From positions 9,686,001-9,750,000 of the forward strand of contig OY997588.1 of assembly GCA_963921825.1 (NCBI GenBank): a DNA stretch of 64,000 nt. The letters are read 5' to 3'. The notes beneath the pieces were generated by a model, which was not told the DNA's origin, did no database searches, and saw only the letters and a program-made list of their open reading frames with translations. Source of the DNA: Erodium maritimum. Its lineage: Eukaryota; Streptophyta; Magnoliopsida; Geraniales; Geraniaceae. The translations under genes and the position numbers were made by a program. Below, piece by piece: positions 1 to 64,000 of the stretch; position 1 is the first letter of the stretch; every line of letters starts with the position of its first letter.

Positions 1-483
1 TGAACTCATATTTGGAGCATATTGATCTCTTGAGCTTTCCCCCCCTGTTTTCCACTATGATCCCATGATATTAGGGTCTTATATATCTGCTTTTGCATGT
101 TACTCTTGTTCCAATTCGTATTTTGGGTTGGACACTGCTTTTACCCTTGATTAATATATTACTTCGCGTTCTTTCAAAAATAATAATAATGATATTTAAC
201 ACTCAATATCTTTATTTTATATAAAAAATAGAGAGAACAATTATTTTATTATTTCGACACATTTTTAATAGAATTAATAGAGATGTATTAAAAAAGTTTT
301 GAGACGCCGATTTATTTCACTTAAAATATCAAGATAATGATATATTCAAATATGAAACTAAAAACATTTTTCTTACTAATTTTCTTTTTAAGCCGATAAA
401 TTATTTATACCCCTGAACAAAAATGTATTTCTTATAATAGTAATTTTTAAAATACCACTATAAAACTCTCTCTCAAATAGTTC
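1..483. other. AT-rich intergenic DNA, no gene seen
   Basis: AT-rich sequence with short homopolymer tracts and no reading frame that resembles a protein. I see no promoter, RNA gene or repeat that I can support here. Confidence 0.5.
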
Positions 484-1410
484 TTCCAAAACCTAGATGC
501 CTTATCTTTTTTCTATTGCTTCTGGTAGTTATCGAGACTCCGGTCATGAGGCTGTCAGTAAGGCTCTCTCATGTCTGCTCCGTTTTCCTTTTCTCTCACC
601 TCCTCGGGTCAACGTCACGCTCCTCCGCCTCGCACCTCCAACCAAGCCCCTCTGTCCACGCTCCTCCTTCGTCGCCGTCTTCCTCCTGTTACTCCCCGTC
701 CGCATATTACTCTTTCTCATCCGCCCTACCTTTAAGTCGGTCAGATCTACCGGCTTGGTCCTGCCGACGCCGTCCACTTTCCTCCCCCCGTTTCGTTCTC
801 AGCTTTTAACGACGAAGGTTGGCCGCAAGCCTCTCATCCCTTGCTTGTCGTCGAGGATCCTAGTCGCGAGTCTCAACATTTAATTTTTGGTTGTTTTGGG
901 TATGATTTTTGTAAACTATGTGTTAATATGGGCGAAATGGGTATTCGTGGGTACCCATATGGGTATTGGATAGAAATGGGTAAGACAAATATGGGTAAGT
1001 AATGGGTTTTGGGTGGATATGGGGATTTAGAAATGACAAATGGGTAGAAATGGGTATTAGTATATTCGCCCATACCCGCCCATTTGCCATCCCTACGCAC
1101 CGCCAGAGCTCCGACCAACTTGGGGTGGTGGTTTATGTGTTTTCTTTGTTGTTTTTGTTTGCTTTTTGTAAGTTCCCTCTGCCTTAATGTCATCGTCAAA
1201 AGCTCGATCATCTTTCCCGGCGGATCTCCGACAGGTATGGTCGTTGCCTCTAGTGACGTGTCCGATCAACTCTCTCTTTCAGCGGATCCCACCGAATCGT
1301 CGAGAAGAAAGACCGACCGTGTAGTATTCCTATCCAAACATCCTTTGCGGTTATTTATTCGTGGTTCAAGCCAAAAACTCCAGAGCACTCAAATTACCCC
1401 TAGATAAGGT
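484..1410 (+). repeat. Non-autonomous LINE-like retroposon relic
   Basis: This stretch is rich in C and T, with serine/proline/arginine-rich frames that do not resemble a conserved protein. Its 3' part (about 1225-1345) is recognisably related, by eye, to the reverse complement of 19960-20055: both contain a block reading roughly GGTCGTTGCCTCTAGTGACG, then a CGGATC segment and then GAAGACCGACC. In both places a T-rich stretch (TTTGTTGTTTTTGTTTGC and similar) comes first. Two dispersed copies of the same non-protein sequence indicate a repeat family. A block of repeated ATGGGTA-type units at about 925-1097, with inverted copies at its ends (CCCATACCCGCCCAT), looks like a small insertion inside it. 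The outer boundaries are approximate. Confidence 0.45.
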
Positions 1411-1610
1411 CTCAGTCTGAGACTAATTCACATCATTTAAGGTCGTCTGGATGGATGTTTAGACGATGTCTCACACTTTTGTTATTCGATTTAGGGCTAT
1501 ACAATTCGAGAATTGAGAGGTATCATCTCGCTGGCCGTCTTTCGAGATTTCGATGAGATGACCGATTGATGCAACGCTTTTATTATATTGTGAAAAAGTT
1601 TTTATTATTA

Positions 1611-3083
1611 AGGGATAATTCCACATCAGTACCCTAAAACTTTCATTTTTCATTTAGAGTACCTTAACACTTTTTTGTGCCACCTCAGTACCCTAAATTT
1701 TCATTTATTCCAATTTCATACCCGACGTTAACTTTCCATCCATTTTTGGATGGAAAAACGTCATGTGCTTGGCACATGACCATGTCTTTTGTAATAATAC
1801 CTAATATACCCTTAGGTAGTTTAAAACCTAGTTTTACATCAACTACCTTTTCATTTCAGATCAACCTTCACTTACCCTTTCTCTCCCCCAGCCGCACACC
1901 ACACCACCTCCTTTCTTCTAAAAACTAATCTGACTCAAAACTTTTTACTTCTCTTGTGGCTGAGGTTAGAGGTGGCGGCGGCGAGCTCGTGGTGCGGAGA
2001 CGGCGGCGGCAAGCTCGTGTGATTGAAGCAAGTCCACGGCCTCAGAGCTCCATCCCTCACGCAGATCTGGTGCACCGAGCCTTCCCGATTCTGTCGCCGC
2101 CACCTTTGTAGATCTGGTGACTCCTCCGTTGGAGCCTCGCCGTGGAAGAATATTCGCAGTCCAACAAAGCCGGGTTGGGGTTTGCAGAGGTCGGCGATGA
2201 TGAACACGCCGCCGCTCCAGATCAGTGTTTAGTACTTCGTCCCCAACACGATCTACATCTCCGGCGAGCTTAGGTAAGGGGTCGACAACCTGAATCTTAC
2301 GAAGGAAGAGAAGAGCCCGAGTGCTTCATGTTCTATGTTCATTTGGCTTTAGGAATTTATGTGTATGTCTGCAATTTTGCTCTATTTCATGTACTGGAAT
2401 TTGGGTGGAGTTTAGGGAAATTCGTTGTACTGATTCAGGATTTCAGGGAAATGTATATTACCGCAAGTACTTACGATTTTGATTTGAAATTTTGGTTTAT
2501 GGATACAAATTCTTACGTTGATGTTTTTAGATTCATTTTGTATCTCACACGAATGTTTTCTGTTTTTTGATGGATTGGATCATAGATTTTAGGCTTACAA
2601 AGATGGGTACTAAAACGGAAGTACGAGAAAATTAGTAAAAAATCAATCAGAAAAAAACAAAAAGTAATGAAAATTCAATTTTTTAAAAATAAAATGATCT
2701 TTTATAAAACTGGTTTTAAAAAAAGTAAAAAATATTTTTTATAAATAAAAGTGTTTTTAAAGTAAAAAATTATTTTAAATCAAAACTATTTGTTTTTCAA
2801 ATTAATAAATTTATTTTTTAAAATTAAAATATGAATTTTTATTTAACAAAATTATTTTTATATAATAAATTTTTTGATTCAATGGCATGAGCTTGAAAAT
2901 TGGATTGTTGGTGAGGGGTATTATTGTCATTTTACCTATTGTGGATGGAAAATCAGATGGAAAGTTAACGGTGGGTACTAAAATGGAATAAATGAAAGTT
3001 TAGGGTACTGAGATGGCACAAAAAATGTTAGGTACTCTAAATGAAAAATGAAAATTTTAGGGTACTGATGTAGAATTATCTCT
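1611..3083. mobile_element. Long-TIR DNA transposon, Pack-type candidate
   Basis: The ends are inverted repeats of roughly 130 bp. The left one begins AGGGATAATTCCACATCAGT at 1611. The right one is its near-perfect reverse complement and ends at 3083. Both contain the repeated phrase GTACCCTAAA and a CTTTCATTT block. The element is flanked by ATTATTA at 1604-1610 and again at 3084-3090 (8 bp if the adjoining T is counted), which is a target-site duplication. The middle (about 1960-2570) has a GC-rich segment and an exon-like block followed by GTAAGG, unlike the AT-rich rest, so it may be captured host sequence. No transposase is visible. Long TIRs with a duplication of this size fit a Mutator-like or hAT-like origin. 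The element ends 208 bp before the R3H gene's start codon. Confidence 0.75.
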
Positions 3084-3291
3084 ATTATTAACTAAGTTTC
3101 CTTAAAAAAAAAAAAACTCTCACCAATATCACGTAATTATTTCCAATTCCAGGTATGAAATGGCCCAAAACAAAACGATGTAGTTCGAAAGCGTTCAGGC
3201 ATCTGAAGATAACTTGTGGTTTTTCTTCAAACCCTTGTTCTTCCTCCTCTTCTCTGAAATATTTTTCCATCTTTTTGACTGGAACTTCAGA

Positions 3292-6200
3292 ATGACAATG
3301 ACCCAATTCGCCATGGTAATCTCTCTCCCCGTCGCTTCAATTTTGTACTTCAGTTCCTCTCTATTTGTATTTGTTTTCTGCTGGAGATTGCAATTAGGCA
3401 TTTTTTCTCCCACTTACACTGGTGATTAGTTTTTTTGGGGGATTTGTGGGTATTGATTAATTTTTGTTTATCTCTTAATTTTTCGAATTTAATCCTTAAT
3501 TTCGTCAATTGTTTTCTGGAGAATTGGCTACCATCCAGCAAAAGTTTCAAACTTTCCAGTTTTGGGGTATTAATGTTAATGAACTCGCAGGTGGAGGAGT
3601 TGGCATCTCTTGTCAAGGACAATTTTCCTTGCAAACATCTTATTCTCTCAGTGGAGAAGGCATTAGTTGACTTCCTTCAGGATGATACCAGGTATCTGTT
3701 TACTCTATAGAATTGCTGTTCAAGTTACTAGTTGTAAAGGAGGGATTTTTTTGTATGTAATGCAAATAAAAGTACTAGATTGCTAGTAACAGAGTTGATA
3801 ATGTAGGCAGTAACCTATCATTAAACCCCTTCGCTGTCCAACTGCATCTGGATCATAAGGAAAATGATTTTATCAAATCCATGATCTCTGCACTGGCAAG
3901 AGATTCCTTCATGCTTTGTGGTGATCTTTTTAACCATCTGTTTTTGGGGTGTTTCTCTTTACTGCTTTTGGCATTATTTTTCTATTGTTGCTGCAAATTC
4001 TTGTTATTTTTATGTACGGGGTTAAGGTTTATTGGCTTAATCTGTTTTGAGTCTTTCACTGATGTGTACTTACATAAACTTGTGTCTTATTGCAGCTCAG
4101 ATGGGGTATTAGAGCTGGAACCTATGAATTCTTACAACCGTCTTCTCTTGCACCGTCTGGCAGACATATTTGGGTATTGTTTTGTACACTATTATTTACC
4201 TTTAAGCGATGTTTAGGGTGCTTTTGGTTCTTTTATTTTATGTTAATCGTAGTAAAATTTTTATTGTCCTACCTAATGCTATTTGAGTTATAATGGTGCT
4301 TGCCTGGTCATGGCAGATTTGCCCATGAATCGATTGGTGAAGGAGATGATCGGCACATACTCTTAGAGCGATGCCCAGAGACATCAGTGTATATATACTA
4401 AGCTCTGAACTAGATTTTGTTGATGATTACTTTCACTTGCACCTGCTTGTATATATATTATGTTATATCCTCACATGATGAAAGACTTAACCCTATGACA
4501 TTTTGATGGACACTTGTATATGCACTCAGTTGTTGCCTCAGAATTGTGTTTGCATTTTCTGAGAGTATGCCTCTTTCATTTTTAACATTTGAAATTTCCA
4601 GTCTTGATTCTTTGTTCATTATTATGAGAAAACAAATAGTTCATAAGTCATTCTTATTGCTTTCTCTTGATTGGAGAGCGTTCCGAAGACTGTTGTGAAG
4701 ATTGATTTTGCTTAAGGTGAAAGTGATTGTTTGATATGGTTGCGTGTTATATGAGGAGGTGGTTGTTTCCTAGACTAGAAGTTCAGGATCATATCATTGC
4801 AGTGGTAAGGCTGTACAAGAAGAAAAGAGCTAAGATTTATATCTATATTGAGCAAGACATTGCTGTGACTTTTAAGGGTTATCAGTTCTATCTGGTGGTA
4901 AGGAGAATATGTGAGAGCAGATTTGTGAGCGATCCAATCATATAAGTTGTTTATGGAAAAGTACCTTGTACTGAAGTATGTTTTGGGGTATATAAGTTTA
5001 TTTTTTGTTAATTAAAAATGACTTTATCAGTACTTTAATCAATTATCAGAGATTTCTGTTGGATCTTTCTTGTGAATGATTCAATTTGATAGTTATGTAG
5101 TTTTCTGACTATGCAATCATATCTTTAGTTAGCACTTTTGTAGGAAGAGTTTGGACATTTCATGAATTTTGTACCTGACCCAGAAGAGTAGTGGCTCTTT
5201 GATTTTTTTTTGAAGCATCTTTAAAGATCATTGTGTAACCATATTTGCTACACTATTAACTGACATGTATCCAGGAAATGTTGAACATTGCTGGAAATTA
5301 TGATGTTAAAAACTTGATTTTGTAACATGACTCACGCAAATTTATGATATAAGACCTAGTATGCTGCTCAAAGCAATCAGTTAACTTTCAGCTCAAGCTT
5401 AATCCTCATTAGCCATCAACTATTTTTGATGAATCCAGCGCAACCACTGTCTTGTTCTAGTGTTTTGATAATTTTCTATTCTTCTCAAACCATAATTCTA
5501 AGGAATTAGCAATCGTGGTGCTCTGTAAATCAAGAACATATTTTTGTTTATATGTTGGTTTCATTGACAAATGACAATCACTGAAAGTACGTGTACTGTT
5601 TAAAGTTGTTGAAGTTTGGTATAGCATCTATTCTGGTCTCTGCACGGCGAGTTATCATTAGAGCTGGAAATTTGTTGATATTGTTGTTGGGCTGTGGAAA
5701 TTTACATTTATTATTCTTCCAGACCAAAACTAAATACTTATGCAATGCAAATTACCATTGTTTATGTACAGAGTGTTGCAATTGGTTTATACTTCATACG
5801 TACCTAAATAAGCTTATCCTTTTGAACAGACCTTCCATTCTTGTTGGTGATATTTTATGGCAGTATGACGATCCTGAATCTCTAACAACGTCACACCAAT
5901 TACTGAGGAGAAAAGAAGCTCCACCAGGTAAAGTCTCCACCATCCTTTGCAAAGCATTGATACATAAACAATAACGGAAAGATGATAGGGTATCACATAG
6001 GAGTTTGCCACTGAGACATGTGTATCAGATCGTGAAAATATTATCTTATTCAAATTATTCTTATTAATTCCAAATGATACACTTATAAAGCTCTTATAGG
6101 CTACTTAGCCTTGAGAGCCAAGTAGCTTGTCCTGAAGGCCATGTAAGCTTGGGTAATAAATTGTAAGAACTTGAAGACTATATCACAAGGTTCCTACTTC

Positions 6201-7383
6201 TGTGGCCCATAAAACTAGACTAAATAATTCACCAGACCAGTAAATATGAGTGTATCTGGCCAACTAGCTAACATTTTTGTATGATTTTAGAAAACTAAAA
6301 TTGCATCATAATAATCATGTTTGTTGTTAACCTTTAATCTATGTACTATAATCATTTTGCTGAACATGGTTCCACTTTCTAATTCATAGTATTATCAGCC
6401 TTTATCTGTCTGCTTCCATATTTTGAAATTATAGCTATTGTCTAATCTTTTCCCTATTCCCTCCTCTCTAGTAATAGTCCCGGTGCTTAGTTTTCATGTG
6501 TCTGTAATCACTTCTTATGTAATGTTTGGAGAATGCTCCAAAATGGTATGCTAAGTATCCATTTTGTGTGAGTTTGGTATCCAAGCTTGAAATGAAATTC
6601 TGACTACTAAATTGGCATAGAATGGATACTTAGGGAACCATTTTGGAACATTCTTCAAATATTACCGAGGAAAGGATTACATCACATGTAAACTAAGCAC
6701 CGGACCTATTACTATAGAACAGCGTATATGCTGCTAAATAGAGTCTGTTTATGGTAAAGTAATAGCTTGTGCCTGTTCCAGTGTTGAAGACAACAACATC
6801 CTCTCTTCAAGATACCTATGAACAGAGAGAAGCAGCTTATTTGGCTGCACGGGAACGGATATTTTCAGCAGATGTGGGGGAGAGAAGAGAACCAGTGAAG
6901 CAGAAGCCAAGAAATGTTCCTGCAGCTGCCCGTCGAATGATTGCACATGCACTAGGCCAAAGAATCATAGCAAGCAATCAAAATGCAACACTTAGAACTT
7001 GTGGAGGAACTGAAGAACAGACCAAAGAATTGCATGGTCAAGACAGGGATAAAGCTGATTCAAACTCAGCCCTGGAAGATAATCAAGAAACACCTGTCCT
7101 CCAAGACAAAAATATAAGCTCACATGCTAAACCCAAAACCAAAAACGGTAACAGCCGTGCCGTGGTTACTGAAGGGAATGTTTCCAAAGGATCAGCTGAA
7201 AAGGGATGTTCAAATGTCAGCATATCACGAAATGGAAGGAATGGAACGAGTTTGAACAAGGACTCTTTGAAAGAAGAACATATGGGTGCAGCAAAGAGGA
7301 TGTTTGCTCTTGCTTTGGGAAGACAAGCTGCCAAAGATGGTCTTTTGAAAAACAGTGAAACTAAGCAAATGGACAGAGAATGA
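3292..7383 (+). CDS. R3H and SUZ domain nucleic-acid-binding protein
   Basis: Six coding exons fit consensus splice sites and phase: 3292-3315, 3591-3691, 4096-4173, 4317-4388, 5830-5927 and 6782-7383, giving 324 residues. Residues 10-100 form an R3H domain. It carries the characteristic Arg-x3-His in YNRLLLHRLAD, followed by FGFAHESIGEGDDRHILLE. A SUZ-type segment with core YEQREAAYLAARERIF follows at about residues 133-160. The tail is basic, low in complexity and probably disordered. R3H domains bind single-stranded nucleic acid and SUZ segments contribute RNA binding, so a cytoplasmic or nuclear RNA-binding role is inferred. Plants encode a small family with this R3H-SUZ layout. The start is the first ATG of the short first exon, and a second ATG two codons later is equally possible. 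A candidate poly(A) signal (AATAAA) lies near 7977. Confidence 0.85.
6471..6712. mobile_element. MITE in intron 5 of the R3H gene
   Basis: A 242-bp palindromic element. The left arm starts GTAATAGTCCCGGTGCTTAG and the right arm is its imperfect reverse complement, ending CACCGGACCTATTAC. The inverted similarity runs for about 100 bp inward and includes the shared phrase CCAAAATGGT. TA flanks both sides (6469-6470 and 6713-6714), consistent with a TA-target MITE. It lies wholly inside the 5928-6781 intron and has no coding capacity. Confidence 0.7.
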
Positions 7384-7985
7384 TGGTTGGTTAACTTCCA
7401 AGCTTTTGCAACTGAGTTTCTTCTTCTGTTCCATTATTATGCTGTGATAGAAGCTTTCAGGGTTTTGCCTCCCCCAGCAACAAGATTCAATGGGAAGAGG
7501 TTTTGATGATATTGTTCGAAGATTAGTGACTTGAGAGCAAAGAACCCAAGGGTACCATGGCTACGAAGTGAAGAACCCAAGGGTGTTAGCATGGCAGGGC
7601 ATTTTTATTTCTTTAGTGCCTGTTGCTGGATAACCTTGTAGCTGACCCTTAAGAGAAGCTATACCATGTCTGTGAGTGTGGAATTTGGTGGTGAAAGTCG
7701 TGTTTGTGGCTCTGAAAACTACTCTTTTGCCGTCAAGGAAGTGTGACGAAACTGAACAAGGAATTTCTGCTGTTGAATTCGTATTGAGGTTGAAGAGTTG
7801 CTATGTTAGGAAGATAGTAATATTTATAGGGTTTTTAGCTCTCTTGTTTTCCTGTTTTTCTTAAGGTTATGTATGTGATCTGTATCTGCCATCATCTACA
7901 TCTTGTCAAGTTGTTAAAAGTAATGTATGGGGTAATGTTTTTGCTGGGATCTACACAACATTTAGAATTAGATGATAATAAAATT
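7384..7985 (+). other. Probable 3' UTR of the R3H gene
   Basis: The sequence after the TGA is non-coding, moderately AT-rich and free of repeats until an AATAAA hexamer near 7977. It is best read as the 3' UTR and poly(A) region. A 62-codon frame at 7676 has no family resemblance and is not annotated. Confidence 0.45.
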
Positions 7986-7989
7986 GTTA

Positions 7990-9040
7990 TGATGCAACAG
8001 CTGAAAGTAATTACAGGTTGAAATGATGTTCTTCAAGGCATTTTGCTCCCAATCACCAAATCTCAGACTCAGTAATAGGTAAGAATACAAATCAGTAATT
8101 GGTCGATCATGCATCCAACTTGACCTTTTTTTTCTTCTTCACAACCAACAGCTGTTCTGCTTGATCTCAACTCGTGTTAGTGACAGAATTAACATTTGTG
8201 ATAGAGTTCAACAAGGTTAATGAATAGGGGTGCTCACTGGTATTTGTGGGTATTGGAGATAGTAAAAATTATATATTGTCAATTAGTTATTATTACGTAT
8301 CTAAATATATGTCAAATTACAAATATACAAAGCTCTTGATGTCATGTTAAGAGATTCAGTTAGGAGAGATTAGATTATGATGAATAGTTAAATTCATTAT
8401 GAGAATTATATAAGAAGAATAACAAAACAATTGGTGACTGAAAAAGAGGAATATGTAAGACTTGTAGGTGGTGCTTGAGAATTAAATTAAGTTTGGCATA
8501 CTCTATAAGTATGGTATTGGGGAAGTATTTGCTCTCAGAAATTGTGTTTGTACCATAGATTGTACGGACTTTGCATCTATTTCTTTTGTCTATTGTGTAT
8601 TTCTTCATTACATTGGTTGCTTAGCTGTAAAAAGAAATATTGACAGCATTAAAACTGTTCATACCTTACATAATAATTTTTATACCGGTAGAAATTTTAT
8701 CAAAATGTTTTTTTTTAATTATTTTTACATTGATCATAATCTTCTTTTCTATGCAACAATTCTTTGTCTCTAACAATGAGAAGTGCGTATATGGTGAAAC
8801 TAGTCCATTATGAGCATTATGGCTCTAGCAATATATAGACATTCAAAAGGTTAGGCTCAGTTTTTAAATAACTATTTGGAGAAAACGAATCTTCTTTTAT
8901 TGAGTAGGACACGAGATTATCATATAAAATAAACTGTCTAACTTAAAATGGATAAAGCAAACACAAAATAGTGGATAGCGTTATAACTGGTCTTAATATC
9001 TTGGGACCCAAAACAGTTAAGGCGATAAAAAAAACAAAAG
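7990..9040. other. Intergenic AT-rich DNA, nothing recognised
   Basis: About 1 kb without a frame resembling a protein, without clear inverted repeats and without an RNA gene. I see nothing supportable in it. Confidence 0.45.
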
Positions 9041-9043
9041 TGG

Positions 9044-10348
9044 ATAGAAATTTGTTGGATTAAAGTAAGATTTGAGAGAGAGGGTCTCTGACCTCTCTCT
9101 AGAATCCTCTTTTTCCTCTTTCACCGCCCCTCCACCTCTAACCCTAATCTCCGTCGACGGCTCTTAGGGTCATCTCGATCTTGGAAATCGCAAGTAGTGG
9201 ACTCATCCTCCTCCACTTTCTTACCCCTCTCCTCTTTTCCTCCTCCCCGTTCTTCTCCGGTGAAATGCGATGGTTCGCTCTCCTCGTCGTCAGTGGCCTC
9301 TACACAGATCCGGTCGTGGGACGTCCTTCTCGGTGGTAGATCGATGCGGATCCGTTAGCCCCTGCCTTGTTCGTGCTGAGGTTGGCTCGTCGTTGTTTCT
9401 TCGCCGCTTTGGGGGTTGGGGCGTGTCGGCTCCGAGCGTAGGACGCCTTTCCTCACATGCTAAGGTGAGGATTGTCGTGGATTTAGTCACCCTCGCCGTC
9501 ATGTTGGTTGCTCCACCGGTGTAGCTACGGTGGTGGTTTCCTCTTCAGATCTCGATGAGTTCTCCAGATCTGGTCGTGGGTCAAGCTTCCTTCTTCGCGG
9601 AGGATCCTTGCGTTTATGGCGAATCTAATGTTGGGAAGGTTTCCTTCCCAACCGTCGCTGCTCCGCCCATAGATCTTCAGATATGGGCTTCCTCTAAACG
9701 AGCTTCTCTCTGCGAGTTCGAAGGTAAGGTTCTCCCCCTCCCTCTGCTTTTTCTGGGTTGTCTTCTCTTTCCCATTGCTTCAATTTTCCGATCGGGCTTC
9801 CCATCTTCTCGTACTCGTTGAGGTACGGGCTCGCCGGTTTTATGGTGTTGGCCGCCGGCAAGTCTTTGGAGCATCGAGCCTCTAGAACCCTTTCGCGATT
9901 CTTGTTTAGCTAAATGGGTTCAGGTATTTATCTATCGGATTAGACTCTACCGTCAGTAGTGCTGGCCACCGACACTTGAGCAGGGAGTTGTTTTAGTCCC
10001 AACAAAGCTTAGGTAGGGTATTTTTTGGTTATTGTGACAATCTTTTGTTGGAGCTTAATGGTGGAAAATATGGGTATGCTAGACCCCTAAATTATGCTTC
10101 AAGGTGGTAAAATCCGATGTTAGGCTTTAGTTTTTTTACTTGTTTTTTTTCTTTCTATTTGGTTGTTTCTTTGTATTTCTGTGGAATTTCTGGTTGTTTA
10201 TCAGATTGTATCTATAGCTCTTCTTCATCCCTGGTGTAAGGCTTTGGTTTCTTGAGATTCCATTAAGGAATGATCTGAGGTTGTATTCTCCTCCCCCGAT
10301 TTTTAATATATGCTTTGCTGATCAAAAAACAAAAACAAAAACAAAAGT
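9044..10348 (+). repeat. LINE-like retroposon with A-rich 3' tail
   Basis: The 5' part is a pyrimidine- and GC-rich leader with CCTAACCCTAATC-type sequence and no conserved protein. The 3' end reads TTTTAATATATGCTTTGCTG and then an A-rich tail (AAAAAACAAAAACAAAAAC), the usual 3' end of plant LINE-type copies. A possible target-site duplication is AAACAAAAGTG, seen just before about 9044 and again at the end of the tail near 10348, but A-richness makes this weak. The same TTTTAATATATGCT ending recurs at 58.6 kb. No reverse transcriptase is present, so it is a truncated or non-autonomous copy. Confidence 0.5.
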
Positions 10349-10349
10349 G

Positions 10350-10915
10350 CTCAAATTGCCGAACCACTCCACTGAAATATTCAGAAGGGGATACTGCGGT
10401 AGCGTCCAAGGACACCGATAAAAAAAGACCAAACTAGGAGCTAGGACAGAGCCGACCCATTTCCGGGATAGCTCTGAGGCGGACCGTGTACTCTCCCGGG
10501 TTTCCAACGTGCGTCGTCCTCCTTAGAATGATAAAAGCAGGGGTTCAAAATGCGAGAGTGCTGGCCACCGAGATGGTAGAAGAGTACCATACCAAAACTT
10601 GGTGGAACCACTGTCACCTTACCTCCAGTGGGGCGGTGTCGTTGGTCGACCCCCCACTAGACCACAAACTCCTCATTGACCGAGGCGAGGGTACTTGACA
10701 CCCCCCGTCGCTATATGGTTTTCTCCTATAGATCGAGTAGATCCCAATGAACCTTCATGTCTGCCCGACCCACAAATGGGTAAGATTACCAGATCCGACC
10801 CACAAGTAGGTGGGCCTACCAGACCCGACCCACAAATTTCGTATGAAACCAACTGAACATGGATTTATGAAAATGACATTGGCTCCAGACATTGTTGCAG
10901 AGCTCCAATTATGCC
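10350..10915. repeat. Unclassified repeat-like sequence with a 30-bp tandem motif
   Basis: The base composition is unlike the flanking AT-rich DNA. At about 10768-10842 a unit built around CCCGACCCACAAATGGGT and TACCAGA occurs three times in tandem with small changes. A CACCCCCC stretch at 10700 and the Copia gag relic just downstream suggest an old retroelement terminal or leader region. I found no matching second terminal repeat, so the class stays open. Confidence 0.35.
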
Positions 10916-10916
10916 A

Positions 10917-11288
10917 TTAAAGTTGGGTCCAAGTTCTCAAAATACTATCGCATTGAAGTCTGAATCGGACAATGGATTGTCTACAAGAGAAAGAGAATTC
11001 GCATGCCCTTTTGAGTGTTGAAGATATTGAGAAACAATTCTTACCATCCTTAGATAAATTATGCACTTCCATAAAAATTTGAGTATTCTGTGCATTACTT
11101 ACAATTCCATAAGCGGTGACAAGTGCGGCCCATGCTCCAGCTGAAGTTTTAGCACCCGTCGGACGTTGATAACAGTATGTAGATATGAAAGAGAGGATCC
11201 ATGAGAAGAGCAACTGATCCTTTTGATACCATGAAATATATGTCAAATGGGAGACTAATGTGTTCTCTATAGTGGAATCAACCATCAT
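10917..11288 (-). pseudogene. Copia-type gag fragment
   Basis: The minus-strand frame has the landmarks of a plant Ty1/Copia gag N-terminal region: SWYQKDQLLFSWI, then GAKTSAGAWAALVTAYG, then VHNLSKDGKNCFSISS. No zinc knuckle, protease, integrase or RT follows in either direction. It is therefore an isolated relic rather than a gene. Confidence 0.65.
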
Positions 11289-11389
11289 TGGCGACGAAGC
11301 TGATGCGTTGGTGAGAGAAAATCATGCAGATCGAGCATTTTGAGGAGAGGCTGAAATTACAGCTTCCATGACAGATAAGTTTGAGATCC

Positions 11390-12754
11390 TATTAACTTCA
11401 TAGAAAATGATCGCTGGAAAATATGAGATGGTAGAATAGAGGAACTAGAAAATAAAGGTGATGTGGAATGTGTGGTAGTAGAAGATAGTGACAACGAGAC
11501 AGATGATTGAGAAGAAAAAGAACGAGCAACAACGGAAGATATAGCCTATTCGACCCCCGTTTCATCTTCTCTACAAAGAAAACCGATCTCCACCATCCTG
11601 ATGCGATGCTCACGTTTCAGGGTCAGGTGAAGAAGACGCGCAAGGTCGGCCTACAGCCGAGGAAGCCACGAGGCCAACCTCTGATCACCAGAGCCCTTCC
11701 CAGCACGGATTCTGCAGCCCTGAAGATAATGTTGCCTCACAAAAAAGTGTTCCTTCCACGGCCTTCTGGAGGAGGGGGGGCATAAGATCAGGTTTGCGAT
11801 AGAAGAAGTACCTCATTTAACTCCTAGGGCGGGGCCCCGATGGAGGGACCTCCGGAGACAACGTCAGATGACGTTGAAAAGATGTTCAGAGGGATGTCCT
11901 TAGATGAACTCGTCATCCCGGAGGATGACATCGAGGGAATGAATTCTCCTTTTGGCTTTGTCATGACCAACACTTTTATTAGGGGCCAAAAATACAGTGT
12001 GACAGCCTTAGGGAGTATTATGCGAGATCTTTGACAACTTTCTTTCTATGAAAGTCCGATTTATGGGAGATTGGGTCACCATTTTATTCTTTTATACGGA
12101 TAAGGAACTAAAGAAGGTGTTTGGAAAGCGAGCCAAGAAATGAGGTGATCGATAAGAGTATCGACGACAAGTTGGGTACTTGCATGGAAGCGGATACAAA
12201 CTATACAGAGCATGAGTAGGATCCGAGCATGTGTCCAAGTTAACCTAGCTCTGTCCCTCCATCATCAGCTCAACCTTACGCTCGGGGAACAAGGGATGCA
12301 AGCTAAAGATGCATATCATTTATAAGAGATTACCTGACTATTTTTATAACTATGGAAGGATATGACACATCGTCAAAGATGGAGGGATTTGGCATCAGAG
12401 CCCACACATAAAGGGAGTAGGATGACCACCTCATTGTCTCAAGATAGAGCATGGAACGTGACCAGGACTTAGGACGTGGTCAAGGGTAAGACCGGGGAAA
12501 GGAAGAAACAATGTCCCCCTGGATAGTTGCTTCCCCACCAGGTAATACTAGGTCGGGAAGCGTCCAGGAGGGGAAAACTTGGAGAGTGAAAGCGAAGCCA
12601 CCAATAGATGAAAGAAACCCACGCTTTACTGGGAAGAGGACGGAACCACACCCTTGAGCCCCGAAGACCCACCTAGTGGACAAGAGGAAAGTGACTTAGA
12701 CTTGGTGCAACATGCGAGGAACGGGAAACACCCTCGTTTATCCAAATGATGGAC
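11390..12754. other. Unrecognised, probably decayed repeat sequence
   Basis: There are several short frames (for example 11507-11785 and 11840-12034), but none resembles a family I know and stops interrupt each continuation. The composition is intermediate. The region lies between a Copia relic and a MITE and is most likely degraded mobile DNA. Confidence 0.3.
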
Positions 12755-12757
12755 TTA

Positions 12758-13035
12758 GAGCATCCACAACCATCTCACCGGCAGCTGGTGAGATGAATAA
12801 AAAACTATTTTTTTTGGCTTACAGCCAACACTCCCAGCCAGCGAGCTACAATGGTACAACCTTTTTGTTGGCTATAACAGCCCTTTTTACTCACATAATT
12901 GCTCCCCGCCAGTGATAAGTGCCGGCCTTAAGCTCCCAGCCAGCACTCCTCGCCTGCTCCTCGACAGCTCCCCGCCTCCTCCTCACCGGCGTTTTCTTCT
13001 CGCCACCGACATCTCACCAACGATTGTGGATGCTC
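12758..13035. mobile_element. Tourist-type MITE
   Basis: A 278-bp element whose left end begins GAGCATCCACAACCAT and whose right end is the matching inverted repeat (GTGGATGCTC). The trinucleotide TTA lies directly on both sides (12755-12757 and 13036-13038), the target duplication typical of PIF/Harbinger/Tourist elements. The termini resemble those of the larger Harbinger element at 14849-15793 (GAGCATGCACAACAGG), so that class could supply its transposase. No coding capacity. Confidence 0.85.
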
Positions 13036-13038
13036 TTA

Positions 13039-13700
13039 GGGACGGATGACTAGGTCGATACTTTCAAGTCATCATGCCTAGAGTGGGGCCTGTCCATTAG
13101 GTATCATTTCATCTCTTGTCCAATCAGGTGGCTTTTAGCATGCTCTTTTTTCATGAGATTACCACATCTATCCGAGAGACGACGACATGAGTTGTTAATC
13201 CAAATAAGAGTACAATTCATTTGCACCGAGCTAGTTCAATACGGAATGACCAACCAAACCTCCTACCTGATAATCTACCGTATATCCTCAGAGTAGTCGG
13301 CATTCATCCGACATCAGTCAACAAATGGATGATCTCTAAATTTTTATTGGCAAGTGATCCGCTAAGGATTTTAGATTTGGCTAGTTTTGTTTCGGAGTTT
13401 TTGCATTGCAATTTCAGTACGTAGCCTTCAAACAATTCATCATTTATTAATAATATTTTCCTTTCAAAAAGTAAAACATAAATAAAATTCAAATCGCCTA
13501 TTTATGTTTATTCATATTCAACAATATTATTTTTTTTACTAAAAGGGGTAATATAAATGCAACATATACACATTTTTTACAACGCTTTCATGTGTTTCGA
13601 CATAACGATGAACTCGAACGGAGTATTTAACGAAAAGAATTGAAACAACTAATTACATATTTGATTGGATGACGATCAAAAGAGAAACATAACATGTGAC
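13039..13700. other. Intergenic, no gene seen
   Basis: AT-rich sequence upstream of the MITE end and downstream (3' side) of the minus-strand F-box gene. The part nearest 13700 should contain that gene's 3' UTR and polyadenylation signals, but I cannot place the site. Confidence 0.4.
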
Positions 13701-13707
13701 CCGTGTA

Positions 13708-14695
13708 TTAAAATGAATGTATAGGCCTAACTTCGATACCTTGCACGACAATCCCTCCTTTTAACTGATATCCCTTGACCTCCATCAAAGTCATCTTCAC
13801 CTCATCCCCACTCCCACCATCATTATTGAAGAACTCTCCAAGCTTTATTTCAAGCCAACCATCTTGTCTCTGATAGGGACGATCAACCTTCTTGTCCCCA
13901 TACATTAGGCGCTGCTTCTCGCCGTCTTCACCGCACAAGTATGTTGTGCCCGCACACACACGATTCCCACCCACTTGTACGGACACCTCCGACGGTATCG
14001 CATCAAGGCCGTACGCTCGAGCGCACACTTGGAGGATGAGATAGGCTCCGTACACTGTCTCCTTCGACAGTGCTTCGGTTTTGATCTTCCCATGGATTTC
14101 TAGCCAGCTTGTTGTTCTTAGCTCTGCCACCTCTGCAAACCTATAAATAAACATTTTCATTAAACCTTAATTTAGATAAATCAGAATATGGTAATTAATT
14201 ATAAGTCATGGTGTTGGACTGACCTCGAGTTCGGTACAGGTTTCCAGCACCAATACATGGGATCGTTGCTCCATACAATCAAAAGCTCCCTTGCAGACAG
14301 CATGTATGATATTTTCCCCGAAGATTTGTCTAATTGGAAACTCTGATACATACACGTTCTCAAATCATGATAATCGATCAAATTCGTGCTCGAGGAGAGG
14401 GAAAGTTATGAAAACAACTTACCTTGGTGCCGGCATCGATAAGAGTTAGGTTGCAGAGACGAAAGTAGAGGTCTTTCTTTGAAGAAAAGGTCAGGGGGTG
14501 GACGGCTCGGCGGAGTATGTTGTGGTAGTCATGTGGCAAGAACCTCTCCCAGAGCAAATCCGACTCGGCCGCCGACCGCAGGTCCGACGAAACCAGACAA
14601 TATCTGGATGCATCCTGAGGAGTGGCGAGGGATAGAATGGAGCAAATACATTCCTCAGGCAACATAATTATAATAATCAATGAGTTATGTGTCAT
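13708..14695 (-). CDS. F-box protein of the PP2-B family
   Basis: Three exons on the minus strand: 14695-14423, 14342-14224 and 14140-13708. Splice sites and phase agree and give 274 residues. The N-terminus is an F-box (LPEECICSILSLATPQDASR, then FLPHDYHNIL). The remainder is a phloem-protein-2-like lectin domain, recognised from KSSGKISYMLSARELLIVW, YWCWKPVPNSRF, VAELRTTSWLEIHGKI and the ending GIVVQGIEVRP. PP2-B proteins act as substrate adaptors of SCF-type ubiquitin ligases, with the lectin part proposed to recognise glycans or target proteins. The start used is the first ATG after a TATA box. A second in-frame ATG ten codons later, directly before LPEEC, could also serve. Confidence 0.85.
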
Positions 14696-14765
14696 GGACC
14701 GATCGAGCTAGTTTTGTTGACTTCTTGTTCTTGTTGTATATCTTGATGCGACAACATTATCCTCT

Positions 14766-14777
14766 TTTTATATAGAG
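14766..14777 (-). promoter_or_regulatory. TATA box of the PP2-B gene
   Basis: Read on the minus strand the sequence is CTATATAAAAAG, about 70 bp upstream of the first ATG of the F-box gene. That spacing suits a short 5' UTR. It is the only strong TATA match in the interval. Confidence 0.55.
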
Positions 14778-14848
14778 TTTCATTTACGCACTTTTCTTTC
14801 AGGGTTGTTCTTAATTTTGGATAATGTTTTTAATGGTTCACAGGTCTA

Positions 14849-15793
14849 AGAGCATGCACAACAGGCCGGCTCTCGTCCCTGACCCGCGCGCGTCCGGTCC
14901 GCAGACCGCGTCCCAACCGTTGTGGGCTCGAAAAAAACGCGGTCCGCGGCCCTAAAACAGTCGGTCCGCTCCTCGCTCCTCGGCCCGCGTTTGCTGGCCG
15001 GGCGCGCGCTCCCGGTCCTCGCTCCCTCGTCTGGCGTGGCCCTCTCCCGTGACGCCACATGTCGACCCCAAGCCGACCGTTTGACAACGGTCGGTAACAG
15101 CTAGAATTTTTTTTTAATTCAAAATCAGCAACTTCAAACCCTATAAATACTCAACCCCAATCCTCATTTTTTCCACACCATTCTCCACTTTCACTCTTTC
15201 ATTCTCACTTTCTACTCTCTATTTTCCAAAATGTCTGACGACGAGGTTATGTCCGACGCTGAGGTTCCAACATACGAGGAGCTGGCTGGCCGAATGCCGA
15301 CGTATGAGGAGATGGCAGCCCAAATGCAGCCAGTTGAGCAACGATTCCGGCGGATGATGGAGATGCACATGCAGAGAGCAATGCCAAGGATCTAGAGGGC
15401 CATCCGTGGGGAACCAATGCGACGAGAGATTAACAGAGGTCGTTCTGAAACCCACAACCAATTGATGAGGAACTATTTTGACGAACAACCCGTATATGAC
15501 CCTGATATGTTTAGGCGTCGGTTCCGTATGTGCAGACCACTTTTTCAACGGATTATGGACGCGGTGAAGGCTCACGACAGGTACTTCGAACGGTTTCTGA
15601 TAAAGAATTAAATAAAACAGCAAAATATCAATTAATAATCCAGTCAACACATGGCCTTACTCCCAAGACCTCAGAGGGCCTCTCCACTACAAAACACCCA
15701 CTATTCTGCAGTTTTAGGGCCTCACTTTTGTCCAGTCAGCACAAGGGCCTCACTCCCAGGACCTCACCAAGAACCTTCCTGTTGTTCATGCTC
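14849..15793 (+). mobile_element. Internally deleted PIF/Harbinger element
   Basis: A 945-bp element bounded by 16-bp terminal inverted repeats that differ at one base (GAGCATGCACAACAGG on the left, GAGCATGAACAACAGG read inward from the right). TAA lies directly on both sides (14846-14848 and 15794-15796), the classical Harbinger target duplication. The left non-coding part is very GC-rich (CGCG and CCG clusters) and is followed by an AT-rich leader and the start of a transposase frame at 15231. The transposase is cut off after its N-terminal domain, so the copy is non-autonomous. Confidence 0.85.
15231..15611 (+). pseudogene. Truncated Harbinger transposase, N-terminal part
   Basis: The frame opens with MSDDEVMSDAEVPTYEEL and continues to RRRFRMCRPLFQRIMDAVKA, the N-terminal helix-rich part typical of plant Harbinger transposases (NYFDEQPVYDPDMFRRRFRM). 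An in-frame TAG near 15394 interrupts it, and the catalytic DDE domain is missing because the element jumps to its right end. It cannot encode an active enzyme. Confidence 0.8.
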
Positions 15794-15799
15794 TAATGA

Positions 15800-16455
15800 C
15801 GGGTGGCCAGATTTTTTGGTAGAGGCGCACTAACAATCTAACATCACAAAAAGAAGTAAAATTATAAATATTTCAACAATATGAAAACATAATAAATGAT
15901 TAATTATAAGTTATAACAAATCATCCAAATTTCGTGTTATGAAGGTGTTTTGCAGCATTTTAGTTCTCAACGGAATAAAAAATAGCTATCGATATATTTT
16001 GTTTTCAACCGAATATTTATGATATTTGTATCAAAAAATATTTTCTCCACCGTTACTATAACGTTGAGATTTCAACAAGCTTGAAAATAAATATCCAAAC
16101 TTGAATCCGGCTCGTTTCGTTTTGTTTACTCTCCATAAATATTTGGTGAAAAATATTTTGATTTTATTGAATAAATAATATATTTTAAATTTTATATTAA
16201 TATGCGTGAGACGGTTCACGAGGTTAAAAGATCAGCTCGATCTCGGCTTATATATAAAAAATTGAATCCAATCTTAAACTTGAAATCAAGTTGAATTTGC
16301 TAATAACAAATTCAAATATTTAACAATTGAACTCAAATCGATTCATTTACAACCCCACTTATAAACGGTTGTAGTACGACTAAACTATATAACACTACTT
16401 GCATTTAAGAAAACTAAAAAATTATATTTTTTTATATAAATAATTATATATATAG
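15800..16455. other. AT-rich intergenic DNA, nothing recognised
   Basis: No frame, inverted repeat or RNA gene that I can support. Confidence 0.4.
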
Positions 16456-16459
16456 GGAC

Positions 16460-16880
16460 GATATCCAGTAAAAAACACTCTTATCGTGCAAACTACAAAC
16501 CAATCTAAGTCACAGGATGCGGCCAAGATGATGTCATCAAAGTGCGCACGATGCTGACACGTGGCCCTTTCCTCGCGCGCAACACGAATGGTACCAATAC
16601 TCTGTATAGTATCAGTACTTTGTATGGTACCAGTAGCATGTAAGGTAAGATATCAATACCGTGTTAGGTAAGCTATCAGCACTTTGCATAGTATCAACAC
16701 TTTGTATGTATGTAAGTATCAACACTATGTTAGGTAAGCTATCAATGCTTGGTGCGAGCATCAACAACGAAGCACACACGTGTTAGTATCCTTTGCGTTC
16801 CGATGACGTCAGCGCGCGCATCCTGTGCCTCATATTGGTTCGTAGTTTGCACACTAAGGGGCGGTTTGTATTTGATAGAT
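16460..16880. mobile_element. MITE-like element with internal short repeats
   Basis: Inverted termini with the core GTGCAAACTAC-AACCAAT and CAGGATGCG occur at about 16486-16530 and, reversed, at 16816-16855. Between them (about 16595-16750) a unit built from GTATCAACACTTTGTATG and GTTAGGTAAGCTATCA repeats several times imperfectly. The outer boundaries lie in TA-rich DNA and cannot be fixed, and I see no certain target duplication. Confidence 0.55.
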
Positions 16881-16897
16881 GTTACATATATATATAA

Positions 16898-17796
16898 GGG
16901 TACAATCAGGTGCAAGCCCCTAATTACAATGTAAACCTGCGAACTCAACCACAACGCGCCAAGTGTCGCGCTCAGAAAATGCCCCCATTTTTAATAAAGT
17001 TTAATGATTTAATGATTCCCGCTTCGTTTCAACTCTAGTTTATTTTTTTCTTGTGCCAATATTCTTTTTTCAATGGCTTTCTAACAAGTAGTGTATCTAA
17101 TATGTTTTGATGTGTTTTTGGATGCGGGTGTTGATTTGTTGATATGAGTGTGAAAAGTTGTGATGTGGTTTGCAAATAAGTGTTGTGGTTTGAAAATATG
17201 ATGGATATAGTTTGAGAATAAGAGAGATGTAAGTTTGAATATGAAGGATGTGTGTTTGATAATATGAGAGATATGGTTTGACAATATAAGTGAAGTGAGT
17301 TGAGAATATGAGATTTGTGTGTTTGAGAATATGAGTGATGTGAGTTTGAGAATATGATGGATGCGATTTGAGAATATAAATGAAGTGGTTTGAGAATATG
17401 AGAGATGTGGTTTGCAAATATATATGGGTAGTGTGTGGTTGAGCATGTGTGGGACACAATTTGCAAATATGACCTATATATGTGGTTTGCAATAATAGTG
17501 ATATGGTTTGAAAATATGGTAAATGTGGTTTACGAAGTGTGTCTATCATAATTTTTGTTTGTACACGTATTTTCTTACTTCAAAACATATTCAATATGCT
17601 ACTTGATAGATAAATATCAGAAAAATAAAAATATTGGCACAAGAAAACATTAAATCGGAGTTGAAATGAATCGGGAAAGATCAAATTAATAAACTTAATG
17701 AAAAAAAAGAGCATTTTCAGAGCGTGACACATAGCGTGCTATGGTTGAGTTCGTATGTTCACATTTTAAAAGGGATTCACATCTGATTGTCTCCCT
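16898..17796. mobile_element. Long-TIR element filled with a minisatellite
   Basis: Inverted repeats of about 165 bp flank this element. The left arm contains ACAATCAGGTG, CGAACTCAACCA, AAAATGC and CTTGTGCCAATATT in that order. The right arm shows the same blocks in reverse order on the other strand. The centre (about 17110-17540) is a minisatellite of roughly 20-30-bp units based on GGTTTGAGAATATGAGAGATG. The lack of stops in this repeat produces long artefactual minus-strand frames. There is no transposase. The structure resembles non-autonomous Mutator-type or foldback elements. Confidence 0.65.
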
Positions 17797-17846
17797 ATAT
17801 ATGTAAGAAAAGGGTTTGTACCTGATAGTCAATCTCATCCCTCGGA

Positions 17847-18316
17847 TTTTGGTGGTCATCCGATCTAGTAAATCAATGGTCCAAATTGGTTCTACGTTTG
17901 TATGTAAGAAACAGTTTGTACTACTCCCCCTATATATAGGATATAACTGTTAGGTACAAACTTATATTCTTTCGTAAGAACTACAAACTATCAATCTGAA
18001 CCCTTGGATCGTGGAATAAAATACTCAAATTTAATGCATATCTTTGTAATTAATTTTATAATCAATCACCCACCCCCTGACTTTTGGTGGTCATCCGATC
18101 TAGTCAATCAATGGTCCAGATTAGCTTTACGTTTGTATGTAAGAAAGGGTTTGTACCTGATAGTCCCTATTATATATAGGATAACTATTAGGTACACACT
18201 TATATATATTTCGTAAGAATTACAAACTATCAATATGGGTTCTTGGATCGTGAAATAAAAGACCCAAATTTAATGCATATCTTTTTAATTAATACATATC
18301 TTTGTAATTAATTTTA
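17847..18316. repeat. Tandem duplication of about 235 bp
   Basis: Two adjacent copies start with TTTTGGTGGTCATCCGATCT at 17847 and 18082. Each continues through AATCAATGGTCCA, an AAGAAA-GGTTTGTAC block, a TATATATAGGATA block and CTTGGATCGTG-AATAAAA. The copies differ at scattered bases, so the duplication is not recent. Within each copy the GGTTTGTACCTGATAGT and TTAGGTACA-ACT blocks face each other, which suggests that an inverted-repeat element was duplicated. Confidence 0.6.
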
Positions 18317-18589
18317 TAATAAAAAAAAATTATAGATACATTTAAGAATGTCCATATCTGATTTCTATTCATGTACATCACTGTCAGATCCATAAACGGG
18401 ACATGGAAAATTTATTTCAAGTTGAGCACTAGTTGTAGATCTGGTTAAAATTTACAAGACAATTTGAGGATGTGGAAAATAATTTCCAGTGGAGTACGAG
18501 GATTCTGAGAATAAATTTTCAGAACTCACAATTCCATATTCCACAACATAAACAACATAATCATATTTTGGACAAAATTAGCTAAAAGA

Positions 18590-18715
18590 TCAGTTAGCTT
18601 AGTGGTAAGGCTTTCTTCTAATTTGGGATGTACCTCGGATTTGAATCCCGTTGGATTCAAATTAAAGGTGTACATATTTTTGTTGTTAGTCCTACTGAAA
18701 CCAATAAATAAATTT
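18590..18715 (+). repeat. Candidate tRNA-derived SINE
   Basis: An internal polymerase III promoter-like pair is visible: box A TAGCTTAGTGG at 18595-18605 and box B GATTTGAATCC at 18638-18648, at tRNA-like spacing. The sequence does not fold into a complete tRNA with a CCA-end acceptor stem. The downstream part is unrelated to tRNA and AT-rich, ending near AATAAATAAATTTTATT. This fits a tRNA-derived SINE copy better than a functional tRNA gene. Confidence 0.45.
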
Positions 18716-19795
18716 TATTAGGTATTCATATAACAACAAAATACCTCATAGCCCAATGGTATACTCCTTACCCAAATCCGGTCCACGACCCAGTTGACCC
18801 TTCTTCAACCTCCAGTCGGATCGAAACGACCCAATCGTTTCTCCTCCAATAAGACATCAAAAAATTCGTTTTAACACCTAGAATTTATGGAAATCGAATG
18901 TCCAGATGATTCCCATAATCAAAACACAAGAATAATGCAGAATTTTGGGTTCATATGTGTGTTGTGTTCGTATATGTTGAACACGAGTAAAATAGAGGGA
19001 AAACAAAATATCTTATAGAGTTCTAGAAGGAAAAACAAAGGGTTTCACATATTTTTATTTAAGCATAAAAAAGGTATAAAACTAATTTGATTGATTTAAC
19101 TTTAAAAAAACGAAAAGAAATAAATTTCATAAAAGATGAAATAAGACCATCTTGATTATTTCCCAAAATTTTGTAACTATCCTTTTTGATTATTTGAAAT
19201 ATAGTTTGGCATAAGATCAGTGTATGTGTTTTTAATATATATGTGGACGGGAATCATACACCTTTCCAACAATTCACGACTAACTAATCTATTTTCCAAT
19301 TGCATCATTAATCAAATCCATGCTCCATCAACATGTTTTTCAGTATCTGATTAGGCAAAGAATTATTTTAGTTGCAAGCGGTCCCTTCAAAACCAAGTAT
19401 AGGATAGTGATGCTTAACGAAGTATTCATGGAAAATCGCAATAAGTGTAGGCCATTGTTGATTCAGTTTATTAATAGCAAAACCAGTCACTATACGTATA
19501 ATTAACAAGAAGATGACCAAAACTCATTCATCGATGGTATATCTTTGATCTGTAATTTTTTAAGCCATGATGATAATATAAAAATTAGAGCATTCAATGA
19601 ATTAAAATGTGTAGATGGGGGCAGAAGTGTTTGGATACTCGTAGGCATGCCTACTGTGCTGACGTACCATTGCATGCTGTGAGGCTTGTTTTGACGTGTG
19701 AAATTTTATTATTATATGGTACAGCAGTGGGCCCACACCTGTCCATTCCACACATAATAATTCTTTTGATTTCCTTTTTAAAAGTATTTTTTTTT
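18716..19795. other. Intergenic AT-rich DNA, nothing recognised
   Basis: About 1.1 kb with no protein-like frame longer than about 60 codons and no repeat structure I can define. Confidence 0.4.
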
Positions 19796-20965
19796 AATAA
19801 AGACTCATTAATAAATTAACAAACCTTACAAATCTAATACAAACCAAACCGAACCAAACAAACGTCGTAGCCACCGGTCGTTCTCAGGAACCTGAGGTAC
19901 GACCGGTAAGATGAATAGCTCTCTAGATGAACGACACAGCGCCTAGATAAAACCTACTACCAGGTCGGTCTTCTTTATCGGCTCTCCGGAGATCCGTCGA
20001 TAAAAGATCCCGATTGGACACGCTACCAGAGGTAACAACCACACCTACCGAATATCCAAAAATACGGTAGGGAGGACAAAACAAAAACCAGATAAAGGCA
20101 AACAAAAGAAAACAGATAGGCAACAACAACGAACAAGAACTAGTCGTGACCGGCCTCCGATGTTTGGGCTTAGGATAGGGGCGAGGTGGACGGCACCGAC
20201 GTATGCAGATCCGAACCACTAGGGGCTGGTGCACGGAACTGGCCGGGTAAACACTAAAAGAAGGAACACAACGCTTTGACTGCGGTGTTCCGATAAAAAC
20301 TAGGTGCAGATCTGACCATCGGGTCGGAGAAGGAACATGACAGAGAGGTTCAGTTGGAGGTTGTCTGGTCGTCGTTGTCGGGGGTCCGTCGTGTTCATCC
20401 AAGGGAGATGAGAGCATATGGGGGACTGCCTGCCGGCGGATCTGACCGTCGTGAGCAACAGATCCGGGGGAAGTCCAAGGTGAAGAGAGCATGGATGAGG
20501 ACGAGGGGGATGGCGGGGCCCAAGGTGAACGGAAGGGGGAAAGGATGGTCGGCCGTCGTCGACGTCAGGAAGAGGGGTTGGGGTGGAGCTTGTGAGGTGG
20601 TGCGATGGGATCTGAAATGGTCGGAAAATGGAGGATCCGGTCGGGGGATGGTGGAGGCGTGCAGATCCGGTCGGATGGTGGAGGCAGGTGGCGACAAGAT
20701 GCTTATCCGACCAACAAAGGACGATGGAGGGGCTGTAGTGACGGACGACGACGGACGATGATAGGCTGAGGAACTCGAGCGGAGTTGGCGAAAAGTCGTC
20801 TGGAACTCGCCGGATCTGGCCCGTGGCCACCACTACGAGAGTCACGACCACAATTCTGTGGCCGACCGAAAAGGGACGGTTAGGGTTTTTGCCGAAAAAT
20901 ATCTCAGGGAGAAGAGGTGGGGTGAGAGGTGTTGACAACAAGGGAGGAAAAAGGATGACGGTGAG
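19795..20965 (-). repeat. Non-autonomous LINE-like retroposon, minus strand
   Basis: Read on the minus strand, a C-rich leader ends in T-rich sequence and then an A-rich 3' tail (AATGAGTCTTTATTAAAAAA). The long frames on both strands (213, 189 and 135 codons) are Pro/Ser/His- or Gly/Arg-rich composition artefacts with no domain. The 3' half is related to the plus-strand copy at about 1225-1345, which shows that both belong to one dispersed family. No reverse transcriptase is present. Confidence 0.5.
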
Positions 20966-20999
20966 AAGAAATGGAGGTATGCCACAAGGGTAGGTACAT

Positions 21000-21540
21000 C
21001 GTGAGATTCTTTATAAAATCATTTTTATAATGGTTGATGTAGGATGCATTACAACAACAAAAAATGGGGGAGATAAATTAATAGAATAAGAAGATTTAAG
21101 AGAGAAAATATTGTTAATCGGTAAAAATCAAGGTTCTAAAAATCATTAAGCGTGAGTCGGGTGGTTAGGGTTTTCGAAGATTAATCGAGGATTAGACGGA
21201 GATTAATCGGATTTGTATTTTTCTATTTTTTAAAATTTTCAATAGATATATTAAAAACAAAATATGAATTTCATTATATTAAAAATGGTACGCAATAGCT
21301 CCTCTTGCTAGGGTTTGAGAACTCTCAACCCTAGCCATCCTCCATGATGTCGTCATCGTGTTCTATGGCGCTATCGGGAGTTTGAGCATCTATTGTTCTT
21401 GTCCTGTAAGCTATAGCCGGATCTCGTGCACCAGCGATTGTGTCGTAATCTGATCTTGTAATCGTTATCGTGCACCTTGCCATCATAGAAAATCCAATGT
21501 CTACCCGATGACTACATATGCATGTTTATAGTTTTAGTAT
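21000..21540. other. Intergenic, includes a MITE-like fragment
   Basis: At about 21129-21215 the sequence AAGGTTCTAAAAATC, followed by a GATTAATCGAGGATTAG-type block, resembles the termini of the hAT-type MITE at 58711-59060. It is probably a truncated relative. The rest is featureless. Confidence 0.35.
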
Positions 21541-21543
21541 GCT

Positions 21544-21655
21544 ACTGAAATATAAATATTCTAGTGAAATCACAGAGAATTTTATTGATCTATTTTAACA
21601 CTGAAATATAAATATTCTAGTGAAATCACAGAGAATTTTATTGATCTGTTTTAAC
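21544..21655. repeat. 56-bp direct tandem duplication
   Basis: A 56-bp unit beginning ACTGAAATATAAATATTC is present twice back to back (21544-21599 and 21600-21655). The copies differ at a single base (TCTATT versus TCTGTT), so the duplication is recent. It lies outside any recognised gene. Confidence 0.85.
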
Positions 21656-21699
21656 ACTTGAGTTGATAAGATAAAAAGAAAGAGAATTTACAATACAGC

Positions 21700-21945
21700 A
21701 ATGGTTTTATTTTTTCGCTATTGTGCTACAGGAGTGTCCCTCTGGTCTCAAGTTGTTTTGTTTTGGGTATATTAGGTTAGGACTTTTTTGTTTTTGTTTT
21801 TGTAGTTGTTCCGTGTTTGGTTGCTTTCCCAACTTCGGTATTGTTGAAACTTTGCAATTCGTGGTTGTAGTTTGCCCTCGTGCAAGCTGCTTATGTCTCA
21901 ATTCGAGATTAAGGCTTTATAAAACTTTTCTGATAAAAAATATAT
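21700..21945 (+). repeat. LINE-like 3' end fragment
   Basis: A T-rich plus-strand segment (GTTGTTTTGTTTTGGG, TTTTTGTTTTTGTTTTTG) ends with AGGCTTTATAAAACTTTTC and then GATAAAAAA. It resembles the 3' ends of the other LINE-like copies in the window. It overlaps the region where the OXA2 gene (minus strand) should end its transcript. Confidence 0.35.
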
Positions 21946-22070
21946 ATATCAAATCTAGAAAGAGAAAGAATATATCCATGTGTGGTAATGCAAAAACTCC
22001 TCTCCTGTTTTATTTTCTGGTACAATAAATCATAATCATAATCAAATAGAGAAAGAAATTAGGTAAAAAA

Positions 22071-25000
22071 TTAGAAATCTCCTCTCCTGCTGGTGGTAAG
22101 ATCACTCACAAAATCATCAGCCTTTTCACACTGCTCCAAGTAGACATTGTAGACAGGATTATATGCAGCAGCTAAGCTCAAGTACTTTACAGCTTCATCT
22201 TTGCGCCCTTGGTTATATAAAGCACTGATAACCCAAGTATTATAAGGTTTTGCAAAGCATCATAAAGGAATAAATGTTATCACAAAACAAACTCAGTTAT
22301 TATACCTTGAGAAATATACCAACGCATCATAATAATGGGCTTTGCTCCTTGCTTCCTCTGGCTCTTTAACATTTGCTAGTCTTTCCAGATGAACCATTCC
22401 TTCTTCCCACTTACCCTACACCCCACAAACATTCATCCACAACTAAGCAAAAAGTTTCGATTCAATCAACTGATACTGATTAGCATCTTTACAGATGTTG
22501 ATATCGACAAATAATCATCATTATTATCGTCTTCAAGGTGGTCTGTTTTGTTGAGAGATTTAAGATTCAAACATTGTCAAGGTTCACCTGCTTTATGTAC
22601 ACATTTCCTGCCCATAAAGATGCAAGAATTAAGAGATCAACATCCTCAACCGCTGTTGGCTCCCCGAAAAAATATAGCTGCCAAGAAAGACAACAGTAAA
22701 TGGAGAAACATGAGAATTACCATCAGTAGTATGCAGAACATAAGAATTCAGGTAATATAAAGTCATTGACTCTGAAGACTTGCTACTATCGTGAAAATGG
22801 CTATAAAAACTTTTAAATAAATTGATATCGTGAAAGGTATGTGAAAACATCAGACCTTAGAAATGGCATGCTCTAAATGCTGAACAGCTTCATCTAGCAT
22901 CCCCTTTTGCAACAAAGTCTGTCCCAATACTATATGTGGTCTAATGAGTTCTGGATCCTTTTTAATAGCTAACCTGTTATCAATAAAATGGTTTCATTGA
23001 TGCTAATAAAAGTGAAGGGAAGAGTAAAGAGAAAGAGCCCAACAGCTTACCGCAACAAAGAGATTGCTAGTTCCTTATTCCCCCCTTTTGCAAGTTTCAT
23101 GACTGAAAGCTGTCAACAATCCCAATCATGAAGATTAAAATTACAAAAATAACTCTAATATTGACAGAGGGTTCTTGTTCATTGCCACTTACGTTGAATA
23201 TTTGTTTAGGGGCTAGCTTCTCTACAGAAACTTTACGCTGCTGATTTGCTGAATCCACACATGTCATGAATTCAGCGCCAAGTTGATCAGAATCCAAAGG
23301 TTCTCTAGGAATGATCTCTGCTAACCCCAACTTTGTCCGGATAGCAGGTTGCTTAAGGGCTAATTGCTGCAAAGTTGATTATAAGCAATAATAATAATAA
23401 TAATAATAATAATACAACCCTAAGACTTTTAGAGCATGTGACTCCAATACTAGAGCTCTAAAAATTTCATGATCAAAGGCTAAAAATATATAATTCTCAA
23501 ACAAAAAATAGAAAGAAACAAAGGAGATATTTGTTACCAAGACAACTTTCATATCTGTAAACAAATAAAGAAAGCAAGGCAGTGTTGACGAATCAATTAA
23601 ATATGAGGAGCAAAGCAAGACTACTATAAACTTCCTAGCCACAAGGCACTAGATAATATGAGGGGTGCTCTTACACCAACAAGAGAAAATATTTAATTGG
23701 ATGATCAATCATCAACAAATTACTTAAAGTACATATGGGAAGTAAAGTGGAAAAACTAACCTGCATCACAGTTAATGAACTATTGGTAGCCCAATATACA
23801 AGACTACCCTGCAACACAGCAAAAGAAAATTTCTGAAATTCTGACAGAAGGGTGAAGGGGAAACCGCACTGTCAAATAAAGCAGTATGCTATAAAAACAC
23901 GATTATCAGAGTTAGAGTAGCAATATAAGGAATAGTATAGCACCATATACTTAATATGAATATTTCCACCATATTGGTCTAGACCCTTTACAGTTGCAGC
24001 ATTGACAAGGATCATATCTGGAGTCTTTGGTTCATATTGTTACCTTTAGCGATTGCTAATTTGTTTCATTTCATGTCTATGACTTAGCCGTCAAACTTCA
24101 TTAGTTGGCAGAGTGGCTTTTTCAGTTAGATTCAGCTGTTCATAACGCATAGACCCAGTTCAAAAAGATTTATCCTCACAATCACCCAGTGCACTTTTAA
24201 TTGGGGGGGGGGGGGGGGGGGGGGGGGTTGCTGTGCTATAGCATGCTCTTTCCTATACTCATTCATTTAATCAAGCAGATTTTTTGTCCATGTAATACAT
24301 AAACAATACCCTGATGCACCAGAGTTCAAACATTGCTTAGACCCAGCATCTTCCACAATAACAAACAGAAACAAGCATATACATCAGAACTTGTATCTTT
24401 GAGGATGGCATGCAAATGTATTACAGCACAGTTTCAGATCATGTTGGTTTCATCATTTCATGTATCTGTATATCCCAAATGTGTGCAGATCAATCTGAAC
24501 TTTTTGCCCAGATACCTTTCTAAAGGATTTTAAACAATACAAAATTCTAAATCTTCTCAACAACAAAATGGTACATCGAAATCCCATCAAGCTTGCAGTT
24601 TTTTAATTATCTGAACAAGGATGTCGACATGAAGGTTTTGTTTATGTTCCAGATGTAAATGGCAGTAAACTCCAAGCACAACATGTTGATCTTACTTCAA
24701 ATTTACGACAACCCAGATTCTTTCCTATCTGGTTATCTTACCAGATTAGCAGACATACAAATTGTTTTACAGAAATCACAGAATCAACAAACAAAAGACA
24801 AGTTTCTCAGGAAAAGAGAAACTAAGATAGATGTCCAAAACGATTGTAAGGTAACATTACATTTTGGTGTTTCAAGAGTTTATTGGTCTGAATCAAATAT
24901 CCCACTAAACAAGAATAACATATCAATAATAGTCAACTGTTATCACTTGCAGTAATTTTTTGCATAATCCCAAGATACATTGATGACTCCAAACGTAAAA

Positions 25001-28000
25001 GGCGACTTGCGAAGATAAGAAACTAGTTAGTTCTCATGGAAAACATCAATAGCCAAAGCAAATATTATTATTTATTGATCAAGCCAAAGCAAATACTAAC
25101 TGATTACATAATATAAAAGTAAAACAACTATGTCAATTCAATAGTATCAAGGTAAATTAATAGACATGCAGTGAAGTATACTAGATGCCTCCAAACATTA
25201 CAAGAACATAGACAGAGAATGCTAAAATTACCTGAGGAACACAGTAACCAATAAAAATTAGAGGCAGCGTCAACAGATTCAAATAGATTCTGTAGTACTG
25301 CAATAAAAGTGAGAATGTCCACATTATTTGAAATGAAATAAGAATATATCGTAGACAACTTAATTTGAGAATTATCCCGAAATGCACCCATTTTTTATGA
25401 TTATTTACCAAGAAAAGATATCTTCGAAACAATTTATTTCACTGGATTGCCTATCAAAGTAGACCTAAAGCATACATTATTTTCATCCACTTACCTTTGC
25501 TAATAAGCCCAACCAACCAGTCACTTTTCCTGCTGAAGACATCCCAAAAGATATCTGACAATGATTCACCAAAAGTCAGAATTCTGTGGCACTTCCAATA
25601 ATAACTAGAAATGCACAACTGATATACAAATGGCAGCTCAAAAGCTAAAATGCTTAAAAAATACATAGGCAGAATGACTTAGCTATTGACATATAGCCCT
25701 ATTAAGTGCAGATGGTACCAGAATACATAGTACAATACCTGAACATTAGTGAAGTGCAAGCCAGCAATAAGCAATGGAAAGATGGAGCCTGAAAAGCCGT
25801 GAGAGAATTCAGTCAGATTTTGGAACCATAAAGCACCACCCTGCAATAACCACACAAAATTTAATGTTTGGCCAGGTTCCATGGAGTCAAAGTCTTGATT
25901 ATAGGCAAACATCTTCTATAATGATATGCATTTTCCATACCATGGCATATATATTCAACAGAAATATACAATATTTTGAAAACAATGAGCAAATGATTTA
26001 GCTATTACCATAATTACATTTACTGTCAATGCATAAAAGGAAAAGGTTGATACGTTCTAATCATTTAATAAAATGAGCAATAGTTTGAGTTTTATAAGAT
26101 CTTAGAATAAATGTATTCAACTAAAGGAGTAATACTCTAGTCATATGATTCCATTCGAATAAGTAGTAGATCAAACTTAGGATGCTTTATTAATGTTCTT
26201 GTAAATATAAAAAAAAAATAGCAATGAAGCACATATCATTCAATATTGTGCATACAATGGCGAAAATATTATTCCAAATGAACGTTTCTATGAGCATATA
26301 AAATTGTTTTTGTGAAATATTTATTCTTCAATATAACAGGGGATTAGTACCGTCACTTCTCATATGAGGGCTTTAATATGAGAAGGATGAGTATCCATAT
26401 AGTTATGTCAAGGCCTCTTACAGTATCAAAACCAGGATGATGGTCCAGTGACATTCTCCGGATAGTAGTCATCCACAAGACAAAGCATGGAACCTGCAGT
26501 TTGAAAGACGAGGTAATAAATATATTATGCAACTTTTTATCCATCTAACCTCTGCAGAGTTTAAATGTTTCTGGAGGAATATAATCTTTACAAAAATCTA
26601 TAATACAACATATTATGAAAACTATTTAAGGTTCTCTCTTCATTTTTGGAAAGGTAAGTGAGAGAAAGTAAGTTACTAGTGCATAGAAGAAACTTTTGAT
26701 AGCATAGCACTACATGTCCCACTCCTTCGTTATAATTATGTGTCAACATTCTAATCTATGTGTTTTGATGGTAATAAAACTTAGTATTATCATTCAAGAT
26801 CAAATAATTATTTGGAATGTTTATGTTAAATTTAATCAAAATATAATATCATTTTCTCAAACCAAACAAGTTTAATAAGAGTTTCCACATCGATTAATAT
26901 CACTTATAATCTTTTGTTAGATAATAAAAAAAACTATGTTAATACTAATCCTGATATTTAGTTCCTATTAGTAGAATAAATAACAGGAATACTGTAGTTA
27001 TCTTTGTGTGTAAATAGGTAACGATGTTAGTTGTAGACCTTATCAGTCAGGTAGCTAGTTTTTTTTATTGATTTCTTATTTAAAAGCTTTTAGCAGAGAA
27101 ATGAAGCATCAATTCAGCCAAATATTTCATGGTATCAGAGCCTGGTTACCATATAGGATTCTGCCAAAATTATATGGCTGATCCAAGTAATATAAGTCCT
27201 GGTTCTTCTGTGATCCGTGTCGGTCTGGTGGATCGAATCCAATTTCCATCTCTGAATCCCTTCAAACCTATTCCATTACTTCACATAAACTAAATGGAAG
27301 TAATAACATGGAATGCCCTCAATCTGTTAAGTTCTTTGTTTAAGGGCGAGGCAAGTTTCTGGACATGAGTAAAGATCTAGCATACTACGACAAATAGGAG
27401 GCTGAAAATTCAGTATTCATGTCATGGCTTATGAAACTCTATGGAGGTCTTCCTGCCATCAACCAGTGTGATCTGAACGATAGTAAAGGAGACATATTCA
27501 GATGTTGGGAATGATGGGCAGCTGTTCAAGATAAAACCCAATTGAAGAAGGAAAAGCTGGGAGAAAAGTCTGTCACTCAATATTATATTGACCGCAAGAT
27601 GCTATGGCAGGAACTCGGCCTCTAGTGTGATTACAAATGGAGCTGCACAGATGACCACATTTTCTATCAGAAAACAGTAGAAAAGGAAAAGGTTTTCGTT
27701 TTTTTTGGTTGGCTTAAATGCAGATCTTAATGAGGTTCGTGGAATGATACTTGGTAGGGAACCACTACCAAGTACTAGAGAAGTATTTGCAGAGGTTCGG
27801 AGAGAAACGAGTCGTTGTCAAGTTATGCTCGGACCTGGTAACAATGGAGCTCCAACAGCTTCACTAGAAACTACAGCCTTGATGACCTCTAGGACAGACT
27901 TAAATAACAGGTTCTCCAAAAAGTCTGAAAGGCCAACCTGTGAATACTGTAGCAAACCTAAACATATCAAAGCTAAGTGTTGGAAGCTACATGGAAAACC

Positions 28001-31000
28001 TACAGATTTCCATCCATCTCAGAGATTCTTTCGAGACAACAAAGGCTGCAATCAAGGCCCTCAGTCTGCTGCCTATGCTCGTGGAGTCCAACATGCTAAT
28101 CAAATCTCACAATCACCAAATAAATGAACATGGAATTTCTACTGACCACTCTTTCTTCACTCGGGACAACTTAGAGAAGCTGTTTAAACTATAGCTCTTA
28201 TCAGTCTTCCATGTCTCTATCATCTCAAATTTCTGAAAAGAGTAAGTTCAGAATAGCTCTATAAATCTCACTAGAACTCTCTAACCTCTGGATCATAGAT
28301 TCAGGGGCATCTGACCATATGAATGGTTCCTCCTAATTATTCAAATCATATTATCCTTGTTCTGGTCTTGGGAAAGTTAAAATTGCAGATGGATCTCTCT
28401 CAGCTATTCCATTTCCAGGGAAAGGGTCCATTGTTATCTTTCCATCTATCACTCAGTATAATGTTTTACATGTTTCTAACTTACCATGCAACTTATCGCT
28501 GTCTACAAGTTAACCACAGACTCTAAATGTCAACTAAAATTCTTGCCTTCTATTTGAGAATGTCAGGACCTACACTCGGGGAAGATGATTGGCAATGCTA
28601 TAGAATATGGAGGACTATATTACTTTACCTCAGAGACTAACTTGGGTAAACAAATTCAGAAATCTTAGTATTCTAGTTATGTTTCATTATCTGATGAAAT
28701 ACTGCTATATGGCACTTTAGATTGGGTCATCCTACTTTTGGGTACTTGAAACGCTTATTTCCTGCTTTGTTTCATAATAAAAAGGGGGAAATTACGATTA
28801 GGTACCCTAAAGTATTGGTCAAGTGCCTTAAGAGGCCCTAAGTTTAAAAGTGACCAATAAGGTACCCAAAGTTTTGGTCACAGATCATTTACATGCCTTT
28901 ATGAATTGGTCACATATCATTTACATGCCTTTACGAATTGATCACAGATCATTTACATGCCTTATGAATTGGGCACAGATCAATTACATGCCTTTAAGAA
29001 TTGGACAATAAGGTAAAAGTGTCAAAAACTTGACCAAAATTTGTCTAGTATGTGACCAAAACTTTAGGGTACCTAAAGGTAATTTCAATATCTTCATCTT
29101 GTATTTGGCCATGTATGTTGTGTAGCCATTTGCATTCTAAATCGTAGTGTAGTTTCAAGTTTTAATCTTGCTAGGTGTTGCTGAAGTTTGGTTGTAAGAT
29201 TTGTTCTCACTTATCACTTGGTATGGTAATTCACAAGATATATTCTTATGAGAATTAGCAGCACTTACTACAAGTTAGTAAGAAGTCTGAACCCCAAGAG
29301 AATTCTTAGATGTGGTCCATGTGGATATAGAAACCCCCAGGAGGGTTGTGAATCACTATATATTTTTGTGTTTGCCATGTCTTCTTTCATCTTATTGCTT
29401 GTTATTTCATTTTTTAAATTATTATAAGTTGGTATAAAAAAAAAATATAAGCAGTCATTGGGTCTTCTAAATTGATTTCTTGGAATCTAACATCCTTTGA
29501 CATTCAAAAAGAGTTAATTAGTGTTTTACACTCTGTGTGGAGTTTGGAGGAAAGAACTTGTTTTGGTGAACTAATTGTCGTCCAAAATGTACAAGAAAAG
29601 GCTTGGAAGTTTACTGTATTTTTTATATAAAGAAATATCTTTCTTCCTCTAACCCCACACTGTTATGGGCCTTACGGACCGTAACGGAATGGGTTAAGCA
29701 AGCACACCACAAGGGTGTGGCCGGCCGGCTAGGGTGTAGTAAGCTAGGGTTTTGGGTTTGGGTAATTATTAGTTTATTTCCTTATTATTAATATCTCTAA
29801 GTTCAAGTAACATTAGGAATAGGTAAGTTCGATAATTACCAATTATAATTGTATTAGGGTTTTGGTTTTAGGTAACCTCTTGGCTATATATATATCAAGA
29901 GAGTATTATGATTAAAGCAGACTAAGAATTTAAAGAAATATTTTGGTCTCTCTACGAGGTCTTCGGGTTCCCTCTACAACGAGCTTGTACTTGTTACGAT
30001 TGGGAAGAAGAAGAAGAAGAAGAAGAAGAACAAGAACAAGGACTCGCTCCAGCGAAGCCTTGGACTGAATCTGAAATCCTACAACGGTCCCATAACGCGA
30101 TCGATCACGCAGGATCATAACAGATTGGTATCAGAGCCAAGCGTTATGGACTCCGAACCTTCTTTTCAGCAGTGATTCAAGGCGTTCCTGGCGAGGTATG
30201 AAGCTGACCAGCGAAAGATTGAAGACTTGGCAGTACAAGTCCGGGCATTATCACATCCACGCCGGCGGATCAGCCAAAAGGCAGCTCGACCCCGGCTGCA
30301 CCACCACGGGACAGGGCTGTTCCTGCGAGTTCCGGCGCAGGAACGGGTGGAGAAAGAGGCGTTATCATGCCTCGAATTCCCGCGATTCGACGGGCGCACG
30401 GACCCAACCGCGTGGCTAAACCGATGTGAGGGATACTTTCTCCATCAACGCACTGCACAAGACGAGAAAGTACTTCTGGCGTCATTCCACCTCGAGGATG
30501 ACGCGCAGTTATGGTTTATGAAGCTCCAAAAAGATTTTCCTAACCTAAATTGGCCAGCATTTAAAATGTATTGTCATACTCGTTTTGGTTCCGTGTTTAA
30601 AAGTAACAGGTTGGGAGAGCTAGCGAAGCTGCAAGGTTGATGAGTATGCAACTCAGTTTGAGCGTCTGGCAGCACAAGTGCCGAATTTGCAGCAGGATCA
30701 GGAAATTTCTTTATTCCTGAGTGGCCTTCGGAGGCCATTGGCGATCGATGTGGAAATTCAGCAGCCACGGGATCTGACAACAGCTATGGGGCTAGCCAAG
30801 CTCTATGAAGAACGTGCTCGTGAGGAGGCTAAACCTCCACCAATTGTAGCTCCGAGCAAACGACCAGCCATGGATAATTCTCCTCGGCCATTTTTCAAGC
30901 AAATTTCTCAGGCCGAGAAACAAGAGCGAATCACTAAAGGCCTTTGTTTCAACTGTGATAAAGCTTTTTCCCTGGTCACAAGTGTGCGAAACTTTTTTGG

Positions 31001-34000
31001 TTGGAGATGATCGAGGACAAGGTCGGGGACAGGGCTGCCAACATGATGGATCCACCCTATGCGCTTGAGGACAAGCGTCGTGTGCAAGGGGGGAGAGATG
31101 TTATGGGCCTTACGGACCGTAATGGAATGGGTTAAGCAAGCACACCACAAGGGTGTGGCCGGCCGGCTAGGGTGTAGTCGGCTAGGGTTTTGGGTTTGGG
31201 TAATTATTAGTTTATTTCCTTATAATTAATATCTTTGAGTTCAAGTAATATTAGGAATAGGTAAGTTAGATAATTATCAATTATAATTGTATTAGGGTCT
31301 TGATTTTAGGTAACCTCTTGGCTATATATACCAAGAGAGTATTATGAATAAAGCAGACTAAGAATTTAAAGAAATATTTTGGTCTCTCTACGAGGTCCTC
31401 GGGTTCCCTCTACAACGAGCATGTACTTGTTACGATTGGGAAGAAGAAGAAGAACAAGGATTAGCTCCAGCGAAGTCTTGGACTAAATCTGAAATCCTAC
31501 AACGGTCCCATAACGCGATCGATCACGCAAGGTCATAACACACACCTGTTCATGGCAAGTGACCCGCCAAGTTTCAAACATTGGCCTCTATTGAGGTGAG
31601 TGCCCAAGTAGGTTAACAGACATTGGTCTTGAAAAAATAGATACTCAAGAAAACAACAGAGAGAGAAGTTATGGAAGTCCAACTAAAATATAAGTTCCTG
31701 GTCAAACAAGCAAGAGATATTTAGTGCACGTCATTTAGACAAGCCACCCAATAAGCGTGCTTTGTAAAAGCACACAAACTCGAGCACAAGACATAATGGA
31801 GTTAGCAAATTTTCGATCTCTTAGTATAAGATCTTACTCTTACTTTTCCATTATGCTACCTTATTCCCTATTAACTTACTGACATCTTTGAATTACTCTA
31901 TTTATAAAGCAACTATAGAATCACAACTTCAAAAGTGATACAGGTACCTTGATATGCAAAAACTAAAATAAAGGGTAAACAAATAAATCATTCATATCTT
32001 ATGCCAATAAAGTTATTCATTAGTGCAGATGAGAGTATTACCTGGACAAGCAAGTAGGCTGGGAACCATAAATACGAAGGGCACCCCATAGCCAGTCGTT
32101 TCTCACGCAAGAGCGCAAATTGGTCCGCGTAACTCCTTCGTGAGAGAGGTGGTGGCAACAGAGGAGGCACTTTGAGATATAAACAAATTTAGTGTGTTAA
32201 ACAGCGGAGGTACATTAAAAATTGAATGGAAATCTTCATGGAAAACCATAAAAAAAATGTTTACTTCTATAATTAGAGAATCATCTATTTTCTGGTTCAT
32301 GATGTACTAGTACTAGACAAGGGTGCACCCATGATGCAAATCTTGTTAGGACAGTCATAAGGGAGGTGTGGCATGCAATTTGTTGGTAATGCATCAGTTC
32401 TGACATGCTTTTGGTACATGCAAGCTATTAAGCTGCTAAAGACGATAGATAATGTTACTCATAGTTTCTGAAACTGGAAATGCATTTCTAGAATATAACT
32501 TCTAGCCAGCCACAAAATTGATCCAACTCCCATACCAACTCTAGTGCAAGGAATACGTGGCTAATTGGCAGAATCATGATCACCTTAAGTGAAAGGAAGT
32601 TCAATAAAGAACTGAAACTTAGCAGCTGGTATAACAGTTCCTTATTAGATAATAAAAAGGAAAAGAAGTTCAATAAAGAACTGAAACTCAGCAGCTTGTA
32701 TAACATTTCTTTATTAGAGAATAAAAAGGCTCACAGTTAAGATATAATTGGTCCCCCAAATAACAAAATTAGAATTAAATACACACTTGACCTCTTACAT
32801 TCACATGATTACTCTTTCGTATTCTCCCCCTGAAGTTAAAATGCTGATTCTCTTGACTTGTAAATGGGCTCACTTCACATGTAATTTTGTGTTGCCCTTA
32901 TCAAGGAAATAATAGTAGCAAGGTATTTCAACCCTTATGCAACTTTGAATTAATTGATTTTGCTATCTTCCCTTCTTTGGAGGACTAACATGTCGCCTAT
33001 GGCTTGTTTATTGTCAGCATGGTAGTGTAAATTTGGCTGTAGGGCCCTCGCTTCACTTGATGCAATTCCATCTCTATAAAATATTCTTCATATTGGACTT
33101 CTCAATCAGTAAATACTGTATAAGGGTCTTAATTACTTTTCCCAAATCAATAGGGGTATATGAATACCCGATAATCCCAATTACCAGCAGAAGCTAAAAA
33201 ATATACCACCAAAAAGACACTTGTGAGGGAAAATCACAGTTAAATTAGCAAAACTAAGCTCCATATCATTTTAAACTATAACAATACAGCAGCAGCAATC
33301 TATACAAACAAATGTGATTCAAACTTAAATAGAAGGCCTACATGCTGCAAATGAAAGTCTACTTCTTTGGTTCACGCAAAGATTTGGTCAATAGATGAAG
33401 TTGTGGGACTCAAAATAGATTAAGAATGGATAATAGAATAGTATGATTTCAACATGGATGGGGATAAACAGATATTGTAAAGAGAACAGGTTTCAACATT
33501 ACCCTATGCACTCTCGAACTTGAATCTTACAAAAAGGGTCAGTGGGTAATTATGTATACAAAAACATGTCTTTTATGAGTGAGTCCCATTAACTTCCTTT
33601 GACAGGATTGACACCCACACCTATTTGCCAGTTGAAGTAATTAAAGATATTATAGAAATCCAGTGTAATGGAAATTGAGAGACTTACAATTAGGAAAACA
33701 CTCTCCTATCCTTTTCAACTTGTTGAGTTGCAAAATTAGTAAAGGAAACATTGTCAATCTCATTGCCACTGTAGAGGAAGCAATTATTATCCACCTGGAG
33801 ATCATAAAATAAAAGTTTCAGAACAATTCCCAGACTGCACTTCAGAGATCAATGTATGGTAACTTCCATTATGCTCTACTATGAAAATTGTAGCTCGGTC
33901 TAGCCAATGAGATAAAATGCGAGGAATTGAATTCGGATGCAGATGAATTCGGTCAAACATTATGTTTGGAACTTACCAAGGCAATCCGGTGAAGTCATGG

Positions 34001-34359
34001 TACCAATCAAGCATCGAAATCAGCCCATCCACAGGAAGGATCGAGCTTCCGCCGCTGCCGCTGACGACTTGCTCAGCAACTTCGTTCAGCCCAACGTTGA
34101 TATGCTCGGATGAAGTAGGCAACTCGGAGAAGGAGTCACCGGAAAGTTCCGAGTCATCGGAAGGATGAGTTGAGAACGACCGGGAGCAAAATGTCGGGGG
34201 GAAGTTGAGGCCGGAAGAGAACGGAGGCGTGTACGGTGAGGGCGAAGAGAAGGGGGTGGGGTCTGATGCACGGGGCGAATGAAAGTGACGCGCGGTAGAG
34301 AGCGTGGAGAGGAGACGGGATCGACGGAGATGGACGAAGAAGACCTTGGACGTTGCCAT
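22071..34359 (-). CDS. OXA2-type mitochondrial membrane insertase with TPR tail
   Basis: Fourteen minus-strand exons fit GT-AG sites and phase: 34359-33977, 33794-33688, 32169-32042, 26493-26422, 25840-25739, 25554-25495, 25297-25232, 23808-23761, 23366-23193, 23109-23051, 22973-22856, 22677-22588, 22415-22306 and 22224-22071. They give 556 residues, or 569 if an in-frame ATG at 34398 is used. The N-terminus is Arg/Ser-rich, as in a mitochondrial presequence. The core carries YidC/Oxa1/Alb3 landmarks: SMLDWYHDFTGLPWWIIIAS, SYLWFPAYLLVQVPCFVLW, LPLIFIGYCVPQGSLVYWAT. The last 170 residues have TPR-like helices (LLRLAIKKDPELIRPHIVLG, DEAVKYLSLAAAYNPVYN). Oxa1-family proteins insert subunits into the inner membrane. 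Plant OXA2 members with a TPR tail are linked to cytochrome c maturation and complex IV. Intron 3 is 5.5 kb of nested transposons. Confidence 0.88.
23387..23414. repeat. AAT microsatellite in an OXA2 intron
   Basis: About nine AAT units lie in the intron just upstream (in gene orientation) of the 23366 acceptor. It is a simple repeat, likely length-variable. Confidence 0.85.
24203..24227. repeat. Run of 25 consecutive G in an OXA2 intron
   Basis: An uninterrupted tract of 25 guanines lies within the 23809-25231 intron of the OXA2 gene. Plant nuclear introns are AT-rich and G homopolymers of this length are rare. On the transcript, which is made from the other strand, it reads as a C tract. 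Its length could be an assembly artefact. Confidence 0.9.
26915..27129 (+). repeat. Probable 5' LTR of the Copia relic
   Basis: The 215-bp stretch begins TGTTAGATAATAAA and ends TTTCA, directly before a primer-binding site (TGGTATCAGAGC at 27130-27141) complementary to the initiator methionine tRNA. LTRs start with TG and end with CA, as here. I find no second copy, so the boundary at 26915 rests on the TG and the expected size only. Confidence 0.55.
27130..29400 (+). pseudogene. Ty1/Copia retrotransposon relic (gag, protease, pre-integrase)
   Basis: After the tRNA primer-binding site comes a broken gag. Its zinc knuckle is clear at about 27935-28000 (CEYCSKPKHIKAKCWKLHGK, a C-x2-C-x4-H-x4-C finger). 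The aspartic protease start follows at about 28295 (WIIDSGASDHMNGS). A GAG-pre-integrase segment lies at about 28580-28780, ending LGYLKRLFPALFHNK with frameshifts. Stops and frame changes are frequent. Only a faint integrase-like stretch near 29300 remains, no reverse transcriptase or RNase H is seen, and the 3' LTR is missing. The relic is cut by the MITE at 28788 and probably by the younger LTR element at 29661. Confidence 0.8.
28788..29085. mobile_element. MITE with four internal tandem repeats
   Basis: The left end reads GAAATTACGATTAGGTACCC and continues CTAAAGTATTGGTCA. The right end is the inverted match (TGACCAAAACTTTAGGGTAC, then CTAAAGGTAATTTC). The middle (28874 to about 29005) is four copies of a 33-34-bp unit built on GGTCACAGATCATTTACATG and CCTTTATGAATT. 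No target duplication is certain. It interrupts the Copia pre-integrase region. Confidence 0.7.
30004..30032. repeat. GAA microsatellite in the 5' LTR
   Basis: About nine GAA units near the 3' part of the 5' LTR. The same position in the 3' LTR (near 31443) has about four. This length difference explains most of the LTR size difference. Confidence 0.8.
30227..31062 (+). pseudogene. Gypsy-type gag, frameshifted
   Basis: The first segment (to 30640) carries the retrotransposon gag core: FPRFDGRTDPTAWLNRCEGY, then LASFHLEDDAQLWFMKLQ. A shift near 30637 moves the frame to VDEYATQFERLAAQV and DLTTAMGLAKLYEERAREEA. A second shift at about 30965 splits the zinc knuckle (GLCFNCD, then PGHKCAKLF in another frame). 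No protease, RT or integrase follows before the 3' LTR. Confidence 0.85.
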
Positions 34360-34461
34360 TGATCCCCAGAGAGAAGAGAGCAGACGAAAAACAGACACGA
34401 TGGGTTTAGGGTTTTAGCCTCGGAGAGCAGGGGGAAATGTGTCTCTTTGCTTAGAACGGTC

Positions 34462-34822
34462 AGGGTAAATTACGTTGACATATTCTGTACTATACGTTTA
34501 ACGAATAAATACATCAAAGTTATTTCGTAACAAAAACATACTCCGAACTAATACCTAATAACAACATCCTCTATTTCATCCATTTTCCCATTCATTTATA
34601 GTTCATTTTTTCAGAAATTCCGAAACTATCCGGTGTTACAATCCTAAAATTAACTTCAACCCTAAATCTCTCTTCAAACCTAAATCCAACCCTAAGAATA
34701 GATGGAAAAATTGATGAAAGGGAGATGTTGTTAGTTCGGGGTATGTTTTCGTTACGAAATAACTTCGAGGTATTTATCCATTAAACGCGTATAGTACGGA
34801 ATATGTCAACGTAATTTACCCT
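34462..34822. mobile_element. MITE just upstream of the OXA2 gene
   Basis: A palindromic element of about 361 bp. The left arm starts AGGGTAAATTACGTTGACAT and the right arm is its inverted copy (ATGTCAACGTAATTTACCCT). The similarity extends about 90 bp inward through GTACTATACG and TTATTTCGTAAC. It begins only 63-102 bp upstream of the OXA2 start codons. I cannot identify a clear target duplication. Confidence 0.75.
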
Positions 34823-34829
34823 TCTCTAT

Positions 34830-35900
34830 ATTCTAAGATTAATAAATACCTTTTGGTATTCTTATGACGGGTTGAGGTTAAGGAAGAGGATCAAACTCAC
34901 ATTGATATGGATGTGTAGATAGGGCTAGAACCGATGATACGGTTCACCGGAGTGGACGTGCTCTCTTCGAAAATGAAGTAGATATATGGATGGTCTATAT
35001 TCAGTTACATATCTTAGGTTTTAGTTTTTTTCCTTGTTTTTTTTGTAATTAATAATTAATTATTCAACTTCTGTATTATTTAAATGAAAGGGGAAAGAGT
35101 CAAAAAGAGATTTCATAATTTAAATGAATGGCAAGGGGTAAAATCGGAAATTTTCAATTCATTAATAGTCAAATGAGGTCAAATGACTAATAGAATGGAA
35201 TATTCCATCCATTTTTGCTAACAGAATCGCGTGCTCAATAATTGAGGTATGACAAATATGATTTTCCAAACATGGGTAGTGTAGTGTTCGTGACCAAAAC
35301 GTAAGAGTAAGTTTTAATATTTAACCCTTTTTTAATCCAAAGTCACTATTCATCACAAATATTGTTCATCATGTATTTTACCATTCATCTAAAATTGAAA
35401 ACACGTTTTTCTATTCTAAACATTATAGACCGTAATCATGCATCAAAGAGCATAAAACAAATTATTCTACATGAAGAAAAATTTGTGTGCCATAAACCTG
35501 ATATGATTACACATGTGAAAACATAATATACATTAATACATGATCTTGAATCGTGTGCATCACAATTAATCACACAATAAATATGTGGGGATGGTTATTA
35601 GGAACATATAGGCATCGTTTTAAAAAAAGGAATATCTATGCATGGATGTACTAGTAGGGAAAATTTTCTTCTTTTATGGTTATGATTAGGCATAACAGAT
35701 TTACACCCAACAATCACTTGGATTGCCTACATACTTTTCTTAAGTTATTGAGAAATCAGTAATTCGTCTTGTGAAATTCGGTTTCTCTCCCCTTCCTATA
35801 TACCCTTTGATGTGTTTGTTAATAGTATACCTAGGATGGAATACGTCACATGTATTTATAAGTGGACACATGACCAAAATTCATACTTAGTGTTTCATTA
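34830..35900. other. Intergenic, nothing recognised
   Basis: AT-rich DNA between the OXA2 upstream MITE and another MITE. No supportable gene. Confidence 0.4.
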
Positions 35901-36172
35901 TGATTCAATTTCTACCGTCCATCAAAGTAGAGATTGAATTTAGGAAAAATTTCTATACTAAATAGTGGTAATTATCTTTTAATTAGAATAACACGTTTCC
36001 TAAAAGTGATAGAGTTCTTAATTAACCACATAATAAGGAAGATAATATTTATATTTAATAACCCCAATAAATATAATCTTGCAATTCTAACTAAATTGAT
36101 AATTACCATTACTTGATCAATAAGTATTTCCAAATTCAAACTCTATTCGATGGACGGTTTAGATTGAATCTA
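35901..36172. mobile_element. MITE-like inverted-repeat element
   Basis: The left end contains GATTCAATTTCTACCGTCCA followed by TCAAAGTAGAG. The right end contains the inverted counterpart (CTCTATTCGATGGACGGTTT, then AGATTGAATC). The interior is about 80% A+T. Short TIRs and this size fit a MITE, but the boundaries and target duplication are uncertain. Confidence 0.5.
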
Positions 36173-36780
36173 AGAAAAGCCCTAATTCAAAATTTGATTC
36201 TCTCTCCACTTATATATACACACAATTACCAAACACATTTACATGCAAAGGGAAAGAAACCAAAGTTCACAAATACAAGAGGAGTCACTACAACTACATT
36301 CACCTTTAACATCACCATGAACAAAGGTACCCCTACAATCCATCTTCCATCTATTTTATGTAATTGATCATGAAGCCTAAGATTTAAGAATCATGTAAAA
36401 TTCACTTATAGTTTTTCCGTCGTTAAAAAACGATCTAATAGAATTACCTTTAATCACAGTACAATGATCTGATCTGATTTATTAGACCTATTTACATCCT
36501 ATTGTCGGATCTAATGACGGAATGTTTCGATTCGATACATAAAATAAGATTATGGTCTAATTAACTAAATCTTACCCACCCTGGTCAAGGATTAAAGCCA
36601 GCCTCATGTGGTCAAAAATAGGTATCCAACGACCCTTGACCTACATAAATAAAATAAATAAATCACAAAACTTAGGCTCCCACAAGTTTATTGCTAACAT
36701 TATAGAATAATACACACCTGTATTTTTATCCGTGTGCGCTGGCCACCGATTATTTCCTCATTTAAAAATATAATACACAT
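36173..36780. other. Intergenic, promoter side of the PHD gene
   Basis: No supportable gene. A TATA-like CTTATATATACACA near 36208 precedes an 84-codon frame with no family resemblance, which I do not annotate. Confidence 0.35.
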
Positions 36781-37239
36781 AAACAGAATAAACTTTTGTA
36801 AGAAGAAGATGAATCTTAGATTTGTGGCAAGCTTCCCAATCTAATCTTTACTTTTTCCGACTTCATTCAATCTTTTTCCTGAATTATTGTCTCCTTGTAA
36901 GTACCTGATTCCTGCTGATGATGATTTCATAATTTTATTTATCGTCTTGTCCCCATTACTAGGATTTGTTGTTGCTATTTATTTTAATTTTACTGCTCCA
37001 TTTATTTCTTTCCTTGTTATTGTTATTGTTTTACTCTGATTATATATTATCTGGGTTGGTTCGATTTGGGTTTTAGCATGAACAGCTTGTTGTCTGGATT
37101 TGAGATTGGATTGTAAGTTTGGCTTTTTCTCTGACAGGTTACAAGTAGAGGGATTTGGTAATACATATATGTTTGTATATGTGTTTATGTTTACAGTGGT
37201 TTTGAATCTGCAATAGTTATATTCTATTGTGAAAGTGAA
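36780..37239 (+). promoter_or_regulatory. Probable split 5' UTR of the PHD gene
   Basis: A good donor (CTTGTAAGT, GT at 36897) and a good acceptor (TCTGACAG, exon from 37138) bracket a T-rich stretch of about 240 bp. This is the composition and size of a leader intron, ending about 100 bp before the PHD start codon. The transcription start is not determined. Confidence 0.45.
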
Positions 37240-40200
37240 ATGTTGTTGCAAAGTTTGATTGAAGCATCTGTATCTTTTTCCTCCAATCATGAAGAACAAG
37301 ATGTATTGCCTCCAAGAACCAGGAAAAGTTCGAGACGGGACAATGAGGCATCTCACAATGGTTCAGCTGGTAATGGGTCTGAAGTTTCTGGACCGTATCA
37401 GACTCGCAAAAGCAGGAGGCTCCAGCAAAGCTCTGTGGACAATGGTGCCGGCCGAGTGCTGTCTGTGGTCCTGGAAGAGAAATTGAATAGAGGTAGTGTT
37501 GGCGTGGATGCTTCTGTTTGTAATCCTCAGATTGGCGGTGGTGTTTCTTGTTTACAAGTTGAGTGCCCTACGAAACTGCAGAGAAGTTCGAGACACACCA
37601 TTGGTCTGGAGCCATTGGCATTTAGCATTAGGCATGAATCTTCTAGACCATACCCTATTCACAGCAGCAGGAGAATCAAGAAAAATTCTATTGTTATTTT
37701 ATCAGAGGAGCCAACAATTGATGAGGCAGAGAAGGATTGTTCAGAGGCTTTTGGTGGTCAAGTACATGAGCCAAAAATTGAGGTCTCCGTGTCTAGGGTT
37801 GAGAAGGATTGTTCAAAGACTCACAGAGGTTCTGGAACTGGTTATGGTGGCAAAGTACTTCCAGTTATCTCCGCAGAGAATTCAGATAGGGGCGATTATG
37901 ATATTGATGGTTCTGTTCGTAGGACCCTAAATGGAGATGATGTTCCTTATTTACAAGTTGAGTGCCCAAGCATTTGTGCTATTAATCGTGAGCAAGATTT
38001 TGATAGTTTTTCTTTGTTGCAATCAGAAAACAAAGTTGCTTCAGTCCATAAGAGTCGTAATGGTTTTGATGTGTTTAGTTTGGAGGAGTTGGATGGTGAT
38101 GCCTCGGTAAAACAACTCTGCATTTCCTTACTCAGAAGTTGGGGGCTGGTGGAAAGAAGTTGGCCTTTAGCTTTAAGTAGTGATAATATCTCAGAACTTT
38201 CAGGAACTAGTGGAAGAGGTGATATTCTGCCTTGTAAAATATGTGGTCAGTCAGAAAATACAATGAACATGTTACTCTGTGATCATTGTGACGAGGCATT
38301 TCATCTATCTTGCTCCAATTTAAAGAAGAAGTTGTTGCCAACTGACGAGTGGTTCTGTAGTCACTGTTTGGGAAAGAAATTTGAAGCGTCAACAGAAACT
38401 TACTTTTTAAGATCGCGTGGCAGCATTACTTGGGGAAATGCTGCAGCTAAATCAAAGTTTGGTCCAATAGATTTCATTTTGGGATATCCTGAAGCACATA
38501 AATCTAGTGTCAGAATTGGCAACAGATTTCAGGCAGAGGTTCCAGAGTGGTCAGTACAAAATTCAAAGTAAGTTATATTCTACTACATCTCGTTTGCACA
38601 GATAGTTTTTCTTTCCTGTATGATTCCTGAACGAACTAGCACCCACGAGAGTGGTAGACTTAGTACCAGGATAACTTTACTAATGACAACTTTAGAAAAC
38701 ATATACAAATAAAATGCAGTAATACCTTTGTATGCAGACCCTGGTGAAAATATGGTTTCACCATTAAGTGCAGTAATGCTAAATATTTTAAAATGAACAC
38801 TGTTTTTATGCATGGATATTCAAGATCTTTCACTGGGACTTTGAATGATTCGCTCAATATAGTGGCTAAAGTTGAATTTAACCATTAATAAATAGCATTC
38901 ATCAATAGTTTCAACTATTTTTTTTTTATTGTGGTACATGACTCTTATCACATTATGCCCATTTTTAGATCACATGTCTAGGTGTGTATATTCTTATTTA
39001 TTTTCTTTTCTTCCGTTTAATTTGCTTTTGAGATGTATAGACAACTAATTTTTTTGTCTTATAACACTAATTATTTGCTGATGTAGTGAATCTGATGGCT
39101 TTGGTGAACCATTGGAAATGAGCCCAGCTGATATACTTAGTTCACTTGTAAGAATCTCCTTAAACATTTTCTGCAATGTGTTGATAGGTTTTGGGTGTCT
39201 GTCATTCCTGATAAAAAAGGCCCCCTCCCTCCATGGCCTCAAGGTCACAATACAACATTTTTATTTCTATGCCATAACTCATTGCTAAAAAAGAACTGAA
39301 AATGAATTTCTCGATGGAGGCTGCATTTTTAATATAGCCACAAAAATTGAGGCCGACCTTATTTAAAATGACAGGGCAAAACTTATACTTGTACTGATTA
39401 TTGATAGTTTTCTTATTATGATGTTTTTGAGTTTTTTATGATGAAATATGTTTCCTCAGAACGGACGTCTTAAAAAGTTTTCCCAAGCTGGCTCCTATAG
39501 TAATTGGCTCCAATGTCGAGAAATTCTACATAAGGAGTTAAGAGGATGTGCAGAAAAAAGTATTTGTGGAAAGTGGCGCAGGTAAAGTGAATTATAATTT
39601 GAAGTGCCTCATGAATTTTAGGTTTAATAGATATTTACTATATGCACCATTCTCCACTTTCCTAAAAACCAGAAATTGCTCTGCATATTTTTTCTTTATG
39701 TTTTCATACAACGATTTCTTGGTGATATGAGTGGTTTGTTGACAACGTTGCTACTCGTTGTTCCTTGGGCATTTTATCTAACAGAACACCCTCAGCTTGA
39801 TTCAATAAGTAGTGCATATCCTTCACCACTCTACGTCCTGTTAGCAAATAACGTCTTGACTTGTCCCCTCAACCTAGTGGTCCTTGTTGCCATTTCTTTT
39901 CTTTGGACTTCTTGTAGTTGCTTGAATTTTCTAACTTCATCACTCGATTGCACCAATTGTTTTGTGAGCATTGCTCCCAAATAAGCCTCCATGGCAGTGT
40001 AAGGGTAGGTTTCAAGAGCTCCGATACTGATAATACCAGTAGATGGGAATGGACTTCCTTAAAGTTCGTGATGTAGGGCAACGCAAGGACCAGAAAATCT
40101 AACTAGCTGTAGAGAAAGAGTAGAAGGTTTAACATTAGGTTGATTCAATCATTCAAACTCTGCTCCAAAACATAACTCGGTAACTTATTTATAAGTGAAA

Positions 40201-40828
40201 TATAGGTCATAGGAACTAGGAGTAGTAACTTATTTATGGGTTTCACTGACTGGATCGTCTTTTGTGAAGTTTGGCTCTGTCAGGCAATTTAAGGTTTCAA
40301 TAGACTTGAAATAAAACATCTCGGCTTCTTGCTCATTCTCCTCACTGGTTCCATCCTCACAACTCTCAAGAAAGCACTATCTATTGAGTACATTTTGTTT
40401 GGTACAACTACCATAGAAATAGAACTTATTCCTCTATTATTTTGGGGTCATTACTCAGCATTTTTGTTCCTAATATGAATTGATTGGATTGTGGTTATTT
40501 GCATAGTTTATTTATGTTAAAGAAATTCCAAATGTGACAGGGCTCCTTTTAATGAAGTCCAAACTGATACCTGGGATTGTTCTTGTGCTGTTGTTTGGGA
40601 CCCAATGCACTCTGACTGTGCCGTTCCTCAGGAGTTGGATACCGAAGAGGTTTTGGTGCATTTGAAATACATAAATAAGGTATGTTGATTATATTGATAT
40701 TGTAGTGCATGAAGTGGCGCTTTTGTCGTCTAACTTTGAAATATGTTAAAACCCGGGGACTCGTATCAATGTATATAATTTCGATTATTTTGCAGATGAG
40801 ATCTCGCCTTGCTGCTAAGAGGAGATAA
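37240..40828 (+). CDS. PHD-finger protein, probable chromatin or transcription factor
   Basis: Five coding exons: 37240-38567, 39087-39147, 39460-39581, 40541-40679 and 40796-40828. Phase agrees and they give 560 residues. The first 325 residues are low-complexity and charged, with repeated RKSSRR/RRLQ and QVECP segments. A canonical PHD finger occupies about residues 329-378 (CKIC, CDHC, FHLSC, WFCSHC in C4-H-C3 order), a fold that often reads histone H3 tails. The C-terminal 130 residues form a conserved tail with SNWLQCREIL, CGKWRRAPF, DTWDCSCAVVWDP and CAVPQELDTEEVL, ending RSRLAAKRR. This layout matches a single-copy plant PHD family (Arabidopsis At1g77250 type, from memory). The protein is probably nuclear. 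Its target is unknown. Confidence 0.85.
39740..40230 (-). pseudogene. LTR retrotransposon gag/leader fragment inside a PHD intron
   Basis: On the minus strand a primer-binding-site-like sequence (GGTATTATCAGTATCGGAGC) is followed by ATGGAGGCTTATTTGGGAGC. That opens a short gag-like frame (MEAYLGAMLTKQLVQSSDEV, then KFKQLQEVQRKEMATRT) which hits stops after about 55 codons. It lies in the 39582-40540 intron, opposite to the gene. The LTRs were not delimited. Confidence 0.5.
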
Positions 40829-41325
40829 TTATCTCAGCAAGCAACTATACTCTGACTTCTTTGTTGTTTGTAGAGATACTTAAATTTTTAAAGGTAAAGA
40901 AAAGTATTGTCAGTCAAAGAAATAATATTGTTATCAGGATAATGGGGAAGCATTTCTCTTGATTCTTTTTCCTCGTTAGTTTTCAGTCCCGATGATTGTT
41001 TTACAAGGTTGGATACTATTAATCCATCCTGATATTGTAATTGCTACAAATTCTATTTTTTAAATCATCATTGTTTATAGGAAAACCCGACCCATTTGTC
41101 ATATTTCCACTTCTCGGTTATTGCCAATAAAAAAAGAATGGCATGAGTTCCATGGTTTAAGCTCTGGTTATTTGACCTTGAATGTAATAAAATACTTGTG
41201 TCGGGTTATTACATCATTGAATGAGTGGGTCAAATGTAATGTTGTCGTAGCATTTAAAAAATGGAGGTGAAACCAAAATTTAAAAAGGTAAATATCAATG
41301 TTTAAATGAAAGGGTCCAAGACAAA
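40829..41325 (+). other. PHD gene 3' flank
   Basis: Non-coding sequence containing the expected 3' UTR of the PHD gene. A poly(A) signal cannot be assigned with confidence. It runs up to the LINE target site at 41325. Confidence 0.4.
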
Positions 41326-41333
41326 GTATTACA

Positions 41334-42903
41334 CTCTGCTCCGGTCGTATCGATCGTCTTCACTGCATATCCACCCAATCTCCCCTTCAAGTAGATAACG
41401 TGAAAGATGAGCTTGGTTCCACTCCAACGGATTCTCTCCTTCCCCAACATTTGTCATGAGCTTCTATCCTTATACGAAGAATATTGTAAAATCGTTACAG
41501 TATCACACGGAAAGAGGACTAAAAAGGTTTTGAGACTCAGTTAAGAATGGTCGTATTCCGGTCAAGCCGGTGGGGCATAGACCTGGTAGGTCTCCTACTG
41601 TCACGGCTCCGATGAGGGACAACAAGGTGGTCGGAGGAGGCACTGGTTCGGCTGAGTTGAGGCCGACAAAGGTGAGCAGCGGCGATTCGCGGAGAGCAGA
41701 ACTCCGGCGCTCAGCAACAAGACCGGGGTCGATATCAGATGAGATATTCATCTGCAATTTGCCGGCTCAAACCAAAGCTTTGTGGATTCAAAACGTCTTC
41801 GGAGTGTTTGGTAACGTGCTTTCAGTCTCTGTTCCGTCCGGCCGAATCGAAAAGGCAAGTACTTTGGATTTGCAAAGTTTGGTTCGCCGGAAGCGGCAAG
41901 TCAAGCCATTGCCAGCCTCAATGGCCTGAAAATCAATGGCAATACCTTACTCGTTGCAGAGGCTCGTCGCCGGAAAGGACGGAGCGGGACGCGGCATAGT
42001 GGTGACACTTCTCGTCCCGGGTCGGCCGGTTTGGAAAAACATAGTTCGCCGGGATCTTGTTCTCAAACAAAATCGATGGCGGCACCAAAACAGGCTTCGC
42101 CGGAGCACGAGTTTAGTGGATGCAGGTCGACGGCAACTCGGTCCGACAGTCAAGGGATTTCGAATCCCATATCTCCTGAAATTCCTGGATTGGGTGCGCT
42201 GAATTTTGCAGATATTGTTTCTCAGTCAATTTCTGATTCGCAACCCAAATTAAATGGAAAGTCGACTGAATTTCAGTCTGAAATTTCGGGAAATGCTTTG
42301 GTAATATCCTCAACGCAGAACAAGATTAGAGATTTGGCCCATTAACAGTTGGAATCAAATGAGAAAGCCCATGTTGGGGTACCGGAGCAGGTGGCCCAAA
42401 AATCGATTTCGGACTCTTTGGGTAAAGACACTCCACCTACAGGTTTGAGCATTAAATTCTCCGTTCCTGTCACGACAGAGGATGCGGAGGAGGTGGTGGT
42501 TAGCTATCACCAAGCTGTTCTTGCATTATCGCCTGCGATAGCTAAATCAGTCAAAAGGAACAAAAAGAAAAAAACAATCTCAGACTTGCACCTATTCCAC
42601 ACAAACCCGACCGAAAACTCAGAGCGAACAAGAAATTTTAACAGCACAGAGTAGAAATGAGATTTGGAGGCACCTCGTCAATACAGGGAAGATATTGACA
42701 GATTGAATTGTCTCTTCTTCTTTTTTCACAGAGGTGTCTGTTTTAAGTTGTTTCGATTTGAGAGCGGTTTGTATTGTTTGCTTTTCGACAGAACTACGGT
42801 TTTAGTTGCGGGATGATCCGCTTTCGCGTGGTGTTCCCCATCTTTGTAATTTTACTCAAATTTCAAAGATTAATAAATTCATTGCTTATCAAAAGAAAAG
42901 ACA
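41334..42903 (+). mobile_element. ORF1-only LINE derivative with target duplication
   Basis: A copy of about 1.57 kb with a 5' leader, a single RRM-type ORF1, a T-rich 3' UTR and a 3' end reading TTAATAAATTCATTGCTTAT and then AAAAGAAAAGAC. The 9-bp sequence AGTATTACA occurs at 41325-41333 and again at 42903-42911, consistent with a LINE target duplication. Endonuclease and reverse transcriptase are absent between ORF1 and the tail. The copy is therefore a half-LINE (HAL1-like) that relied on another LINE. Confidence 0.75.
41547..42653 (+). pseudogene. LINE ORF1 protein with RRM domain, frameshifted
   Basis: The first frame contains an RRM RNP2-like motif (DEIFICNLPAQTKALWIQ). A frameshift near 41855 moves to a frame with an RNP1-like motif (GKYFGFAKFGSPEAASQAIA) and ARRRKGRSG. 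A stop at 42343 then interrupts SSTQNKIRDLAH before a further segment ending at 42653. RRM-type ORF1 is typical of plant L1 elements and binds RNA during retrotransposition. Confidence 0.8.
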
Positions 42904-42911
42904 GTATTACA

Positions 42912-43700
42912 AATTTGACTTTTAACTCTTTTGTTTAGGTTCTTCCACGACCATTTTGCTGATTCAGATTCAAAATTGAAGTTTCATATTCATTTTAGAT
43001 GACTTAAATGTCTGAATTTGATTTTGTACTCCCCACAAATGTTCATTTTTACTGAAGCTTTCCAACAAGATTAAGAACTTCCAAATCAAATTTAGGATGT
43101 TCTGTATAGCCTCAAGATTGAACATTGCTGAAATGTTTTAAGCACAAATTTAAAGCCAAACTTCAGACCAATTTTAGAGGCATCAACTGCTCGCATTATA
43201 TTTTACACAGAATAAAAGTTTTTCATATTTGCCTTGGGTTTTCAATGGGATTTAAACATAGCCCCTAAAACCTAAAATTGCTGGCAAGAGATTTTTTAGT
43301 AGTTCGGTGCATCCCTTCATCGCATAGCAAAGGATAATAGCTGTTCTAGAAATATATATTTAAAAAAAAATTTAGATCAAATTCAGAGAAACTAAACCTT
43401 TGAATTAGATTTTACATTCTGAACAAAAAAAATCCCCTTTGTCAGTGTTTGATTGAGCTACAGAATGCCTGAATCGGAGCTCGGATGCTCCAATTAGAAC
43501 CCAAAAATCAATCTTCAGCTATTGTTGAAGCTGCTTGGTTTGTAAGCATCACATAGAAAGAAAACCTGTTTTCCAGGAGACAAACTTTCAGATTCTCTGA
43601 TTCTTTCTATAACAAAAGCAATATGTCAAATGAAGGAAAATATATATATAAAAAAATGGATTCAACCAGTTACCTATACAGCAAGGTTGTAATCATGACA
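42912..43700. other. Intergenic, 3' side of the RlmH gene
   Basis: AT-rich, with no protein-like frame. The part next to 43700 should hold the minus-strand methyltransferase 3' UTR. Confidence 0.4.
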
Positions 43701-43706
43701 AAGCAG

Positions 43707-45898
43707 CTAATGGTGATATTTTTGTCCTTTCAGAATTGTCCATGATCTAACAATAAAACCATAAAATGCGTTAGTGTTCTTAGTTCATTGAAACATATTG
43801 TAACAACATTATGTAAATGAAGTAAAGTTTCCGTGAAGAGCGAGTTCAAGATGTTTATAATAAGTAAGCACCCTAACACTTAGACAGCAAACAAGCAGAG
43901 CCTTGAAATGAGTTGGTCAACTGATTTTTGTTGGTATTGGTGGATTCTTGTTGTTTATCTATGTCTCTGCTAGGATTACAATTTCTTGGTTGGAATGTTT
44001 TTTGGTAAATTTCTTATAAAAGCAAGTTTTTTTTATTCAAGAGTTTGGTCCAGAACCTTCTAGTCTATGAAGTTTCCGGTGCCAGAATCTGGGATTTTTT
44101 TTCATAATAATGTCATCTTAATGGAATTTAAGACTTTTGGGCAGTGACAATAAGATCAAGTGTTTAATTACGGGATTAAATATGGATAAAGGCAATTGAT
44201 GATCTTGATATATCCCAAACACTTCACAAGTTTATTGCATCAATATTAAATGGTATTAAATAATCCAATAATTTGTGGCAAATACCTATAGAGTTGTTCC
44301 ACAAGTACAAGTAATGCAATTTGATGGTTTAAGACCATTGATGACAGCTTGATCGATACATTGGCACGTTGTTTTAATTGCTTCCCATGACCATAAGGTC
44401 CCCCAATGCAAAAAGACATCCTTGAAGAACCCTGAAGAGAGAAAACAACATTACAACAAAAATTAAGAGTTAGGGAGGGCATTAGACATGCCAAGGCCAT
44501 GTCCTTGATAGACAAATCAATAGTAGGTATATACAGCTACAATGGTAATTTGGAATAGAAATTAATTTTGACATCAATATGTTTCTCTCTCCTTTGCCTC
44601 AACTTGCCACTAAGCCAGCTTCAAGGAGAGACCTTTCCTAGTATACAGAACATCTTATGATACAAAAAGAAAATAAAATGAAGTAGCTCGTACCGTATTC
44701 CCTGCATCCCCAACCAACTCAGCCATTCTCTCAGATCCAACATCTAGTCCATTTTCATCCAATATCACAACCTACATGTGGGTGATTTCATGAGAGAGAT
44801 CACAACAAGCCATCAAGCTACCGAGCCATGTCAATTGACAAGTTTTGATTTGTGAAAGCAATTACACACTTTCAGAAATAAACTCTACCCCTATTTTCCA
44901 AAATATTTTTAGCATCCTTGGCTAGTTTAGGTACAAATTAAACCAAATTTACTGAGTGCCAAATTTACCACTGGCCTCCTTAAGCTGGGTTAGTTACAGC
45001 CCCTTAATGGGTAACACATGGATATACAGTGCAAACAGCGGCACTAAACTTACTAATCCTTAATATTTGCTAAAAAATGAGACATTTACTTCGGGATTGT
45101 GAAGAAGGGAGAGTTCAATTAAATCAAGGCCTTCGATGTCATTGGATTTAGATTAAGGCACTAGAGTAAACAGCTGAGATCTTAATGGTGTTTGAGACTA
45201 TACCCAATCATCAGACTTGATAAGGTTCATGACAGCCATGTCTTCATCTTCAACCTGAGTTCTGGCATCACTACAGCATTACAACACAGACCCAATTACT
45301 ATAACATTACCACACACATTTTTCCATTCTAAGATGTGAAACCCTCCCATAAATATCACATTTTTACCCATTCATAACCCATCAAATAATGATTCCAATA
45401 AAAACCCAGCTCAGAAAAATTCATATCAGTTGAACGAACCGTGCGTTTCTTGGATTGGAGCGAACTTGAACATCCTCGACAGTGCAATAGTGTCTGAGCT
45501 TGCCAATGTACTCATCGGCCAGAAGCCGAACACCAGGCGACCTATTCTTCCCGACGGTTAATATGCGTATCGGAACCGCTCTCTGCCCAAAACCCACAGA
45601 TTTTGAGATGAGGCATTAGTCAGTCCAGTTGGGAAATTGAACAGGACTGGGAACCTGAGATTAAATTTGCAGAGTAATGGTACAATTGAACAGAATAGGA
45701 AGAGGAGATGGGTTTACCACAGAGTGGCCAGTGTATTTACATGGTTTACCTGAAGAATTGAGGCCAAGTGTTACTGAATTTTGTAACGAATTGAAGATGG
45801 TAGTTATAAAAGAGAGACTAAAAGGGACCTGGAAGAGGAGGAGATGCAGCTGAAATGTTTGGCTGATGAACAAGACTCGCACACACTGAGGTTAACAT
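43707..45898 (-). CDS. RlmH-type 23S rRNA pseudouridine methyltransferase, organellar
   Basis: Seven minus-strand exons: 45898-45829, 45749-45718, 45582-45440, 45270-45204, 44771-44694, 44431-44286 and 43746-43707. All phases agree and give 191 residues. The body is a complete RlmH (YbeA) SPOUT methyltransferase: IRILTVGKNRSPGVRLLADE, then VVILDENGLDVGSERMAELV, then FCIGGPYGHG (the SAM-binding knot), then SIKLSSMVLNHQIALLVLVE, and the ending SWTILKGQKYHH. Bacterial RlmH methylates N3 of pseudouridine 1915 in 23S rRNA. The extra N-terminus of about 40 residues, relative to the bacterial protein, suggests organelle targeting, with rRNA modification there as the inferred role. The donor after exon 3 is GTTCGT, weaker than the others, but phase and homology support it. 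Confidence 0.9.
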
Positions 45899-46249
45899 TT
45901 CGAGAGAGAGGGGGTGAGAAAATTTCTCAACCAAAACTAATTTTGGAGCTCAATTTTCTCAAGTTTTATAGTATGTCTTTTTATTCCCATGGTCCATGTT
46001 TCTACCTCTCTTTTTTTTTTCAATTTTCGGATAGATTTCAAAAATAATAATCTCATAAACATGTTTTGAATTACAATTAAATTTTATGAATCTATTATTA
46101 ATTAAATAACTATAAAAAATCGATTTTTGATCTTGATGTATGATAAAAAAACATTTCAAGATAACATAAATATTTTTGGATATCACATTTACAAATAAAA
46201 ATATGTGGAAAAAACGAGAGAGACTTGTCGGGATTCAAGTCTATCTCCA

Positions 46250-48110
46250 ACGAAATTTAAGTCTTTTTAACGAGACTTGTCTTCTCTGGTGAGTACATCT
46301 CATCCTTGTCTACAACATAGCTTGTGTCATGTACAGAAACCCAAATCTGGTATTCGCCGATGAAAATCAAAAGCTTCGCTCCTCCAAGAGTTCCCCTGCC
46401 ACGGCATACGGTATATGCCCTCCATACAAAATAAGAAGAGATATGGAGAGATGGGATCACCTTGCCGAATTTCGCTCCCTGCCGTAAATGAAGTTGTATT
46501 CTTACCTCCTGAGCTGATTGTGTATATGTTAGGACTAAACATCGCCAATAAGGCCCAAAACCAAAATCCTCCATCATAGAGAGGATAAAAGACCACTCTA
46601 CCCGGGCATAGGCCTTACTCATGTCTAATTTCAGCGCCATGAATCCATTTGGGCCTTGGGTACGCCTGCGCAACGCATGAATGACCTTATAGGAGATAAA
46701 AAAAAATCATTCTGAATTGCCCAAATTAGGACAAAAGCTCCCTGGTTAGTAGATGTGATCGGATCCAAGAAAGGTTTTAAGCGGTTGACCAGTACCTTGG
46801 ATAGAATCCTGGAGATGACGTTACAAAGGGAAATAAGTCGTAGGTCCGTAATTTTCCTAGCTGTTTGGGTTTTCTGGATCATAACCAGAGTAGTCTTGTT
46901 GATGTCACTGCCGATCCGTGCTGTAGAAATTGTCAACCGAACAAAGTCAATAACTTTTGCACGCAGGATATACTAGTAATGTTGAAAGAATAGAGGGTTA
47001 AGACCATTCGGTCTTTGTGATTTGGATGGACCCATATGAAAGACCACATGATGGACTTACTCGCCAGTGACCGGACATGTAAGAGTAGCATTATAGGTCG
47101 TGGATATTAGTTCTGGGATCGGTAACGAGAGGACATCTGGCATGTCCGATCCCGGGATGAACATCCGACGAAAATAGTTCATGAAAAAGGTCTTGCATAC
47201 TTGTCTCCCAAGACACCTCCTCCCCGTTGTCATTTTCCAGGACTCGAATCTTGTTCCCCCATTGCCTTTTCGTGGCCACCCTTTGGAAGAACTTAGTATT
47301 CCAGTCACCCCCAACAAGCCATTCCTGTTTTGCTCGCTGTCGCCAAAACGACTCCTGCTTTTCCAGAGCCCGGTTGTATAATTTTTGGATAGTCAATCGT
47401 TGTCGGATAATCTGACGGTCGGTTTTACCATTAAGATCTCGGAGCTGCCTCTAGAGTTTTCTTATCTGGTTAATATTCTCTCGGAATACTATTTGTCCCC
47501 TATTATGGAGGGAGAAGCCGATTTATGCAATATGATACTTGATATGTCGGTTCCCCGGGCGACCCCATTCATTTTGTATTAATTGGCCACATTCAGGGTG
47601 GTCAATCCAATTATTCTCGAACCGAAATTGTCGTGGTCCAGGTCTAATGTCATCCACTTGAAGCTTAAGAAGAATGGACATATAATCGAAAGTGGAATAC
47701 CTCATATTATGGAGGGAGGCTTGGCGAAATCGACCCTGTGCACGAGGGGGCATAAATGCCCTATCCAGTCTAACCTCCATTCGATGTTACGGATCGTGAC
47801 TTTTAGTGTAGGTGAATTGATATCTAGTCAGTGGAACTTCTTCTACTCCTATATCCGAGATCGCATGCTAAAAGCCTTGAAATATTGCCATCGGGTATGG
47901 AAACCCACCTTTTTTCGAGGGGTGGAGAATACCGTTGAAGTCCCCCATCAGAATCTAGTCCAGAGCTGCCTGAATTTGAGCCAACTGACAGAAAAGGTTC
48001 TACGTACGATGACGATGCTCTCTAATGAGTTTTCCATATATGTCTGGAAAACGGAACAGTCGGTCTTGTTCCACCCAAACTTGAGCATTATTAATATACC
48101 ATAAAAGCGA
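46250..48110 (-). pseudogene. LINE (L1-type) endonuclease and reverse transcriptase relic
   Basis: Minus-strand frames in order: a decayed endonuclease C-terminal part from 48110, with LDRAFMPPRAQGRF and PRQFRFENNWIDHPECGQLI (47780-47523); a linker with KQESFWRQRAKQEWLVGGDW and KFFQRVATKR (47396-47091); and RT segments with SLCNVISRILSKVLVNRLKP (46936-46631) and GFMALKLDMSKAYARVEWSF (46673-46257). Stops and frameshifts separate the pieces. The RT catalytic YADD region and the 3' end are missing, so the copy is truncated on both sides. Confidence 0.88.
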
Positions 48111-48487
48111 ATTATAATAATAAGTATATTTAAACAAAAAAGTATATAATTAAATGTAATTTTCACTCGTATATAATTTCATCCGGTTCCATATTCACTA
48201 ATCCTTGTTTTGTGTTTCCGGATAAGAAACGACATGTCGGCTTTACGCTCACAATCACGAACGACAATGGCAATGCGAAGGTGGTCCCTCAGGTAGAAAA
48301 GATGAATCGCAATTTTGCTCTCCATCTTCTCCTGGCATAGCACGAGAGGGGCGGAGAGAGTCCCGATGTTTCGGGGTGACCAAGTGACTCGGTCTGTCTC
48401 TTATCTTTCATAGCGATCGAGAGAAGAAAAAAACCGAGACTGGGTTCGTGTCGATTTCTGTGGTATAGTGTCCGTATATATGATTGA
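48111..48487 (+). promoter_or_regulatory. Promoter and leader region of the small conserved gene
   Basis: This is the only non-repeat sequence between the LINE relic and the 87-residue gene's start codon. It must include that gene's promoter. A TATA-like GTATATATGATT lies at about 48473. I cannot fix the transcription start. Confidence 0.35.
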
Positions 48488-50910
48488 ATGAGAACCCCAC
48501 CATCGCTGCTCTCCCTAACAATTGACACAGCTGTTCTTCATCTCTCCTACATCAACGATCTCTCCCCCTTACCCGATCACGTCCTCCTCGATCTCTTTCT
48601 GGTACTCCTCTCCATTGCTTTACTGTTCTTTGATCTTTCTCTTTGTTTTTTGATTTTTCTCCCTGATCTAGATCATTATTATGCTTTTCTTTTTTGAATC
48701 CTGAAATGGGTATGCTCATATTTTTGTATTCACGGTGTTACAAACTGGAATGGAGTAGGGAATGGTGGTTGATTAAGTTAGGGTTTTGGATTATTAATGG
48801 GAACTTTCTGTATTTGGGTATGTATAAGTTGTAAATGGTCATGTATCGTGGGTTGTGTGCAGCTTGGTCTATCTCAATTAGTCAGGTTCAGACAATATTG
48901 AATATGAACCATGTTTTTCATTTTCTGGGATTTTTTTGTTTAACACTGCCGGTTAAATTCCTGATTAGTGCTCAGATATGATGTTTTGACTTGGAATCCT
49001 TGTCAGCAGCTCCATTTATGGAGGGATTATTAGTCTGCAATAATTTTATATTAGTCTCAAGATAGTGTCACTTTAAGGGGTTGTATCATATCTTTTAAAA
49101 TAGTTATAGGCTGGGAGTAAACAATCTCAAATCTGAATGTGCCACTTAGTGTGGGTTTATAATAGTTCGTCTCATTGATTATGTGGTTATATGTAATCGG
49201 TATCGTTTCCTAAACTAATAATAGAAGGATTATGATTTATCCAGTAGAAAACAGTTTACATCTTTTTACTCTTCCGTGTCTATTTCCCTCCATCTAAGTT
49301 CCTTATAATAGATTATTAAGCGATTATATAAAAAATTAAGGGTCTCATGATTTTTGAACTTGTTATTTTATTTCAATCACCCTTTTACAAGTTCAATAAC
49401 TGTATCTTGTTTTGAAACTCAGAGTTATAAAATGTATGCACTGTTGCACTTGTTTAAGTAAGGGAGTTTTTCTTTGACAAGGTACAACATGGCTGCTGGT
49501 TAAATGTAATTGCTATGATACCTAATATCAGATTATCAGTTAGTTAATGACACATAACATTCACAAGTGCCAAATCTTAACTTTGAATACTTAATTGGGG
49601 TGTGTATTTGTTTTGTTGATTGGCTTTGGCCGAGCCGTGTATCATATGATAGGGGGAGAGTTTATATTTGTATCGTTTTGTATGAATGAAACTATGGTTA
49701 ACGCTTCTCATATACAATGCTGCTGCCTTTTCCTGTTTATATTGTTTGTTGAATGTGTTTGTTAGGATGGTTAGAAAGCATGCTACTCTGATGTTGAAAG
49801 TTGTATGCAGTCAGCTGCTGCTTCTATCTTTTCATGGTTATTTACAATTCTTAAAAACAATTTGCCATTTATGCTAGTGTTTTTTTCTTCATCTCTACGT
49901 AAAACTATTGTTTTTAACCCTTTCTGTAACTTAGTCTGTGTCATGCTTGTTTATGTAGACAGGTTCTCTGACATTCTATTCAAAATTCTTGACTATTTTA
50001 TGTTTCAGTGTGTATGTATCCAATTGAATGTGTGAGTGGGAAACTTATCTTACCTGATACCAGATTGATGTATATTGTCTTGTCTTTTTCTTTCAAGGCA
50101 TCAAAATAGTCCAATACCTAAGCAAATGTATTGCTTCATATATTATTTTCCTCACTGATAAGCATCATTTTTGCAGAGTTATTCAATTGAATATGATATA
50201 TTAGTTCCCGTGTTGCAAAGTAAGTGTCCTACTTTCCTAAATTGGATGTTCTAGAAGAACTGTCCACTTTTTTGGGGGGCAAGTGAGTTATGCATGGATT
50301 ACCTATAATATTGTTCTATGCATTAGTTATTAGCACATGAGTAAGAGGGAAAGTGGGGGCACATTGGGACATTGTGGGGAGGAGAGAGTTTTAAGGTTTC
50401 TTCAATAGCTCAGTTTTGGATGTTTGAACAGAATCCATACATGAAGTCTAAGCAATAGGTTCAGCCTTCAGGAGTTGAATTTTTTCCCTCCTTGTAGAGC
50501 TTAGAAAGAGTTAGGTGCATTTGTCTGATTATAGAGCGGTTCAAAAGGTCGATGTTGTTTTTATTTTATCCTGTTTTTTATTTGTTCATAAATATTGTTG
50601 TTGATTTGAACTTTCTTGTTCTACTTGTAATAATCTTGGTTTTCTTGATCTGTAGAGAACTTTGAGAGCTGGAAAACTAACTGAGAAGATTTTGCAGCTC
50701 TTTGTGGCAACTGGCAAAGATGAAGTTCTTTCAGTCATCAGGGCACTTAATATTCGACACGTGCTTACCCCTGTCCTTCCTACCCGTAAGTCATATATAT
50801 GTGAATTCCAATATTACCCCCGTCCTTCCTATAAGATTCTTCATTTAAATTTGAACCTTTTTTTCTGAACTTATTAATCTCTATTAACAGGATGCTCTGA
50901 GAAATTCTAA
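48488..50910 (+). CDS. Conserved small protein of unknown function, 87 residues
   Basis: Three exons (48488-48601, 50656-50785, 50891-50910) with correct GT-AG sites and phase encode 87 residues. The N-terminal part has a pattern like an F-box helix pair (PSLLSLTIDTAVLHLSYI, then LSPLPDHVLLDLFLRTLRA). A well-ordered helical segment follows (KLTEKILQLFVATGKDEVLS, then LNIRHVLTPVLPTRCSEKF). The clean splicing and the helical, non-repetitive composition indicate a real gene, but I do not recognise the family well enough to name a function. A ubiquitin-ligase adaptor role is only a guess. Intron 1 is about 2 kb. The stop codon lies only 110 bp before the start codon of the RGP5-type gene. Confidence 0.65.
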
Positions 50911-51020
50911 TAACTGAGAAAGATTGAAAACATCTGACGACACTTACATAACTTCAAACCCAGCAGTACCAATTATAGGAGGTTAAGCAAGCTGTTGTTT
51001 CCAGGTTTAATTCCCTGAAA

Positions 51021-52076
51021 ATGTCTCAAACAGAAATCAAGGAGAGTGATGTAGACATTGTGATTGGGGCACTTCATTCTGACCTTATGAATTTCTTGAA
51101 TGCATGGAGACCATTTATCTCTCGGTTCCATCTGATAATTGTCAAAGACCCTGCTCTTACTGCTGAACTCCAGATACCCGAAGGCTTTGACATCACTATA
51201 TATACTGCTGATGATATAGAACAATTTGTAGGCAGCTCTCGTTCTGAGATGTTCTCTGGCTATGCATGTCGCTACTTTGGTTACCTTATCTCTCGCAAAA
51301 AATACATCATATCACTTGATAACGATTGCATTCCTGCAAAGGACACTAAGGGGTATTTAGTGGATGCTGTGGCTCAGCATATTACCAACCTCACAACTCC
51401 CGCCACCCCATTTTTCTTCAATACACTCTATGATCCATACCGTGATGGAGCAGACTTTGTTCGGGGTTACCCGTTTAGTCTTCGGAACGGGGTTCCATGT
51501 GCCTTGTCATGTGGACTATGGCTGAATTTAGCTGACTTGGATGCACCAACTCAAGCATTGAAGCCTGAGATGAGAAACACTCGATATGTTGATGCTGTTC
51601 TGACTGTTCCATCAAGGACCATGATGCCGGTCAGTGGAATTAACATTGCTTTCAATAGAGAGATTGTGGGGCCTGCATTGTTCCCTGCTTTGAGGTTAGC
51701 CGGGGAAGGTAAGGTGAGGTGGGAAACAATGGAAGACATATGGTGTGGAATGTGCATTAAGGTCGTGTGCGATTACATGGGTCTTGGTGTGAAGACGGGT
51801 CTGCCTTATGTGTATAGAAAGGAAGGAGGCGATGCCATAGCAAGCTTGAAGAAAGAGTGGGAAGGGATGAAGCTGATGGAAGAAGTGGTTCCTTTCTTTC
51901 AGACACTAAGGTTGGCTCCAGGTGCAAAAACTGCAGAGGAATGTGTGTCTGGGATGGCAAAAGCAGTCAAGGCCCAGCTGGGAGGGTCAAATCATATGTT
52001 TGGCCGTGCTGCTGAGGCAATGGAGGAGTGGGTCAACCTCTGGCGTAAGGCTGCATCCGGTCAACCTCTGGCGTAA
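51021..52076 (+). CDS. RGP5: Reversibly glycosylated polypeptide, RGP5 type (UDP-arabinopyranose mutase family)
   Basis: One uninterrupted coding exon, 351 residues, homologous over its whole length to plant RGP/UAM proteins: DVDIVIGALHSDLMNFL, the metal/nucleotide-binding region YIISLDNDCIPAKD, the glycosylated-arginine region YDPYRDGADFVRGYPFSLR, DAPTQALKPEMRNTRYVDAV and GEGKVRWETMEDIWCGMC. The family interconverts UDP-arabinopyranose and UDP-arabinofuranose at the cytosolic face of the Golgi. Class-2 members such as Arabidopsis RGP5 are reported to lack mutase activity themselves and to associate with other RGPs. The DXD motif reads DND where I recall DDD in relatives, with both outer aspartates kept. 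A 28-bp tandem duplication at 52032-52087 alters the last residues. A splice acceptor (TTTCCAG) 16 bp before the ATG suggests an upstream leader intron. Confidence 0.92.
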   Translation: MSQTEIKESDVDIVIGALHSDLMNFLNAWRPFISRFHLIIVKDPALTAELQIPEGFDITIYTADDIEQFVGSSRSEMFSGYACRYFGYLISRKKYIISLDNDCIPAKDTKGYLVDAVAQHITNLTTPATPFFFNTLYDPYRDGADFVRGYPFSLRNGVPCALSCGLWLNLADLDAPTQALKPEMRNTRYVDAVLTVPSRTMMPVSGINIAFNREIVGPALFPALRLAGEGKVRWETMEDIWCGMCIKVVCDYMGLGVKTGLPYVYRKEGGDAIASLKKEWEGMKLMEEVVPFFQTLRLAPGAKTAEECVSGMAKAVKAQLGGSNHMFGRAAEAMEEWVNLWRKAASGQPLA

Positions 52077-52087
52077 GGCTGCATCCG
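52032..52087. repeat. 28-bp tandem duplication at the RGP5 stop
   Basis: The unit GTCAACCTCTGGCGTAAGGC plus TGCATCCG occurs twice in exact tandem (52032-52059 and 52060-52087). Because 28 is not a multiple of three, the reading frame enters the second copy shifted and ends GQPLA-stop. An unduplicated gene would end AASENT-stop. Confidence 0.95.
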
Positions 52088-52109
52088 AAAACACTTAAAG
52101 CCTCACTAT

Positions 52110-53060
52110 GTATGGAAAAGATGTAGTGAAGATTCTAAACGTTTGTGTCCTTTTAATGTTAAGATGCTATGTTTACATTTCTGAAATCAACCCTTGTGAG
52201 AATTGGAGACTTGGTGTGGAAATAAAGTAGGATTATGTCTATGTCTACTGTTTCCGTTAGGTTGTAGTAATGGCAACAAGGATTTGAATTTCATGGATAT
52301 TGCAGTGACTGAATGGTGTTTGTATTATATATTTGCATTTTCCATTTTCATATTAGAAGTTCCATATCTTCGTTCATGTGAAGTGATCCGAAATGTAAAG
52401 TTCAAAGCACCCACGGCGTGCATGACGAAATACTGCTCTTGTCTCTTGATTCGGATCTGCTAAGTTTGTTCTTACCCGAAATAATTTATCAACAATTTAC
52501 CGCACGACGGTTCACTACAACCTTAATCTTGTTCTTCAAGAACAAAACTGACATTAATAAATAAGTGTGAAATCCCAATATCATTAATCATCAAGAAATA
52601 TGTTTATCATATAGTCTTATTCGGCAAAGTGTTTTAGTACTCACTCTCACTCGACAAGACGATGAGGAGACTCCCTAGGGATAGGGATAGGGCCCTCATG
52701 ATCCTTCTCCAATTTTTGGATCCATCCAGGTATGGCGTGCTTACAACGACGATAACACTCATCGACCTTGATTATGATTCAATGTCATATATCCTATGTG
52801 TCTTAACCAATATTATAGACTATATGCATTCACGATTGTAACAAAAAATCGTTATATGTTAGTATTTAAAAATGTGTAAGGAAAAATAGATCAATTGTAC
52901 AGAGTGTGTCGAATAAATCCCTTGCTAACTTTGGTGAGCAAGTTAGTTGTGCACGTACCATAGACTTGATCGATGTTTTCCACACAAAAAATGCGATACT
53001 TTTACGTCCAAACATTCATGTATACTCGTGTTAGCATCCTACATAAACTTCTCGTTAAAA
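52110..53060. other. RGP5 3' flank and intergenic DNA
   Basis: The RGP5 3' UTR should lie in the first 200-300 bases. Beyond that is AT-rich sequence with no recognised gene. Confidence 0.4.
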
Positions 53061-54260
53061 TTTTGTTTATAACACGCCATTTATATTGGGTCAGAATTCT
53101 ACGATTAAAAACTCAACCCTATTAATTGAGTGTAGCCATAGTCTTTTTAAACAACTCTTTACTCTTATACTTTTTGATATGAGTTCATGTTCAACACTCC
53201 CTCACGTGTAGAATTGGACATCTACAAGTGGTGGATAACAGAATTGGATATCTGCATATGGTATGGAGACCATAAGGTGGAGGTGATAAATAGGTCGTAG
53301 GTCGAACTAGACTTTATTACCATGTAAATTTTGTTTAAAACGAAACACTTATATCGGGTCGGGCATGCACGATTAAAAGGTCAATCATGCTCTGATATCA
53401 AGTTTAAAACGAGCCACTTAGGTCGGACTTTCACAACTTAGAGGTCAACCTTGTTAGTTGGATGTGACCTTTACCTTTATAAGCAGCTCTTTATGTTTGT
53501 ATTTTCCGTTGTGGGTTCAATTAATACTTCAACACTCTCCCTCGCTTGTACGACTATACATCTACATGTAGGCCATAGTAGGACTGGATATCTGCATATG
53601 CACCGGAGACCACATGTTGGAGGTGAGAAACGAGTCGTGGGCCGAACTAGGCTATGCTATCATGTGATTTTTTTTTAACACGGGCCACTTATATCAGATA
53701 GAGATTCCACAACTATAAGATCAACCTTATCAGTCGGGTGTGCCTCTAACCTTTATAAATATCTCCTTGTTCTTTTATTTATTTATTTTCTGATGTGGGT
53801 TCATCTTTGACACTTCCTTTCACGTGTAGGACTAGACATCTACACGTGGGCCATAACATGACTTGATATTTGTATATGGACCGAGACCACATGGTAGAGG
53901 TAAAAACGGGTCATGGGACAAACCAGGCTCTAAGACCATATAAAATTTGTTTAAATCCAGCTACTTATATCGAGTCGGGCTCCTACCTTGTTAGTTAGGT
54001 GTGTACTTAGCCTTTATAATTAGTTCTTTATTTTTTTTCTGATGTGGGTTCAACTTCAACATTTCCCTTCACGTGTAGAACTGGACATCTATATGCGGAT
54101 CATATCAGAATTGGACATCTGCAGATGGACCGAGCATTACATGGTGGATGTGACAAACAATATGGGCCGAACCAGGCTTTGTTACCATGTAAAATTTTGT
54201 TTAAAACATGATTTTTTCTATATGAGTTCCAACTTCAACATTTCGTGTCTCTCATTAACC
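53060..54260. repeat. Degenerate tandem array, unit of about 250-340 bp
   Basis: Four or more diverged units in the same orientation. Each contains, in order, a GGTCGG-type block, a CAACCTTGTTAGTTG-type block, CTTTATAA-CAGCTCTTTA, a GTGGGTTCAA-TTCAACACT block, CACGTGTAGAACTGGACATCT, GGAGACCACATGGTGGAGGT and ACCATGTAAAATTTTGTTTA. The CACGTGTAG block recurs near 53203, 53543, 53821 and 54070. A partial unit near 53340-53410 accounts for the long first interval. It has no coding capacity. Confidence 0.75.
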
Positions 54261-54429
54261 TTTTTGAATTCAGTGTTCAATCCCTACACTTTCCTCTTAA
54301 TCTTCATATTCGGATTGAGGTTGTCTCGGATGGCAAGGATGCCTTGGTCATCCACAGTAGCGCACAGTGGGTGGAATGATTAATCCACTTGGAAGAGGTG
54401 TCCCCAAAATATCGATTCCATGAGTTCAT

Positions 54430-55072
54430 TTTTCTAAAAATCGGGTAGGCGGGGACTGATCTGTGCCTAGGCGGGATTTCTTATAACACCGATCTGATTT
54501 TAACAAGTCGGACAGTTCTAGGCGGATTTAGAAAAATTGGGTCACTATTGTAAAAATCCTCTCCTAGGCGAGGACTAATCGGCACCTAGGCGGGATTAAT
54601 CAGCGCCTAGACGGGGATTTTTATTACTCTAATTCGATTTTTATTTTTTGACCTTAAGTATTTATTATTAAAATATATCTTAAATATATGTAATTTTTAT
54701 TTCTAAAATTAATTACAAAATTAATAATCATAGATGACATATATTTACATCTTAAATACTTATGGACGGTAATATTATTTACTTGTTTATTGACACTTTT
54801 TTTTTGTCTTGTAAGTATAATATTAATTTTTAATTGTTTATTTTGGGTGTATGTTTTTTTCATAAGAATATTAACGTTTTTTATTTGAACTTTAACATTA
54901 TTTAAGGATATGGATGCAAAAAATATATATATTTTTATAAGTTTGTTACTATTTTTTCATACCACAATTATATTTTGTTCATATATATAATAATATATAT
55001 TTTTTTTAAACAAGAAATTTAACAAAATAAAAATTATGGTTAATCCTCAGAGGCCCTAACCGCTCGACAGAT
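54430..55072. repeat. Relative of the CTAGGCG-type MITE family
   Basis: The left part contains repeated GCCTAGGCGGGATT-type blocks (GACTGATCTGTGCCTAGGCG, GACTAATCGGCACCTAGGCG). The right part ends with GGTTAATCCTCAGAGGCCC and TAACCGCTCGAC. Both ends resemble those of the MITE at 58711-59060. The interior is A+T-rich. No target duplication is visible here. Confidence 0.45.
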
Positions 55073-55598
<526 letters not shown>

Positions 55599-55599
55599 A

Positions 55600-56300
55600 G
55601 TTTTTTTAATAGCTTGCATGAGTTCAAAGAATATTAGCATGCCTTCCGAAGAAAATAATTCTCTGATGTCATTTTGACATTTTTCGACCATTACTGGTTC
55701 CTTAAATTCTAAAACTCTTTCATCAATTTTAAAATTGTTATATAAATTCTCTAACATCCAATCCAACGTCGTCAACATTATATAATCAATAATAATAATA
55801 TAATCTAAATATACCATTAAAATTATGACGAACTCCAGATCCCCGCTAAAGGTAATCGTTTAGGTCGGATCTACAGCGTGACGAGTCGCCGGAGCTTCTC
55901 ACCACCGCTCAAACCCACCTTGGCGTAACCGTAGGAACCAAAACAGCATCAGCTGGAAACGGACACGGACGCCGGCCAACGAAAACGATAATAAACCGGC
56001 GCCGGCCTTGAAAGGGAAGGGGAAAAAAGGGTACGGGGTACGGGTGGTGGAGTGGGGGGGGAGGTGGACAAGGGGGAGAGGGCTATGGGAGGAGGAGCAA
56101 GCTATCACCGACGACAGCCATGGCCGCTGGCCGTGGCCTTCGCCGGTGACGGCAGAAAAGGAGGCGGCGTGAAAAGCTTTTCTAGGGCTTGGACGAGAGA
56201 TAAAAGAGAAAAGGGGGTGGCATACCTACACACATGTCAATTAAGTATATATAAAAGGAGGCAATAGACTCACGAACTATAGCCCATCACAACAATTCTT
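55600..56300. other. Intergenic with a GC-rich island
   Basis: 55870-56220 is GC-rich (CCGGCGCCGGCC) with short frames rich in Pro/Ser or Gly/Arg that resemble no family. It could be a degraded gene leader or repeat. Nothing definite. Confidence 0.3.
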
Positions 56301-57060
56301 TTAACCAAACACAACACCACGAGCACATGAACCGGTACTTTACCGTAACACCATACTAAGCTTTTACGTTTCTATTTTCGTTAGCATTATCGCTTTTAGA
56401 AAGGTATAACTTGTTAGACAAACGAGTCTCCGTGACCAAGCCTATGGGAATAAAGAAAATCATATAAGGGGTTCGATGTTATGACCCGACATTACAAGTA
56501 TCGTCAGGATGACTCGCCACATGTCCTTAAATTGTTGGGGAGAGGGAAAGACAACGACCCTAAGAAGTCTCATCCAGATGACAACATTAGTGAGATATCA
56601 AATAAATTGATCATTCTCAACATGGTACGCCGTCTAACGAGAGCTCCCGAACATGAATACCTCCAAAATAGAGCTGATGTTTTGACTAGCAAATCGTTCC
56701 ATTACCACTGAACCAACCAAATTCTTTGAAATCCCTTAACAAAGGAAACAAAAATATAATCAAACCCTCGTAAAACCCAATCAGCCTACTACCCACGCAA
56801 ATTCTCCGAGCCAGACCAATGCACTTACACACTTAGAGGTTTAAGGTAATTCACCAATGTCATCTTAAAATAGCATCAGATTAAGGATACTACTTCATTG
56901 CCCATCAAAATTAATAGCTGATTGTGGAGAACTTGATTTATAACAACATCTACTCAAAATCCAAGCAATCAAGTAAAATAAAAAAAGATTCTTGAAAGAA
57001 GACCGACAACCCAAATTCATAAGACAAACGAAAGTTGATAGGACAGAACAGAACAGAACA
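56301..57060. other. Intergenic, 3' side of the first SUMO-like gene
   Basis: A 76-codon plus-strand frame at 56481-56711 (MTRHYKYRQDDSPHVLKLLG) has balanced composition but no family I recognise, so I leave it unannotated. A short tandem AGAAC repeat lies near 57045-57062. Confidence 0.3.
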
Positions 57061-57069
57061 GAGGAACAT

Positions 57070-57393
57070 TTATAACATGAATGATAGCTTGAGACAAGTT
57101 GCTCCGCCAATCTGGTCGGAGAAGACATCAATGACGGCTCCACTCTCCATGTCGAGGTCGAGGGGTGTTTCTTTGCCGTTGATCCTCCGACCATCATAGA
57201 TGAACCTCAGGTGATCGAAGGCAACACCTTTCCTCATGCAGTAATCAAGGAATAGGCCGTGGAAGGGGGTCTTCAGACCGAACCTGTACCTAAGAGGATC
57301 TTTATCTTTCTGCCTCTGCAACACAATGCTCATCAGCTTCTCGTCTTTGTCGATGGAAAATGAGAGAACGATCTCACCCTGTCCCCCTCCCAT
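57070..57393 (-). CDS. SUMO-like protein with diglycine end
   Basis: An intronless frame of 107 residues with the SUMO beta-grasp layout. The LMSIVLQRQ and PLRYRFGLKT strands are followed by the helix LFLDYCMRKGVAFDHLRF, then IYDGRRINGKETPLDLDME and SGAVIDVFSDQIGG. Plant SUMO-1/2 have matching blocks (FRIK, LMNAYCDRQ, FLFDGRRL, TPDELDME, then QTGG, from memory). QIGG at residues 94-97 is followed by a 10-residue tail. That matches a SUMO precursor that a ULP-type protease would trim to expose diglycine for conjugation through SAE1/2 and SCE1. The sequence is very divergent from canonical SUMO, and no N-terminal acceptor-lysine consensus is evident. The start is the only ATG before the fold. 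Confidence 0.8.
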   Translation of the reverse strand: MGGGQGEIVLSFSIDKDEKLMSIVLQRQKDKDPLRYRFGLKTPFHGLFLDYCMRKGVAFDHLRFIYDGRRINGKETPLDLDMESGAVIDVFSDQIGGATCLKLSFML

Positions 57394-57435
57394 CTCTTTC
57401 TCTTCTCTTTTACCTTTGGATTAAGATTAAGATGG

Positions 57436-57446
57436 TTTGGTATTTA
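57436..57446 (-). promoter_or_regulatory. TATA-like box of the first SUMO-like gene
   Basis: On the minus strand the sequence TCTTTAAATACC lies about 50 bp upstream of the start codon. It is a plausible TATA element for a short leader. Confidence 0.35.
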
Positions 57447-57479
57447 AAGACGAGGATTAATTAATATTAATTTATGTAT

Positions 57480-58150
57480 CGTCAATAATTACTGAGCATT
57501 ACATTAGTGAATGTACTTGCAAACCACTCCTTTGGGCTGTCCCTTCCGTTCCCCTATGCGGAATATCAATGGTTTTTAATAATTTCAATTAAATGTAATG
57601 GTGCTCCGATTCTTGGAATCATCAACTCAGTTTAATCAGTCACTAGTTAGATTGTGTCACGCAACGGTCCACATACTTCTTGTGTCAGTGGCTCTACATT
57701 CGATTAATTAAATTTCATGTTGTTTTGATGACGCCATATCAGCACCGATGCAGGTTTTGTGGAAAGCGGAAGATGTCATGAACGAGAAAGAAACTCTTTG
57801 ATGCTGAAACAAAATGTTTACACGAATCTACAAAAATATATGAAAGGCAAGATGATATGAAAGTTTCAAAACAGTGAGCCAGGGAAAGAACTTTTTTTTT
57901 ATCTGCAAAAATAACCAACTATATTATGGTGTTGTATTTGTATGTATGGATGTGAAGATCCAAAAAGTTTGATTAATTTCGACCAAGCATTTCCTGTTCT
58001 GTCGTCGACAACTGTTAAGATAACCACATAAAACATGAGGATTAAAAATTCAAAAACCTACACCATACATACTCAAGCTAAAACTCAGAGCAATCAGGAA
58101 ATTCTAGCAGTTCAGCACAACGCAGAAAAGAGATTATGAAATAGTTTGTC
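57480..58150. other. Intergenic, nothing recognised
   Basis: The sequence upstream of the first SUMO-like gene up to the LINE-like fragment. It has no protein-like frame and no inverted repeat that I can define. Confidence 0.4.
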
Positions 58151-58640
58151 ACTACAAGAAAGTTGTAGGGATTTATTGAAGTTTGATCTCTTTTTCTGTT
58201 AGAAGTTCAAGTTGTTTTGTTTATGGGTCAAGTTTGAATGGTTTCTTTCTGGTGGAAGGGCGTTTAAGTCTCGGGTTTTGTGGTAGTCGGAAGTGCTTGG
58301 TGTTGTTGTGGTGTATTGTTTTTTGTGCTTCACGATTGGGAGATCTAGGTATTACACCTGTTTGTTTAGTGTTTTGAGATTCATCGTTAAATTGAGTATT
58401 TTAGACTTTTTATAGTTTCAGTTTAGCCCCTTGTCGGGCTTAGTTTCCTTGGTCGTGATTGCCTTGTTTGTTGCTTAATGGTTGTGATATCCGATACTGA
58501 GACATTTTCTCTGGTTTTCTCTCCTTGTTGGGAGTGATTTGTATGTGCTCTGGTTTGTATGAGGGGATTCTTTCCTCTTTCTCTTGACTTTATTTCAAAG
58601 TCTTGAGATTTTAATATATGCTAGCTTCCCAAAAAGTAAT
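58150..58640 (+). repeat. LINE-like 3' end fragment
   Basis: A T- and G-rich plus-strand sequence (TTGTTTTGTTTATGGG, TTTTTTGTGCTTC) ends GATTTTAATATATGCTAGCT and then CCCAAAAAGTAATAAC. It shares the TTTTAATATATGCT ending of the copy that ends near 10.3 kb. It stops directly at the Harbinger relic. Confidence 0.45.
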
Positions 58641-60135
58641 AACATGGATGCTAGCGTACGAGTGCTCGACGGAATATTTGACAAAACACTACAGATTAGT
58701 TAAGTACCATCAATGTTCTAAAAATCTTGACTGGACGCCGCCTAGGCGCCCGCCTACGCCTAGCCGACTAGGCGATTACAACAATTTTGCGTAGTATACT
58801 GACTCAATTAAAAATAATTAGATGGTTATGGTGTTGGTGATATTAGGTGTTGTGCTTCTGAGGTGTTTGGTGTGATTTTTTAGGTATTTTAGATATTATG
58901 TACCATTTTAATATAATGAAATTCATATTTTATTTCTATATATAATAATATATCTATTAAAAATAAAAAAATACAAATCCGATTAATCCCCGTCTAGTCC
59001 CCGATTAATCCTCGAAGGACCTAGCCGCCCGACTAGCGCCTAGCGACTTTTAGAACCTTGAGTACCATAGTCAAATGTGTGCGACAGTTTTGCATAACAT
59101 GTTGAAGTATTTATCGAGAAGTACGAGCGAGCACTCAATGTGGAGGACTTGACCCGATTGTTGGAATAGGGATACAACGAGGGTTCCCAGACATGATCGG
59201 GAGTCTTAACTGTATGTATTGGAAGTGTAAGAATTGCCCAACCATGTTGTAAGGAGCCTTTGGACGATGAAATCACCATGGGCGTCCATCAATAATGTTG
59301 AAAGTTGTAGCATCCCTTGACTTGTGGATTTGACGTGCGTATTACGAGTCTGCTAGCTCGAACAAAGACATCAAACGTGCTCAACAAAGGACACTTATTT
59401 GATGATGTTCTTACCGAACATGACTATATCATGGACTACGAGATAAACTAGACTCAATACGATTGACCTTATTATTTGTTTAAATGCATTTATCCAAATT
59501 GGAGTCAGTTTGTGAAGACGATTCGCCATCATGTCCAACCCAAATACAGATTGTTAGTTAAAGTCCAAGAAAGTGTTCGAAAGGATGTTGAATGAGATTT
59601 TGGAGTCTTTCAAACACGGTGGCATATAATTAATTGAGGAAACGGAAATAAAATACAAATGGGATGATCTCAATCAAATGGATTTCACACACAAATGTTT
59701 GGAAGATTGTCGAAGGTAACCCAAAGTGGAAGGCCAGGTTTTTTCCAACCCCCAACCCTACATCCAACCCGATGTTGAAGTAGATGTTGAAAGCGAAGTA
59801 AGGAAATGAGCAAGGTTGGACGAAGACTGTTCCTATGACACAAACATGCCTTTGGACTCTAAGCCAAACACGGCAAACACCTATACTGATCCGGAAATAA
59901 TCTCCACATGTGAAGTGTGTCCTGAAGGTCAGAAGAGGGTGATGACTAGGCCGAGGAGCAAAGGAAAGACCATAATATTGTTGGTCTACAAAATGTTGCA
60001 AGAAGCATTCTTGTACAAACTGTTAAAAAGCGAAAGTTTTTCAAGATCAAGGTTGATCGCATGTGAGCGATGTACAAGACGACTTAGGAAAAGGACACCT
60101 CCGATATGTCGGAAGGCGGTAGAGCAGTTCATGTA
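58641..60135 (+). pseudogene. PIF/Harbinger relic: transposase plus partner ORF, split by a MITE
   Basis: The frame before the MITE reads MLAYECSTEYLTKHYRLVKY. After the MITE it resumes with STIVKCVRQF, GFPDMIGSLNCMYWKCKNCP and IMLKVVASLDLWI, matching the DDE transposase of plant Harbinger elements. A decayed C-terminal part follows (YPNWSQFVKTI). From about 59690 the sequence matches the second, Myb/NAM-like Harbinger ORF: VWKIVEGNPKWKARFFPTPN, then CPEGQKRVMTRPRSKGK. Stops and shifts abound, so neither protein is functional. TIRs were not identified. Confidence 0.8.
58711..59060. mobile_element. hAT-type MITE inside the Harbinger relic
   Basis: A 350-bp element with inverted ends CAATGTTCTAAAAATC and, inward from the right, CAAGGTTCTAAAAGTCGC. 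The subterminal blocks are CGCCTAGGCGCC on the left and TAGCCGCCCGACTAGCGCC on the right. The 8-bp sequence AGTACCAT is directly repeated on both sides (58703-58710 and 59061-59068), the target size of hAT elements. It was inserted into the Harbinger transposase frame, so it is the younger of the two. Confidence 0.88.
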
Positions 60136-60525
60136 GCTACAATCGCCACCCTTGGTCGGATACTTTGGGACCTCTAGTCTTCAAGTTATAGGTTTAAATT
60201 TTAATTCCATGATTTATTTTAATGTTTATCATACCCGCTATTAGATTTAATAAATGTTTATTTTAAAAAAAAAATTGTTCCGAATAACAATTATCTATAA
60301 CTTCAACATCTCTCCCCTTAACTACTACGCCATTTACTTTTACCCTAACAATGTTGGCCGTAGTCATTCACATATTAAAAATAATTGCATGGTGGCCAAC
60401 GAATCAAAAGACAGAAAGGCATGCAACCACTTTAATTAAGGGTGACGATTCGCGTGCTACATAATTAATTGAATTTAGTTTTGAACAACCACAGAAACCG
60501 AAGAGACGGACTCATTAATCACATT
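60136..60525. other. Intergenic, promoter side of the second SUMO-like gene
   Basis: AT-rich sequence with no gene. Regulatory sequence for the 60612 gene should lie here. Confidence 0.4.
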
Positions 60526-60527
60526 TG

Positions 60528-60541
60528 ACTATATATAGATA
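60528..60541 (+). promoter_or_regulatory. TATA box of the second SUMO-like gene
   Basis: ACTATATATAGATA lies about 75 bp upstream of the ATG at 60612. It is followed by an A-rich, ATG-free leader, which supports the chosen start. Confidence 0.55.
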
Positions 60542-60611
60542 GAGGTAGATAACAAAACTTACAAAGCCATCAATTGAACTCCAAAAGCGCAACAATTATT
60601 TTCAATTAGGA

Positions 60612-60983
60612 ATGGAAGGATCGTCTCCAATACTGCGAGAGCTTCTTAACTCGGTGACTCGGCTAGACCTTGACGTCCACATGACAGTGGAGCCAGGTCG
60701 GTCCCGGTCCAAGTCCGACAACGTCGTGTCCCTTCTGGGCGATGAAGGTGGTGACGTTGCCATCACTGTCAAGGTCATGAAGCGAAAAGGCGAGTTTGTC
60801 GGATACAAATTAGGAAAAACGACACCGTTGCGCTTGCTGATGGTGGATTACTGCGAGCGCAAAGGGGTTGCGTACGGTGAGGTTCAGTTCGGGTTCGATG
60901 GTCGATTGGTTCGCGAGAGACAGACCGCTGGGTCTTTGGGTTTGGTTGATGGTGATGTCATTCATGCTTGGCTCGAATCTTAG
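60612..60983 (+). CDS. SUMO-like protein lacking diglycine, with N-terminal extension
   Basis: An intronless frame of 123 residues. An N-terminal extension of about 45 residues (ELLNSVTRLDLDVHMTVEPG) precedes a SUMO-like fold: VAITVKVMKRKGEFVGYKLG, then LRLLMVDYCERKGVAYGEVQ, FGFDGRLVRERQTAGSLGLV and DGDVIHAWLES at the end. The order of strands and the helix matches SUMO, but the protein stops right after the last strand with no Gly-Gly. It could not be processed or conjugated like SUMO. A role as a non-covalent ubiquitin-fold protein is inferred from that absence. A TATA box and leader suggest it can be transcribed. Confidence 0.75.
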   Translation: MEGSSPILRELLNSVTRLDLDVHMTVEPGRSRSKSDNVVSLLGDEGGDVAITVKVMKRKGEFVGYKLGKTTPLRLLMVDYCERKGVAYGEVQFGFDGRLVRERQTAGSLGLVDGDVIHAWLES

Positions 60984-60989
60984 ATTGTG

Positions 60990-61480
60990 CTTTGCTATTC
61001 GCTATCTTTCAGAGTTGCTTTACCTCTTGTTTTTTTTTGTTGTTCTGAATTGAAATGGAAGCGCTTATGTTTTGAATTGGATCAAATTTACATCTACAAT
61101 TGCAAAACAAATGCACCACTATATATATTGCTGTTGTTAGGGTATAAAATAAGCAATTGCCTATAATTTTTTTTAATTTAAGAACTCCGAATAATTTATA
61201 CGATATGTAGCCATATTTCGAAATAAAATATGAGTTATAAATGGACAATCATTTCACTTGATCATACATATATTAACCCTTCGAAACTACATTTTAAGTT
61301 GATATGTTCGTAACATGGCCATGATTTCTGAATTTTCTTAACTAACTTGGCCACCTCACCTAATCGTAGTAGCAGTGTGCATCTAAGTTTTTCGATTAAC
61401 CAACTATAATATATGACTGATAAATGAAAATCATCTTCAAAAAAAATTGTGTTGTCAAAAGTAATTGATAAGCGTCATTA
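60990..61480. other. 3' flank of the second SUMO-like gene
   Basis: AT-rich non-coding sequence. No supportable element. Confidence 0.4.
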
Positions 61481-61923
61481 CAAAAGGAAGACAATCATCA
61501 TTTTTATGTCCTGAGTCGTGCGGATGATGGCAAACTTTATCACGGTATCTGGTTCTTAGTTCGGATTTTGTCAAATTTTGTCCGGATTCATCGTATCCGT
61601 TCATTTTTATGGCCTGGTCGTTGCAGCGGCGTCGTTGCAAGGCCTGCAACGCCTCCTATAACCATTCCTTGTAGTAGTAGTCGTTGCAGCGCGTCACCGA
61701 CAATTCTATCAATGATAGGACTCGGCGGCGTAGGCCCAACAACTAGACGCGGGTACAATGACGTGACGTATGGTGCTGATTTTTAAAAATCCCATAAATT
61801 TTCCTGTAAATACACTATCCCTATAGAAAATTCACACATCTTCTCTTCTATACCTTTTCTTCTCTCAATCTTCATTATTATTTTTTTAATGATTGTTATC
61901 CAACAATAGTAGAATTGGCTAAA
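61481..61923 (+). repeat. Probable 5' non-coding part of a Harbinger element
   Basis: A GC-richer block with repeated GTCGTTGCAGCG phrases (GGTCGTTGCAGCGGCGTCG, AGTAGTCGTTGCAGCGCGTC), then an AT-rich leader of CTTCTCTTCTAT type, runs into the transposase frame at 61924. The same arrangement (GC-rich block, short leader, transposase) is seen in the intact element at 14849. The terminal inverted repeat was not found. Confidence 0.4.
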
Positions 61924-63200
61924 ATGACTCCCCAAGACATGACGAAAGTGAGGAAAAGGATTGAACAACTAATAGCCAAGCGCATTGATGATCGGATTTC
62001 GGCAAGGGTATGACAAAGTGCAGAAGATGAGGAGGTCAAGGGGTCAGAATCGTCGACTGCACTAAAGCGGAGAATGACAGAGCCAAATTGAGACGAAGCA
62101 CACGAGCGGTTGATAGCTAACTACTTCGCTCCTACTCCGGTGTACAACGACCAAAAATTTCGATGTCGCTTCCGGATATCGAAGGAGTTGTTCCTACAAA
62201 TCATAACTGCATTGAGTGAGCGGTACACATTCTTTCGTTAATGATCCTATTCTACAGGAAAACTCATATTCTCTCCGCACCAGAAGTGCACGACAACACT
62301 TCGTCAGCTCTGTTATGGAGGTCCTGTTGATACCGTTGGTGAGTACTTGCGAATGGCGAATAACACTACTTTGAAGTGCGTCCGAAAATTCTACTTGGAC
62401 GTCATCAAGATTTTTGGACAAACATATCTACGACTACCGACGGAGGAAGATGTTCGTCGTTTGCTGGAAATCAACGAAGCCCACGACTTCCCGAGGATGA
62501 TAGGGAGTCTCGAATGCATGTACTGGGATTGGAAGAACTGTCTGGTGGCATGGGCTGCACAATTCTCAAGTAGAGACCACGAGAGCGTCCCCCAATCATG
62601 CTACAAGTTGTGGATATGACTCTTTTTTCGAAACATCGAGCTCCAACAACAACATTAACATGCTGAATTGGTCAACATTGTTCACCAGACAGTTCGAGGC
62701 TTTGCTCCACCGGTTAAGTTTAAGATCAACAACAGAGAATACGCAACCCCTCATTACTTGACAGATGGAATTGATCCTCCTTGGACTACATTTGTGAAAA
62801 CAATATCAGCTCCACAAACGGCAAGGTAAAGGTGTTTTGCTAGAAACCAAGAGTTGACGAGGAAGGATATCGAACGAGCATTTGGAGTTCTGCAAGTTCG
62901 CTTTCATATCGTCATTCGTTTTAACCGAATGTGGGATTGGAACTCGCTCGCAGTCATCATGACTACTTGTATTTTTCTACACAACATGATCGTCGAGGAT
63001 CAACGGAAGCCGTACCCCCACTTAATCGTTTGCAGATATTGGTGTCCTGCCTATACTGCACCGCACAAGACCGCCACCAACAGTGAACATCACATGTATC
63101 CTGAGATATAGAACAAGGATCCATGATCGAGAAGTTTATCACCGACTCTATAATGACCTCGTTGATCATATTTGGACAAGATATGAAATGATCGATCAAA
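61924..63200 (+). pseudogene. PIF/Harbinger transposase pseudogene
   Basis: Segments in order across shifting frames: RLIANYFAPTPVYNDQKFRC; RMANNTTLKCVRKFYLDVIK and GQTYLRLPTEEDVRRLL; the DDE region start FPRMIGSLECMYWDWKNC; DGIDPPWTTFVKTIS; and the terminal helix block TRKDIERAFGVLQVRFHIVI with CIFLHNMIVEDQR. Early stops (TGA near 62010) and frameshifts inactivate it. Coverage is nearly full length, so it is an old but complete transposase rather than the deleted type at 15.2 kb. Confidence 0.85.
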
Positions 63201-63209
63201 ATTAGAGTA

Positions 63210-63610
63210 ATATAATGTATTTTTATACTTGATAAGAATAAAATTAACTGTTTATTTTAGTGTTATTTTGAAAATATTAAAAAGTAAATAAACATTTAAA
63301 CTGTAACTCTTATAATTAATTAGTGATAGAAAGTAGTTATCTAGAGAAATTAAAAAAGTACTTTTACCACCCTTCTCTCCAACTGGCTGACAGAGTAATG
63401 AATCAATAGACAGAGAAAGACATGCAATATTAATTACTTAGCGTGAGACGATTCGTGTTCCGTGTATTCAATAGAATTGAATACATTGGGAACAAGCAAA
63501 AGCGAAACGAATCAGTAATCACTTTGGTCGGAGCTTCCAATACTCGTTAATTAAGATATGACCACACGACCTTGACTAACTATTTAACAACCTCGTATCG
63601 TATATTGGGT
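63210..63610 (+). promoter_or_regulatory. Upstream region of the third SUMO-like gene
   Basis: About 400 bases of AT-rich DNA between the Harbinger relic and the start codon. A weak TATA-like CTATTTAACAA lies near 63581, about 40 bp before the ATG. No other element is seen. Confidence 0.35.
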
Positions 63611-63623
63611 TAGTGGGAAAGGA

Positions 63624-63902
63624 ATGGCAGGGGTGGAGGACATGCTACTATGGATGCCAATTCCGAAAGACGAAACCATGATATCGATCAATGTTCAGAG
63701 ACCAAAGGACGAGACAGTGTGCTACAGGGTTTGTCGGAAAACTCCTCTTAAGGATCTTATGAATGACTATTGCCTGCGCAAGGAGCTTGCCTTCCAACGT
63801 GTGAAGTTTATGTTCGATGGAAACTGGATTGACGGATCGCTCTCTCCTCATGACTTGGATATGGACGATCAAGATGTCATCGACGCTTGCTTTGTTAGTT
63901 GA
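63624..63902 (+). CDS. SUMO-like protein lacking diglycine, short form
   Basis: An intronless frame of 92 residues consisting almost only of the SUMO fold: MISINVQRPKDETVCYRVCR, then LKDLMNDYCLRKELAFQRVK, FMFDGNWIDGSLSPHDLDMD and DQDVIDACFVS at the end. LMNDYC and DLDMDDQDVIDA align closely with LMNAYC and ELDMEDGDEIDA of canonical plant SUMO (from memory). It ends at the last strand without Gly-Gly, so conjugation by the SUMO pathway should be impossible. Clean coding over the whole fold argues for selection or a recent origin. An alternative is a pseudogene truncated before the C-terminus. Confidence 0.75.
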   Translation: MAGVEDMLLWMPIPKDETMISINVQRPKDETVCYRVCRKTPLKDLMNDYCLRKELAFQRVKFMFDGNWIDGSLSPHDLDMDDQDVIDACFVS

Positions 63903-64000
63903 CTACACGAACTGTTCTACGGGATTCATGTGTTTCTTATTCTCTCAAGTGTTGTTAGAAAATCTTGTCCGGAGATGAATAAGACCAAGTCAAGACTTTT

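What the first reader, a model, noticed from the sequence alone, without database searches (positions are those of the whole stretch)
57070..63902. Cluster of three divergent, intronless SUMO-like genes
Three frames with the SUMO beta-grasp pattern lie within 7 kb, one on the minus strand and two on the plus strand. They differ strongly from each other and from the canonical SUMO sequences I recall. All lack introns, whereas canonical plant SUMO genes have them (family knowledge). Only the first keeps a diglycine. Harbinger relics lie between them. This looks like a local expansion of ubiquitin-fold proteins, two of which can act only non-covalently, for example as decoys or regulators of SUMO-binding proteins.
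Basis: partly seen in the sequence, partly recalled or inferred. Interest (0 to 1): 0.75.

Follow-up and report, generated by a model that had tools for sequence, protein, structure and literature searches.

The report
Cluster of three divergent SUMO-like genes
A plant chromosome carries three neighbouring, intron-free relatives of the protein tag SUMO; one could still be attached to other proteins, while two have lost the attachment end yet look preserved by selection, so they probably act by touching partners instead of tagging them.

Summary
P1 (57070-57393, minus), P2 (60612-60983, plus) and P3 (63624-63902, plus) match the SUMO-type domain PF11976 above its cut-off (44, 40, 59 bits); P3 is modelled as a SUMO fold. 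The same plant genome has six ordinary, intron-split SUMO genes and one likely RENi/SUMO-v gene; P1-P3 are the only divergent intronless SUMO-type genes among 75 scored domain matches. P1 keeps Gly-Gly in register; P2 and P3 stop just before Thr-Gly-Gly. Identity among them is 29-42%, silent sites are near saturation, frames are intact and pairwise dN/dS is well below 1. New here: P2 and P3 share an upstream block of about 130 bases (97 of 119 aligned bases identical, 22 gap columns), found at only these two places by an exact pattern. Most likely this is a lineage-specific SUMO-like hotspot of the published SUL-gammaC/GSUL2 kind, with P1 a potential modifier and P2/P3 non-conjugatable partners of the SUMO E2. 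Expression, synteny and binding are untested.

The parts
57070..57393 (-). P1: SUMO-like gene, single exon, 107 aa, diGly retained, followed by ten residues
   Evidence: PF11976 44.2 bits; alignments
57103..57108 (-). P1 Gly96-Gly97 codons, in register with the canonical SUMO diGly
   Evidence: codons read
60612..60983 (+). P2: SUMO-like gene, single exon, 123 aa with about 50 residues before the domain; stops just before the canonical Thr-Gly-Gly
   Evidence: PF11976 40.1 bits; model mean pLDDT 74; alignment
63624..63902 (+). P3: SUMO-like gene, single exon, 92 aa; stops at the same alignment column as P2
   Evidence: PF11976 58.8 bits; model mean pLDDT 84 with SUMO chains as best Foldseek matches
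60398..60527 (+). Upstream block of P2, shared with P3; ends 85 bases before the ATG
   Evidence: local score 88 against a maximum of 58 in 500 shuffles; 97 identical, 22 mismatched, 22 gap columns
63397..63526 (+). Upstream block of P3, shared with P2; ends 98 bases before the ATG
   Evidence: shared pattern hits only these two places in the genome
57358..57372 (-). P1 N-terminal hydrophobic stretch (residues 8-12, IVLSF), SIM-like by eye
   Evidence: read from alignment A1; inference only
60723..60737 (+). P2 N-terminal hydrophobic stretch (residues 38-42, VVSLL, then GDE), SIM-like by eye; short strand at 38-40 in the model
   Evidence: low pLDDT there
63642..63653 (+). P3 N-terminal hydrophobic stretch (residues 7-10, MLLW), SIM-like by eye; short strand at 6-8 in the model
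   Evidence: low pLDDT there
59061..59330 (+). Degenerate Harbinger-type transposase relic between P1 and P2
   Evidence: 34% identity over 92 columns to the relic at 62347, E 1e-9
62347..62619 (+). Harbinger-type transposase relic, N-terminal part (PF04827 positions 2-55)
   Evidence: 64.8 bits
62854..63111 (+). Harbinger-type transposase relic, C-terminal part (PF04827 positions 153-203)
   Evidence: 69.6 bits

Best explanation
This is a local cluster of three old, intronless SUMO-like (SUL) genes in a plant. Shown: SUMO-type domains, both canonical introns absent, frames intact, coding sequences constrained while diverging, P1 with diGly in register, P2 and P3 without it, and P2 and P3 sharing a conserved upstream block. 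Inferred: an ancestral SUL copy without introns (retroposed or intron-lost) was duplicated; P1 stayed conjugatable in principle (a ULP protease would remove its ten-residue tail), while P2 and P3 became free SUMO-fold proteins that cannot enter the E1 step. Inferred mechanism: P2 and P3 bind non-covalently, first of all to the back side of the SUMO E2 (SCE1/Ubc9) through the retained Asp-Gly loop, and so tune chain formation or E3-dependent discharge, as non-conjugatable SUMO does in vitro and as the SUMO-like domains of Rad60, Esc2 and NIP45 may do. P2 and P3 may share regulation through the upstream block.
For: Family: PF11976, SUMO chains in the PDB by sequence, Foldseek of the P3 model to SUMO2/AtSUMO2 at rmsd about 0.9. 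Constraint over 69 core codons: differences at codon positions 1/2/3 are 26/18/48 (P1-P3), 28/29/41 (P1-P2) and 29/28/41 (P2-P3); omega 0.046, 0.235 and 0.087; 2dlnL against omega=1 is 41.9, 12.9 and 21.3. Neutral drift to 40% difference leaves ATG and frame intact in 48 of 4000 simulations, to 60% in 7 of 4000. Shared upstream block. E2 back side: the residue equal to Smt3 D68 is Asp in all three (P1 D67, P2 D96, P3 D65; invariant); P1 34-99 matches Smt3 35-100, stretches of equal length that I take as gapless. Smt3 D68 contacts Ubc9, D68R breaks it, and added non-conjugatable SUMO stimulates E2 discharge in vitro (PMC8636563, passages). SUMO-like domains of Esc2, Rad60 and NIP45 bind Ubc9 (PMC9243176, PMC2946365, passages).
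Against: No expression evidence. Low pairwise omega covers the whole time since the splits and cannot exclude recent loss of function; distances are saturated, so the values are rough. P1 and P2 have lost most of SUMO's negative charge (computed pI 6.7 and 6.1 against 4.95 for the canonical protein; P3 4.5), which speaks against unchanged E2 contacts. In the yeast work the stimulating effect of free SUMO also needed an E3 SIM, so a groove that still binds SIMs may be required. No relative was found in other plants, though that search needs shared 5-residue words and would miss proteins this divergent.
Confidence: 0.5

Rival explanations
1. P2 and P3 are SUMO decoys that occupy SUMO-interacting motifs of readers, rather than E2 modulators.
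For: The strand that lines the SIM groove keeps an aromatic, a basic and a hydrophobic residue in all three (canonical F-R-I; here Y-R-F, Y-K-L, Y-R-V). No diGly in P2 and P3.
Against: Other residues beside the groove differ from canonical SUMO. Which residues form the groove is recalled from SUMO structures and comes from no call.
Confidence: 0.2
2. The cluster is a set of retroposed or decaying copies on the way to pseudogenes, and diGly loss in P2 and P3 is the first sign of decay.
For: Both introns are absent; degenerate transposons lie between the genes; the tandem copies AtSUMO4/6 and AtSUMO7/8 are called pseudogenes in PMC6680281.
Against: Frames survive at near-saturated silent divergence, omega is well below 1 for each SUL pair, and the P2/P3 upstream block is better conserved than their third codon positions.
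Confidence: 0.15
3. The N-terminal hydrophobic stretch folds back on the SIM groove, so these are self-covered SUMO folds that contact only the E2, comparable to the covered groove of Rad60 SLD2.
For: Hydrophobic stretch at about the same place in all three; a short extra strand there in both models; the SIM cleft of Rad60 SLD2 is obscured by side chains (PMC2946365 passage).
Against: Mean pLDDT in the blocks holding the strand is 48 (P3) and 55 (P2); no coordinates were available, so the strand's partner is unknown; no control model of canonical SUMO was run.
Confidence: 0.1

Closest known systems
SUL-gammaC locus of eudicots (taken there as the source of Arabidopsis SUMO5), Hammoudi et al. 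2016, PMC6680281
   Same: Divergent SUMO-like genes at a hotspot that differs between plant families; certain members keep diGly
   Different: Synteny with this window not tested; exon structure of SUL-gammaC genes was not given in the parts read
GSUL2/DSUL cluster of grasses (PMC6680281)
   Same: Array of SUMO-like genes, some without diGly
   Different: The grass cluster also has head-to-tail multi-domain genes; here each gene has one domain
Soybean non-canonical GmSUMO4/5/6 (PMC5573446)
   Same: About 30% similarity to canonical SUMO; two have consecutive locus names on chromosome 8
   Different: All have three exons and keep diGly; here no introns, and two of three lack diGly
Plant SUMO-v / RENi (At1g68185 type; PMC549199, PMC5573446, PMC11371177, passages)
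   Same: SUMO-type domain without C-terminal diGly, thought to act non-covalently
   Different: Soybean SUMO-v has more than 200 residues before the domain; P1-P3 have 19-50. A likely member of this family sits on C7 (L050)
SLD2 of Rad60, Esc2 and NIP45
   Same: Non-conjugatable SUMO fold that binds Ubc9
   Different: Part of a larger protein; here free-standing

Membership tests
SUMO-type (Rad60-SLD) domain proteins | PF11976 domain above the curated cut-off | tested here: met
   44.2, 40.1, 58.8 bits against 23.8
SUMO-type (Rad60-SLD) domain proteins | SUMO beta-grasp fold | tested here: met
   P3 model pLDDT 84 matching SUMO chains; P2 model pLDDT 74 with a similar order of elements, not searched; P1 not modelled
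Conjugatable SUMO modifier | C-terminal diGly in register, P1 | tested here: met
Conjugatable SUMO modifier | C-terminal diGly in register, P2 and P3 | tested here: not met
   both stop at the column before Thr-Gly-Gly
Conjugatable SUMO modifier | Processing by ULP and transfer by SAE/SCE1 | not testable with these tools
   needs biochemistry
Canonical (archetype) plant SUMO | Near-invariant beta-grasp sequence and N-terminal acceptor motif | tested here: not met
   32-35% identity to a canonical SUMO of this genome; acceptor motif absent in P1-P3
Canonical (archetype) plant SUMO | Split (three-exon) gene as in this genome's own copies | tested here: not met
   P1-P3 are single frames; the six canonical genes are split
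SUL-gammaC lineage | Collinearity with the AtSUMO5 / eucalyptus SUL region | not tested
   no plant genomes for comparison at hand
SUMO-v / RENi | Long N-terminal extension before a C-terminal SUMO-like domain | tested here: not met
   19-50 residues before the domain in P1-P3
DSUL/GSUL2 concatemer | Two or more SUMO-like domains in one frame | tested here: not met
   one domain stretch per protein

The most novel reading that the evidence does not exclude
P2 and P3 are a dedicated pair of free-standing, non-conjugatable SUMO cofactors, co-regulated by a conserved upstream element, whose N-terminal strand covers the SIM groove so that they act only at the back side of the SUMO E2; P1 is their conjugatable sister, so one locus would supply both a tag and the regulators of its own chain building.
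Probability: 0.1. Interest if true: 0.65.

Novelty: new member of a known kind. Interest (0 to 1): 0.38.

Why it matters
[quoted passage not shown] A cluster with one conjugatable and two non-conjugatable members, intact frames and a shared conserved upstream block is a clean set for testing whether free SUMO-fold proteins regulate the SUMO E2 or SIM readers in plants.

Tried and rejected
Ubiquitin rather than SUMO: rejected; PF00240 scores lower than PF11976 for all three. Relation to the C7 66.64-66.92 Mb cluster: rejected; the 12 divergent C7 frames read there are ubiquitin-type. Upstream block as a transposon copy: not supported; each block finds only itself, though this search also missed the partner block, and a pattern shared by both finds 2 places and 0 of the reversed control. 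P1 sharing the block: not supported (score 38 with P2, reached by 52 of 500 shuffles; score 28 with P3, reached by 447 of 500; nhmmer E 0.91). The three tested downstream flank pairs show no similarity above shuffles. Tree: P1-P3 fall outside the canonical group, but their order is unresolved and long branches are flagged, so it is not used. The equal stop column of P2 and P3 as proof of common descent: not relied on, because the likely RENi gene on C7 stops one residue earlier, so this may be a natural end of the fold. Protein database: P3 alone had 1 candidate, none passing; the alignment of P1-P3 had 211 candidates, none passing; as a control a canonical SUMO of this genome gave 857 proteins (120 listed), so plants are in the database. 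Literature: 'non-canonical SUMO' with 'plant' and 'intronless' gave 0 papers; of the 16 papers with three of sumo/retrogene/intronless/sumo4, none of the 8 listed titles concerns plant SUMO genes. PMC6759571 was opened for a residue claim and gave nothing usable. Transposon ends: no convincing terminal repeats.
Full report
What is there. The window lies at C1:9686001-9750000 of an unnamed 763 Mb genome in 40 contigs; that it is a plant is inferred from its SUMO genes, whose named best matches are plant proteins. Near the window's end are three single-exon frames: P1 at 57070-57393 on the minus strand, P2 at 60612-60983 and P3 at 63624-63902 on the plus strand. Each matches the SUMO-type domain PF11976 above the curated cut-off (44.2, 40.1, 58.8 bits against 23.8) and scores lower against ubiquitin. 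By sequence each finds solved SUMO structures. A model of P3 (22-row alignment) has mean pLDDT 84, and its best Foldseek matches are SUMO2, Smt3, SUMO1 and AtSUMO2 chains, many at rmsd near 0.9. A model of P2 (21 rows) has mean pLDDT 74 and a similar order of elements in its last 75 residues; it was not searched. P1 was not modelled.

How they relate to the genome's other SUMO genes. The PF11976 search returned 75 matches from 128 candidates, all scored; the tool warns that such counts are lower bounds. I sort them as follows. 42 score 61.6 bits or more, 37 of them in units 228 bases apart, the 76-codon spacing of polyubiquitin; these 42 were judged by score and spacing and not translated. Six are canonical SUMO exon-2 matches. 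Three are P1-P3. One on C7 near 10.349 Mb (L050) looks like the last exon of a RENi/SUMO-v gene, ending in a SUMO-type sequence without diGly; that name is from family knowledge. The remaining 23 were read and are ubiquitin-type or other ubiquitin-like frames. So P1-P3 are the only divergent intronless SUMO-type genes seen. In the canonical genes exon 2 (DGNEVFF to TPDE) and exon 3 (LEMEDGDEIDAMLHQTGG) lie apart in six of six, and the exon-1 motif HINLKV was found in three of six fetched stretches, about 0.9-1.4 kb before exon 2; for two of these three the surrounding frame was not printed. P1-P3 run through both junctions. tblastn found no fourth copy at E<1 in the window, 50 kb downstream or 20 kb upstream. 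A genome search with the P1 protein did not complete; those with P3 and P2 each give nine matches, the three SULs and the six canonical genes.

The C-terminal ends. In the alignment with 19 database proteins, P1 reads VIDVFSDQIGG and then ten more residues, with Gly96-Gly97 on the canonical diGly. P2 and P3 both end at the column of the canonical Gln, directly before Thr-Gly-Gly. P1 can in principle be processed and conjugated; P2 and P3 cannot. The shared end may be inherited, but the likely RENi gene stops one residue earlier, so it may also be a natural end of the fold.

Are they alive? Identity among the three is 29-42%, and to one canonical SUMO 32-35%. Over 69 core codons, differences at codon positions 1, 2 and 3 are 26/18/48 for P1-P3, 28/29/41 for P1-P2 and 29/28/41 for P2-P3. 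A pairwise codon model gives omega 0.046, 0.235 and 0.087 and rejects omega = 1 with 2dlnL of 41.9, 12.9 and 21.3. Against the canonical gene omega is about 0.02, but the distance ran to its bound, so that figure is only a direction. The alignment was made on proteins, which leans slightly towards low omega. In a neutral simulation without insertions or deletions, start codon and frame stayed intact in 364, 116, 48, 15 and 7 of 4000 runs at 20, 30, 40, 50 and 60% difference. Three intact frames are therefore hard to explain without selection for most of their history. This does not show that they work today.

A shared upstream block. The 500 bases before P2 and before P3 align with score 88, against a maximum of 58 in 500 dinucleotide shuffles; P1's upstream does not join. 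The block is 60398-60527 and 63397-63526, ending 85 and 98 bases before the ATG. It has 97 identical and 22 mismatched aligned bases and 22 gap columns: 82% of aligned bases, or 69% if gap columns count as differences. As the best local stretch it is a favourable choice, and the 85-98 bases next to the ATG are not part of it. Third codon positions of P2 and P3 agree in 28 of 69 core codons (41%). Since silent sites should not normally diverge faster than free DNA, the block was probably either kept by selection or copied between the genes by conversion. Each block finds only itself in the genome, which also shows that this search misses the partner; a spaced exact pattern shared by both occurs at just these two places, with 0 hits of the reversed control. 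A transposon origin is therefore not supported, though distant copies could be missed.

How it most likely works. Yeast Smt3 D68 touches Ubc9 at its back side, D68R breaks this, and extra non-conjugatable SUMO stimulates discharge of the loaded E2; in that system the effect also needs a SIM of the E3 Nse2 (PMC8636563, passages). P1 residues 34-99 match Smt3 35-100 (equal lengths, taken as gapless), which puts P1 Asp67 on D68; the aligned residue is Asp65 in P3 and Asp96 in P2 and is invariant in the three. SUMO-like domains of Rad60, Esc2 and NIP45 bind Ubc9 without a conjugatable end (PMC2946365, PMC9243176, passages). I therefore take E2 back-side binding as the likeliest role of P2 and P3, with binding to SIM readers as the main rival. 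Against this, P1 and P2 have lost much of SUMO's negative charge (computed pI 6.7 and 6.1, canonical 4.95, P3 4.5). All three proteins also carry a hydrophobic stretch before the domain, where canonical SUMO has its charged acceptor motif; both models place a short, low-confidence strand there. It could be a SIM or a cover for the groove; this is a guess, made without coordinates or a control model.

What is known. Hammoudi et al. 2016 (PMC6680281; abstract, the three parts of the Results section and passages read) describe a third SUMO lineage of eudicots, SUL-gammaC, as a hotspot of divergent SUMO-like genes, and a grass locus, GSUL2/DSUL, with a varying number of copies, some without diGly. 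Soybean GmSUMO4-6 are about 30% similar to canonical SUMO, have three exons and keep diGly (PMC5573446; one part of one section and passages). SUMO-v lacks diGly but has a long N-terminal extension (PMC5573446 and PMC11371177, passages); RENi proteins also lack the diGly (PMC549199, passages). So the kind is known. What I did not meet in the parts read is the combination here: three intronless members, two diGly-less copies side by side, and the conserved upstream block. Whether this is a SUL-gammaC locus was not tested, since no plant genomes were at hand for comparison.

Limits.

Noticed in passing
G000 C7:66.64-66.92 Mb (L001-L008, L030-L037, L057, L058): A separate cluster of about 270 kb with four polyubiquitin-like arrays and twelve divergent ubiquitin-type frames; two of them (C7:66846197, C7:66916985) have drifted far from ubiquitin.
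   Followed up: partly
G000 C7:10349254-10349409 (L050): Likely last exon of a RENi/SUMO-v gene, ending in IIEVHVK without diGly.
   Followed up: partly
L012-L017: Six canonical SUMO genes; three share an identical exon-2 protein sequence. No second copy of the P1-P3 cluster was seen.
   Followed up: no
window 60420-60426 and 63421-63427: Both upstream blocks contain CATGCAA, which resembles the RY element of seed-expressed genes (recalled, not tested).
   Followed up: no
window 50979-52073 (+): Uninterrupted 365-aa reversibly glycosylated polypeptide frame (PF03214, 588 bits), 5 kb from P1; other neighbours: SUZ domain 6766-7380, F-box/PP2 13711-14707 (minus), PHD finger 37162-38568, RRM 41815-42342.
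   Followed up: partly
window 30176-31007 and 46260-47450: Frames that look like retrotransposon gag and LINE reverse transcriptase relics (by eye only).
   Followed up: no
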